46,694 nucleotides of DNA from Bacteroidaceae bacterium (lineage in GTDB: Bacteria; Bacteroidota; Bacteroidia; Bacteroidales; Bacteroidaceae). The translations under genes were made by a program, and so were the position numbers. The stretch is from contig JAFYNL010000049.1 of the NCBI GenBank assembly GCA_017548075.1, positions 1 to 46,694 of the forward strand, in the 5' to 3' direction. Position 1 is the stretch's first letter, and each line of letters begins with the position of its first letter. Below are positions 1 through 46,694 of this stretch, piece by piece. Below the pieces are notes generated by a model. It searched no databases. It worked only from the letters and a program-made list of their open reading frames with translations, and was not told the origin of the DNA.

Positions 1-500
1 ACAAAGCGGCTTTCCCAGGCATTTGGAGAGAGAGGCATGACGTTATCGACGAGGAATATAAGGAAGGCATTTATGTCGGGTATCGTTGGACTGACAAGCA
101 GAAACTGAAGCCCGCCTTCGCCTTTGGTCACGGACTCAGTTATACTACCTTCAAAGTCAGCAATCTCAAGGCTTTGAGCCCAGTCACGACTGACGGAAAC
201 ATGACCTTTACCGTGGATGTTACGAATACGGGAAGCGTGGAAGGAAGCGATGTGGTGCAGCTCTACATAACCGATACAAAGTGTAGTGTTGACCGTCCCG
301 TCAAGGAGTTGAAGGCCTTCCAGAAGGTTAGCCTGAAACCAGGCGAAACAAAGACCGTCACCCTCAAGACCGACAAGCGAGCCCTCTCCTTCTGGGACGA
401 GAGTTCAGATGATTGGAAGTCTGAGCCAGGCGACTTCCTTGCTTGGGCAGGCGACTCAAGTGACCGCCTCACCTGTAAAGTTAAGTTCACATTGAAATAA
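1..500 (+). CDS. Glycoside hydrolase family 3 beta-glucosidase-like protein, C-terminal fragment
   Basis: The reading frame is open from the window edge (first full codon at base 3), so this is the 3' end of a longer gene. The visible part carries the GH3 signature 'GIYVGYRWTD' followed by 'FAFGHGLSYTTF', which in the family closes the second (alpha/beta sandwich) catalytic domain. A fibronectin-III-like domain follows to the end ('VTNTGSVEGSDVVQLYI', 'LKAFQKVSLKPGETKTV'). Family members release terminal sugars such as glucose or xylose from plant glycans, usually in the periplasm. The catalytic aspartate and the signal peptide lie outside the window, so the substrate cannot be judged. The next gene starts 4 bp downstream on the same strand, so co-transcription is likely. 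Confidence 0.88.
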   Translation, partial: KAAFPGIWRERHDVIDEEYKEGIYVGYRWTDKQKLKPAFAFGHGLSYTTFKVSNLKALSPVTTDGNMTFTVDVTNTGSVEGSDVVQLYITDTKCSVDRPVKELKAFQKVSLKPGETKTVTLKTDKRALSFWDESSDDWKSEPGDFLAWAGDSSDRLTCKVKFTLK

Positions 501-504
501 GACT

Positions 505-891
505 ATGAAAAGCAAAACCTATTTCCTAATCTTCATCCTCTGCTCCCTATTCGCCCTACCCCTTGTAGCGCAGGAGAAGCAGATTGCCTATATCGAGTCG
601 AACAAGAACTGGCATTATCTCTATGACGCCCAAGGGAAGAAGATTGCCGGTTATTCCCGCAGTAGTGTGGGCGATGTGGTTGGCTGGGGAAGCACATTCT
701 TCATTGGGAAGAACACGGGCTGGTACCGCATCTACGACGTAAAGGGCAGAGTCATCAAGGCGCTCAGTATCAACAACGTAGGTGAGGTGATAGGCGTCTC
801 TGGAGACACCTTCACAAGCCGAAATGGCAACTGGATTTACATCTGGGACAAGAGCGGCAAGAAGATAGCCACTCGCCCCGCACATTCATAG
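505..891 (+). CDS. Small secreted protein with about three 28-residue repeats, function unknown
   Basis: A 128-residue protein with a clear signal peptide (MKSKTYFLIFILCSLFALPLVAQ, cleavage after AQ). The mature part is a degenerate repeat: 'NWHYLYDAQGKKIAGY', 'GWYRIYDVKGRVIKAL' and 'NWIYIWDKSGKKIA', each preceded by a 'VGxVxGxxxxxFxxxN' stretch. Alternating aromatic and glycine residues suggest short beta hairpins, as in propeller-like or WG-type repeats, but with only about three repeats it cannot close a full propeller. It lies 4 bp after the GH3 gene and ends 1 bp before the convergent M16 peptidase gene. I do not recognise a named family. Export to the periplasm or surface is the only supported inference. 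Confidence 0.72.
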   Translation: MKSKTYFLIFILCSLFALPLVAQEKQIAYIESNKNWHYLYDAQGKKIAGYSRSSVGDVVGWGSTFFIGKNTGWYRIYDVKGRVIKALSINNVGEVIGVSGDTFTSRNGNWIYIWDKSGKKIATRPAHS

Positions 892-892
892 T

Positions 893-3799
893 TTAGTAGC
901 CAAAGATTTCCTCTAAAGAGACTCGACGGATGGGCCCAAGTTGCTGGAGCTTCTGCATGTCGAGCTCTTTTTCGTTACCGAGGATGAGGTAGCGACCAGC
1001 CTTACCTGCCATGAACTTCTTCTCGAAGTCGGCAATGTCCTTCAGGTTGAGTCCTTTCAGATCCTCGAAAATCTTCTTGTTCACATCGAAGTCGTAGCCT
1101 TGTCGCTTGGCTGCGAGATAGGCCATGATGACGCCGAACTTGGTGGTACGCTGGCTTGCAATCTGCTTCGTCAGGGCATCTTTTGCAATCTGGAAGGCTG
1201 CCTCGCTCTCGGGCATCTTGTCGAGGATTTCGCGGAACTGGTTGACCGCATCCATCATCTTGTCGTTCTGCGTGATGATGTAGGTGAAGAAGTTCTCGGG
1301 CTCACCTTTCTTCGAGGGCGTGAGATAGTAAGCCGCCGCGCTATAAGCCAGTCCACGAGCCTCGCGCATCTCTTGGAAGACGATTCCGTTCATGCCTCCG
1401 CCGAAGTATTCGTTGAAGACATCGATTGTGGCGTGCTCGTCGAGGTTGGTCTCCTTACCTTCGTTATAATACATGCGCATGTAGATATTCTTGGCGTCGT
1501 AGGGAGCAATGAGGATTTCGGGCTCCGTAGCCAGTTGCAACTTGTAGGGCTCGCCTTCTGGCACAGGCTTCAGGTCCTTTTCTGTGGGATGCAAATCGCA
1601 GACGCACTTGTCCAGTTCATTCTTCGAGAGCGGGCCGTAGTAGAGGACTTGGTGCTCGTATTGGGAGATGTTCTTCAGGAGGTCGAGCAGTTCCTGAGGA
1701 TTGGTTTCCTGCAGCTGCTGAGCCGTCATGTTGTCGCGAAGAGCATTGTGTTCGCCGTACATTCCGTACTGACCAAGCATAGTGAAGCAACTGCGCTGTT
1801 CCGACTTCTGGTCCTGACGATTCTTGAGGATGAGCCCAACCATCTGCTCATAAGCGTTCTCGTCGACCTTCGCATTATGGAGCAAGTCTTCGAGCAGAGC
1901 AAGTGCATCGGGCATATATTCGGCGAGACCACTCAGACCAATGGTGATGGCGTCTGCGTTCACACTGATGGCGTAGTTGCAGGCCATCTTGTAGAACTGT
2001 TGTTTCACCTGAGCCGCAGAGAGACTGTCCGTGCCGAGGTAGTCGATATAGCTAGCTGCCACGTCGTACCGATTGTCGTCCTCCTGACCGAACTCGTAGC
2101 GGAACTGCAGATCGAAGAGGTCGTTTTCGGTATTCTGCTTGTAGATGACGGGCAAGCCCTTCTCTGTCTTGAAGAACGAGAGGTCCTTCTCGAAGTCGAG
2201 GAAGAGAGGTTCTATGGGATCGACCTTTGCCTCCTGAATGTCGGTGACGAACTGGCTGACGAGGTCGCGATTCGTTGGGATGGGTGTGATGGCGGGCTTG
2301 TCAATCTTCTTTTGCGTATTGTCCACGCCCTGACGCTTATAGACGGTCACGTAGCCCTCGGTGAAGAAGCGGTTGGCGAAGTCCACAACCTCCTGCTTCG
2401 TTATCCTAGCGAGGCGGTCCATCTTGCCGACTTGTTGCTGCCATTCGATGCCATTGATGAAGGCGTCCAACATCTTGGTTGTGCGCGCCTGATTGTGGTC
2501 AAGGCTTCGCAACTCGTCCAGTTTCTTATTGTTAAGCGCAGACATCAGCAAATCGTCGTCGAAGTCGCCAGCCTTCAGTTTCTCCACTTCTGCAAGCATG
2601 AGTTCCTTCACCTCGTCGAGCGACTGTCCTTCCTTGGGCATACCGGCAAGCAGGAAGAAGCCGTGGTCGAGCATCGGTTCCACGAACGACTCTGCCTGCA
2701 TCACTTTCATTTCCTGATTCAGGTCGAGGTCGAGCAAGCCTGCCCTGCCGTTCGAGAGGATGGCATCGACGAGTCTCAATGTGTCGTTCTGGAGAGAAGA
2801 TGCCTTTTCGCTGCGCCAACCCAGCCATACGTTCTCGGCTTCCTGACCGATGACGGTGGTATCAACAGGGTTTGTAAGCGGCTCCAGTTCGGGGAAGGTG
2901 GGCTGACTGACGTCCTCGCCGGGCTTCCATTCGCCGAAGTATTTCTTGATGATGGCCAGCACCTTGTCGGGGTTGAAATCGCCTGCCATACAGATGGCCA
3001 CATTATTGGGCACATACCACTTGGCGAAGTAGTTCTTGATGTTCGTGATGGACGGATTCTTCAGGTGTTGCTGGGTGCCGATGGTGGTCTGCGTGCCGTA
3101 GGGGTGCGTGGGGAAGAGCTTCGCCAGCAGAGCCTCGTATTGCTTGTTACCATCGTCCGAGAGCCCGATATTGAACTCCTCGTAAACAGCCTCCAGCTCA
3201 GTGTGGAAGCCGCGGATGACCATATTCTGGAAGCGGTCGGCCTGCACCTTGGCCCAGTTCTCCACCTCGTTCGCTGGGATGTCCTCGATGTAGCAGGTCA
3301 CATCGTTCGAAGTGAAAGCGTTCGAGCCCTCGCTACCGATGGCCGCCATCAGTTTGTCGTACTCGTTGGGGATGAAGTACTTGGCTGCCAGTTGCGAAAC
3401 GCTGTCAATTTCGTGGTATTTCTGCTTTCTCAGAGCCTCGTCGGTGATGGTGCGATACTCCTCGTAGCGCTGCTCAATCTCGTCGAGCAAAGGAGCCTCG
3501 GCCTCGGGGTCGGTAGTGCCGAACTGAGTGGTGCCCTTGAACATCAGGTGCTCCAGATAATGCGCAAGACCGGTTGTCTCGGCAGGATCGTTCTTCGAGC
3601 CCGTGCGCACGGCAATATAAGTCTGTATGCGCGGTTCTTCCTTGTTGACGGAGAGATAGACCTTCAGACCATTATCAAGAGTATAGATACGCGTCTGCAT
3701 GGGGTCGCCCTCCACCCGTTCATAGTTGCGATTCTTGCAGGAGAACAGACAGCAGACAACTGCTAATAGACAACAGATAGAGATGTTTTTGAGTGACAT
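893..3799 (-). CDS. M16 family (insulinase/pitrilysin-like) zinc metallopeptidase, lipoprotein
   Basis: Two-lobed M16 peptidase of about 970 residues. The N-terminal lobe has the inverted zinc motif HxxEH ('GLAHYLEHLMFKGT') and the downstream glutamate region ('ELEAVYEEFNI'). The C-terminal half repeats the fold without the motif, as usual in the family. Such enzymes degrade peptides in the periplasm. The open frame runs to 3838, but a promoter -7 box at 3825-3832 places transcription start near 3820, so the ATG at 3799 (MSLKNISICCLL...) is preferred over the one at 3820. It gives a compact lipoprotein signal ending LFSC, so the mature protein is probably membrane anchored. The signal-peptide codons contain heptanucleotide repeats (see 3741-3782). 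The gene is convergent with the small secreted protein, with 1 bp between the stops and no room for a terminator. Confidence 0.93.
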   Translation of the reverse strand: MSLKNISICCLLAVVCCLFSCKNRNYERVEGDPMQTRIYTLDNGLKVYLSVNKEEPRIQTYIAVRTGSKNDPAETTGLAHYLEHLMFKGTTQFGTTDPEAEAPLLDEIEQRYEEYRTITDEALRKQKYHEIDSVSQLAAKYFIPNEYDKLMAAIGSEGSNAFTSNDVTCYIEDIPANEVENWAKVQADRFQNMVIRGFHTELEAVYEEFNIGLSDDGNKQYEALLAKLFPTHPYGTQTTIGTQQHLKNPSITNIKNYFAKWYVPNNVAICMAGDFNPDKVLAIIKKYFGEWKPGEDVSQPTFPELEPLTNPVDTTVIGQEAENVWLGWRSEKASSLQNDTLRLVDAILSNGRAGLLDLDLNQEMKVMQAESFVEPMLDHGFFLLAGMPKEGQSLDEVKELMLAEVEKLKAGDFDDDLLMSALNNKKLDELRSLDHNQARTTKMLDAFINGIEWQQQVGKMDRLARITKQEVVDFANRFFTEGYVTVYKRQGVDNTQKKIDKPAITPIPTNRDLVSQFVTDIQEAKVDPIEPLFLDFEKDLSFFKTEKGLPVIYKQNTENDLFDLQFRYEFGQEDDNRYDVAASYIDYLGTDSLSAAQVKQQFYKMACNYAISVNADAITIGLSGLAEYMPDALALLEDLLHNAKVDENAYEQMVGLILKNRQDQKSEQRSCFTMLGQYGMYGEHNALRDNMTAQQLQETNPQELLDLLKNISQYEHQVLYYGPLSKNELDKCVCDLHPTEKDLKPVPEGEPYKLQLATEPEILIAPYDAKNIYMRMYYNEGKETNLDEHATIDVFNEYFGGGMNGIVFQEMREARGLAYSAAAYYLTPSKKGEPENFFTYIITQNDKMMDAVNQFREILDKMPESEAAFQIAKDALTKQIASQRTTKFGVIMAYLAAKRQGYDFDVNKKIFEDLKGLNLKDIADFEKKFMAGKAGRYLILGNEKELDMQKLQQLGPIRRVSLEEIFGY
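3741..3782 (-). repeat. Degenerate heptanucleotide repeat inside the M16 signal-peptide coding region
   Basis: On the plus strand six consecutive 7-mers can be read: GAGAACA, GACAGCA, GACAACT, GCTAATA, GACAACA, GATAGAG. The coding-strand consensus is TGTTGTC. Three 7-mers make 21 bases, so the repeat encodes a repeating hydrophobic heptapeptide (CCLLAVVCCLFSC). The same 7-mer occurs in the signal peptide of the DUF4831 gene at 14927-14961. Confidence 0.65.
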
Positions 3800-3824
3800 A
3801 GTTTTAATTATTTGTTTCATGGTG

Positions 3825-3856
3825 CAAAGATACAACAATTTTTCGCAATTTCCAAA
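3825..3856 (-). promoter_or_regulatory. Bacteroidetes-type promoter for the M16 peptidase gene
   Basis: Read on the minus strand: -7 box TATCTTTG at 3832-3825 and -33 box TTTG at 3856-3853, separated by 20 bp. This matches the sigma-ABfr consensus. The -7 box lies 4 bases before the ATG at 3820, which would make that start leaderless and favours the ATG at 3799. Confidence 0.7.
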
Positions 3857-3909
3857 TTTTTAGGCAATTATTTTGCTTTGCAGAATAAATTTTTCACACA
3901 GGCAGGGTA

Positions 3910-3997
3910 AATGACAAACTTAACGTGTTACGTTGGGCAACTTAACGTGTTACGTTGGGCAACTTAGCGTGTTACGTTGGACAACTTAACGAGTATG
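3910..3997 (+). repeat. 22-bp intergenic tandem repeat, array A (4 units)
   Basis: Four abutting 22-bp units start at 3910, 3932, 3954 and 3976. Units 2 and 3 differ at one base, the last is degenerate. The shared core is CTTAACGTGTTACGTTGG. The same unit recurs in arrays at 16027, 20452, 28899 and 38363, always in this orientation on the plus strand. There are no unique spacers, so this is not CRISPR. Confidence 0.9.
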
Positions 3998-4028
3998 GCA
4001 TCGACTACCCCGAGGCTGCATGAAGGTA

Positions 4029-4178
4029 GGTAACATGGTAACATAGTAACATATTAAAAAAGTGATACCTACCTCCATTATTAAAGTCTATTATTATAAA
4101 TAATAATAGAATATCTTCTCACTTGGGTGGTAACATATTTTCGGATATGTTACCATGTTACCATGTTACCATCCGAAA
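4029..4178. repeat. Inverted clusters of the 8-bp iteron GGTAACAT with nested hairpins
   Basis: Three tandem 8-mers GGTAACAT (third is AGTAACAT) occupy 4029-4052. One more copy is at 4129-4136. Three tandem inverted copies ATGTTACC occupy 4147-4170. The outer arms 4029-4054 and 4145-4170 form a 26-bp inverted repeat with one mismatch. A competing perfect 10-bp palindrome pairs 4129-4138 with 4145-4154. An 8-bp stem (TTTCGGAT/ATCCGAAA, 4139-4146 with 4171-4178) encloses the right cluster. A further 11-bp hairpin with a 2-base loop lies between the clusters at about 4088-4111. Short open frames across it simply translate the repeat and are not credible genes. Confidence 0.88.
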
Positions 4179-4304
4179 TATATATCATTCTGTATCTTCA
4201 AAAATCGCCCATTTCATCGAGGATTTTGGGCTTCCGAGGTCTGGTTTGCAGGACGGACAGAGCAACAAAATATGTTAGGCTTGCAAAAAAATCTTACCGT
4301 TTCC

Positions 4305-4335
4305 TTTGAACCTTGCGAAAATAGTACTACCTTTG
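4305..4335 (+). promoter_or_regulatory. Promoter for the GH18-like/CotH/ferredoxin gene cluster
   Basis: The -33 box TTTG is at 4305-4308 and the -7 box TACCTTTG at 4328-4335, with 19 bp between. The predicted leader is about 36 bases and ends in AAGGAAAAATG at the start codon of the GH18-like gene at 4377. Confidence 0.75.
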
Positions 4336-4376
4336 CAAGGCAATATGCGCACATATATACACAATAATAAGGAAAA

Positions 4377-5663
4377 ATGAACAAAATCACTCTGTTAGTC
4401 CTCGGGCTGTTGCTCACTTTTGCCGACACTTTTGCACAGAAAGAGGTCTCTGGCGTCTATGTAGGCGGCCACATCCGTCGTCAGCGCCCCGGAACCATCA
4501 CGACGCTCCGCAACTCGGGCTTCACCTACGTCATTCTCTTCAATGTTCACGTCACTTCCGACGGCACGCTCACTACCGATGGCGATACAATCTGCTACAA
4601 TGGCGAGTATGTTTTCTATAAAAAACACCCGCATTATCAGGAGGATATTGCGAACCTCAAAACCGAGCCGACCAGCATAAGTCGCGTGGAAATCTGCATC
4701 GGAGGTTGGGGAAATGACGCCTACACCAACATAAAGAACCTCATCAACTCGAAGGGAACCGGTTCAAACACCGTGCTCTACAAGAACTTCAAGGCGCTCA
4801 AGCAAGCTGTGCCCGAGATAGATGCCGTGAACAACGACATTGAGCAGGACTACGACGTAGATACAGGCGCAAAGTTCCACATCATGATGTACAATCTGGG
4901 CTACAAGACGACGCTTGCTCCCTACACCTATAAAAGCTACTGGACTTCGCTCAACGACAAGATTCGCGCCTCGAAGCCGAAAGCTGTGGACCGCGTCATG
5001 ATTCAGTGCTACGACGGCGGCGCAGGCAATGTGAACCAGGTGGGAACTTGGAACTTCACAGGCGTAACAGAGCGCCATGCAGGCCTGATGTACTACTCAA
5101 ACGACTGGAGCGTGGAAAAGAATCTGCAACAGTTCCAGAAATGGAAGGACGACGGCGTGGCTACGGGCGGTTTCGTCTGGGTTTATAACAGCGAGGAATG
5201 GGACCTCAACGCGTGGGCTTCCGGAATGAACCGCATCTACGAAGCTATCACGGTGCCCGAAGACCAAGTGGCAGTGAAATGCTACAGCGAAACCAACTAC
5301 AAAGGCTATTGCGTGGCTCTGCCAGAAGGAGAATTCACCCAGAGTGACCTCGCAGTCTATGGCCTCAAGGCAAAAGACCTCTCATCTCTGGAAATAGTCG
5401 ACGAATATTATCAAGTCCGGCTCTACACCTCCAACAACTGCACAGGAGGGAGGACAATCAAACGTAAATCCTCAAAAACGCTTGGAACCTACAACGACGC
5501 AGTCTGCTCCATCATCATAGAACCGAATCCAACAGCCATAAAGACTATAGACAAAGGACAAAGGACAAAGGACAACGGAATTTACAACCTTGCCGGCCAA
5601 CGCCTCCAAAAGGAGCAGAAAGGCATCAACATCATCAACGGGAAAAAAGTTTTCGTAAAATAA
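4377..5663 (+). CDS. Secreted GH18-like protein with beta/gamma-crystallin-like domain and T9SS-type tail
   Basis: 428 residues. The signal peptide is about residues 1-20 (MNKITLLVLGLLLTFADTFAQ). Residues 25-300 read as a GH18-type TIM barrel: 'SRVEICIGGWG' matches the SxGG strand and 'EIDAVNNDIEQDYD' sits where chitinase-like enzymes have DxxDxDxE. The glutamate is kept, but the middle aspartate is asparagine. Residues about 305-390 ('KCYSETNYKGYCVALPEG', 'VRLYTSNNCTGG') resemble a beta/gamma-crystallin fold, which often binds calcium. A linker encoded by a heptanucleotide repeat leads to the sorting tail 'YNLAGQRLQKEQKGINI...KKVFVK'. Expected location is the cell surface or medium after T9SS export; the substrate may be an N-acetylglucosamine-containing glycan. 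First gene of a three-gene cluster, 3 bp before the CotH gene. Confidence 0.78.
   Translation: MNKITLLVLGLLLTFADTFAQKEVSGVYVGGHIRRQRPGTITTLRNSGFTYVILFNVHVTSDGTLTTDGDTICYNGEYVFYKKHPHYQEDIANLKTEPTSISRVEICIGGWGNDAYTNIKNLINSKGTGSNTVLYKNFKALKQAVPEIDAVNNDIEQDYDVDTGAKFHIMMYNLGYKTTLAPYTYKSYWTSLNDKIRASKPKAVDRVMIQCYDGGAGNVNQVGTWNFTGVTERHAGLMYYSNDWSVEKNLQQFQKWKDDGVATGGFVWVYNSEEWDLNAWASGMNRIYEAITVPEDQVAVKCYSETNYKGYCVALPEGEFTQSDLAVYGLKAKDLSSLEIVDEYYQVRLYTSNNCTGGRTIKRKSSKTLGTYNDAVCSIIIEPNPTAIKTIDKGQRTKDNGIYNLAGQRLQKEQKGINIINGKKVFVK
5543..5577 (+). repeat. Heptanucleotide repeat encoding the linker before the sorting tail
   Basis: Five consecutive 7-mers: GACTATA, GACAAAG three times, then GACAACG. They encode the hydrophilic linker 'DKGQRTKDNG' just before the C-terminal tail of the GH18-like protein. 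The 7-mer is close to the reverse complement of the TGTTGTC unit found in two signal-peptide regions of this window. Confidence 0.8.
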
Positions 5664-5666
5664 GAA

Positions 5667-8600
5667 ATGAAGAAACTACTCTATTCCATATTCTTTCTCT
5701 CCCTGACCATTTCGGCTCAGGACTTTATCTTGCCGATGGGCTACAACGAGCCTTGGACTGGCAAACTGCTCTTCAACAGCGAAGGCGGCTACAACACTGG
5801 CGGCAACCACGATTGGGAGCAACTCTACGAGGCTCAGAGCGGCGATGTCTATACCATCACAATGCCTACCGCTTGCTACGAAGCAGATTACGGAAAAGTC
5901 CAGTTCAAAACACCTATCACGATACATGCCGACCACTCTTATCGGTTCAATTTGTCCTTTCAGTCGAACAAAAGGATTTCGGATGTGGAGATTGCTTTGT
6001 GCGAAAACGAAAACGATGAGATTTATCTCTTAAACGCTACCACCAGTCTTTCGGCAGGTGGAAAAAAGACTTTCTCCCGCACGAACCTTACCGGCATAGA
6101 CATAGAAGATGCAAAGATAGCTCTGGCCTTTCCGACTACAGAAGACGATGTCACCATAACTCTCTCGGCTATAAGCATTTACGACTCCACGGAGGGAAAG
6201 GAACTCTGGACAGGCACCTCCTTCTACAATTGGTGCTACTATGCAGATGAAGATGGAACCCGCATCCCGGATATGGAGATTGAAGGCCGGACAGAGACAC
6301 TTAGCTGGACCAGAAGCGACTTCGACGACTCACAATGGGCTGAAGCAGTAATGCCTATCGGCAATTGGGGAGCCATCAGCGGCGTGCAGACAGAATGGCC
6401 CGGAGGCGACAACACGAACTTCTGGTTCCGCCGCACCTTTACCCTCGACGAGATTCACGAGAAGTCGCGCTACATGCTCAATGTCCTTCACGACGACAGT
6501 TACCGCATCTGGTTCAATGGCGAACTGCTCGACGAGGCAAGCGACTGGACTAGTGGAACAAATGCCGTGAAGCTCGAGGTCACTTCCCTCGTGCAAGAGG
6601 GCACAAACGTCATTGCGGCCTATGTTCAACAGAACTGGGGCGGAAAGCTTTACGACTGCGGCATGACCGAAGAACTGGATTTCTACGAAGATTTTGATGA
6701 TGATGCCGACCCTTCGAAGCTCATCTTCAACGAAATCATGATAGGCAACATCGACCAGTTCATCGACTATTCCTGGAACTACGGAGCTTGGGCGGAGATT
6801 TACAACCCGACGAATCAGAACATCCTGCTCGACGGACTTTATGTCACGGACGACGAAGCAGAACCCTATAAGTTCAAACTTCCCGATGGAACTGGCGTAG
6901 TAAAGGCCAAAGACTTCAAGGTCATCTACTTCGACCACAACTCTGCAGACGGCACCTTTGGCGATACGGCTTTCAAGCAGGTTCGTTTCAAGCTGGACAA
7001 CGGCGGAGGCACGCTTTATCTCTACGACGAGAACGGACGGAAACTGACTTCCGTGGAATATCCCGGATGCATTACCCGTTGCTCTTGGGCTCGCACGCAA
7101 GACGGAGGCGCAGAATGGAATTGGACGGGAGAACCTACCCTTGCAGCCTCGAACAATGACAGCGACTTTGGCGAGTCGCGCCTTGAGGCTCCTTCTGTCG
7201 ATACCGACTCCAAGCTCTTCCTCGAACCTTTCTCCATTCAGGTCGACATTCCTGAAGGCACCACACTTCGCTACACCACCGACGGCTCTGCTCCGAGCCT
7301 CACAAATGGTTCGACGAGCGAAGACGGTACCTTCGATATCAGCGAAACAACCATCCTGCGCTTCGGGCTCTTCCAGCAAGGAATGCTCCCAAGTCCCGTA
7401 GTTACAAGGAGTTACATCTATCGCAACAACGACTACTATCTGCCCGTCATCTCCATTGCCACCAATCGCGACAACCTCTACGACGGCAAGATTGGCGTCT
7501 ATACCGACGGCGTGAATGGTGTGAGCGGACGCAACCACGGAGCCTCTAATATCAATATGGATTGGGAGCGGCCCGTTAACTTCGAGTACATCACTCCCGA
7601 AGGCGAAATGGCAGTCAATCAAGAAGCTGAGTTCGTCATCTCAGGAGGCTGGAGTCGCCACTACGCTCCCTCGTCCTTCAAGATTAAGGGAACCAATCGC
7701 TACGAGGGCAAGAAGGCCATCGACTACTATCCCTTCTTCCGTTACAAGCCTCACAACAAGTACCGCCAAATCATGATTCGCAATGGCGGAAACGACAACA
7801 ACTCGCAGGCTCATGGCCGAGTTCGTGACGCCCTCACCCAGCAAGTTCTTATGTCGAGCGGCTTCTATTGCGATTGTCAAGATTATCAGCCCGTTCACGT
7901 TTTCTTCAATGGACGCTATCTGGCTCAACTCAACCTTCGCGAACCAAACAATCGCTATCACGGCTACGCCAATTACGGCTATGACGACGACGAGATGGAT
8001 GCCTTCGAGTATTCGAATGGTTATTTCCAGATGGCGGGAACGAAGGACTCCTTCAACCGCTGGAAGAGTCTTGCTCAGGGATGCTCTTCGCCGAACACCT
8101 ACGAGCAACTCAAGCAACTCGTTGACATAGACGAGGTGACAAACTTCTTCGCAGCCATCAGCTACATTGGATGTAGCGACTGGATTTGCAACAATAACAA
8201 CGTGAAAGGCTATCGCGCATTGCCCGACGGAAAGTTCAAACTGACACTTCACGACCAGGATTGGGGCTGGAGCAATACAGATGGCGTTCAGCGCATCAAC
8301 GGCAATTACGGCAACGAACTGCTTGCCATCTACAACAACATGAAGAATGGCAGTGCCGACTTCCGCCGTCGCTTCATCGATGCTTATTGCATCCTCTCAG
8401 GCAGCGTATTTACGAGAGAACGTCGCGACGAGATTTGTGACAGCATTTGCAACCTTGTAGCGCCTGCTCTTGCTTGGGAAAACAAGGAACCTTACACATC
8501 CTATGGCGAGCAGAAAGGTGCCATGGGCGGACCTACTTCGCGCCGCTCTCGCATGAATGCGCTGAAAACAGCTTATAGTCTTGGCACTGGAATGAATGTA

Positions 8601-10025
8601 ACATTCAAAGCCAACGTTCCTGGAGCAGCTTTCCTGCTTAACGGCCAGCCCGTTCCCACTGCCAAATTCGACGGAATGCTCTTTGCTCCCGTCACCATTG
8701 AAGCCTCAGCTCCCGCAGGTTACAACTTCGTAGGTTGGAGCAAGACTGGCGCTTCCACAGTGACCGACATTCACAAGGGCGACAGTTGGAGCTATTGGGA
8801 TCAAGGTTCGCTCGACGGAACAAACTGGAAGACCGGAGCCATCAGTTGGCCTGCGGGTCCCACACCTCTCGGCTACGGGAAGAGTTCTATCGTGACGACC
8901 ATCAGCTATGGTGGTAACAGCAGTCAGAAGTATCCGACCTACTACTTCCGCAAGAATCTGACGCTCGATTGCGAGCCTTCCACTATTGCTTCGGTAACGC
9001 TCAACTTCACTGCCGACGATGGCTTTGTAGTCTATGTCAACGGAACTGAGGCCTGTCGCTATCTCTTGCCAGAAGGCGAGATTACCTACGAGACCTACGC
9101 CACCACTTATGCTCCTGATAATCCAGATTCCGGCACATTCGAACTGCCCGTAGACCTCTTCCAGAGAGGCGACAACATCATTGCAGTCGAGGTACATAAC
9201 AATGTGCCTGGCTCTACCGATATATATTGGGATGCCGAGATAAGTTACAACATTACTTCCGGCACAGCGATTGTCAGCCGCGAGCACACACTTCAACTCG
9301 ACACAGATGAAGATACTGATTTGCGAGCCATCTTCCAACCCCTGCAACCCGAATGCCTCATAGCAGCCGGCTCCACGCCAGTCGTTGTCAACGAGGTAAG
9401 TGCCAGCAACTCTGTGGCAGCCAACGAATACGGCAAGCGAAACGACTGGATAGAACTCTATAACACCACCGATCAGGACGTTGACCTCGAAGGGATGTAC
9501 CTCACCAACGACCCCTCAGAACCCGAGAAGTATCAAATCCCTGGCGGTATTATTCCCGCTCACGGCTATTACATTGTTTGGGCTGATAAGGTCGATCCCT
9601 TGCGCCAGTTGCATGCAGGCTTCAAACTCGCGAACGACGACGATCTGAGCGTCACACTTACCGCAGCCGACCATTCTTGGAGCGATTGCCTCACCTACAA
9701 AATCATGAATGGAGATGAGAGTGTAGGTCGCTATCCAGATGGAGGAAAACGAGTCTATCGCATGACCAGACCCACCATCGACGCCACAAACACGCTCACC
9801 TACTACAGCGAACTGCTTTACGGAGTTGACGAGAACTTCGACGAAGAGACTTTCCTCGATTCCATTACGGATATTGCTTGGGATGAAAGTTCTCTTTCGG
9901 GTGGCAACACGGCCATCTACACCATCGACGGCATAAAGATTTCACATCCACAGCGCGGCATCAACATAGTCCGTACCATCGGTCCTGACGGCAAGGTCAC
10001 CTCGAAGAAACTGCTCGTGAAGTAA
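5667..10025 (+). CDS. Large surface protein with CotH kinase-like domain, two lamin-tail domains and T9SS-type tail
   Basis: 1452 residues. Reading order: signal peptide (about 1-18); a jelly-roll, carbohydrate-binding-like region (20-180); a galactose-binding-like domain (185-345); lamin-tail domain 1 from about 350 ('LIFNEIMIGN...AEIYNPT'); a chitobiase-C-terminal-like domain (520-585, 'TLRYTTDGSAPS'); a CotH domain (590-960) with 'HVFFNGRYLAQLNLREPNN' and the kinase-like metal motif 'LHDQDWGW' near residue 861; an InlB-type repeat (975-1030); a second galactose-binding-like domain (1035-1190); lamin-tail domain 2 from about 1239 ('VVVNEVSASNS', 'WIELYNTTDQ'); and a sorting tail ending KKLLVK. 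CotH proteins are atypical protein kinases in spore coats; bacterial surface homologues are little studied. Lies 3 bp after the GH18-like gene and 2 bp before the ferredoxin gene, so one transcript is likely. Confidence 0.85.
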   Translation: MKKLLYSIFFLSLTISAQDFILPMGYNEPWTGKLLFNSEGGYNTGGNHDWEQLYEAQSGDVYTITMPTACYEADYGKVQFKTPITIHADHSYRFNLSFQSNKRISDVEIALCENENDEIYLLNATTSLSAGGKKTFSRTNLTGIDIEDAKIALAFPTTEDDVTITLSAISIYDSTEGKELWTGTSFYNWCYYADEDGTRIPDMEIEGRTETLSWTRSDFDDSQWAEAVMPIGNWGAISGVQTEWPGGDNTNFWFRRTFTLDEIHEKSRYMLNVLHDDSYRIWFNGELLDEASDWTSGTNAVKLEVTSLVQEGTNVIAAYVQQNWGGKLYDCGMTEELDFYEDFDDDADPSKLIFNEIMIGNIDQFIDYSWNYGAWAEIYNPTNQNILLDGLYVTDDEAEPYKFKLPDGTGVVKAKDFKVIYFDHNSADGTFGDTAFKQVRFKLDNGGGTLYLYDENGRKLTSVEYPGCITRCSWARTQDGGAEWNWTGEPTLAASNNDSDFGESRLEAPSVDTDSKLFLEPFSIQVDIPEGTTLRYTTDGSAPSLTNGSTSEDGTFDISETTILRFGLFQQGMLPSPVVTRSYIYRNNDYYLPVISIATNRDNLYDGKIGVYTDGVNGVSGRNHGASNINMDWERPVNFEYITPEGEMAVNQEAEFVISGGWSRHYAPSSFKIKGTNRYEGKKAIDYYPFFRYKPHNKYRQIMIRNGGNDNNSQAHGRVRDALTQQVLMSSGFYCDCQDYQPVHVFFNGRYLAQLNLREPNNRYHGYANYGYDDDEMDAFEYSNGYFQMAGTKDSFNRWKSLAQGCSSPNTYEQLKQLVDIDEVTNFFAAISYIGCSDWICNNNNVKGYRALPDGKFKLTLHDQDWGWSNTDGVQRINGNYGNELLAIYNNMKNGSADFRRRFIDAYCILSGSVFTRERRDEICDSICNLVAPALAWENKEPYTSYGEQKGAMGGPTSRRSRMNALKTAYSLGTGMNVTFKANVPGAAFLLNGQPVPTAKFDGMLFAPVTIEASAPAGYNFVGWSKTGASTVTDIHKGDSWSYWDQGSLDGTNWKTGAISWPAGPTPLGYGKSSIVTTISYGGNSSQKYPTYYFRKNLTLDCEPSTIASVTLNFTADDGFVVYVNGTEACRYLLPEGEITYETYATTYAPDNPDSGTFELPVDLFQRGDNIIAVEVHNNVPGSTDIYWDAEISYNITSGTAIVSREHTLQLDTDEDTDLRAIFQPLQPECLIAAGSTPVVVNEVSASNSVAANEYGKRNDWIELYNTTDQDVDLEGMYLTNDPSEPEKYQIPGGIIPAHGYYIVWADKVDPLRQLHAGFKLANDDDLSVTLTAADHSWSDCLTYKIMNGDESVGRYPDGGKRVYRMTRPTIDATNTLTYYSELLYGVDENFDEETFLDSITDIAWDESSLSGGNTAIYTIDGIKISHPQRGINIVRTIGPDGKVTSKKLLVK

Positions 10026-10027
10026 AA

Positions 10028-10849
10028 ATGAGGAAGTACCGTACCGCCATCATCATGTTTCTTGTGTTCGAAGTCATTGCCGTATGGCTTTGGCTATCGA
10101 GGGGAAACATATTCTTCCTGCTCAATTTCTCCTACTTGGGAATCTCCGTCGGCATTGGATGCGCATTGATGGCGGCAGGATGGAGATATGGTCGCGAACT
10201 GACTCAATTCTTGGTAGGTTCGTATATGCTGGTGTTCCTCGGTCTGATCTGCAGGGAGAACATGCAGATTGAGGGGTTCTGGTTCTACTTGGCATCAGGC
10301 ATATTCGGCGGAGCCATGCTCCATTACGTCATCGCTAAAATCTTTGGTCCATTGTTCTTCGGCAGGGGATGGTGCGGATATGCTTGTTGGACGGCGATGA
10401 TTCTCGACCTGCTGCCCTATAAGATACCCAAGAGCAGCAGACGCAGACTTGGATTCTTTAGATACATTATGTTTGCACTCTCGCTTGCCGTCGTAGTGAC
10501 TCTGCTTCTGACGGGCAAAGCCAATCACGCCACCATGTTTACGCTCTTCGTGGCTGGCAACGTATTCTACTATGTGGTGGGTATCGCATTGGCTCTACTC
10601 TTCAAGGACAATCGAGCATTCTGCAAATACATCTGTCCGATTACGGTATTCCTCAAGCCAATGAGCTACTTCTCACGACTTCGCATCCGTTGCGACGAAA
10701 GCAAATGCATCAAATGCGGCAAGTGCCTGAAAGTGTGTCCGATGGAGGTCGAGGTGTGCAGAGATTCCCGCCGTCGGAAGAACGCTACGGAGTGTATCTT
10801 GTGCCAAAGTTGCACCAAGGTCTGTCCAGTCAAGGCATTGAAATGCTGA
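10028..10849 (+). CDS. Membrane-bound 4Fe-4S ferredoxin-type protein (NapH/CcoG-like)
   Basis: 273 residues. The first ~205 contain about five to six hydrophobic segments, with the cysteine motifs 'GRGWCGYACWTA' and 'FCKYICPI' at membrane borders, as in the NapH/NosR/CcoG group. The cytoplasmic C-terminus holds two ferredoxin motifs, 'CIKCGKCLKVCP' and 'CILCQSCTKVCP', enough for two [4Fe-4S] clusters. Such proteins pass electrons between the quinone pool and periplasmic or cytoplasmic partners. The partner is unknown here, since its two upstream neighbours are secreted surface proteins rather than reductases. It starts 2 bp after the CotH gene stop, so it is probably translated from the same mRNA. 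No convincing terminator follows it. Confidence 0.85.
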   Translation: MRKYRTAIIMFLVFEVIAVWLWLSRGNIFFLLNFSYLGISVGIGCALMAAGWRYGRELTQFLVGSYMLVFLGLICRENMQIEGFWFYLASGIFGGAMLHYVIAKIFGPLFFGRGWCGYACWTAMILDLLPYKIPKSSRRRLGFFRYIMFALSLAVVVTLLLTGKANHATMFTLFVAGNVFYYVVGIALALLFKDNRAFCKYICPITVFLKPMSYFSRLRIRCDESKCIKCGKCLKVCPMEVEVCRDSRRRKNATECILCQSCTKVCPVKALKC

Positions 10850-10897
10850 TAGCAGAGGCCTTAAATTCCCCTCCTGATAAAAATAATTGTATAAAAG

Positions 10898-10929
10898 TTT
10901 GGCAGTTACGGGAAAAAGCCGTACCTTTG
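10898..10929 (+). promoter_or_regulatory. Promoter of the rpsF-rpsR-rplI operon
   Basis: The -33 box TTTG is at 10898-10901 and the -7 box TACCTTTG at 10922-10929, with 20 bp between. The leader before the rpsF ATG is about 45 bases, AT-rich, with a small palindrome GCTTTTAAAGC. I cannot recognise the S6:S18 autoregulatory RNA motif in it with confidence. Confidence 0.8.
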
Positions 10930-10977
10930 CCGCGCTTTTAAAGCATAAACATTATTTATTAACTTATTTAACGTATT

Positions 10978-11325
10978 ATGAATCAATACGAAACCGTTTT
11001 CATTTTGACTCCCGTTTTGTCTGATGATCAGATGAAGGAAACGGTAGAAAAGTTCAAAGGCGTTCTCACTAATGCTGGTGCAGAAATCATCAGCGAAGAG
11101 AACTGGGGCCTGAAGAAACTTGCCTATCCCATCGACAAGAAGACAACTGGATTCTACGAGCTCATTGAGTTCAATGCAGCTCCCGAGACTATTAAGACTC
11201 TTGAGATTGCTTATCGTCGTGACGAGAAAGTGCTCCGCTACCTCACCGTTAAGATGGAGAAGTACGCAGCCGAGTATGCAGCTAAGAGAAGAGGTAACAA
11301 ACAAGCTAAAGTGGAGGAGGCATAA
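10978..11325 (+). CDS. rpsF: Small ribosomal subunit protein bS6
   Basis: 115 residues, normal family length. It opens with the typical '[18 protein letters not shown]' and contains '[22 protein letters not shown]' and '[14 protein letters not shown]', the conserved core of bS6. It binds 16S rRNA of the 30S platform together with bS18, which is encoded 2 bp downstream. The end of the gene carries a GGAGGAGG stretch that serves as ribosome binding site for rpsR. The gene order S6, S18, L9 without ssb or priB between them is typical of Bacteroidetes. Confidence 0.97.
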
Positions 11326-11327
11326 AC

Positions 11328-11594
11328 ATGGCACAGCAATCAGAAATCCGCTACTTGACCGCTCCCGCTATTGACGTCAAGAAGAAGAAGTACTGCCGTT
11401 TCAAGAAGAGCGGTATTAAGTATATCGACTACAAAGATCCCGAATTCTTGAAGAAGTTCCTCAACGAGCAGGGTAAGATTCTGCCCCGCCGCATCACAGG
11501 TACATCTCTCAAGTATCAGCGTCGCGTTGCTCAGGCCGTTAAGCGTGCCCGTCACCTCGCCCTGCTGCCTTTCGTAACTGATTTGATGAAGTAA
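11328..11594 (+). CDS. rpsR: Small ribosomal subunit protein bS18
   Basis: 88 residues, basic. The core '[40 protein letters not shown]' continuing into '[20 protein letters not shown]' is diagnostic of bS18, the bS6 partner on the 30S platform. Its ATG lies 2 bp after the rpsF stop with a strong purine-rich site in the end of rpsF, indicating coupled translation. rplI follows after 16 bp. Confidence 0.97.
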
Positions 11595-11610
11595 AGTAAG
11601 GAGGAAGATT

Positions 11611-12222
11611 ATGGAAATTATACTGAAAGAAGACGTAATCGGACTCGGTTACAAGAACGATATCGTGAATGTTAAGGCCGGCTATGGTCGTAACTATCTG
11701 ATTCCTACTGGCAAGGGCGTCATCGCTAGCGAAAGCGCTAAGAAGGTTCTCGCTGAGGAACTCAAGCAGAAGGCCGTTAAGCTCGCTAAGATCAAGGCAG
11801 AGGCAGAGGCTCTCGCAGAGAAGCTGAATGCAGTTAGCCTGAGCTTCAATGCTAAGGCAAGCAGCACTGGCGTTATCTATGGTAGCATCGGCAGCCTGCA
11901 GATTGCAGAAGAACTCCAGAAGCTCGGCTTCGACATCGACCGCAAGCTCATCGCCATCAAGGACGTGAAGACTGCTGGCGAATATGTCGCTGTCGTTAAG
12001 CTCCACAAGGAAGTTGCCGCTCAGGTTCCTTTCACCGTAACTGTTGAGATGGACAAGCCTGAGGTTCAGGAAGAAGCTCCCGTAGAGAAGAAGCCCAGAA
12101 AGGCTAAGAAGGAAGAAACTCCTGCAGAGGAGGAAGCTCCTGTAGTTGAGGAAGCTCCCGCCGAGGAGGTTCCTGCAGAAGAGGCCGAGGCTCCCGCAGA
12201 AGAACAGAAAGAAGAAGAATAA
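11611..12222 (+). CDS. rplI: Large ribosomal subunit protein bL9 with long acidic C-terminal tail
   Basis: 203 residues against about 148 in typical bL9. Residues 1-45 carry the N-terminal rRNA-binding domain ('VKAGYGRNYLIPTGKGVIAS'), then the long connecting helix rich in A, E and K, then the C-terminal domain ('GSIGSLQIAEELQKLGFDIDRK', 'GEYVAVVKLHKEV'). From about residue 150 a low-complexity tail of E, A, P and V, with one KKPRKAKKE patch, extends the protein by some 50 residues. The family role is binding 23S rRNA near the L1 stalk and limiting frameshifting. The tail has no assigned function. Preceded by GTAAGGAGGAAG, a strong ribosome binding site. Last gene of the operon; a hairpin follows at 12245. 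Confidence 0.96.
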   Translation: MEIILKEDVIGLGYKNDIVNVKAGYGRNYLIPTGKGVIASESAKKVLAEELKQKAVKLAKIKAEAEALAEKLNAVSLSFNAKASSTGVIYGSIGSLQIAEELQKLGFDIDRKLIAIKDVKTAGEYVAVVKLHKEVAAQVPFTVTVEMDKPEVQEEAPVEKKPRKAKKEETPAEEEAPVVEEAPAEEVPAEEAEAPAEEQKEEE

Positions 12223-12244
12223 GTAAGTTTTACTTTCATAGGAG

Positions 12245-12281
12245 CAAAGGGGCACGGCCGCAAAAAGCCAGTGCCCCTTTG
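12245..12281 (+). terminator. Hairpin after rplI
   Basis: Perfect 11-bp stem CAAAGGGGCAC/GTGCCCCTTTG with a 15-base loop that can form a short inner GGC/GCC pairing. No long T-run follows on the plus strand, so it may be a weak or factor-assisted terminator or an mRNA 3'-end stabiliser. Confidence 0.7.
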
Positions 12282-12312
12282 TGTCTAAAATAACATTCAA
12301 TTTCCTAAGTCG

Positions 12313-13413
12313 ATGAGCATCATCAAATGTCCCGAATGTCGTGGCCAAGTCTCCACTATGGCAGGAACTTGTCCTCATTGTGGCACAAACATTTCAGGCA
12401 ACCTTCGCACTTGTCCCAGTTGCGGCGGTTATTTCCTCTTGACTCAAGACAAATGTCCTGAATGCGGAGCTGAACTGGAGAAAGAAGTCGAGGAACAGCC
12501 CGTCAACCCCTCTCCCACTCCTGAACAGGAAAAGATGGAAGAGAAGAAGAAACCTCACAAGTCGAAAGGTCCAATCATCATCTTCTCTGTAATCCTCCTC
12601 ATTCTCGCGTGCGCAGGATACTATTATTTTAATCTGCAACGCATGCAAAAGAAAGAGCAGGCCGATTACGAGCGACTGGAAGGCATCACGAACCCTGAGT
12701 TCTATCAGCAGTTCCTCATCGACTATCCCGATAGCAAGCATTATACCGAAATAGAGGAACGCATGCATGTTCTCCAAACGGAAGCAGAGGAATGGAATCA
12801 AGTCCTCAAGAATATCAATCGTTCCAGCGTTTCGCTTTTCATGCAAAAGCACCCAAACTCCCTTCGACAAAGGACTTGCGAGGATATGCTCGACTCCATT
12901 GATTGGAACGAAGCTTTGGCTATTGGCACAGAGGAAGCCGTGACCGACTACCTGACTCGCCATCCCAAAGGACGTTTCGTTGATGATGCCGCAGAGCAAA
13001 AGAATGCGCTCTTGCTCGCAAAGGTAACTCCCGAAGAGAAGGCTCTGCTTCGTGGCACCCTCGAGGCTTTCTTCTCAAAGGCAATTGCTCAACAGGACAT
13101 CGAAGCCGTTAAGGCTGCAATCCCCGATACAATAAGCTTTTGCGGCAATTCGAATGCCAATGCCGAGACCATCATTCAATATGCTCAAGAAAAGGTAGCA
13201 AAGGATGTTATCGGGCTTCACTACATCATTGGGCAGAGAATGGACGTTCACAAGGAGACGCTTCCAAATGGTAATACAGGCTTCGCAGTTGAAGTCAACC
13301 TGCAGGAGACCATCAGTCGAAGCGACACAAATCAGCCCTCGTCCAACATTTATCGCGTTAGCGCCCTCATTAATCAGGAACAAAAGATTGTTCGCATGAA
13401 CATCACAAAATAA
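12313..13413 (+). CDS. Double zinc-ribbon, single-pass membrane protein, function unknown
   Basis: 366 residues. The N-terminus has four CxxC knuckles ('CPECRGQ', 'CPHCG', 'CPSCGG', 'CPECGAE') forming two zinc ribbons in the first ~56 residues. A charged, proline-rich linker follows, then one membrane helix at about 90-108 (IIIFSVILLILACAGYYYF). With no signal peptide before the ribbons, they should face the cytoplasm and the C-terminal ~255 residues the periplasm. That part begins with helical repeats ('FYQQFLIDYPDSKHYTEIEERM', 'LTRHPKGRFVDDA') reminiscent of TPR-like units and ends in a cystatin- or NTF2-like alpha+beta region. The purH-like gene starts 13 bp later, so they are probably co-transcribed. 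No family name can be given. Confidence 0.82.
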   Translation: MSIIKCPECRGQVSTMAGTCPHCGTNISGNLRTCPSCGGYFLLTQDKCPECGAELEKEVEEQPVNPSPTPEQEKMEEKKKPHKSKGPIIIFSVILLILACAGYYYFNLQRMQKKEQADYERLEGITNPEFYQQFLIDYPDSKHYTEIEERMHVLQTEAEEWNQVLKNINRSSVSLFMQKHPNSLRQRTCEDMLDSIDWNEALAIGTEEAVTDYLTRHPKGRFVDDAAEQKNALLLAKVTPEEKALLRGTLEAFFSKAIAQQDIEAVKAAIPDTISFCGNSNANAETIIQYAQEKVAKDVIGLHYIIGQRMDVHKETLPNGNTGFAVEVNLQETISRSDTNQPSSNIYRVSALINQEQKIVRMNITK

Positions 13414-13426
13414 CTTACCACACATT

Positions 13427-14614
13427 ATGGCACAGAAAGAACTGCAGCTCAAGTACGGCTGCAACCCCAATCAGAAACCCTCGCGCATCTTCATGGAAGA
13501 AGGAGAACTGCCTCTCGAAGTACTCGGAGGACGTCCCGGCTACATTAACTTCCTCGATGCTCTGAATAGTTGGCAACTTGTTAAGGAACTCAAAGCCGCT
13601 ACTGGTCTTCCCGCAGCAGCCAGTTTCAAGCACGTTTCCCCCGCTGGAGCCGCAGTAGGTCTGCCTTTGAGCGACACTCTGGCTCGCATCTATTTCGTGG
13701 ACGACATCAAGGTGCCTTTAAGTCCGATTGCCTGTGCCTATGCTCGTGCAAGAGGAGCCGACCGTATGAGCAGCTATGGAGATTTCATCGCTTTGAGTGA
13801 TACTTGCGACGAAGCAACTGCCCTTCTCATCAAACGCGAAGTGAGTGATGGCGTCATTGCTCCTGGCTATACGGAAGAAGCGCTTCAGATTCTCCGCGAA
13901 AAGCGCAAAGGAACTTACAACATCATCCAGATTGACCCGAACTATGTGCCTGCTCCAATCGAACGCAAGCAAGTGTTTGGCGTCACTTTCGAGCAAGGAA
14001 GAAACGAAGTGAAGCTCGACGATCCTGCTCTCTTCGAGAACATTCCCACTGCCAACAAGAACTTCCCTGAAGCCGCAAAGCGCGACCTCATCATCGCTCT
14101 CATCACCCTTAAATACACGCAGAGCAATAGTGTCTGCTATGTGAAGGATGGTCAGGCAATCGGTATTGGTGCAGGTCAGCAGAGTCGCATCCATTGCACG
14201 CGACTTGCAGGCAACAAGGCCGATATCTGGTGGCTCCGTCAGAACCCGAAGGTAATGGCTTTGCCCTTCATTCCTGGCATTCGTCGTGCAGACAGAGATA
14301 ACACAATTGATGTCTATATCAGCGACGATTATATGGACGTTTTGGCTGAAGGCGAATGGCAGAAGTTCTTTACTGAAAAGCCCGAACCTCTCTCTCGTGA
14401 AGAGAAGAAGGCTTGGATTGCGAAGAATACTGGCGTGAGTCTTGGCAGCGATGCTTTCTTCCCGTTTGGCGACAATGTAGAGCGTGCTCACAAGAGTGGC
14501 GTGGAATACATTGCTCAGGCAGGTGGAAGCGTTCGCGACGACCACGTTATCATGACTTGCGACAAATACGGTATCGCAATGACCTTCACAGGTGTAAGAC
14601 TTTTCCACCACTAA
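13427..14614 (+). CDS. AICAR transformylase-type protein (PurH C-terminal domain only)
   Basis: 395 residues matching the transformylase half of PurH, which transfers a formyl group from 10-formyl-THF to AICAR in purine synthesis. Visible motifs: 'ASFKHVSPAGAAVG', at the position of the KHxNPCG motif of PurH, and 'GIGAGQQSRIHCTRLAGNKADIWWLRQNPKV', the conserved substrate-binding region. The N-terminal IMP cyclohydrolase (MGS-like) domain of bifunctional PurH is absent, and the gene starts with its own ATG, so this is not a truncation at the window scale. Bacteroidetes genomes commonly carry such short paralogues; a full PurH may exist elsewhere. The KHxNPCG histidine is kept but NPCG reads SPAG. 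A small basic gene follows after 13 bp. Confidence 0.85.
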   Translation: MAQKELQLKYGCNPNQKPSRIFMEEGELPLEVLGGRPGYINFLDALNSWQLVKELKAATGLPAAASFKHVSPAGAAVGLPLSDTLARIYFVDDIKVPLSPIACAYARARGADRMSSYGDFIALSDTCDEATALLIKREVSDGVIAPGYTEEALQILREKRKGTYNIIQIDPNYVPAPIERKQVFGVTFEQGRNEVKLDDPALFENIPTANKNFPEAAKRDLIIALITLKYTQSNSVCYVKDGQAIGIGAGQQSRIHCTRLAGNKADIWWLRQNPKVMALPFIPGIRRADRDNTIDVYISDDYMDVLAEGEWQKFFTEKPEPLSREEKKAWIAKNTGVSLGSDAFFPFGDNVERAHKSGVEYIAQAGGSVRDDHVIMTCDKYGIAMTFTGVRLFHH

Positions 14615-14627
14615 AAAGAACCCGCAA

Positions 14628-14834
14628 ATGGCTAAGTTCGGAGGCGATGATATCGATGCTGTAATCCTGGGAGGCATAACTTTCAAGGGCGGCGCTAAGA
14701 GTGGCCCGAAGAAAGATGAGCCGAAGGTCAAGACTAAGGCAAAGAAGAAACAATACATCACAGGTGCTCACGGCAGCGGAGCAGCCAAGAAGAAGGCTGA
14801 CATCCGCCGTCAAAGAGCAAACAGACATAAATAA
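14628..14834 (+). CDS. Small lysine-rich protein, function unknown
   Basis: 68 residues, strongly basic. The first 20 are mixed ('MAKFGGDDIDAVILGG'), followed by a lysine, glycine and alanine-rich tail ('KVKTKAKKKQYITGAHGSG', 'KKADIRRQRANRHK'). There is no signal peptide or membrane segment. It resembles neither a ribosomal protein nor a histone-like protein I can name, but the charge pattern suggests nucleic-acid binding. It starts 13 bp after the transformylase-like gene, in the same direction, and a heptanucleotide repeat begins right after its stop. The reading frame could be spurious, but start, spacing and lack of a better alternative favour a real gene. Confidence 0.55.
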   Translation: MAKFGGDDIDAVILGGITFKGGAKSGPKKDEPKVKTKAKKKQYITGAHGSGAAKKKADIRRQRANRHK

Positions 14835-14869
14835 AGAGTGAAGAATTAAGAGTGCAGAGTGAAGAATTC
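14835..14869 (+). repeat. Intergenic heptanucleotide repeat (AGAGTGA/AGAATTA type)
   Basis: Five abutting 7-mers: AGAGTGA, AGAATTA, AGAGTGC, AGAGTGA, AGAATTC. It starts right after the stop of the small basic gene and ends 19 bp before the start of the DUF4831 gene. Two further units occur at 23768-23781 upstream of dnaB. Confidence 0.85.
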
Positions 14870-14888
14870 ACTTAAAGGATTTAATGAT

Positions 14889-15974
14889 ATGAAACAGAGA
14901 CATTTTATATTTTCTATTATCTTTTTTCTGTTGTCTGTGGTCTGTTGTCCGTTGTCTATGACGGCACAAACCGAAGTAGAACCCTTCGTGCCTGGAAGCA
15001 CACTCGAGGGCGTTGCCTATTATCTGCCACGAACCGCTTTCCGAGTTACCGTGATTGCAGAGAAGACGACCATCAAGCCTGGCGATTTCTACAAATATGC
15101 CGACCGCTATCTTCGCCTTCAGAACGTTCCTACAGAGCAAACCGTTCAGTGGAACCTCAAGAGCATCACGCTGGAGCCTTACGGCAAGCCCGACAAGAAG
15201 AAGGCTTATAGCATCAAGCTCAAGAGCAAGACTGTGGCTCCGCTTGTTGGCCTTAGTCGCGATGGTATCTTGCTGAGTATCAATTGCGATGCCAACGAGA
15301 CTTTCCTTCCCGACCTGCCTAAGCCCGAGAAAGGAGCTGCTCCCGAGAACCCTCGTTCCTATATGACTCAGGAGATTCTCGCAGCCGGAAGTACAGCCAA
15401 GATGGCAGAACTCTGTGCTCAGGAGATTTATGACATCCGAGATAGCAAGAATGCGCTTGTTCGCGGAGAAGCAGAAAATACGCCCAAAGACGGGGCTCAA
15501 CTCAAACTGATGCTCGACCAACTCGACAAGCAGGCTTCCGTACTCGAGTCGCTTTTCAGTGGAACTTCGCAAACAGATACAGAGGTCTTCTCCTTCTTCT
15601 ACGACCCTCAGCAGGAAACCAACCGCGATGTCCTCTTCCGTTTCTCGCAGAAGCTTGGCGTTTTGGATGCCGAAAACCTTGCAGGCGAACCGGTTGTCAT
15701 TTCCATAAAAGTGCTCGAGACGATTCCCACGACTGTTCCTTCGGAAGAAGTCGCCAAGAAGCGTGCAAAGATGGACCACGGCGTTTACTACAACATCCCT
15801 GCTCGAGCCAAGATAAATGTCTCGTACAACGGGCAAGAATATGCCAATTTGGAGACTCCGATGGCTCAGTTCGGCATTGTGGAAATCCTGTCCAATACCC
15901 TCTTCGATAAGAAGACAAACACCCAAGTTACCTTCTTCCAAACGACTGGAGGCACGAAGGACATCATGGAATAG
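14889..15974 (+). CDS. DUF4831 family secreted protein
   Basis: 361 residues from the preferred ATG at 14889 (MKQRHFIFSIIFFLLSVVCC...). An in-frame ATG at 14859 lies inside the heptanucleotide repeat and would add ten residues ahead of a normal signal peptide, so it is less likely. After the signal peptide (cleavage near TAQ) the protein reads 'LEGVAYYLPRTAFRVTVIAEKTTIKPGDFYKYADRYL', which I recognise as the DUF4831 opening found in Bacteroidales. The family has no known function. Its hydrophobic signal core is encoded by a second heptanucleotide repeat (14927-14961). It is followed by repeat array B, which runs into a terminator-like hairpin. Confidence 0.82.
   Translation: MKQRHFIFSIIFFLLSVVCCPLSMTAQTEVEPFVPGSTLEGVAYYLPRTAFRVTVIAEKTTIKPGDFYKYADRYLRLQNVPTEQTVQWNLKSITLEPYGKPDKKKAYSIKLKSKTVAPLVGLSRDGILLSINCDANETFLPDLPKPEKGAAPENPRSYMTQEILAAGSTAKMAELCAQEIYDIRDSKNALVRGEAENTPKDGAQLKLMLDQLDKQASVLESLFSGTSQTDTEVFSFFYDPQQETNRDVLFRFSQKLGVLDAENLAGEPVVISIKVLETIPTTVPSEEVAKKRAKMDHGVYYNIPARAKINVSYNGQEYANLETPMAQFGIVEILSNTLFDKKTNTQVTFFQTTGGTKDIME
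14927..14961 (+). repeat. Heptanucleotide repeat inside the DUF4831 signal-peptide coding region
   Basis: Consecutive 7-mers TCTGTTG, TCTGTGG, TCTGTTG, TCCGTTG, TCTATGA encode 'LLSVVCCPLSM'. It matches the coding-strand repeat in the M16 lipoprotein signal (CCLLAVVCCLFSC) in both unit and reading frame. Confidence 0.8.
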
Positions 15975-16026
15975 AAGTCGTTGATTATCAGGCTTCTGTG
16001 TTACATCGGAAAAGATGCCCAGTGAA

Positions 16027-16190
16027 GTTGGCAAAGTTCACGTGTGAAGATGACAAACTTCACGTGTGAAGATTGCAAAGTTCACGTGTGATGTTTGGCA
16101 ACGTAACGTGTTATGATTGCAAACGTAACGTGTTATGATTGCAAACGTAACTGGGGTTGTTCACCAAGTTAACGTATGGCGTTGGGAAAC
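16027..16190 (+). repeat. 22-bp intergenic tandem repeat, array B (7 units plus a partial one)
   Basis: Units start at 16027 and every 22 bp to 16159, with a 10-bp partial unit at 16181. The first three carry the variant core TTCACGTGTGA, units 4 and 5 carry GTAACGTGTTA, and the last two are degenerate. This is the longest of the five arrays. It begins 53 bp after the DUF4831 stop and its last part is embedded in a hairpin. Confidence 0.9.
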
Positions 16191-16215
16191 TCTCAACGCC
16201 ATATTTGTTTTCTTA
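16175..16215 (+). terminator. Terminator-like hairpin built from the end of array B
   Basis: Stem TATGGCGTTG (16175-16184) pairs with CAACGCCATA (16194-16203) across a 9-base loop. A T-rich stretch TTTGTTTTCTT follows. It is the first good terminator after the DUF4831 gene. Confidence 0.7.
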
Positions 16216-16271
16216 AACATATTTTTTTGATTTTTTTGAGGAATTATTCGCATTTATTAAAATTAATTATG

Positions 16272-16279
16272 TATCTTTG
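16272..16279 (+). promoter_or_regulatory. Promoter -7 box for the 1288-residue surface protein unit
   Basis: TATCTTTG at 16272-16279 matches the Bacteroidetes -7 consensus. No good TTTG is seen 19-20 bp upstream. The predicted leader is about 75 bases, AT-rich and without a Shine-Dalgarno sequence, as is common in this phylum. Confidence 0.6.
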
Positions 16280-16357
16280 CCTTGTTTTAAGCTAAAAAAA
16301 CAACTGTATAACAATAAACCTTTTTATTAACCTTTTAATTAAACAAACACATTTTCT

Positions 16358-19300
16358 ATGAGTAAAAAACTACTGAATCTGTGCATGGTAGCGCTGTTGA
16401 GCGTTATTAGCACAGCTGCGTGGGCGCTTGACAAAGTAGATGGCGTTTACCAGATTGGTACGGCGGAAGACCTGAAGGCTTTCGCAGAACTCGTAAACGG
16501 TACTGAGCCTTATGCCAATGCTGTCTTGACAGCCGACATCGACAAAGGCACCGAGAACTACAGAATCGGTCGTGACGGCCAGGACTTCCAGGGAGTCTTC
16601 GACGGCGCAGGTCACACCATTACCTACAACATGACCTTTGAGGAGAATGGTGCAGGCCTCTTCCGCAACGTCGGCGTACATGCCTTAATCCAGAACCTGA
16701 AAGTGCAAGGTACCATTAACACCAACAGTTCCTTCGCTGGCAGTATCGCCGGATGGAACAGTGGTCGCATCCGTGGCTGCTATGCTGATGTCACCATTAA
16801 CAGCAGCAAGTCAGGCGACGCTACCGATGGCGGCTTGGTTGGTATCGCTTATCGCGGCACAGTCATTGAGAACTGTCTGGCAAAGGTTAAAATCTTAGGC
16901 GAAAGCACCCAGAACTGCGGCGGTGTCGTAGGTTGGGCAAACGACAAGATCAACATCATGAACTGCTTGATCGTCAGCGATGGCAGCACCCTCGACGTAT
17001 CTAACGGTGCAAGTGCAAACATCGCACGCAACGGCGGCAATATTAATGTTGTTAACCTTGAGACCTACAACACTAACCCTTACGGAAACCGTCCTGCTGG
17101 TGCCAACTACAACAACTATGTTACTCAGCAGTGGGGCAACAACAATGCAACAACCGTTGTGCCTCTTGCCGACCTCGCTGACGGCCGTATCTGCTATCAG
17201 CTGAACAACGACCAGAGCAAGATCAACTGGGTTCAGAAGATTGGTACAGACCCATTCCCCGTTCCCGCAGCATTTGGCGAAGGACAGGTTTATGCATCTG
17301 GTGCTACAGGCTGTAACGGTCAGGGCGAAGGTCTCACCTACTCTAACGAGGGAACTGTTCAGGCAACAGCTCACACATTCGACAAGTATGGCATCTGCTC
17401 CGTTTGCGGTTGCTACAACTTCAATGGCTTAGAATTTGACGTTGCAGACAATGCCGTTCTCTTTAAGACTGCAGACGATATCTATCTGGCAGAAGGTTGG
17501 AACCGTATCGGCGACGGCTTCAAGCTGAACATGAAGATGGTTGACGACATTGAAGTTCCAGCAGGCGGCTATATTTTCAACACCAGCAACTGGGTGGACG
17601 GTAACTTCGACGGCCAAGGTCACACTCTGACCATCAATATGACCGAAGGTGAGCATGTTGCCTTCATTCCTGAGATGACCGGTAACTTCGAGAACGTCAT
17701 CATGCACGGTTCGATTACAACCAGCGGTTCACGCGCAGGCTCTATCTCTGCAAATGGTCGTATGGCTTTGATTCGTAACGTCTACTCCGACATTAACATC
17801 ACTTCCTCTTTGGTCGGCGACAACACCTCTGGTGGTTTCTGCGGCTGGATGGGTGACAAGGAAAAGAGAGTCGAGAACTGTATCTATGCAGGTACCTTCA
17901 CTTTGCCAGGTGCTGACGGTGGCGCAAGATGTGCACGCGTTGGCGGCTTCAGCGGTTGGGCAGCAACCAAGACATACTTCACCAATTGTGCAGTTCTTGG
18001 CAAATTCATTGGTGCCGGTAACCAGACTCTGGACAACGACACAGAGAACTCCGGTAACATCTCTCGTAACTATGGCAATGTAGTTTCTGAGAATGTGTAT
18101 GTCCTCAATCCTATTGTAGGTAACTCCGTTGGAGACGCTGACAAATACACTTTCTATGGTGAGGTAGTTGAGACTACTGAAACAAATGAGGAAGGCGAAG
18201 AGGTGACCACTAAGATTTATGTACCCAATACCGAAGGCGTTGCCAATGGCGAACTTACATTCTTGCTGAACGGCAAGGAGAGCGGTCTCGACCGTTTCTA
18301 TCAACTGATTGGCACAGACCCCAATCCTCTGCCTGTTGCAAAGGAAGGTGCACTCGTTTACTGCGTTGCTGCAGAATATCGTTGCGACGGCACACCTCTG
18401 GGTGATGACGTAACATACTCTAATTCAGAAGCTAGTGCAAACATTCCTGACCATACGAATGTAGATGGCTGGTGTACCGTCTGCGGCGCTCTCCAGGAAG
18501 ATTACATTACTCCCGTCGATGGCTGGTATGAAATCAGCAACGGCACACAACTCGCATGGTGGAGCAACTACGCAACAAAGTATCCTACCGTTAAGGGACG
18601 TCTGACAGCCGACATCAATATGTCTGGCAAGATGGCTAAATTCAGACCCATTGGTTCACAGGCTAGCTTATTCGTTGGCGAGTTCGACGGTCAAGGTCAC
18701 GTAATCAAGAACTTTGTTCTCACAAGTTCCAGCGACTATCAAGGTCTGTTTGGCGTTATCGGCGGTGGTGCCGTTATCAAGAACTTTGTTCTCGATAGCA
18801 CTTGCTCTATCACGGGTGGTGCATTCTGCGGTGCTATTGGCGGTACCAATGGTGGTGGCGACGTTTACATTTCCAACCTGGGTAACGAAGGTACTGTAAC
18901 AGGTTCTGCACAGAACGCATCTGGCATCCTTGGTGTTGACATGAGTGGTGCTGCAACCCTCCACATCACCAACTGCTACGTAACGGGAGCTGTCAAGGGC
19001 GCTCGTGAATCTGCTACTATCTGCTCTTGGTCAAATTCAGCTTCAGTTATTAAGGACTGCTGGAGTTCTGCAACACTGGAAGGCATTTACGGTACTGGCT
19101 CCTTCACTCGCGGTCAGACTTCTGTTGTCAATTGCTACGAGGTAGATATTGAAGGTATCGATGGTCAGCAATATGGCGACGACCACACTAAGGACAAGAC
19201 CAATCTCATTACAGCAGAGGAAATCGCAAACGGTGCTCTTTGCGCTAAACTGAATACCGTTGACTTCCGTCAGAATGTTGGTGAGGACACACATCCCGTA

Positions 19301-20224
19301 TTCAATCAGACTCATGCTGTCGTGAAGGAAATCACTGAAGCTGGTTATGCTACTATGTACATTCCCGCTGAAGTGACAATTCCCAATGGCGTATCTGTAT
19401 TCACTGGCGAGTTCGAAGAGACTTGGCTGAAGCTGAATCCTGTAGAAGGTACAGTTCCTGCTTTAGAGCCTGTAGTACTGAAGGGTGCTAAGGGTTACTA
19501 CGGCTTCATGCCTGCTGCCGCTGCTACTGAGAGCGTGGATGTGGTCTTCTCTTCGTTAGGCTATGCAAACGAAGCAGTCATTCCAGAAACAGTTGAGGTT
19601 GGGAATCTGACCCTCAACTTTGCTCAAGGTACTAATACTCAAAATCTTGCTCCTAAGTACTACACCGCTAGTGGTGGCAGTGCTCGTATCTATGCAGGCA
19701 ATACTATGAGTATCTCTGCAGGTGGCGCAACTATCACAAAGATTGTGTTTACTCTAAGCAACAACGGTGTGCCCACATTCGAATCGGGTAGCTACGATGC
19801 AGGTTCCTACACATGGGAAGGTGAGGAAACAACTGTAACAGTTGGAGCCTCTGCCCAAGTCCGCATCAAGAGCATGGTTGTTTATTATAGCGTTGCCGGT
19901 GAAGGAACTGCAAATATCGAAGGCAATGTTCTGAAGGGAACTGCTGAAGAGATTGACGCTGCAGGCAAGTACATCCTCGCTCAACCCGAAGGCGAACCCG
20001 TAGGCTTCTACCTCGCAAACGGTGGTAAGATTGCTGCTGGCAAGGCTTATCTGGAAGTTGAAGGAGAAGTTAAGGCATTCCTCTTCAGCGAAGACGATGC
20101 AACTGGCATTGCTAACGTTGAGAAGACTATCGAGAACGGAGCTATCTACAATCTTGCAGGTCAACGCATCAGCAAGATGCAGAAGGGCGTCAACATTATT
20201 AACGGTAAAAAAGTTCTTAAATAA
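16358..20224 (+). CDS. Large beta-helix (GLUG-like) surface protein with T9SS-type tail
   Basis: 1288 residues. Signal peptide about 1-23 (ending TAAWA). Three copies of a right-handed beta-helix-like module follow, each beginning with a 'F(D/E)GxGHxI' turn ('FDGAGHTITYNM', 'FDGQGHTLTINM', 'FDGQGHVIKNFVL') and continuing with GLUG-like strands ('GSIAGWNSGRIRGCYA', 'GGLVGIAYRGTVIENC'). Between modules sit two small Cys knuckles with shared context, 'YGICSVCG' and 'GWCTVCG', possibly metal sites. Near the C-terminus is a module 'AAGKYILAQPEGEPVGFYLA', then the sorting tail 'YNLAGQRISKMQKGVNIING' and KKVLK. It is probably a cell-surface adhesin or glycan-binding protein exported by T9SS; the ligand is unknown. 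Its stop codon overlaps the start of a 51-residue peptide gene. Confidence 0.85.
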   Translation: MSKKLLNLCMVALLSVISTAAWALDKVDGVYQIGTAEDLKAFAELVNGTEPYANAVLTADIDKGTENYRIGRDGQDFQGVFDGAGHTITYNMTFEENGAGLFRNVGVHALIQNLKVQGTINTNSSFAGSIAGWNSGRIRGCYADVTINSSKSGDATDGGLVGIAYRGTVIENCLAKVKILGESTQNCGGVVGWANDKINIMNCLIVSDGSTLDVSNGASANIARNGGNINVVNLETYNTNPYGNRPAGANYNNYVTQQWGNNNATTVVPLADLADGRICYQLNNDQSKINWVQKIGTDPFPVPAAFGEGQVYASGATGCNGQGEGLTYSNEGTVQATAHTFDKYGICSVCGCYNFNGLEFDVADNAVLFKTADDIYLAEGWNRIGDGFKLNMKMVDDIEVPAGGYIFNTSNWVDGNFDGQGHTLTINMTEGEHVAFIPEMTGNFENVIMHGSITTSGSRAGSISANGRMALIRNVYSDINITSSLVGDNTSGGFCGWMGDKEKRVENCIYAGTFTLPGADGGARCARVGGFSGWAATKTYFTNCAVLGKFIGAGNQTLDNDTENSGNISRNYGNVVSENVYVLNPIVGNSVGDADKYTFYGEVVETTETNEEGEEVTTKIYVPNTEGVANGELTFLLNGKESGLDRFYQLIGTDPNPLPVAKEGALVYCVAAEYRCDGTPLGDDVTYSNSEASANIPDHTNVDGWCTVCGALQEDYITPVDGWYEISNGTQLAWWSNYATKYPTVKGRLTADINMSGKMAKFRPIGSQASLFVGEFDGQGHVIKNFVLTSSSDYQGLFGVIGGGAVIKNFVLDSTCSITGGAFCGAIGGTNGGGDVYISNLGNEGTVTGSAQNASGILGVDMSGAATLHITNCYVTGAVKGARESATICSWSNSASVIKDCWSSATLEGIYGTGSFTRGQTSVVNCYEVDIEGIDGQQYGDDHTKDKTNLITAEEIANGALCAKLNTVDFRQNVGEDTHPVFNQTHAVVKEITEAGYATMYIPAEVTIPNGVSVFTGEFEETWLKLNPVEGTVPALEPVVLKGAKGYYGFMPAAAATESVDVVFSSLGYANEAVIPETVEVGNLTLNFAQGTNTQNLAPKYYTASGGSARIYAGNTMSISAGGATITKIVFTLSNNGVPTFESGSYDAGSYTWEGEETTVTVGASAQVRIKSMVVYYSVAGEGTANIEGNVLKGTAEEIDAAGKYILAQPEGEPVGFYLANGGKIAAGKAYLEVEGEVKAFLFSEDDATGIANVEKTIENGAIYNLAGQRISKMQKGVNIINGKKVLK

Positions 20225-20379
20225 TGAAAAAGTATTTTGCTCCTGCAATGCAGGTAAATGAAGCTCAAGCTGCACAGATGCTTGCAGAAAGTCTTATCAT
20301 CAGTAGCGACAAGACTGTCGACGGCAGCCAGGCTCTTACAAAAGAAGACACTGGCTGGGACATCTGGGCTGACGAATAA
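20224..20379 (+). CDS. 51-residue peptide translationally coupled to the surface protein, copy 1
   Basis: Too short for usual gene finders. The start overlaps the upstream stop as TAATG (A at 20224 shared), which favours coupled translation. The sequence opens MKKYFAPAMQVNEAQAAQ, continues QMLAESLIISSDKTVDGSQ and ends in an acidic, tryptophan-rich tail with 'GWDIWADE'. There is no signal peptide or membrane helix. The middle could be an amphipathic helix followed by a flexible Ser/Asp segment. The copy at 23530 shares nearly all residues and a 50-base identical DNA run, so the reading frame is real. A terminator follows 21 bp later. Function is unknown; short proteins with a 'KKYxxP' start and 'WDIW'-like end seem to recur in Bacteroidales, but that is memory, not a search. 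Confidence 0.85.
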   Translation: MKKYFAPAMQVNEAQAAQMLAESLIISSDKTVDGSQALTKEDTGWDIWADE

Positions 20380-20399
20380 TCATTAAGCACTCTATTCAG

Positions 20400-20433
20400 G
20401 AGGCAGTTCTCGCAAAGAGGGCTGCCTCTTTTT
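20400..20433 (+). terminator. Rho-independent terminator after peptide copy 1
   Basis: Stem GAGGCAG (20400-20406) pairs with CTGCCTC (20422-20428), followed directly by TTTTTG. It closes the first surface protein-peptide transcription unit. Confidence 0.85.
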
Positions 20434-20451
20434 GTTGGAGACGCTAAGGTC

Positions 20452-20517
20452 GTTTGCAAAGTTAACGTGGGTAGTTGCCCAACTTAACACGTGTAGTTGG
20501 ACAAGTTAACGTGGGTA
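20452..20517 (+). repeat. 22-bp intergenic tandem repeat, array C (3 units)
   Basis: Units start at 20452, 20474 and 20496. Units 1 and 3 end in AACGTGGGTA rather than AACGTGTTA; unit 2 has AACACGTGTA. Orientation is the same as in the other arrays. It lies between the terminator of peptide copy 1 and the promoter of the next unit. Confidence 0.88.
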
Positions 20518-20548
20518 GTTTTTGAATTACATTTTTCTTGGTTTTTTG

Positions 20549-20579
20549 TTTGCCATATTATAAATAATGTGTAACTTTG
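20549..20579 (+). promoter_or_regulatory. Promoter of the 960-residue surface protein unit
   Basis: The -33 box TTTG is at 20549-20552 and the -7 box TAACTTTG at 20572-20579, spaced by 19 bp. The leader is about 65 bases, AT-rich and without a Shine-Dalgarno sequence. Confidence 0.75.
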
Positions 20580-20647
20580 TGGCGTAATATGTCGTTAAAT
20601 CTAACAACAAACCTATAAACCAACTTATTCCTAAAACTAAATCTATT

Positions 20648-23530
20648 ATGAAACAAACATTACTAAGTCTTTTGAGGTCGCGAGCCATGATGCTCGTAGC
20701 CTTGATGTGTGCGCCTTTCATTGGTGCATGGGCAGACAGCGAAACCATCACATTTGGTTCGTTAACTCCGGCGCTGGAGAACGGAGTGCAATACTCTGAT
20801 CCTTTTGGCACTAACATCAGCGTTACTTTTGGTGGCGGTGGCAACAATGGTAAGTACTACAACACAGGCAATGGCATCCGCATTTATAGCAATGGAACCA
20901 TTACAATCACGGCTAATGACAATACCATTACTGCAATCCAAACAACTTTCTCAGAAGCAGCTTATGCTCCTGCATCTGCTGATGTTTGGACAAGCGATGG
21001 TGAAGGAACAGGAACTTCCGGAGCATCTGCATCTTGGGAAGGCTCTGCTACTAAAGTTGTGATGACTTATCCCTCAAGCAGTGGACAATGGCGCCTTCAG
21101 GCCATCAAAGTCACCTATGTTACAGACGGCCCTCCTGCTTGTGAAACTCCCACCTTCTCTCCCGAAGCTGGAACTTTCCTTACAGCTCAAAGCGTGGAAA
21201 TCAGTTCGGAAACAGAAGGCGCAACTATCTACTATACAGTTGACGGCTCAGAACCTACCGAAAAGAGCCCAGTATACACAGAAGCCATTTCTGTAAACGA
21301 GACAACTACAATCAAGGCCATTGCCGCGAAGGAAGAATATAGCAATAGTGCTGTTGCCAGCGCAACCTATAAGATTGTTGCTTTCGAACATGCAGGAACT
21401 GCAGAAGACCCATACTCTGTGGCTGATGCTCGCATTGCCATTGATACAAATACTGGCGTTACTGGTGTCTATGCAACAGGTATCGTCTCCAAGATTGTGA
21501 CGGCTTACAATTCTCAATTCGGCAATATCTCCTATAATATTTCTGCCGACGGCTCTACCGATGGCGAACAACTCCAAGCTTTCCGTGGTAAAGGTAAGGA
21601 TGGAGAATGGTTCACCTCCAACTATGATGTTATGGTGGGCGATGTTGTGGTTGTTTATGGTAATCTGACGAAATATGGTTCAACTTACGAGTTCGCTGCC
21701 GACAATCAGCTTGTCAGCCAGGTGCGCAAGCCTGTTGAGGTAACTGTTGGCGAGAGCGGCTATGCCACAATGTATCTGCCTTATGCAGTTGAATTGGGTG
21801 GTGTACTGCCTTCATCAGATCTGCCCACACCTGTTGGCTCTTGGACATTCGACGATCCCGAGAACCCATTGGCAGGCACAGGCACAGCAACTCTCACACC
21901 ATCTACACATAGCACATCTAAGCCCACTTGGCTCGAGAGAAAGGAAAGCCTTGAAGCTGCTGGCATCCAAGTAATTGACGGTGGTCTGTATCTTCCCAAA
22001 GGCTCAAGCCTGAATATGGATACCAATAATGGTGCAACAGGTTTCGACAAATATACTGTTATGTTCGACATCTGTGCAGACGATATGACTGGCTACAATC
22101 CTCTTTGGCAGAATAGTATTACCGACAGCAAGGACGGCAGCCTCTTCATCAAGAACGGACAGATAGGTCTGGGCGGCTCTCTCGGCTACAATGGCGACTT
22201 CAAAGCTGGTCAGTGGTATCGTGTCGTATTGGTAATCGACACTCCCAACAAAGCAGCCCTTTATGTTGACGGAGAGCTGATAAGTTCTTGTGAGCACACA
22301 GACTCTTACAACAAGCACTGGTTGCTGTCAGATCCTGGTGCAGTCTTCTTTGCTGACGAAGATGGTGAGGAGAAAGACATCAAGGTTACCGGTCTCAGCT
22401 TCTGGGATGTTCCCTTTACCCTTAGCCAGGTTGCCGCACTCGGAACTGTTGATGCAACGCCTGAGGTTGAAGTGGTTAAAGTGCCCGAAACTGTTGGTAC
22501 TTGGACCTTCGACGATGCTGAAAATCTGACAGCAGGCACAGGCGTTGCCACGATGGAAGCCACTTCTGGCGTTGCTGTTAACGAAGACGGTAGCGTCACG
22601 GTTGGTGTAGGTGACAACCTGAAGATAACCACCAATCTCCCAGAGGCAAGCCTTAACAGCTATACTTTGATGATGGATGTCAAGTTCCCCGATGTTGCCC
22701 GCTACACTTCTATCATCCAGACCGACCTCAGTAACGTTAACGACGCAGCCCTGTTCGTTCACAACGGACAAATCGGTATCAATTCAGGTGGCTTATACTA
22801 TCACGGTTCACTTGTAAACGACACATGGTATCGTATTGTATTAGTTGTTGACAACTTGGTTATGTCGGAATACGTTGATGGTTTGTTTATTGGCAAGGGT
22901 TCTTCGCAGCTTGATAAGTGGGGCATTAATGGAGGTGCCTTCTTCCTCTTCGAGGATGAGGATAATGAGAACGACGAAGGCATTGCCACAGCAACTGAGA
23001 TTCGTCTTTGGGATAAGGCTCTGACTCCCGCTCAGGTTGCAGCCCTTGGCGCTATTGGTTCAGAACTGAAGGCATTCACTGGTGTGGTTAACGGTGAATA
23101 CTTGACTCTGAATGAAGTTCCGGGAACTATTCCCGCATTCACTCCTGTGGTACTCAAGGCTGCTCCAAACACCTATGTCTTCGAAATGGCCGAGAATGTT
23201 GCTGCTATTGAGGAGAACGACCTAAAGGGCACACTCGAGGACATCGATGCTGCCGGCAAGTATGTTCTTGCTCAGCCTGAAGGCGAACCTGTTGGTTTCT
23301 ACTTGGCAGAAACTGGCACCATTAAGGCAGGTAAGGCTTATCTGGAAAGTGCTAGTGGCGTGAAGGCATTCTACTTCAATGGTGACAGCGCAACTGGCAT
23401 CGAGAACGTGAACTCTGCCCTCGACGCTAACCACAACTTCGACGGAGCTATCTACAACCTCTCTGGTCAGCGCATCAGCAAGATGCAGAAGGGCATTAAC
23501 ATTATTAACGGTAAGAAGATTCTGAAATAA
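20648..23530 (+). CDS. Large multidomain surface protein with two LamG-like domains and T9SS-type tail
   Basis: 960 residues. Signal peptide about 1-29 (ending GAWA). Then a beta-rich domain (30-155); a chitobiase-C-terminal-like domain (160-245, 'ATIYYTVDGSEPTEKSPVY'); an OB-fold-like domain as seen in DUF6359-type proteins (250-365, 'DVMVGDVVVVYGNLTKYG'); and two concanavalin/LamG-like domains of the same lineage, 'VGSWTFDDPENPLAGTGTAT' near 395 and 'VGTWTFDDAENLTAGTGVAT' near 615. The C-terminal module ('DAAGKYVLAQPEGEPVGFYLA') and tail (YNLSGQRISKMQKGINI...KKILK) are close copies of those in the 1288-residue protein. The LamG-like domains suggest glycan or protein binding at the cell surface. 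The stop overlaps the start of peptide copy 2. Confidence 0.84.
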   Translation: MKQTLLSLLRSRAMMLVALMCAPFIGAWADSETITFGSLTPALENGVQYSDPFGTNISVTFGGGGNNGKYYNTGNGIRIYSNGTITITANDNTITAIQTTFSEAAYAPASADVWTSDGEGTGTSGASASWEGSATKVVMTYPSSSGQWRLQAIKVTYVTDGPPACETPTFSPEAGTFLTAQSVEISSETEGATIYYTVDGSEPTEKSPVYTEAISVNETTTIKAIAAKEEYSNSAVASATYKIVAFEHAGTAEDPYSVADARIAIDTNTGVTGVYATGIVSKIVTAYNSQFGNISYNISADGSTDGEQLQAFRGKGKDGEWFTSNYDVMVGDVVVVYGNLTKYGSTYEFAADNQLVSQVRKPVEVTVGESGYATMYLPYAVELGGVLPSSDLPTPVGSWTFDDPENPLAGTGTATLTPSTHSTSKPTWLERKESLEAAGIQVIDGGLYLPKGSSLNMDTNNGATGFDKYTVMFDICADDMTGYNPLWQNSITDSKDGSLFIKNGQIGLGGSLGYNGDFKAGQWYRVVLVIDTPNKAALYVDGELISSCEHTDSYNKHWLLSDPGAVFFADEDGEEKDIKVTGLSFWDVPFTLSQVAALGTVDATPEVEVVKVPETVGTWTFDDAENLTAGTGVATMEATSGVAVNEDGSVTVGVGDNLKITTNLPEASLNSYTLMMDVKFPDVARYTSIIQTDLSNVNDAALFVHNGQIGINSGGLYYHGSLVNDTWYRIVLVVDNLVMSEYVDGLFIGKGSSQLDKWGINGGAFFLFEDEDNENDEGIATATEIRLWDKALTPAQVAALGAIGSELKAFTGVVNGEYLTLNEVPGTIPAFTPVVLKAAPNTYVFEMAENVAAIEENDLKGTLEDIDAAGKYVLAQPEGEPVGFYLAETGTIKAGKAYLESASGVKAFYFNGDSATGIENVNSALDANHNFDGAIYNLSGQRISKMQKGINIINGKKILK

Positions 23531-23682
23531 TGAAAAAATATTTTGCTCCTGCAATGCAGGTTAACGAGGCTCAAACTGCACAAATGCTTGCAGAAAGTCT
23601 TATCATCAGTAGCGACAAGACTGTCGACGGCAGTCAGGCTCTCACAAAAGAAGACAACTCTTGGGACATTTGGGGAGAATAA
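23530..23682 (+). CDS. 50-residue peptide translationally coupled to the surface protein, copy 2
   Basis: Same arrangement as copy 1: TAATG overlap with the upstream stop at 23528-23530. It differs from copy 1 only in one Ala-to-Thr change near residue 16 and in the last eight or so residues (DNSWDIWGE instead of DTGWDIWADE). Bases 23584-23633 are identical to 20278-20327, including third codon positions, which points to recent duplication or gene conversion, or to a constraint on the RNA itself. No signal peptide. The CCTGCaatGCAGG mini-hairpin near the start is also kept in both copies. Function unknown. A terminator follows 37 bp after the stop. Confidence 0.85.
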   Translation: MKKYFAPAMQVNEAQTAQMLAESLIISSDKTVDGSQALTKEDNSWDIWGE

Positions 23683-23719
23683 TTTCCTGCTAAATAGTCT
23701 ACAAAAGTTATAGACATTT

Positions 23720-23760
23720 ACCCCTGACCGGCTTAGCTAAGGTCAGGGGTATTTGTTTTT
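23720..23760 (+). terminator. Rho-independent terminator after peptide copy 2
   Basis: Perfect 10-bp stem ACCCCTGACC (23720-23729) with GGTCAGGGGT (23741-23750), 11-base loop, then ATTTGTTTTT. Confidence 0.88.
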
Positions 23761-23767
23761 AATATAA

Positions 23768-23781
23768 AGAGTGAAGAATTT
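23768..23781 (+). repeat. Two heptanucleotide units upstream of dnaB
   Basis: AGAGTGA followed by AGAATTT, the same pair of 7-mers that begins the repeat at 14835. It lies between the terminator of the surface protein unit and the dnaB promoter. Confidence 0.5.
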
Positions 23782-23815
23782 TCAATTACCCTTTCCGTCT
23801 TTCAATTTATTTTCT

Positions 23816-23823
23816 TACCTTTG
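23816..23823 (+). promoter_or_regulatory. Promoter -7 box for dnaB
   Basis: TACCTTTG at 23816-23823. Only a weak TTTC stands at the -33 position. It places transcription start near 23828, which excludes an in-frame TTG at 23832 as a sensible start and supports the ATG at 23859. Confidence 0.6.
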
Positions 23824-23858
23824 CAAGGTAATTGACCGAAATAAGACAAAACAAAGAT

Positions 23859-25430
23859 ATGGCAGCATCGACAGGTAAAAAGCGCTCAAGCACAACAAAG
23901 ATTGTGGAAGTGCCTCAGGTTGACCAATATGGACACAAGCAACCACAAAGCCTCGATATGGAAGTGGCAGTGCTGGGTGCACTTATGGTTGAACAAGATT
24001 CTTATGGCTTAGTAGCAGAACTGCTCAAGCCAGAAAGCTTCTACGACCATCGTCACCAACTCATCTATCAAGCTATTCAGACACTTAATGCCGAGCAGAA
24101 GCCTGTTGACATTATGACTGTCATCGAACAACTTGAGCACACAGACAACCTGGAGGCTTCCGGTGGCGAAGTCTATCTGATGCAAATCAACGCTCAGGTT
24201 GCAAGTTCTGCCCATATAGAATATCATGCCAAGATTATTGCCCAGAAATCTTTGCAGCGTCAACTCATCACCTTTGCCAGTCTTGTACAGACGAAAGCTT
24301 TCGATACCACTGTCGATGTTGCTGACTTGATGCAGGAAGCCGAGACCATGCTCTATTCAATCTCGCAGAAGAACATGAAGAAGGACTTCACGCAGATTGA
24401 CCCAATCATTGGCCAGGTATATGAACAAATCCAAAAAGCACAAGCAAAGGAAGGTGGTTTGAGCGGTCTGACTTCCGGCTTCCGCGACTTAGACAAGATT
24501 ACAAATGGTTGGCAGAACAGCGACCTAATCATCATCGCTGCTCGTCCTTCTATGGGTAAGACAGCCTTTGCACTCTCTATGATAAAGCGTATGGCTGTGG
24601 ACAATAAGATTCCCTGTGCAATGTTCAGCCTTGAGATGAGCAATCAGCAACTTGTCCAACGTCTTATGATTAATGTCAGCGAACTGAGTGGCGAGAAACT
24701 CCGCAGCGGACAACTGGCTCCCTACGAATGGGGACAGCTTGACCAACGTGTTCGACAGCTCTACAACGCTCCGATATACATTGACGATACTCCATCGCTT
24801 AACATCTTCGAGTTGCAAACAAAGGCTCGTCGTTTGGTGCAAGATTATGGCGTAAAAGTCATTATGATTGACTACCTTCAATTGATGGAAGCCAGCGGCT
24901 TTAACATCAAGAGCCGTCAAGAAGAGGTAAGTAATGTGAGCCGCGCATTAAAAGGTCTTGCAAAAGAACTTAACATTCCTATCATTGCTTTGAGCCAGTT
25001 GAACCGTGGTGTGGAGAGTCGCGAAGGCATTGAGGGCAAAAGACCTCAGTTGAGCGACCTTCGTGAGTCGGGTGCCATCGAGCAAGATGCCGACATTGTA
25101 TGCTTCATTCACCGACCTGAATACTACAAGCTTTATGTTGACGACAAAGGCTTCGACTGGCATGGGAAAGCAATGTTCATCATAGCTAAGCACCGTAATG
25201 GTTCTGTTGACGACATCAAGTTAGCTTTCCGCAGCGAGTTTGCGCGTTTCTCCGACCTCGAGACTTCAGTTCCTCTGCCAGGCTCACAAGAAAGCGATAT
25301 GGGCGGACGTTTCGTCTCACCAAAGATGACTGCTGAGGAAATGGCAGAAAACGACCGTATAGCTAACGCCATCGGAACAAACGATTCATTCGAAGGTCTG
25401 CGAAGCGCACAACAAGAAGACGAGTTTTAA
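23859..25430 (+). CDS. dnaB: Replicative DNA helicase DnaB
   Basis: 523 residues from the ATG at 23859. The frame is open from a TTG at 23832, but that sits within a few bases of the predicted transcription start. N-terminal domain: 'DMEVAVLGALMVEQDSYGLVAELLKPESFYDHRHQLIY', the DnaB hexamer-collar domain. C-terminal RecA-like motor: Walker A 'ARPSMGKTAFAL' near residue 228, Walker B region 'VIMIDYLQLM', and 'ALSQLNRGVESR' plus 'LSDLRESGAIEQDADIV'. It unwinds DNA at the replication fork and loads primase. No intein. It ends in a hydrophilic tail. A bidirectional terminator separates it from the convergent yebC gene. Confidence 0.97.
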   Translation: MAASTGKKRSSTTKIVEVPQVDQYGHKQPQSLDMEVAVLGALMVEQDSYGLVAELLKPESFYDHRHQLIYQAIQTLNAEQKPVDIMTVIEQLEHTDNLEASGGEVYLMQINAQVASSAHIEYHAKIIAQKSLQRQLITFASLVQTKAFDTTVDVADLMQEAETMLYSISQKNMKKDFTQIDPIIGQVYEQIQKAQAKEGGLSGLTSGFRDLDKITNGWQNSDLIIIAARPSMGKTAFALSMIKRMAVDNKIPCAMFSLEMSNQQLVQRLMINVSELSGEKLRSGQLAPYEWGQLDQRVRQLYNAPIYIDDTPSLNIFELQTKARRLVQDYGVKVIMIDYLQLMEASGFNIKSRQEEVSNVSRALKGLAKELNIPIIALSQLNRGVESREGIEGKRPQLSDLRESGAIEQDADIVCFIHRPEYYKLYVDDKGFDWHGKAMFIIAKHRNGSVDDIKLAFRSEFARFSDLETSVPLPGSQESDMGGRFVSPKMTAEEMAENDRIANAIGTNDSFEGLRSAQQEDEF

Positions 25431-25452
25431 GAAACAACACATATAATACAAA

Positions 25453-25488
25453 CAAAGCGTGCCCTTCTGGTTAGAAGAGCACGCTTTG
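25453..25488. terminator. Bidirectional terminator between dnaB and yebC
   Basis: 10-bp stem CAAAGCGTGC (25453-25462) with GCACGCTTTG (25479-25488), with an inner TTCT/AGAA pairing. Located between convergent stops, so it can serve both strands. Confidence 0.8.
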
Positions 25489-25504
25489 ATTTTGCATGCA
25501 GGAG

Positions 25505-26245
25505 TTATTCTTCTGGCTTCATGTTAGTATAGACGGTCTGAACATCATCGAACTCCTCGAGTTTCTCCACCATCTTGTTGATGGTTTCGCGTTGTTCGGG
25601 AGTCACATCCTTTACGTCATTGGGGATGTATGTGAACTCACCACCGACATCTTCATAGCCGTCTGCCTCAAGTTTCTTCTGGATAGCGTTGAAACTTGTC
25701 GGCTCACCATAGATGGTGATGGTAGTTACATCCTTCTCCTCGTCGTACTCTTCGTCGTATTCTTCCTCTACGCCACAGTCAATCATGTCAAGGATGAAGT
25801 CATCCATATCCATTCCGTCTTTCTTCTTGAACGAGAAAACACACTTGTGGTCGAACAGGAAGGAGAGTGAACCTGTTGTTCCCATGTTGCCTGAGAACTT
25901 GTTGAAGACGCTACGAACGTCAGCAACGGTTCGAGTTGTGTTGTCTGTAAGTGTGTCAACAAAGACAGCTACACCATGAGGGCCATAGCCTTCGTAGGTC
26001 ACGCTCTTGTAGTCACTTTGGTCCTTACCCATTGCGTTCTTGATGGCACGCTCAATGTTGTCCTTCGGCATGTTCTCACGCTTGCAGACAGCAATAACGC
26101 TACGCAATGCAGGATTGTTCTCTGGTTCAGGACCTCCAGCCTTCACAGCAATGGCAATCTGCTTGCCCAGACGAGTGAAAGTCTTAGCCATATGGCCCCA
26201 TCTCTTCAGCTTAGTAGCTTTGCGGTATTCAAATGCTCTTCCCAT
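25505..26245 (-). CDS. yebC: YebC/PmpR family protein
   Basis: 246 residues, normal length. It opens 'MGRAFEYRKATKLKRWGHMAKTFTRLGKQIAIAVK', with 'NPALRSVIAVCKRENMPKDNIERAIKNA' and 'YEGYGPHGVAVFVDTLTDN', all diagnostic of the family. Long described as transcription regulators, members are now also linked to relief of ribosome stalling. An acidic stretch 'EEEYDEEYDEEKD' lies in the third domain. It starts 23 bp after the pheT stop on the same strand, so pheT-yebC are probably co-transcribed. Confidence 0.95.
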   Translation of the reverse strand: MGRAFEYRKATKLKRWGHMAKTFTRLGKQIAIAVKAGGPEPENNPALRSVIAVCKRENMPKDNIERAIKNAMGKDQSDYKSVTYEGYGPHGVAVFVDTLTDNTTRTVADVRSVFNKFSGNMGTTGSLSFLFDHKCVFSFKKKDGMDMDDFILDMIDCGVEEEYDEEYDEEKDVTTITIYGEPTSFNAIQKKLEADGYEDVGGEFTYIPNDVKDVTPEQRETINKMVEKLEEFDDVQTVYTNMKPEE

Positions 26246-26268
26246 TATATTATGTTTTATGATTGTTA

Positions 26269-28776
26269 TTATCTGAGTTCTGCGCCAAGTTGCTGCTTCA
26301 AGTTATTGATAAGTTTCTGCATGATAGCATCAATTTGCTTGTCGTTCAGAGTCTTCTCGCTGTCCTGCAGGATGAAGTTCACAGCATACGACTTCTTGCC
26401 TTCTGGCAGATTCTTGCCTTCGTAAACGTCGAAGAGCTTGACTGCCTTGAGCAATTTCTTCTCGGTTTGGTAGGCGATACGCTCCACTTCACCAAATGGA
26501 ACGTTGCTGTCGAGCAAAAGAGCGAGGTCGCGACTTACTGCTGGGAACTTACTTATCTCAGTGTAAGTGACGTTCTGCTTCTGTATGATGCGCATGATCT
26601 GGTTCCAACGAATGTCGGCGAAATACACAGGAGCGTCGATGTCGAAAGCCTTCGTGAGCTTATTCGAAACGATACCCATCTCTGCGAGCACTTTGCCTCC
26701 ACGATTCTCGATGCAGAGACTCTTGCTATAAATGTCGCTCTTGCCCTCGCTGAACACAAGCATTCCGAATGGAACGCCCAGTCTTGTGAAGATGTTTATC
26801 ACGTAAGCCTTGAGTTCGGCAAACGATGTATCCTCGTCGGGATGCGCCCAACTGCCACGAACACGCTTGCCTGTCAGCCAAAGACCAAGATGATAGTCCT
26901 CGCTATAAGCGTCGAGAACGTGCTTGATGACTTCAGGATCGCGACTGCTGCTCACGCCTGGAATGATGTCGGGACACTTCTTCTCTGCCTGGAAACGGTA
27001 GCAGTTGCCATACTCGAAGAAACGCAGGTCAGTATTGCGATAGCTGATGTTTCGTGCGATACTCTCAAGTCCTCCGAAGAGAAGAGTCTGTCGCAGAGCA
27101 TTGAGGTCTTGGCTAAGCGGATTGAGAAGCTTAACCGACTCCTCGCTCTTGTAAGACTCCAAGCCGTCGTAATAAGCGCCACGCTGGAGACTGTTATTAA
27201 GGATTTCGCGGAAGCCGCCACCCACCAATTGCTCGCCAATAATGTTCTGCAATTTGTAACTCAAGTCGTTAATCGTCTTGACGGTCAGGCTATTGTTGAG
27301 CGTTGACGGAATTTCCACATTATTATATCCATAGATGCGAAGGATATCTTCCACCACATCGCAAGGACGCTGCACATCTACTCTGTAAGCGGGAACCGTC
27401 AACTCGAGACCTTCGCCACTTTCCTTGTCTATCTTCATCTCGAGGCTCGTCACGATGCTCTTGATGGTTTCCTGAGGAATGTGCTTGCCAATGAGGTTAT
27501 CCACATAGTCGTACTTGAGCGAGACCTTGAAGTCGGGCAGTTGTTTGGGATGCACATCCACAATCTGCATGCTGACCTTTGCGCCAGCGAGTTCTTTTGC
27601 GAGGATGGCTGCCTGCTTGATGGCATAGATTTGACCATTGGGATCGATGCCACGCTCGAAGCGGAAGCTTGCATCCGTGCTGAGTCCATGACGGCGGGCA
27701 CTCTTGCGAATGCTGGTCGGATTGAAGTAAGCGCTCTCCAACAGAACATTGACCGTCGTGTCGTAAGTGCCGCTTCCCTTGCCTCCGAAGACGCCAGCGA
27801 TACACATCGGCTCCTTTGCATTACAGATGGCAAGGTCTTGATTCGAGAGCTTATGCTCAACGCCATCGAGCGTTACGAAAGGCGTTCCCTCAGGAAGCGT
27901 CTTGACGATAACCTGCTTGCCCTCAATCATATCGGCATCGAAGCAATGCAGAGGCTGACCATAAGCCATCATAATATAATTCGTGATGTCCACGATATTG
28001 TTGATAGGACGCAGTCCAATCGTGCGAAGCTTATTCTGAAGCCACTCAGGACTCTCTTTCACATCGCAGCCCGTCAAAGTAACGCCAACATAACGAGGAC
28101 AGAGGTCTGGATCGTCGATGGTAATGCTGATGGGCAGCGACTCATCGTCCACCTTGAACTTCTCGCAGTCAGGACGATGCAGACTAGTCTTGTAGCCGTT
28201 CTGGACAAGCCAAGCATAAAGGTCGCGAGCCACGCCATAATGGCTGCAAGCATCTGCCCTATTGGGAGTTATATCGACCTCGATGAGGTAGTCGCTCTCA
28301 ACATGATAGTATTCGGCTGCAGGAGTGCCGACCTTTGCATCTTGGGGAAGAACGATGATTCCGCTATGGTCGTTGCCGATGCCAATCTCGTCTTCAGCAC
28401 AAAGCATTCCGCAACTCTCTATGCCACGAAGCTTGCTGCGTTTGATGGTAAAGCATTCGTCGCCATCATAAAGCTTGGTTCCAACGACGGCTGCAATGAC
28501 CTTTTGACCTGCAGCTACATTCGGAGCGCCACATACAACCTGAATGGGTTCACTTTCTCCCACGTTAACTGTGCAAACGTGCATGTGGTCGCTGTTTGGA
28601 TGAGGTTCGCAAGTCAGCACCTCAGACACATAAAGACCTTCCAAACCGCCTTTGATGGTCTGCACTTCTTCCACGCTATCCACCTCCAGACCTGCGCTTG
28701 TCAGGGCATCGGCCACTTCCTGAGCAGTCAGCGTCGTATCGACATATTCCTTAAGCCATTTGTATGATATGTTCAT
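26269..28776 (-). CDS. pheT: Phenylalanine--tRNA ligase beta subunit
   Basis: 835 residues, slightly longer than typical. It opens 'MNISYKWLKEYVDTTLTAQEVADALTSAGLEV'. The tRNA-binding EMAP-like domain is at about 45-150 ('CEPHPNSDHMHVCTVNVG', 'VVCGAPNVAAGQKV'), then B3/B4 editing and B5 domains ('MCIAGVFGGKGSG', 'RFERGIDPN'), the pseudo-catalytic core, and the FDX-ACB anticodon-binding domain at the end ('KFPAVSRDLALLLDSNVPFGEV'). With PheS it forms an (alpha-beta)2 enzyme that charges tRNA-Phe. pheS is not in the window. The promoter at 28810-28840 gives a leader of about 30 bases. Confidence 0.97.
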   Translation of the reverse strand: MNISYKWLKEYVDTTLTAQEVADALTSAGLEVDSVEEVQTIKGGLEGLYVSEVLTCEPHPNSDHMHVCTVNVGESEPIQVVCGAPNVAAGQKVIAAVVGTKLYDGDECFTIKRSKLRGIESCGMLCAEDEIGIGNDHSGIIVLPQDAKVGTPAAEYYHVESDYLIEVDITPNRADACSHYGVARDLYAWLVQNGYKTSLHRPDCEKFKVDDESLPISITIDDPDLCPRYVGVTLTGCDVKESPEWLQNKLRTIGLRPINNIVDITNYIMMAYGQPLHCFDADMIEGKQVIVKTLPEGTPFVTLDGVEHKLSNQDLAICNAKEPMCIAGVFGGKGSGTYDTTVNVLLESAYFNPTSIRKSARRHGLSTDASFRFERGIDPNGQIYAIKQAAILAKELAGAKVSMQIVDVHPKQLPDFKVSLKYDYVDNLIGKHIPQETIKSIVTSLEMKIDKESGEGLELTVPAYRVDVQRPCDVVEDILRIYGYNNVEIPSTLNNSLTVKTINDLSYKLQNIIGEQLVGGGFREILNNSLQRGAYYDGLESYKSEESVKLLNPLSQDLNALRQTLLFGGLESIARNISYRNTDLRFFEYGNCYRFQAEKKCPDIIPGVSSSRDPEVIKHVLDAYSEDYHLGLWLTGKRVRGSWAHPDEDTSFAELKAYVINIFTRLGVPFGMLVFSEGKSDIYSKSLCIENRGGKVLAEMGIVSNKLTKAFDIDAPVYFADIRWNQIMRIIQKQNVTYTEISKFPAVSRDLALLLDSNVPFGEVERIAYQTEKKLLKAVKLFDVYEGKNLPEGKKSYAVNFILQDSEKTLNDKQIDAIMQKLINNLKQQLGAELR

Positions 28777-28809
28777 GCTTCTTTCCTTATTATATTTTTA
28801 TTTTGCGTG

Positions 28810-28840
28810 CAAAAGTACAAAAAACTTTGCATATAGCAAA
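28810..28840 (-). promoter_or_regulatory. Promoter of pheT-yebC
   Basis: On the minus strand: -33 TTTG at 28840-28837 and -7 box TACTTTTG at 28817-28810, spaced by 19 bp. The ATG of pheT at 28776 lies about 33 bases downstream. Confidence 0.78.
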
Positions 28841-28898
28841 ACTTAGCGAGACATTTTTTTCAACTCTTGCAGGAGTGAAAGAAAACAACTGCAGTGAA

Positions 28899-28974
28899 GT
28901 TGCCAAAGTTAACGTGTTAAGTTGGCAAAGTTAACGTGTTACGATTGCAAACGTAACGTGTTATGTTTGGAGAC
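28899..28974 (+). repeat. 22-bp intergenic tandem repeat, array D (3 units plus a partial one)
   Basis: Units start at 28899, 28921 and 28943, with a 10-bp partial unit at 28965. The array ends 12 bp from the cysQ stop codon. It keeps the plus-strand orientation of the other arrays although both flanking genes are on the minus strand. Confidence 0.9.
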
Positions 28975-28986
28975 GACCTTAGAGGT

Positions 28987-29748
28987 TCAAAGAACTATGA
29001 ACCAAGGATTGTGCAAATCGGGCTTGTTGTAAGTGAGAGGTTGATGGCTCGAAGCATCCACCACCATTCGACCCGCAGCTCTGGCAATCGCGTCTCCAGC
29101 AGCCGTATCCCACTCCATTGTGGGGGCAAAACGAGGATAAACATCTGCACTTCCCTCAGCAACCAGACAAATCTTCAAGCTACTTCCGCTACTAATAAGC
29201 TGAACTTTGTCGTGTTTTTGGCGCAGTTGATTGATATATTCTTCAGTCTCAGGACTCAAATGAGAACGGCTTGCAACAACCACAAATCCATCCTTTTCTT
29301 TCGACAGAGGCAACGACTCTCGCTCCTCTCCCACTCCTTTCCAAGCTCCTTTGCCAACAATACCTGAATAGAGCACACCTTGAGCTGGCACATATATCAC
29401 GCCAAGAATAGGCGAGCCGCCTTCTACAAGGGCAATGTTGACTGTAAACTCGCCATTCTTCTTGATGAATTCCTTAGTGCCATCAAGTGGGTCAACAACC
29501 CAAAGTCTGTCCCAAGTCTTACGCTCTTCAAAAGGAAGATGAGCACCCTCCTCACTCAGGATAGGAATGTTCGTTTGTTTAAGGTAGCGAACTATGCAAT
29601 TGTGTGCAGCTTTATCGGCAAGTGTGAGAGGACTATTGTCAGCTTTTTTCTCAATTCCAAAATCTTGTTTCGGGTCGAGATAAATGCCCATAATCTCCTT
29701 CCCTGACTCAAGAGCGGCCTCGATTGCAAGTTGAAGAAGGTTTTCCAT
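28987..29748 (-). CDS. cysQ: 3'(2'),5'-bisphosphate nucleotidase CysQ
   Basis: 253 residues. Inositol-monophosphatase-fold motifs are complete: 'ILSEEG' (metal-binding glutamates, about 63-68), 'WVVDPLDGTKEF' (about 83-94) and 'WDTAAGDAIARAAG' near the C-terminus. CysQ removes the 3'-phosphate from PAP formed in sulfate assimilation or released by other sulfotransfer reactions, and is sensitive to lithium and sodium. Confusion with a true inositol monophosphatase is possible, but 'DPLDGTKEFIKKNGEFTVNIALVE' is the CysQ form. It lies 4 bp after ruvA, so the two are co-transcribed. No separate promoter is seen. Confidence 0.94.
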   Translation of the reverse strand: MENLLQLAIEAALESGKEIMGIYLDPKQDFGIEKKADNSPLTLADKAAHNCIVRYLKQTNIPILSEEGAHLPFEERKTWDRLWVVDPLDGTKEFIKKNGEFTVNIALVEGGSPILGVIYVPAQGVLYSGIVGKGAWKGVGEERESLPLSKEKDGFVVVASRSHLSPETEEYINQLRQKHDKVQLISSGSSLKICLVAEGSADVYPRFAPTMEWDTAAGDAIARAAGRMVVDASSHQPLTYNKPDLHNPWFIVL

Positions 29749-29752
29749 CCTT

Positions 29753-30349
29753 TTAAAGCATCTTTAGAGCCAACTTAATAACGCGCTCTACAGGAGCATC
29801 TGGCTCGTCGGTAAGGATTTTCTGCACGACTTTATGAGCAGGAGCAGGACTGAATCCAAGCATAGAAAGAGCCGCAACTGCCTCGTCCAGAATCTCCTTG
29901 TTAACCATCGGAACTGCCGATGCAGAGGGCGATGCAGCTTCAATTCCAAGGGAACCAATCTTATCGCGAAGGTCCACAATAATTCGCTGAGCTGCCTTCG
30001 GCCCAATACCCTTCACAGATTTGAGCATCTTATCGTTGCCCTCGCTAATGATGCCAGCCAGTTCGGAAACCGTCATAGACGAGAGAATCACGCGACTGGT
30101 GGCCGCTCCAATGCCGCTCACACTAGTCAACAAGAGGAAGAGTTCGCGCTCAGCTTTCGTGCTGAAACCCCACAACTGATAAGCATCCTCTCGAATCGAT
30201 TCACTAATCCACAACTTTACTTCCTGCTTTCCCTGTATTGCAGAAAATGTATTCAAAGAAATATTCACGCCATAACCAACTCCGTGGCACTCGACTACGG
30301 CAAGGGCGGGAGTGAGGTCGGCAAGCGTTCCTTTCAGATATTCAATCAT
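29753..30349 (-). CDS. ruvA: Holliday junction branch migration complex subunit RuvA
   Basis: 198 residues from the ATG at 30349 ([20 protein letters not shown]). The open frame reaches 30376, but that codon lies on the -7 box at 30374-30381, so it cannot be the start. Domain I is an OB fold; domain II has two helix-hairpin-helix motifs ('[16 protein letters not shown]', '[23 protein letters not shown]'); domain III at the C-terminus binds RuvB. RuvA tetramers hold four-way junctions during recombination. Divergent from sprA: the two are neighbours here but on opposite strands, 140 bp apart. Confidence 0.97.
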
Positions 30350-30373
30350 GTTTGTTTTGTTATTATTGTTTTG

Positions 30374-30381
30374 CAAAGATA
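30374..30381 (-). promoter_or_regulatory. Promoter -7 box for ruvA-cysQ
   Basis: On the minus strand TATCTTTG at 30381-30374, 24 bases before the ruvA ATG. A TTTG lies upstream at 30410-30407, but the 25-bp spacing is longer than usual. No comparable promoter is visible for sprA in the other direction. Confidence 0.55.
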
Positions 30382-30489
30382 TAAAAAAAGGCGGAAAAAT
30401 GCGTCACAAAACAGGTAAAAACAAGAAAAATGCACAGAAATGCAGCCATAAATATAATAAAAGGAGCTATGCGTACGTTATAAAATAGC

Positions 30490-33400
30490 ATGAGCGCGCG
30501 AAAAATCATATTGGCTCTTTGTGTGTTGGCAAGCATAAATGTGTTGCTGGCAATGAGTCATTCCTATATGTTAGAGGCTTCGGAACAGGCCGCTCCAGCC
30601 GATACAGTTTCCGATGGGAAGCCGCGCTATTCCGTTCGCAAGACTGGTACTCAGGATACAAAAGACCTCAAGAAAAAGACTGCCGACCTGAAAGAACCAG
30701 ACAACTTGAAGACCGAGGTTATCTACGATGAGAAAGACAACACATATACTATAGGTACTTCTTTCTCTGGCTCTGAAGGCTCTGGCGCAGGACAAGGCAC
30801 AAGAGGCGGCAGTAGTACAGGAACTAGAGGTTCCAGTTCTAGTGGTGGAAGAAGTGGAGGTAGAAGTCAGAACACTTCGAGTGCATCTTCGACTGGTGCT
30901 GCTGGAGCCTCATCAGGCAGCATTATTCCTGGCAGAGCAGGCTTTACGCTTGGTACAGCCACAAGTTTCTTGAACGCTCCTGTCTTGATGTCGCCTGAAG
31001 AATATCAGGAATGGTCGTTGCAGAATAGCATGCAACAATACTGGCGTCAAAAGAATGCAGAGGCTTTCGAGGCAGAAGGCAAAAACAAGTTCGACTTCAC
31101 AGATATGCACTTTAGCCTCGGACCTGCAGAAAAGATATTTGGTCCTGGCGGCGTTCAAATCAAGACTCAAGGAAGTGCAGAACTTAAGGTGGGCGTCAAC
31201 TCGAAGAAGGTAAATAACCCAGCTCTTGCAGCTTCTCGCCGTAAAACCATAGGTTTCGACTTCGACGAAAAGATTAATCTGAGCCTCAATGGTAAGGTGG
31301 GCGACAAGATTAACATGAACCTGAATTACAACACACAAGCCACCTTCGACTATGATGCCCAGAACCTCAAACTGAAATATGATGGTAAGGAGGACGAAAT
31401 TGTTAAGCTCATCGAAGCAGGTAACGTTTCTTTCCCCAGCAATATCAGTCTTGTTCCTGGTGTCAGCAGTCTTTTCGGCCTTCGTACAGATGTGCAGTTC
31501 GGCAAGTTGAAGATTCAGTCAGTCGTCAGCCAAAAGAAGAGTTCTAGCAGTAGTGTCAGCAGTAAAGGCGGCTCGCAGACAACCAACTTCGAGTTCAGCG
31601 CTACAAATTATGAAGAAAATCGACACTTTTTCCTCTCCCACTTCTTCCGTGAAAGATACGACAAGAACATGGAGAGTTTGCCCACAATCTCAAGCGGAAT
31701 CAATATCAAACGCGTAGAAATCTGGGTGACTAACAAGAGTGGTAGGACGGAGAACAATCGTAACATTATTGCCTTGGCTGACTTGGGTGAGCCATCATAC
31801 ATTTATAATACTGACCTTTGGACAAACACAGGCATCAACGTTCCCAGCAACCGCTCTAATAGTGAGTACGATCGTCTCATAAATGATTATCCTGATGCTC
31901 GCGACATTTCACAAGCAACCACCATTCTCGACGGGATATATAACTTCCAAGGCAGTATTGATTACGAAAAGTTGCAAGCCGCCAGAAAGCTTTCCAGCAG
32001 CGAGTATACAGTCAACAATGCTTTGGGTTATGTTAGCCTTTCAAGCACTCTGCAAGTGGATGACGTTCTTGCCGTTGCCTATGAATACACCTATATGGGT
32101 ACAACCTATCAGGTTGGTGAGTTCGCAAGCGACCTTACAGACAACTCGAAAGCACTCTTTGTTAAGCTGCTGAAAGGCACCTCCGGAAGTCCCAAGTTGC
32201 CGACTTGGCGCTTGATGATGAAAAACGTCTATTACCTTGGCACTCAAAAGGTATTGGCAGACAAGTTCCGTCTGGACATCAAGTACCAAAGCGACTCAAC
32301 TGGCGTCTATCTCAGTTATCTTCCTGAAGAGCAGTTCAAGAATACCATCCTCTTGAGGGCACTTAATCTCGACCGCTTGGATGCCAAGAACAACCCGCAT
32401 CCCAATGGTCAGTTCGACTATGTAGAAGGCTACACTATCAGCAAAGGCCGTATCATCTTCCCTGTTGCAGAGCCTTTTGGTGAACATCTGGCGAAATGGA
32501 TAGGCAATCCTGCTTTGGCAGATAAATACTGTTTCCGAGAACTCTATGACAGTACCAAGACCGTTGCCAAGCAGATATCCGAGCATGACAAATTCTTGTT
32601 AACAGGTCGCTACAAAGGCACTAATGCAGGAGAAATTGACTTGGGCGTAACGAACATTGCAAGAGGCTCAGTCGTCGTAACTGCTGGAGGTGTCACACTA
32701 ACAGAGAACTCCGACTATACGGTCGATTACAACATGGGCCGTGTGACCATCATCAACCAGAGCCTCATCGATGCAGGCACCAATATCAGCGCTTCCGTAG
32801 AGAGCAACGACACATATGGTATGCAGCGAAAGACGATGCTCGGCTTGAACATGGACTATGCAATCAACAAGAACTTCACTGTGGGCGGCACGCTGATGTA
32901 CTTGAGTGAGCAACCGCTTACTACAAAGGTCAGCATGGGTAACGAACCTTTAAAGAACACACTTTGGGGATTGCATGTAAGCTGGAAGAAAGAAAGTCAG
33001 TGGCTCACTAACATCATCGACAAACTGCCTCTCATTCAATGTACTCAACCCAGCCTTATCTCTTTCAATGGTGAGTTTGCTCAACTCATTGCAGGACAGA
33101 ACCATAGTGTTCAGGGAGATGCCTCTTATCTCGACGACTTCGAGAGCAGTAGCATTAAGAGCAGTTTGACGCAACCCACATATTGGACTATGTCGAGTAC
33201 GCCAAGTATGTTCGCCGAAAGCAAGATGACCGCTAATGCCGCATACGGCTACAACAGAGCTTTGCTTGCATGGTACTATGTAGATCCCATCTTCACTCGC
33301 AGAAGCAGTACCCTGACACCTAGTCACATCAAGAGTGACCTTGACCAACTCTCTAACCATTATGTTCGTGAAGTCTATGAACGCGAACTTTATCCACAGA

Positions 33401-36400
33401 AATCACAGAACACCTATACAAGTTCAACTGGACTCAATGTCCTGAACCTCGCTTACTATCCTAAAGAACGAGGAGCTTACAACCTCACAACCGATGTTGA
33501 TCAGAACGGTCATCTTACTCATCCGGAAGAAAGATGGGGCGGTATGATGCGTAAACTCGACAACACAGACTTCGAGGCTCAAAACATCGAGTACATCGAA
33601 TTCTGGATGATGGACCCGTTCATCTACAAGCGTAACCTCCCTGGCAATCATGGTGGCGACCTCTATTTCAACTTAGGTGAGGTTTCTGAAGATATCCTGA
33701 AGGACGGCAAGAAGTACTTCGAGAGCGGAATGCCTGTAGACGGTAATCCACAATACTTTACTGAAGGCTATTGGGGACGCATCCCTAATAGTAGTAGCGT
33801 GACCTATGCCTTCAACAACGAAGCTGGAGCAAGAGCTAAACAAGACGTTGGTCTTAATGGTCTGAATGATGATGAAGAACGTGAGTTCGGATTATATGCC
33901 AACTACCTTCAGCAGATACAAAGCAAAGTTTCGCCAATTGTCTTCGACAGCATCTATAACGACCCTGCCAACGACAACTACCACTACTATCGCGGCTCGG
34001 ATTTCGACCAACTTAAAATGTCCATTCTGAATCGCTACAAGCGCATCAACATGCCTCAAGGCAACAGTGCCGACTCTGACACAAGACCAGAGAGCTACGA
34101 AACTGCATGGAAGGTAACTCCAGATGTAGAAGACATTAACCAAGACTACACCCTCAACGAATACGAGAAGTATTATCAGTATCATGTAAGCATTCGTCCA
34201 GAAGATATGGTTGTGGGACGCAACCACATAGCCGACAAGCGAGTGGCAAGTGTCAAACTTCGTAACGGTAACACTGAAGAATGTACCTGGTATCTTTTCC
34301 GAGTTCCCTTGACAGAATACGAAAGTAAGGAAGGTAACATCAACGACTTCACAAGTATCCGTTTCATGCGTCTCTTTATGACGGGCTTTGAGGAAGAAAC
34401 CATCTTGCGTCTTGCCACACTCGACCTCGTTCAAGGCGACTGGCGTATGTATCAGCAACCTCTTTACAATGGAGATGTTCCTTCTAGTGGAGGTGGCACA
34501 TTGGAGATTAGTACAGTTTGTATCGAAGAGAACAACGACAAGCAACCTGTTAACTATGTCCTACCTCCAGGAATCACTCGAATCACTGACCCTTCGCAAT
34601 CTCAACTTGTAGAAGCCAACGAACAGGCTATGTGTATGGTGGCTCGCAATCTTGGTGGAAGTGAAGCAAAGGCTGTTTATAAGAACTGCAACTACGATAT
34701 GCGTCAGTACAAGCATTTGCAAATGTATGTTCACGCCAATGCCCTCGCAGAGAATATCACCTCTACTACCGACGGAGAATGCAGCGTCTTCATACGTCTT
34801 GGATCTGATTACAAGAGTAACTACTACGAATACGAAGTGCCTTTGAAACTTACTCCAGAAGGTTATTATGATACTTATAGTGCTCAAGGTTGCTTGGCAG
34901 TTTGGCCTGCAGAAAATATGGTCGACATCAACTTCGACCTCTTTACATCGCTAAAGAAGCAAAGAAATGCTCAAGCAAGCATTGGCGTGGCATCCATGAA
35001 CCGTCTCTTCTCGACTTACGATGAGGACCATCCCAACAATCGCATATCCATCATGGGTAATCCTACACTTGGTGAGGTCAAGACAATTATGATTGGCATT
35101 CGTAACAATAGTGGTAGGACGAAGAGCATTGAGGTATGGGCTAACGAATTGCGACTTCAAGAGTTCAGTAACTCAGGTGGTTGGGCAGCGCAAGGAAGCC
35201 TTCAAGTACAGGTCAGTGACTTAGGTTCAGTAAATGCGACTGCCAAGATGATAACTTCCGGCTTTGGTGGCATCGAACAAAGTGTGGCACAGAGAAAGAA
35301 CGAGGACAATCTCAACTACTCCATCTCTACACACTTCGACCTTGGTCGTCTCCTTCCTGAGAAGGCTAAACTTACGGTTCCGATGTACTATAGTTATAGT
35401 AAGGAAAAGATATCGCCTAAGTATAATCCCTTCGATACGGATATGCTTCTCGACGATGCTCTCGATGCCCTTGCCAATGAGCAACAGCGCGATTCTCTGC
35501 GAAGCCTGACTAATCATACAGAAACCAATAAGAATCTCTCCTTTACAGGCATTAGGCTTAACATCAGCACTCGTAAGCATCCCATGCCATACGACCCTGC
35601 TAACTTTACTTTCGGTTACAGCCGCTCCTCTCAATTCACAGAGGGACAGACAACTGTCTATGAGCGTGAGCTCAACTGGAAAGCCAATATGAACTACTCC
35701 TGGAGCCCGAACTGGAAGACTTGGGAGCCTTTCAAGAACCTCAAAGGAAAGAGCAAGTGGTTGGACATCATCAAAGCACAGAACCTTGCCTATGCTCCGC
35801 AAAGCATCACGTTCTCAACCGACATGAACCGTAACTACTACGAACTTCAGGAACGTGACCTCGAGAATCCTAGTGACCTCTCTGCTTTGCCAGCCACATT
35901 CAGTCAAAACTGGACTTGGAATCGCAACTTCTCACTAAAGTGGGACATCTTCAAAGCCTTGCACTTCTCCTTCCAAAGTGGCACAAAGGCTGAGATTGAA
36001 GAGCCTTATACACAAATCAACAAAGACCTTTATCCTGACCGTTACGAGGCCTGGAAAGATTCTGTGAAGTGGAGTCTTCGGAACTTCGGCCGTCCTCTCG
36101 ATTATCATCAGAACACACAACTCAGTTATAAGTTGCCTTTGGAAAAGATTCCTGTCTTTGATTGGGCTTCCGTCGATGGTGCTTATACCGCCAACTATAC
36201 TTGGAAACGCGGCGCAGAAAGAGTTGGTCGTCCGTCTCTTGGCAATACTATTAATTCTCAGCGCACAGTTAACATCAACGGCAGACTCGACTTGGAGAAA
36301 CTCTACAATCACAGCAAATTCCTTCAGGAAGCTAACAAGCGCTTCTCTGCTGCCAATGCTAAGGCTGGTGCAAATCAGAAACGTGCTGAAAAAGAGAAGG

Positions 36401-38331
36401 AAGAGAAAGCAAAGAAAGCTGCTAAAGAAAAGGAGAGAGACGCTCGCCAGAGAGCAGAGCAAGAGTCGATGAATACTGGAGAGTCTGTAGATAGCATCCT
36501 TGCAAGACAGCAGAATGCGGGTGGTAAGCAAGGTAATGCAGCTGGTGTAACGAACAAGAAAAAGCCAGAGAACAAAGGCTTCGTGCAAGAGATAACTCTC
36601 TATCCTGACTCCGACCTTGTTATTGCTCACGGACAAAAGTCTAAGCGCGTTCGTGTTACTGCTCGCGACAGTAGCGGCTTTGCCTACAACATTAAATATA
36701 AGAAGGTTGACGAAAATAGCATCCGCATTGTACGGACTCCAGTTGATACAACTAGTGTGCGCTTGAATGTCATTGCATTGCCCAAAGCATCAGAGCAGAA
36801 GTGGTATGGTTTGGCACAAACTGCAGCCCGTTTCCTGATGATGATACGCAATGTCAGCATCACTTATCGCAATACCTACAACCTTGCTGTACCTGGCTTC
36901 CTGCCCGATGTTGGCGATATGCTAGGACAAAGGAAACTTGGCGGCATGTTCACACCTGGACTTGACTTTGGTTTTGGTCTTGTAGATGACTCTTATCTCA
37001 ACAAAGCAAAAGGGCGTGGGTGGCTGCTAGGAAATGATAGTGTGGCTACTCCAGCTACCATTGCAAAGACAGAAGATGTGCAAGTGAAGATGAGTTTGGA
37101 GCCCTTCACAGACCTCAAGATTGACCTCAACATGAGTCGTACGGACAACCGCAACAAGAGCATCCAATATATGTATGGAACTCCTCCAACACATAGCGGT
37201 TCGTTCAACATGACAACTATCAGCATTGGCTCTGCTTTCGCCAGCATCGGTTCTGCAGGAAACGGCTATTACAGCAAGACGTTCCAAAAGTTCCAAGACA
37301 ATATCGATATTTATCAGAAGCGTGTAGAAGACCAATATCGCGGCATTCGCTATCCTGCAGCAACAGGCATGAACGGCACTTTCAATCCTGAGAATGGAAC
37401 AGTCAACAAGTATAGTGCTGATGTTATGGTGCCTGCTTTCCTCAATGCTTATACAGGAACCAGTTCGCTCGACATCTTCCCATCACTTCTTAAGATGTTG
37501 CCAAACTGGAGCATCAACTACAAAGGTTTGAGCAACCTGCCTTGGCTGCGCGACCACTTCAAGAGCATCAACCTCACTCACGCCTACAAGAGTGTTTATG
37601 CAGTCGGCTCTTACCACTCCTACAGTTCTTGGGTTGAGTGCATGGGCACAGGCGGACTTGGCTTCATTCAGAACACTACAACTGGAGGTTATGTTCCCAA
37701 TAGTCTTCTCGACGTAAGCACAGTCAGCATCAACGAGAGTTTCTCGCCACTCATCGGCATCAATACTACCTTCAACAATAACATGACGCTCAAGTTGGAA
37801 TATAAGACCACACGAGTCCTCAACCTGAGTATGACCAGCGCTCAACTCACGGAAACAGGCTCGAAAGACTTCGTTCTTGGTTGGGGTTATAAGATAAATG
37901 ATTTCAACCTGAGCAGCATCTTCCGCGGAAAGAAAGCAAGCGAACAAGTGGCTAAGAATACTAAGACGAAAGGCAAATCGCCTAACTCAATGAACAATGA
38001 CGACCTAGGAGAGACAAGCAGAGGCGGCACTACAAGTGGTCGAGGCAACTCTGGAAAGTCAAAGATTGCTCACGATTTGAACTTGCGTTTCGACTTCAGT
38101 ATCCGCAATCAAAGCGCCATTAAGCGCGACTTGCAGAGCAATCTCTGCGAAGCTACCAGCGGCAACAAGGCCTTCAAGACTAGTGCGCAAGTCGATTATA
38201 CAATGAGCAGAATGGTGACACTCAGCCTTTTCTACGACCGTCAACGCTCTGCCCCACTCCTTTCAAGCAGCAGCTATCCTACCATTACTCAGGACTTCGG
38301 AATGACCATGAAGTTCTCTCTCACAAGGTAA
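30490..38331 (+). CDS. sprA: Cell surface protein SprA (Sov), outer-membrane translocon of the type IX secretion system
   Basis: 2613 residues, longer than the roughly 2400-2500 usual in the family. Signal sequence about 1-22. Residues ~95-150 are an unusual Ser/Gly-rich stretch ('GSSTGTRGSSSSGGRSGG'). Recognisable SprA segments include 'GPGGVQIKTQGSAELKVG', 'KINMNLNYNTQATFDYD', 'GNVSFPSNISLVPGVSSLFGL', 'SYLDDFESS' and the C-terminal strand 'ITQDFGMTMKFSLTR'. The protein forms a very large single-chain beta-barrel through which T9SS cargo crosses the outer membrane. A Lys/Glu/Ala-rich charged insert lies at about 1950-2000. Start choice: an AAGGAG at 30461 is 24 bases upstream and precedes a 4-codon frame, so the start is not firmly fixed. 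Four putative cargo genes are in this window. Confidence 0.96.
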   Translation: MSARKIILALCVLASINVLLAMSHSYMLEASEQAAPADTVSDGKPRYSVRKTGTQDTKDLKKKTADLKEPDNLKTEVIYDEKDNTYTIGTSFSGSEGSGAGQGTRGGSSTGTRGSSSSGGRSGGRSQNTSSASSTGAAGASSGSIIPGRAGFTLGTATSFLNAPVLMSPEEYQEWSLQNSMQQYWRQKNAEAFEAEGKNKFDFTDMHFSLGPAEKIFGPGGVQIKTQGSAELKVGVNSKKVNNPALAASRRKTIGFDFDEKINLSLNGKVGDKINMNLNYNTQATFDYDAQNLKLKYDGKEDEIVKLIEAGNVSFPSNISLVPGVSSLFGLRTDVQFGKLKIQSVVSQKKSSSSSVSSKGGSQTTNFEFSATNYEENRHFFLSHFFRERYDKNMESLPTISSGINIKRVEIWVTNKSGRTENNRNIIALADLGEPSYIYNTDLWTNTGINVPSNRSNSEYDRLINDYPDARDISQATTILDGIYNFQGSIDYEKLQAARKLSSSEYTVNNALGYVSLSSTLQVDDVLAVAYEYTYMGTTYQVGEFASDLTDNSKALFVKLLKGTSGSPKLPTWRLMMKNVYYLGTQKVLADKFRLDIKYQSDSTGVYLSYLPEEQFKNTILLRALNLDRLDAKNNPHPNGQFDYVEGYTISKGRIIFPVAEPFGEHLAKWIGNPALADKYCFRELYDSTKTVAKQISEHDKFLLTGRYKGTNAGEIDLGVTNIARGSVVVTAGGVTLTENSDYTVDYNMGRVTIINQSLIDAGTNISASVESNDTYGMQRKTMLGLNMDYAINKNFTVGGTLMYLSEQPLTTKVSMGNEPLKNTLWGLHVSWKKESQWLTNIIDKLPLIQCTQPSLISFNGEFAQLIAGQNHSVQGDASYLDDFESSSIKSSLTQPTYWTMSSTPSMFAESKMTANAAYGYNRALLAWYYVDPIFTRRSSTLTPSHIKSDLDQLSNHYVREVYERELYPQKSQNTYTSSTGLNVLNLAYYPKERGAYNLTTDVDQNGHLTHPEERWGGMMRKLDNTDFEAQNIEYIEFWMMDPFIYKRNLPGNHGGDLYFNLGEVSEDILKDGKKYFESGMPVDGNPQYFTEGYWGRIPNSSSVTYAFNNEAGARAKQDVGLNGLNDDEEREFGLYANYLQQIQSKVSPIVFDSIYNDPANDNYHYYRGSDFDQLKMSILNRYKRINMPQGNSADSDTRPESYETAWKVTPDVEDINQDYTLNEYEKYYQYHVSIRPEDMVVGRNHIADKRVASVKLRNGNTEECTWYLFRVPLTEYESKEGNINDFTSIRFMRLFMTGFEEETILRLATLDLVQGDWRMYQQPLYNGDVPSSGGGTLEISTVCIEENNDKQPVNYVLPPGITRITDPSQSQLVEANEQAMCMVARNLGGSEAKAVYKNCNYDMRQYKHLQMYVHANALAENITSTTDGECSVFIRLGSDYKSNYYEYEVPLKLTPEGYYDTYSAQGCLAVWPAENMVDINFDLFTSLKKQRNAQASIGVASMNRLFSTYDEDHPNNRISIMGNPTLGEVKTIMIGIRNNSGRTKSIEVWANELRLQEFSNSGGWAAQGSLQVQVSDLGSVNATAKMITSGFGGIEQSVAQRKNEDNLNYSISTHFDLGRLLPEKAKLTVPMYYSYSKEKISPKYNPFDTDMLLDDALDALANEQQRDSLRSLTNHTETNKNLSFTGIRLNISTRKHPMPYDPANFTFGYSRSSQFTEGQTTVYERELNWKANMNYSWSPNWKTWEPFKNLKGKSKWLDIIKAQNLAYAPQSITFSTDMNRNYYELQERDLENPSDLSALPATFSQNWTWNRNFSLKWDIFKALHFSFQSGTKAEIEEPYTQINKDLYPDRYEAWKDSVKWSLRNFGRPLDYHQNTQLSYKLPLEKIPVFDWASVDGAYTANYTWKRGAERVGRPSLGNTINSQRTVNINGRLDLEKLYNHSKFLQEANKRFSAANAKAGANQKRAEKEKEEKAKKAAKEKERDARQRAEQESMNTGESVDSILARQQNAGGKQGNAAGVTNKKKPENKGFVQEITLYPDSDLVIAHGQKSKRVRVTARDSSGFAYNIKYKKVDENSIRIVRTPVDTTSVRLNVIALPKASEQKWYGLAQTAARFLMMIRNVSITYRNTYNLAVPGFLPDVGDMLGQRKLGGMFTPGLDFGFGLVDDSYLNKAKGRGWLLGNDSVATPATIAKTEDVQVKMSLEPFTDLKIDLNMSRTDNRNKSIQYMYGTPPTHSGSFNMTTISIGSAFASIGSAGNGYYSKTFQKFQDNIDIYQKRVEDQYRGIRYPAATGMNGTFNPENGTVNKYSADVMVPAFLNAYTGTSSLDIFPSLLKMLPNWSINYKGLSNLPWLRDHFKSINLTHAYKSVYAVGSYHSYSSWVECMGTGGLGFIQNTTTGGYVPNSLLDVSTVSINESFSPLIGINTTFNNNMTLKLEYKTTRVLNLSMTSAQLTETGSKDFVLGWGYKINDFNLSSIFRGKKASEQVAKNTKTKGKSPNSMNNDDLGETSRGGTTSGRGNSGKSKIAHDLNLRFDFSIRNQSAIKRDLQSNLCEATSGNKAFKTSAQVDYTMSRMVTLSLFYDRQRSAPLLSSSSYPTITQDFGMTMKFSLTR

Positions 38332-38362
38332 AAAGGTTGCCTGTTTCAACTAAGCTCAGTTA

Positions 38363-38438
38363 AATTGCAAACGTAACGTGTTATGTTGGCAAAGTTAACG
38401 TGTTAAGTTGGCGAACTTAACGTGTTATGTTTGGCAAC
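38363..38438 (+). repeat. 22-bp intergenic tandem repeat, array E (3 units plus a partial one)
   Basis: Units start at 38363, 38385 and 38407, with a 10-bp partial unit at 38429. It begins 31 bp after the sprA stop. Same orientation as arrays A-D. No array is found further downstream in the accessory region. Confidence 0.9.
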
Positions 38439-38504
38439 TATCCACGCGTACTTTCAAATCAACCCCAGACATCTTGATTAAGGAACCTAATGTAGGCACA
38501 AAAA

Positions 38505-38534
38505 AAGATTCCTGATCTCACGACCAAGAATCTT
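38505..38534 (+). other. Hairpin with leader-like sequence before a small frame
   Basis: AAGATTC (38505-38511) pairs with GAATCTT (38528-38534) across a 16-base loop, then 'AATCTAATACC' directly precedes the ATG at 38556. It looks like the 5' leader of a gene. Most of 38439-38956 holds nothing else I can identify. Confidence 0.4.
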
Positions 38535-38555
38535 CAACCTTAAAAATCTAATACC

Positions 38556-38687
38556 ATGAAAAACACTTTTGCTTCGCGGTGCGGACGATTTTTGAACATC
38601 CTCCGAACCTTAGTGTGCACTTGTCTGATATTTAACACCTTACAAGTATTATCTTTTTAGGTCAAGCCTTTTTCTTTGATGAGTAAC
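38556..38687 (+). CDS. Possible 43-residue hydrophobic peptide or gene remnant
   Basis: The frame opens MKNTFASRCGRFLNILRT and continues with a hydrophobic stretch LVCTCLIFNTFTSIIFLG. It could be the signal peptide or membrane helix of a gene lost when the accessory region inserted, a genuine small membrane peptide, or chance. The start context after a leader-like hairpin is the only support. No homologue was recognised. Confidence 0.25.
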
Positions 38688-38956
38688 ATTTGGTGAGTCT
38701 CATATTGACACTTTTTCATTGTATATTTTTCTATTACAATTTTCAGTAAAGTTCAATCTTGAGACACTTGCTACTCCATTTTTTTGAGTTTTCAGGAAAC
38801 AAATTTCTCTATGTTGGGAAATTGTCACCTTGGCAATTTTTCGCTAAAAACTACCAGTATTCAAATGAGGCTCAGTTAAAAAAAGTTAAATTTTTCAAGC
38901 TTGTCGAAGCATGTCCAAAACATTTCGACAAATCTCGTTTTTTCGAGCATCGCCAT

Positions 38957-38987
38957 TTTGATGTATGAGAGAAATGACTTACCTTTG
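38957..38987 (+). promoter_or_regulatory. Promoter upstream of the HTH-like gene
   Basis: -33 TTTG at 38957-38960 and -7 TACCTTTG at 38980-38987 with 19 bp spacing. The start codon at 39111 is about 120 bases downstream. The leader contains an 11-base direct repeat TACATCGCAAA at 39008 and 39031. A minus-strand -7-like box (TACTTTTG) overlaps the second copy. Confidence 0.65.
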
Positions 38988-39110
38988 TCACAGGTCAAAT
39001 TCTCGTGTACATCGCAAAGGTTCACTTGAATACATCGCAAAAGTACAAAAAAAAATTGGATGTAGCACAAGCTAATGCAAAAATTATTGTTTAACTTAAA
39101 ATTTTAGAAT

Positions 39111-39680
39111 ATGGCTAGTAGAAAATTAACCTCTGAACAAGCTAATTGGCTGTTTCTCCACTTCCCAAACAAAACCAATAAGGAACTCGCAGAAGAACTG
39201 ACTGAAATGATTCGTAAGGAGAACCAAATCAAACTGACTAGGTTGAACAAATTGCTTGAAGAAGATTTTGGCGAATCAGCCAAGAAAATCATCGATAATA
39301 AGATTAAAGCCATAAACAAATTCAAAGCTGTCTCTGAATCATTAATAAAAAGGTACGCGCGTGAGTTGCATTGTCCTCGCAAGTCTAGAGAACATCTGAT
39401 TATGTGTAACCAAGTTAAAGCAAAAGCCACAAACATCAAGAGATGGATGAAGAAAGCCGAGAAAGTAGAACATATCATGGAATGGCTACGAACCTTTGAT
39501 GAAAAGGACACACGTTTCTGCGTCATTGAAGGTAATGGACAATTGAAGAGCTTTAGAGTTTCCATAAACAGATTCAACAAGGAAGAAGGATTCGACAGAA
39601 GTATATTCCTTACATCTCAGTTCATTCCTGAGATTAGCCTGCTTCGTGTGCATGCTTCACTCTTCAGGGCATTTCAATAA
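39111..39680 (+). CDS. Hypothetical protein with possible N-terminal helix-turn-helix
   Basis: 189 residues, basic, without signal peptide or membrane segment. The opening 'LTSEQANWLFLHFPNKTNKELAEELTEMI' reads like a homeodomain-like or HTH region ('NKELAEEL' as the first helix). Residues 35-130 are mostly charged helices ('KKIIDNKIKAINKFKAV', 'KAKATNIKRWMKKAEKVEHIMEWL'). The end is a mixed alpha/beta stretch without known motifs. It lies 164 bp upstream of the primase-helicase gene, with a stable hairpin and a palindrome between them, so it may regulate or assist that gene. I do not recognise a family. Confidence 0.72.
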   Translation: MASRKLTSEQANWLFLHFPNKTNKELAEELTEMIRKENQIKLTRLNKLLEEDFGESAKKIIDNKIKAINKFKAVSESLIKRYARELHCPRKSREHLIMCNQVKAKATNIKRWMKKAEKVEHIMEWLRTFDEKDTRFCVIEGNGQLKSFRVSINRFNKEEGFDRSIFLTSQFIPEISLLRVHASLFRAFQ

Positions 39681-39753
39681 TTGATAAAAATAACCAACTG
39701 CTGAGTCGAATATGACAAAAGGCAAGTTGGCGCTCTTGAATATCAAAGTCCAA

Positions 39754-39781
39754 CCCTGACCATCCGCGAGGACCGTCAGGG
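39754..39781 (+). other. Stable RNA hairpin between the HTH-like gene and the primase gene
   Basis: CCCTGAC (39754-39760) pairs with GTCAGGG (39775-39781). Inside, TCC and GGA pair around the loop GCGA, a GNRA-type tetraloop. No T-run follows, so a structured leader element is as likely as a terminator. Confidence 0.5.
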
Positions 39782-39801
39782 ATGGCACCATTTTGAAAAT
39801 C

Positions 39802-39829
39802 TTGACATATTAGATATGGTATATGTCAA
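39802..39829. promoter_or_regulatory. Operator-like palindrome upstream of the primase-helicase gene
   Basis: Perfect 9-bp inverted repeat TTGACATAT (39802-39810) and ATATGTCAA (39821-39829) with a 10-bp spacer, ending 15 bp before the ATG at 39845. Size and spacing suit a dimeric HTH regulator. Confidence 0.55.
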
Positions 39830-39844
39830 ACATAAACATATACA

Positions 39845-42800
39845 ATGGCAATGATTAAACAATCTGACATCGATAGGGTTCTGGATGCTTGCAACATCGT
39901 GGATGTTGTCAAGGACTACGGCATTCAGTTGAAGCAGAAAGGCAGGTACCTCTTTGCGTGCTGCCCTTTCCATAAAGAGAAGACTGGCTCTTTTTGTGTT
40001 TCATATGAGACTGATACGTACCATTGTTTCGGATGTCACGAACATGGGAACAGCATCAGCTTCGTAATGAAATCCGATGGCTGCTCATTCCCTGAAGCTG
40101 TAAAGAAACTGGCTCAGAAATACCACATCGATATTGAGGAACGTGAGCCTACTGCTCAGGAGGAAATGGAAAGGAAGCAGAAGGAAGCGATGTACATAGC
40201 CAATGAGATTCTGGCGAAATTCTATCATGAGCTGCTTCTTAAAAATGCTGAAGCTTGCAAATATGCCTACAAAAGATGGGGAGAGGAATACTGCAAGAAA
40301 CATCTCATTGGCTATTGTCCTCTAGGCGCACGACTGATTGATAAGCTGGGCATATCACAGGAAATCATCGAACAACTGGGGTTGAAGAATAAAGGTGGGT
40401 ATGACTTCTTCAATGAACGTGTTGTCATTCCTATTCGTGACAGAAACCAGCATATCATTGGCTTCACAGCTCGCAGTGTTCCTATTCCCCAAGACAAGTA
40501 TAAAGGCAGTGATAAGGAGCCTGCAAAGTATATGAATAGCAAAGATAGCATCATTTACAACAAGAAAAGCTCCTTTTTCGGTGCTGATACGGCTTGGGGG
40601 AGTATTGCCAGGACTGGTGTCTGCAATGTGGTTGAAGGTGCTCCTGATTGTATGCGACTGCATATCATCGGTGTCCCTAACACTTTGGCTCCCTTGGGCA
40701 CTGCATGGACGGAGGAACATTGCGATATTCTGAAGAAGAAGGCTTCACATATCTGCTTCATACCTGATGCCGACCCGCCTAAGTCCGGAGAGAAGTTCGG
40801 ACCTGGCATCAAGGCTGTGATGGAATCCGGTGAAGTCGCCATGAAGTTCGGCTTCACTGTCTCGGTGAAGCAGATACCCGTCGGCAAGAAGAAAAAGGAT
40901 CCTGATGATTACTGCAAGACTAAAGACAAATTTGACAAACTGAAGGAAACAGATTTTGTGCTTTGGCTGGCTGACCTGCTATTTGAAAAGAATATGACTA
41001 CTGAGCAGGAAGGTAAGGTCATTAACAGACTGGCTGCACTCATGGCCTACCTTGCTGATGATACCATTATAGACAGGTATATCTCTAAGCTGACAAAATA
41101 CGTTCCATCCAAACGTGTATGGCAGAAGTCTGTGGATAAACAGCGAAATGAACAGGCGGAAGCAGAGGCTAAAGCGAAAGAGGAAAAGGACTCTAACCTC
41201 TTCAAAAGATACGGATTCAATGTCGAGAAAGACAGTTACTACTACTCTATATCCGAGAAAGGCGGTGTGTATGTCTGGAGCAATTTCACCATGCAACCGC
41301 TTTTCCATATCAAAGACAGCGTGAATGCCAAGCGTATATACTTGCTGAAGAACGAACATGGATTGGAGGAGCTGGTGGAATTGAAACAGGAAGACTTGGT
41401 TTCTCTGCAAAGGTTCATGCTACGTATCGAGGGATTGGGAAATTTCATCTGGAAAGCTTCTAATCGTGAATTGCTCAAACTGAAGGAATTCCTTTATGAA
41501 CAAACGGAAACAGCTGAAGAAATTCGACAGTTGGGATGGCAGAAATATGGCTTCTTTGCCTTCGGTAATGGTATCTTCCATGAAGGGAAGTTCCTCAAAG
41601 TTGACAAGTATGGCATCGTTCGGCTGCCACAAGGGAATTTCTATTTGCCTGCTAACTCTAATATCTACCGCAATGACGCTAAGTTGTTCCAGTTTGAACG
41701 CCGATTTGTTCATCAGGGATTGTCTACGATTTCACTTCGTGATTTCTCCGAGCAGATTTTCACTGTATTCGGGAACAATGGGCGCATCGGCTTTATGTTC
41801 CTGCTGGCTACGCTGTTCCGAGACATCGTAACAAGGGTGACACGCTCTTTCCCTATCCTGAATCTCTTCGGACCTAAAGGCTCGGGCAAGTCGGAACTGG
41901 GACATACGCTGATGTCGTTCTTCATCATCGAGAATGTGCCGCCTAACATACAAAACTCAACTATTCCCGCGCTTAATGACACGGTGGCTGCTGTGGCGAA
42001 TGCCTTGGTACATATCGATGAGTTCAAGAACAGTCTTGACATCAATAAGAATGAGTTCCTGAAAGGTATGTGGGACGGCACCGGAAGAACACGCATGAAC
42101 ATGGACTTGGACAAGAAAAAGGAAACAACGTCTGTGAATGCTGGTGTCATCCTCTCTGGACAGGAAATGCCTACTGCTGACATCGCTCTTTTTTCACGTC
42201 TTATCTTCCTTTCTTTCTCGAAGTCTGAATTCGATGATGAGGAGAAAACAAACTACCTGAAGCTGAAACAAATGAGGGCACAGGGTATGTCTCACCTTAC
42301 CCTTGAAATACTGACTCACAGAAAGAACGTGGAAACATCTTTCACCGAACTCTATCAGCTAACGCTATCGGAGGTCAACGAAAGATTGAAGGACATTGCC
42401 ATTGAGGACAGAATCTTGCTGAATTGGCTATCTCCATTGGCTGTAATACGATGTCTGGAGAATGTCCTTGATACTTCTCTTTCATATAAAGATATGCTGA
42501 ATATCTGTGTGGATGGCATACGCTTTCAAAATGCCCAGTGTAAACAGAACAATGAACTGGCGAATTTCTGGAAAGTGGTAATGTTCCTCGTCGGGGAAGG
42601 GTATTTGATTGATGGCGGGGATTTTCGTGTCGAATATGTACGACGGCTCAAAACTGATATTGTTAATGTGGAATGGAATGAATTAAGGCCGGTTCTCTAT
42701 ATTCAGAAATCTCGCTTGTTCATGCTCTATAAAAAGAATGGAAAGGCTGTGGGGGATACTGTCCTGCCTGAAGGCTCTCTGCTTTACTATCTCGAACACT

Positions 42801-43051
42801 CCAGGGCTTATCTAGGATTTAAGAAAGGAGTACGCTTCAAAGTGTATCATAATGGAGTACTACAATTCAAGAACGGCAAGGATGGGAACAATCCTGAAAC
42901 TAAGGTATTATTCTCTTATTGCTTCGATTACCGTATACTAGAAGAAGACTATGGCATCAATCTGGAGATTGCGACCGAGGAGGATGGTGATACGGCACAT
43001 AAAGAGGATTACGATGCTGCTCATCCCAAACAACAGACATTAGATTTATAG
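39845..43051 (+). CDS. CHC2 zinc-finger/Toprim primase fused to an AAA+-type helicase
   Basis: 1068 residues, probably a mobile-element replication protein. A CHC2 zinc finger ('CCPFHKEKTGSFCV' to 'YHCFGCHEHGN') occupies residues ~38-66, as in DnaG. A Toprim-like domain follows: 'VVEGAPDCMRLHIIG' (glutamate near 264), 'CFIPDADPPKSG' (near 305) and 'KKDPDDYC' (near 352). A charged helical linker spans ~420-450. The C-terminal motor has Walker A 'LFGPKGSGKSELGHTL' near 676, Walker B 'ALVHIDEFKN' near 722 and 'VNAGVILSGQEMP' after it, similar to DUF927/P4-type helicase domains. Such fusions prime and unwind DNA for plasmids, phages or satellites. The gene starts MAMIKQ; Met3 is an alternative. 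A terminator and iteron-like repeats follow. Confidence 0.87.
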   Translation: MAMIKQSDIDRVLDACNIVDVVKDYGIQLKQKGRYLFACCPFHKEKTGSFCVSYETDTYHCFGCHEHGNSISFVMKSDGCSFPEAVKKLAQKYHIDIEEREPTAQEEMERKQKEAMYIANEILAKFYHELLLKNAEACKYAYKRWGEEYCKKHLIGYCPLGARLIDKLGISQEIIEQLGLKNKGGYDFFNERVVIPIRDRNQHIIGFTARSVPIPQDKYKGSDKEPAKYMNSKDSIIYNKKSSFFGADTAWGSIARTGVCNVVEGAPDCMRLHIIGVPNTLAPLGTAWTEEHCDILKKKASHICFIPDADPPKSGEKFGPGIKAVMESGEVAMKFGFTVSVKQIPVGKKKKDPDDYCKTKDKFDKLKETDFVLWLADLLFEKNMTTEQEGKVINRLAALMAYLADDTIIDRYISKLTKYVPSKRVWQKSVDKQRNEQAEAEAKAKEEKDSNLFKRYGFNVEKDSYYYSISEKGGVYVWSNFTMQPLFHIKDSVNAKRIYLLKNEHGLEELVELKQEDLVSLQRFMLRIEGLGNFIWKASNRELLKLKEFLYEQTETAEEIRQLGWQKYGFFAFGNGIFHEGKFLKVDKYGIVRLPQGNFYLPANSNIYRNDAKLFQFERRFVHQGLSTISLRDFSEQIFTVFGNNGRIGFMFLLATLFRDIVTRVTRSFPILNLFGPKGSGKSELGHTLMSFFIIENVPPNIQNSTIPALNDTVAAVANALVHIDEFKNSLDINKNEFLKGMWDGTGRTRMNMDLDKKKETTSVNAGVILSGQEMPTADIALFSRLIFLSFSKSEFDDEEKTNYLKLKQMRAQGMSHLTLEILTHRKNVETSFTELYQLTLSEVNERLKDIAIEDRILLNWLSPLAVIRCLENVLDTSLSYKDMLNICVDGIRFQNAQCKQNNELANFWKVVMFLVGEGYLIDGGDFRVEYVRRLKTDIVNVEWNELRPVLYIQKSRLFMLYKKNGKAVGDTVLPEGSLLYYLEHSRAYLGFKKGVRFKVYHNGVLQFKNGKDGNNPETKVLFSYCFDYRILEEDYGINLEIATEEDGDTAHKEDYDAAHPKQQTLDL

Positions 43052-43089
43052 GTATTCTTTCTTTTCTATTATTGCAGAATACTCTGCAA

Positions 43090-43130
43090 ACCCCGACTAT
43101 TTGCCGTGAGGCACGAAGTCGGGGTAAATT
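43090..43130 (+). terminator. Terminator after the primase-helicase gene
   Basis: ACCCCGACT (43090-43098) pairs with AGTCGGGGT (43117-43125), with an inner GCC/GGC stem. AAATTTTT follows. Confidence 0.78.
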
Positions 43131-43236
43131 TTTAGCTGAAATTTGTATTTTTTGAAGACAATTTCTATTACAACAAGTACAACACATACAACATATTATT
43201 ATTCAATAATTTACGTTTTATATTCTTGGAAACTTC

Positions 43237-43384
43237 TGACAACATCTGACAACAAGACCAGCATTTCACTGATTTTGACAACAAATGGATGCTGATTTCT
43301 GCTCCCTGACAACAAGAAATCTTTTCTTATGCGTCTTATTATCAGCAAATTATCCTTTTGTTGTACCTTGTTGTAGTTGTTGTC
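43237..43384. repeat. Iteron-like TGACAACA repeats with inverted copies
   Basis: Direct copies of TGACAACA at 43237, 43247, 43276 and 43307. Inverted TTGTTGT copies at 43359, 43368 and 43377. A short inverted pair CAGCAT/ATGCTG surrounds the third copy. The plan, clustered short repeats facing inverted copies across about 100 bp, resembles the GGTAACAT structure at 4029-4178. It lies 185 bp after the primase-helicase gene and could be its origin or binding site. Confidence 0.72.
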
Positions 43385-44126
43385 TAGAAAAGACATATGC
43401 ACGAGAGGACTATTATTAAATTGGGGGCATTTCCTGAATTTTGGGTGACAATATTTATACTTTTCCTGAAAAGGTTATCAAACATCACACTGAAAGAGTT
43501 GACATTTTCCTGGCATCGTTGACAATCATTAAACTGCCATCTGCAAAGCTAGGGTGTCTTACAAAAAACTATATTCACAAGGAGATTCTAGTAGAATTCT
43601 ACCCTGCTTGAGCTATTATAACAAATGAAGAAATTTAGATTGGGTAAGAATTCTGTGGGGAATATCACAATTGAATACCATGTCCAATCTTCTTTTTTGC
43701 TTATTAACGAATTTTTCGTTTATAAGTACTTATCTTTCCATTTCAGTGTAATTTGGAATTATTTAAAATAAACCGCAGCCTTCTTAGCGGGATTGTTGAT
43801 AGTTTTCTGTGATGTACAACCATAGTATTTGCAAATTGCTTTGTGTCAACGGCTTATACACTAAAAGGTAGAAAAGCAACCACGAGAATTCTGAATAATG
43901 GTGAAAATGGAGAAATTTAACACAATTAACTTTCTTCTACAAGTTTTTTCTATGTCTTAAGTAGAGAAGTCGCATTAGAAAAAGATTCATTGGAGTGACC
44001 TTACAAGTGTCCACTAAAAAAACGATTAGTATCATTAAAGATTTAGTACAGAAACTCATCCAAACTAAATATTTGTAATTCATTGTTTACAATAGACTCA
44101 AGTATGTCCGCATATAACACCTGTTT
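43385..44126. other. AT-rich gap without recognisable genes
   Basis: About 740 bp, clearly richer in A and T than the housekeeping part. No open frame of note, no tRNA, no transposase fragment and no member of the 22-bp repeat family was seen. Confidence 0.6.
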
Positions 44127-45086
44127 TTAACGAACAGCAATAACATTATTATAGTCTGTCAATAAATCTTCGTAAATATAGGCTCTCTCTTGTAGAGTTT
44201 TGACTACTCCATAAAAGCCTGGATAAATTTTCGAAGCATTATATCCTAAAAAATTTAAATAATGACACAAATCCTTTACATAGTCTACAGGTATAACGAT
44301 TTGATATAAAAGCGTACCAATTTTATCGCTGAATTTATATTCTTGCAATAGTTTATCTAAAGGCTTTCTTTCTAATTCCGAGTTGTTTATTATTATATCT
44401 CCATCTTCTTTTTCAAAAGTTTTTGTAATTTCCCATAGCGTAAATAGCCCTTGTTGGGCTTTCATATTTGGGTTCATGTAATATATTGGATGAACAATTT
44501 TCAAAGGACAGGAAAGCATATCTAAATTGGCATAAGGTTTAATATTTAAAGCCCATAAAACTATTGATTTTGTTTCTTCCGGTATATATTTGTTTTTCAT
44601 ATAACTTTCTACTGCAAAATATAACGCAGTATGTAAATCATGAGTCCAATCAAGTAATCTTGTTGGTATCCCATAATGTTGTGCCAAAGCAGCTAATTCC
44701 CATAAATCTTCAGGAAGCCATTTCCTTTCCATAACCAAAGTTTTAATGTCTAAGAAATCCGTATACGTCGCACGAATACGTTGAACATTTGGCAAAGGCA
44801 ATCCCGTAGAATCACAAATTTGATAGAATTTACGAAGAATAATATATTCTTTAACAATTTGATCAAATTCTGTAACAGTGTTTGAACCGCTTAAAGCAAG
44901 TTGATTAATAAGGTTAGAACTATTTGTTCTTAAAGCAGAAGGTACTAATTCAAATTTATCAGAAGAGTGTCCTCTAAATATAAAATTACCATGAGAAAAA
45001 ACAGAATATAGTTTTCCACCATAACTTATAGAGTCTATAAATGATTTTAAATCTTTATAATCTATTCTTTTTGTAATATCATCCAT
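44127..45086 (-). CDS. FRG domain-containing protein
   Basis: 319 residues. The FRG domain is clear: 'NFIFRGHSSDKFELVPSALR' at about 30-50 and 'LAALAQHYGIPTRLLDWTHDLHTALYFAVES' at about 126-156, the two most conserved blocks of the family. FRG domains are named from the F-R-G motif; the biochemical activity is unclear and they are frequent in phages and defence islands. The C-terminal half ('CPLKIVHPIYYMNPNMKAQQGLFTLWE', 'IPVDYVKDLCHYLNFLGY') completes the usual single-domain architecture. The coding sequence is strikingly AT-rich compared with the kinase upstream, which suggests separate acquisition. 152 bp separate it from the kinase gene on the same strand; no promoter box was identified there. 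Confidence 0.88.
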   Translation of the reverse strand: MDDITKRIDYKDLKSFIDSISYGGKLYSVFSHGNFIFRGHSSDKFELVPSALRTNSSNLINQLALSGSNTVTEFDQIVKEYIILRKFYQICDSTGLPLPNVQRIRATYTDFLDIKTLVMERKWLPEDLWELAALAQHYGIPTRLLDWTHDLHTALYFAVESYMKNKYIPEETKSIVLWALNIKPYANLDMLSCPLKIVHPIYYMNPNMKAQQGLFTLWEITKTFEKEDGDIIINNSELERKPLDKLLQEYKFSDKIGTLLYQIVIPVDYVKDLCHYLNFLGYNASKIYPGFYGVVKTLQERAYIYEDLLTDYNNVIAVR

Positions 45087-45238
45087 AATTATTATATAAT
45101 TCTATTTTCGCTCAGAAATCATAAACGGGATTTAAAACAAATTATTATCATAGCATTATACAAATAATATTATATTGGAATATAATTTTTTACATTTTTG
45201 CTGTTGTTTCTTCTATATCTCCGTCCTCTATGGTTTCA

Positions 45239-46132
45239 TTACTGCATCATGCCACGCGCCCCTTCATAAGAGCAACTCTCAGCACCTACTCTCTGTGCTT
45301 CTTTCAGAGCTGTTTCCAAATCTGATTCTAAGAGATTGAATATTCCAAACACTACTTTGTCTTTGAACAAATAATTAATCAAAGCAGCAGCTGTCCAGTC
45401 ACCCGCACCAGCAGTGTCCACCACTTTTTCATTTGCAAAAGATTCCAAATGCTTCCAATCGCCCCTCAAGCGATAGCTCAAACCCTTTGCCCCCTGCGTT
45501 TGGATAAACAGCTTATCCTTAAAATCTTTAAACTGGTTAAGGTCTTTTATCCTCTGTTCCGAGAACTTGACTATATCAGACACTTCAACACAATTGTAGA
45601 ACAGACAGACATTACCTCCTCGGCTGGAAGGCTCAAAGAATATCACCGAACCCTTTTCCTTGAATGTGGTGGCTAGCTTCAAGATGGCGGGTGAAACCCT
45701 GTCAAAGAAGAATACCTTTGGCACAAAGTCTATCCTTTCAATCACCTCATTCGCCTGTTTCAGCGTCAACGACTTGAAGTCCAGATAGAACCGCCCGATA
45801 TTGTTACGCGATTCAAACTTGTGCGTGGGAACACCGTCCTTGTTAATGAAGTTACGCTGCACGATCACTGGTGTCTTACCGTCTTGGGTAGAGACAAAAT
45901 CAGTGTGTACACGGTGCTTTTTCATGTCATCCAACACTCTCACCCCGTCTTTCGTGCCATCCAAACGGGCTATGGGATAGGCATTCCAACCCATGTGGGA
46001 GAGAATCATCATCACATTACCGCATGTGCCACCCACGTAATAGGATATGGGGACTCTTTGCCCGTCCCAAATCAACACATCCAGACTTATCAGGCCTGCT
46101 CCAACTATGATATTATTTGTTTCAAGTTCCAT
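45239..46132 (-). CDS. PfkB family carbohydrate/nucleoside kinase
   Basis: 297 residues from the ATG at 46132 (MELETNNIIVGAGLISLDVLIWDG). The frame opens further upstream only through a TTG that overlaps the preceding stop. Family features: the N-terminal 'YYVGGTCGNVMMILSHMGW' (substrate-binding glycine motif), 'ARLDGTKDGVRVLDDM', and the catalytic 'VVDTAGAGDWTAAALINYLF' with the GAGD anion hole and base. It phosphorylates a sugar or nucleoside with ATP, but the substrate cannot be predicted. It lies 17 bp after an AbiEii-type nucleotidyltransferase gene, not beside sugar-use genes, which hints at a role linked to that protein rather than to central metabolism. Confidence 0.85.
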   Translation of the reverse strand: MELETNNIIVGAGLISLDVLIWDGQRVPISYYVGGTCGNVMMILSHMGWNAYPIARLDGTKDGVRVLDDMKKHRVHTDFVSTQDGKTPVIVQRNFINKDGVPTHKFESRNNIGRFYLDFKSLTLKQANEVIERIDFVPKVFFFDRVSPAILKLATTFKEKGSVIFFEPSSRGGNVCLFYNCVEVSDIVKFSEQRIKDLNQFKDFKDKLFIQTQGAKGLSYRLRGDWKHLESFANEKVVDTAGAGDWTAAALINYLFKDKVVFGIFNLLESDLETALKEAQRVGAESCSYEGARGMMQ

Positions 46133-46149
46133 GTTTCTAGTATCTAGAT

Positions 46150-46694
46150 TCAAACTTCAGGATTAAGTCTCTCGACCAACTCCGCTTTCACCTTTTCCCA
46201 CGCCACCTGAGGGTCATACTCCACCTGTGGCCCAAGAATCATTTCCGTGTCCGTCAAGAATTCTTCATCCTGTAGTTTCCCGTCCATATTCAGCAAAAAT
46301 TCCTTGTACGTAGGCAGGTGCGATGCCGTGAAGCCCAAATAACGCTCATAGCTCTCCATCACTTTCCCTTTATCCAATTCGGGGTGCATTGACAGAATCT
46401 TCCACAGGTCAAACAAATCACGTCCTTTTCTCCGCTGATAAACAGCCCTCAGCTTCGTCCCTGTCAGTTCTTCCAACTCATAGGTCTGCACCTCGCAAGC
46501 TCCTTTGAACCACGAACTATCCACCGCAAAAGGTACCCTAACCATTGGATATACCGAGAAATGCTCCTTGCAGTTAATCTCCACCTTCAAGTGAATCTCG
46601 CCCGCATCCATATCCGTTGGCTGCACCTTGAACACCAGCGTATTGTTGTGCTTCTTTTGCTTCACCACCGGTTCACCCAGCCAAGCCAAAGCAT
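46150..46694 (-). CDS. AbiEii/AbiGii-type nucleotidyltransferase (type IV toxin), 3' part
   Basis: The frame is open to the window edge, so the N-terminus with the nucleotidyltransferase GS...D-x-D motif is outside. The visible ~180 residues carry family marks: 'IHLKVEINCKEHFSV', where full proteins read 'xLKVEINxRE', and 'LEELTGTKLRAVYQRRKGRDLFDLWKIL', the most conserved block. The end is 'VKAELVERLNPEV'. AbiEii proteins are toxin-like nucleotidyltransferases, usually paired with an AbiEi antitoxin; the partner would lie beyond the window if present. The kinase gene follows 17 bp downstream on the same strand, so the two are probably co-transcribed. Confidence 0.8.
   Translation of the reverse strand, partial: ALAWLGEPVVKQKKHNNTLVFKVQPTDMDAGEIHLKVEINCKEHFSVYPMVRVPFAVDSSWFKGACEVQTYELEELTGTKLRAVYQRRKGRDLFDLWKILSMHPELDKGKVMESYERYLGFTASHLPTYKEFLLNMDGKLQDEEFLTDTEMILGPQVEYDPQVAWEKVKAELVERLNPEV

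Follow-up and report, generated by a model that had tools for sequence, protein, structure and literature searches.

The window analysed here, a stretch of 46,694 nucleotides from a Bacteroidaceae bacterium, carries two tandem, co-directional units on its forward strand, each composed of a gene for a secreted protein and a frame of 50-51 codons. In the first unit, a protein of 1288 amino acids (aa) is encoded at 16358-20224 and a peptide of 51 aa at 20224-20379; the second encodes a protein of 960 aa (20648-23530) and a peptide of 50 aa (23530-23682). The list of open reading frames confirms all four frames at the positions given in the original prediction, and the TAATG stop/start overlap that it described can be read at both cargo/peptide junctions. 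It had also assigned a promoter and a terminator to each unit. A TAnnTTTG motif, which we take to be the Bacteroidota promoter element, is found upstream of both units, at 16272..16279 and 20572..20579, starting 86 and 76 nt before the ATG of the respective cargo gene; a sigma-70 promoter scan of the window was uninformative. The first terminator (20398..20430) was picked up by a scan, in which terminator-like sites overall are about as frequent as in shuffled sequence (4 versus 3.0). The second (23720..23760) is a terminator-like hairpin, ACCCCTGACC...GGTCAGGGGT, followed by the T-rich run ATTTGTTTTT, which is plain by eye and has an 11-nt loop, larger than the limit of the scan. Runs of short repeats ('gcaaagttcacgtgtgaag / aacgtaacgtgttatgattgca') are seen by eye between genes at 16029-16160 and 20452-20525, and the same type of repeat also follows the peptide in L004, a further unit of tail gene and peptide in this genome; these runs look like an interspersed repeat family.

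Both secreted proteins start with a Sec-type signal sequence, as judged by eye, and end in a C-terminal tail located by a tail search at 20135..20221 (NGAIYNLAGQRISKMQKGVNIINGKKVLK) and 23441..23527, respectively. Protein 2 matches Pfam domains of the chitobiase C-terminal-like and LamG-like types; in protein 1, GLUG repeats are the only matches and stay below the Pfam cut-off. The peptides are near-identical, as had been claimed (92% identity over 49 residues), and the DNA identity profile of the two units agrees with the statement that the cargos resemble each other only in their 3' part: identity stays at 0.18-0.45 until 300 nt ahead of the peptide, is 0.68-0.70 from that point, reaches 0.88-0.97 across the final 60 nt of the cargo gene and most of the peptide, and then drops.

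The C-terminal tail and its genomic context

The tails of the paired genes are of the type GxIYNLxGQR...GKKVLK, and no tail model of Pfam or NCBIfam matches that of either window cargo. Machinery of the type IX secretion system (T9SS) is encoded in the same genome, namely SprA/Sov, the outer-membrane channel, found by a search of the window (30490..38331), and a Plug domain at G000:C21. Among 61 genomes of the family, the tail is present in 41 of the 42 with an SprA match and in 2 of the 19 without, and this co-occurrence lends indirect support to the tail being a sorting signal for type IX secretion. The tail, earlier described as T9SS-like, thus tracks SprA and is left unmatched by the curated models. 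One genome, G014, which is listed as 100% complete, has 85 tail matches, 18 peptides and a Plug domain (Pfam), yet no SprA match; this is probably a gap, and otherwise a striking loss.

In the genome of the window, 88 tail matches are found at E<=1. Of the 74 listed down to E=0.12, 73 were checked for the peptide, which lies within about 110 nt behind 19 of them and is lacking behind the other 54, so that it accompanies a subset of the tailed proteins. Two further tail matches lie in the window itself, at 5577-5654 and 9906-9974; they are followed by long genes and by no peptide.

A peptide family behind tailed genes

The peptide is unnamed in Pfam, NCBIfam and PHROGs, which assign it no family; peptide 1 obtains weak sub-threshold matches only. 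In its own genome (2.66 Mb in 66 contigs, 88% complete), 12 peptide relatives are detected by BLAST at E<=1 and 21 with a wide profile built from 27 peptides. All 21 stand directly behind a co-directional tail gene, 19 of them within the set of 73 tails and two behind a tail variant on contig C26.

Beyond this genome, 187 loci were examined. Eighty come from named genomes, which are MAGs labelled Bacteroidaceae, Prevotellaceae or Bacteroidales, many of ruminant origin, and these loci were fetched by peptide match alone; the genus (19 genomes) and the family (61 genomes) supplied further loci. At least 300 nt of upstream sequence was required, which removed L080, L247 and L248 and left 184 loci, 171 of them with a tail gene (named genomes 78/79; family 50/58 and 20/24; genus 23/23). 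Once 7 duplicates are taken out, 177 distinct loci remain, and in 164 of them a tail gene ends no more than 320 nt before the peptide, far more often than chance would allow; the check proposed with the original prediction, namely that peptide and adjacency to sorting-tail genes be conserved in relatives, is thereby passed. Left out were loci in which the frame was missed or cut by a contig end (L043, L045, L046, L051, L193, L194, L209, L217, L218) and copies from the own genome (L055, L067, L192); of the 146 wide-profile matches outside the own genome, 84 were examined. At 13 of the 177 loci no tail match lies upstream (L125, L202, L204, L214, L216, L251, L264, L269, L273, L282, L283, L287, L288); as read by eye, L202, L214 and L216 show other tail-like ends, and L273, L282, L283 and L287 precede a lipoprotein.

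The gap from tail to peptide ranges from -4 to 190 nt and is at most 130 nt in 156 of the 164 pairs. Cargo and peptide overlap in only 16 of the 164, and coupling through TAATG, which holds for both window units, is therefore a special case and not a general feature of the family. By eye, C/G-rich hairpin-forming stretches (e.g. ccttccccttttaggggagggg) are present in the 70-90 nt gaps of L005, L006 and L008, in the place where other units have TAATG. A tandem pair of peptide matches stands behind a single tail gene at L285 (G004:C69:4615-4949). In an order-wide search of 148 genomes, the wide profile found the peptide in the window's own and in one other, G174, which belongs to a different family and in which 2 of 5 matches contain internal stops; outside the family, the peptide is therefore rare or too diverged for this profile.

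A conserved leader and a variable core

An ungapped alignment of 99 peptides less than 50% identical to each other, anchored on the Tyr of YxxP, reveals a conserved leader of the form KK-x-Y-x-x-P-x-hydrophobic ... [ML][IL][AC]-x-S, in which the Ser follows the Tyr 19 residues on. Ser occupies this position in 83 of the 99 peptides, Ala or Cys position +17 in 75, and Met, Leu, Ile or Val position +5 (the L of YxxPxL) in 69; positions +15 and +16 are hydrophobic as well. The invariance of Tyr and Pro in this set is not evidence, because these residues chose and aligned it; both are invariant in the 12/12 own-genome copies found by BLAST, and YxxP is present in 187/187 loci, most of which were found with profiles or patterns that partly contain Y and P. 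Information falls from 3.26 bits at the Ser to 0.72 at the next position. The core that follows is of variable length (median 31 residues), negatively charged in 96/99 peptides, and carries a Trp or Phe within its last nine residues in 96/99. Drawn from this pattern of conservation, the boundaries in the window would place the leader of peptide 1 at 20224..20292 (23 codons, Y4xxP7 ... A21-E-S23) and its acidic core, which contains WDIW, at 20293..20379 (28 codons plus stop), and the leader and core of peptide 2 at 23530..23598 and 23599..23682 (with stop). Across the 99 non-redundant peptides, the arrangement of a RiPP precursor is found, a short peptide with a conserved leader and a variable core. 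Thioether chemistry was set aside as a candidate modification because the cores are nearly devoid of Cys (0.07% of core residues).

The peptides are under purifying selection, leader and core alike. Between the two window peptides, 11 synonymous changes (28.3 sites) stand against 6 non-synonymous ones (121.7 sites). A comparison of 28 pairs of relatives, with each sequence used once, gives a pN/pS of 0.27 (leader 0.22, core 0.30). These values bear on a rival idea, in which the peptide has some unrelated function as a small intracellular protein and is copied along with the tail as a 3' module. The DNA shared by the two window units would suit such copying, being a block of the last 300 nt of the cargo gene and the peptide that then ends. 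We nevertheless regard it as very unlikely, given the selection acting on the core and the finding that peptides only 21-76% identical to that of the window (rows of the wide alignment) keep their position behind tails across several genera.

In the available text of PMC12710340, YxxP is described as the sequence of lasso peptides that is bound by their recognition proteins (RREs), and W/Y/LxxP as that for several PqqD-like groups, and the available text of PMC10368454 gives the position of YxxPxL in lasso leaders as -17 to -12, for a kinase-bearing system. If cleavage follows the Ser, the Tyr of the present family is at -20.

The PqqD/HprK/S26 cassette

A PqqD protein (PF05402) is encoded in 55 of the 61 family genomes and in a single detected copy in the window's own genome, where overlapping genes encode, in this order, an HprK-like protein, an S24/S26-type peptidase and PqqD, followed by a T9SS Plug gene. 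The own PqqD scores 55.8 bits against PF05402 (cut-off 23.4), and the peptidase matches PF00717 marginally (24.0 bits, cut-off 23.3). In the peptidase, GxSMxP and HR are invariant in 9/9 sequences, and its structural model (pLDDT 84) resembles LexA and UmuD first and signal peptidases next. The HprK-like protein has no Pfam match; its model (pLDDT 92) has a fold like those of PEP carboxykinase and HPr kinase, from which we would guess that it may be a kinase. In the family sample, 56 of 58 HprK hits have a PqqD no more than 3 kb away, and these come from 47 of the 61 genomes. With purpose-built HMMs, HprK, S26 and PqqD genes are found side by side in 23 of 27 cassette loci and a Plug-like gene within 2.2 kb in 8 of the 27; each of the five family-sample genomes that belong to the window's genus contributes a locus with a Plug-like gene near the cassette, and Pfam T9SS_plug was confirmed in 4/4 Plug-like genes tested.

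The solved structures most closely related to the PqqD profile are TfuB1 (6jx3, E 6.6e-7) and TbiB1 (5v1u, E 0.007), both of which we take to be lasso RREs. A lasso PqqD model matches 9 of 10 cassette PqqDs at E<=0.01, the own copy reaching 26 bits against a cut-off of 70. No lasso cyclase, B2-type domain or other core-modifying enzyme was found among 27 cassette-locus proteins put to Pfam, which are part of the cassette neighbours, and the core may only be trimmed.

Linkage and co-occurrence of peptide and cassette

In two relatives without an SprA match, G028 and G043, a member of the peptide family stands near PqqD and before a lipoprotein gene; the G043 lipoprotein is fimbrillin-like (PF13149), and that of G028 has no Pfam match. 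In a sample of the G028 genus, the peptide is present in 17 of 38 genomes, and SprA is absent in 3/3 tested. A peptide lies within 7 kb of PqqD, at 3.2-6.9 kb, in 15 of these 17 genomes, against a chance expectation of 0.15 that overstates the surprise because all 17 share one genus and ancestry; the exceptions are G220, in which PqqD is absent, and G245, in which it is on another contig. In 21/21 loci of this genus, a gene with a lipobox, as assigned with a permissive pattern, begins no more than 260 nt behind the peptide. The linkage takes two spacings, 3.2-3.8 kb and 5.4-6.9 kb, with different lipoproteins.

Across the 61 family genomes, the peptide tracks HprK (33/47 genomes with versus 2/14 without, P=0.00037) and SprA (32/42 with versus 3/19 without, Fisher P=1.4e-5), counts that overstate independence because the genomes are related. 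PqqD presence alone shows no association with the peptide (P=0.39). Eight genomes with both SprA and HprK have no detected peptide, and in G065, which has 8 peptides, PqqD and HprK were not detected, maybe owing to an assembly gap. None of the 21 peptides of the own genome shares the cassette contig (C21), and peptides of genomes with T9SS are seldom near the cassette; the link in these genomes is accordingly drawn from the motif, the co-occurrence and the arrangement in relatives.

These observations bear on the two roles that the original prediction had offered for the peptide. One was a cytoplasmic export chaperone or quality-control factor, made after the cargo and holding its tail or the Sec-bound precursor. 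The lack of a signal sequence in the peptide and its constant neighbourhood with tail genes would be in keeping with this role, as would the near-identity of the peptides despite the differences between their cargos, which a factor that binds the tail would lead one to expect, and the correlation between peptide and tail similarity within the genome (r=0.33, P=0.011; 18 of 21 pairs). The last could also result from copying of the 3' module, and a chaperone has no need of a fixed leader from YxxP to AxS after which conservation breaks off. Occurrence only with T9SS cargo, as expected of a cytoplasmic T9SS chaperone, is not what is found. The chaperone role lacks positive support because cargo and peptide seldom overlap (16/164), most examined tails of the own genome have no peptide (54/73) and relatives stand before lipobox genes in a genus where SprA was absent in 3/3 genomes tested; we consider it unlikely. 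The other role, a precursor peptide, fits the division into leader and core, the YxxP motif and the PqqD/HprK/S26 cassette.

A precursor could also be served by enzymes other than PqqD, HprK and S26, with the linkage in the G028 genus reflecting one inherited surface-polysaccharide cluster. The test of linkage indeed covers a single genus, the G028 cluster around the peptide includes a sugar transferase gene (PF02397) and, by eye, Wza- and Wzc-like genes, and PqqD presence on its own does not go with the peptide. We think this unlikely, as the linkage is seen at both spacings with different lipoproteins and the PqqD most resembles lasso recognition proteins, a kind reported to bind YxxP in the available text of PMC12710340.

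Proposed processing of the peptides and comparison with known systems

On the balance of these sequence data, we find it probable, though well short of certain, that the peptides are RiPP-like precursors, dispersed in the genome, recognised and probably trimmed in trans, and co-made with surface proteins. The genome's PqqD-type RRE would bind the leader in trans through YxxP, and the S26-type peptidase of the neighbouring gene would cut behind the A-x-S site; the HprK-like enzyme encoded in the same run of genes would perhaps phosphorylate the peptide. Once matured, the acidic peptide might act at the surface with the protein from the same transcript, or report on it; in relatives without detected T9SS, the family stands before lipoprotein genes near PqqD. 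Beyond a small, co-directional gene whose product has a leader-like segment, all of this is our inference. As a tentative extension, it is possible that Bacteroidaceae have a peptide maturation pathway that spans the genome and is tied to the secretion of surface proteins. A single PqqD/HprK/S26 cassette, Plug-adjacent in some lineages, would then serve dozens of leader peptides, every one of them produced together with a T9SS cargo or a lipoprotein, and the matured acidic, Trp-rich peptides would be partners, attachments or signals of these surface proteins. The proposed processing suggests substrates for a cassette of so far unassigned purpose and would tie both type IX secretion and surface lipoproteins to a system of RiPP type; if it is true, a small processed peptide accompanies many of the tailed surface proteins made by Prevotella-like bacteria of the rumen and gut. 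Searches of open-licence PMC papers returned nothing joining T9SS with PqqD, fimbrillin with PqqD, or T9SS/C-terminal domains with precursor peptides and Prevotella, and the available text of a survey of Bacteroidales RiPPs (PMC10352776) mentions PqqD once, in a reference title.

The closest parallels are with lasso peptide systems, including those with a split B1 (a PqqD-like RRE), an HPr kinase and a nucleotidyltransferase. The YxxPx(hydrophobic) leader motif is common to both, the closest solved relatives of the cassette PqqD are TfuB1 and TbiB1, and an HprK-like protein and, in some relatives, NTP_transf_5 are also encoded at cassette loci. Genes for HPr kinase, PqqD and nucleotidyltransferase are known in lasso clusters from the available text of PMC7533575. 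In contrast to lasso systems, which are defined by an asparagine-synthetase-like cyclase and a B2 peptidase along with the RRE, neither the cyclase nor a B2-type domain is present among the 27 cassette-locus proteins, where an S26-type peptidase is found in place, and 21 precursors, scattered behind surface-protein genes, would depend on one PqqD in the own genome. The HPr-rel-A and SynChlorMet (ScmC/ScmD) systems of NCBIfam likewise combine an HprK-related protein with PqqD, but matches to them are weak, the own-genome copies scoring far below the curated cut-offs (27 versus 125 and 24 versus 200).

In multi-precursor RiPPs such as the prochlorosins, one enzyme set serves numerous scattered precursors whose leader is conserved and whose cores vary; unlike these, the present peptides have cores nearly free of Cys, and each precursor is tied to a surface-protein gene. 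The cassette peptidase shares the GxSMxP serine and the HR histidine with S26B-type peptidases, such as the archaeal/ER signal peptidase and the nickel superoxide dismutase maturation protease, although its NCBIfam matches are below the curated cut-offs, and the peptide is its presumed substrate. A small protein with a signal-like start, whose L312 copy belongs to no Pfam family, precedes the HprK-S26-PqqD cassette at L312 7500-7937, L318 7087-7587 and L319 12415-12855.
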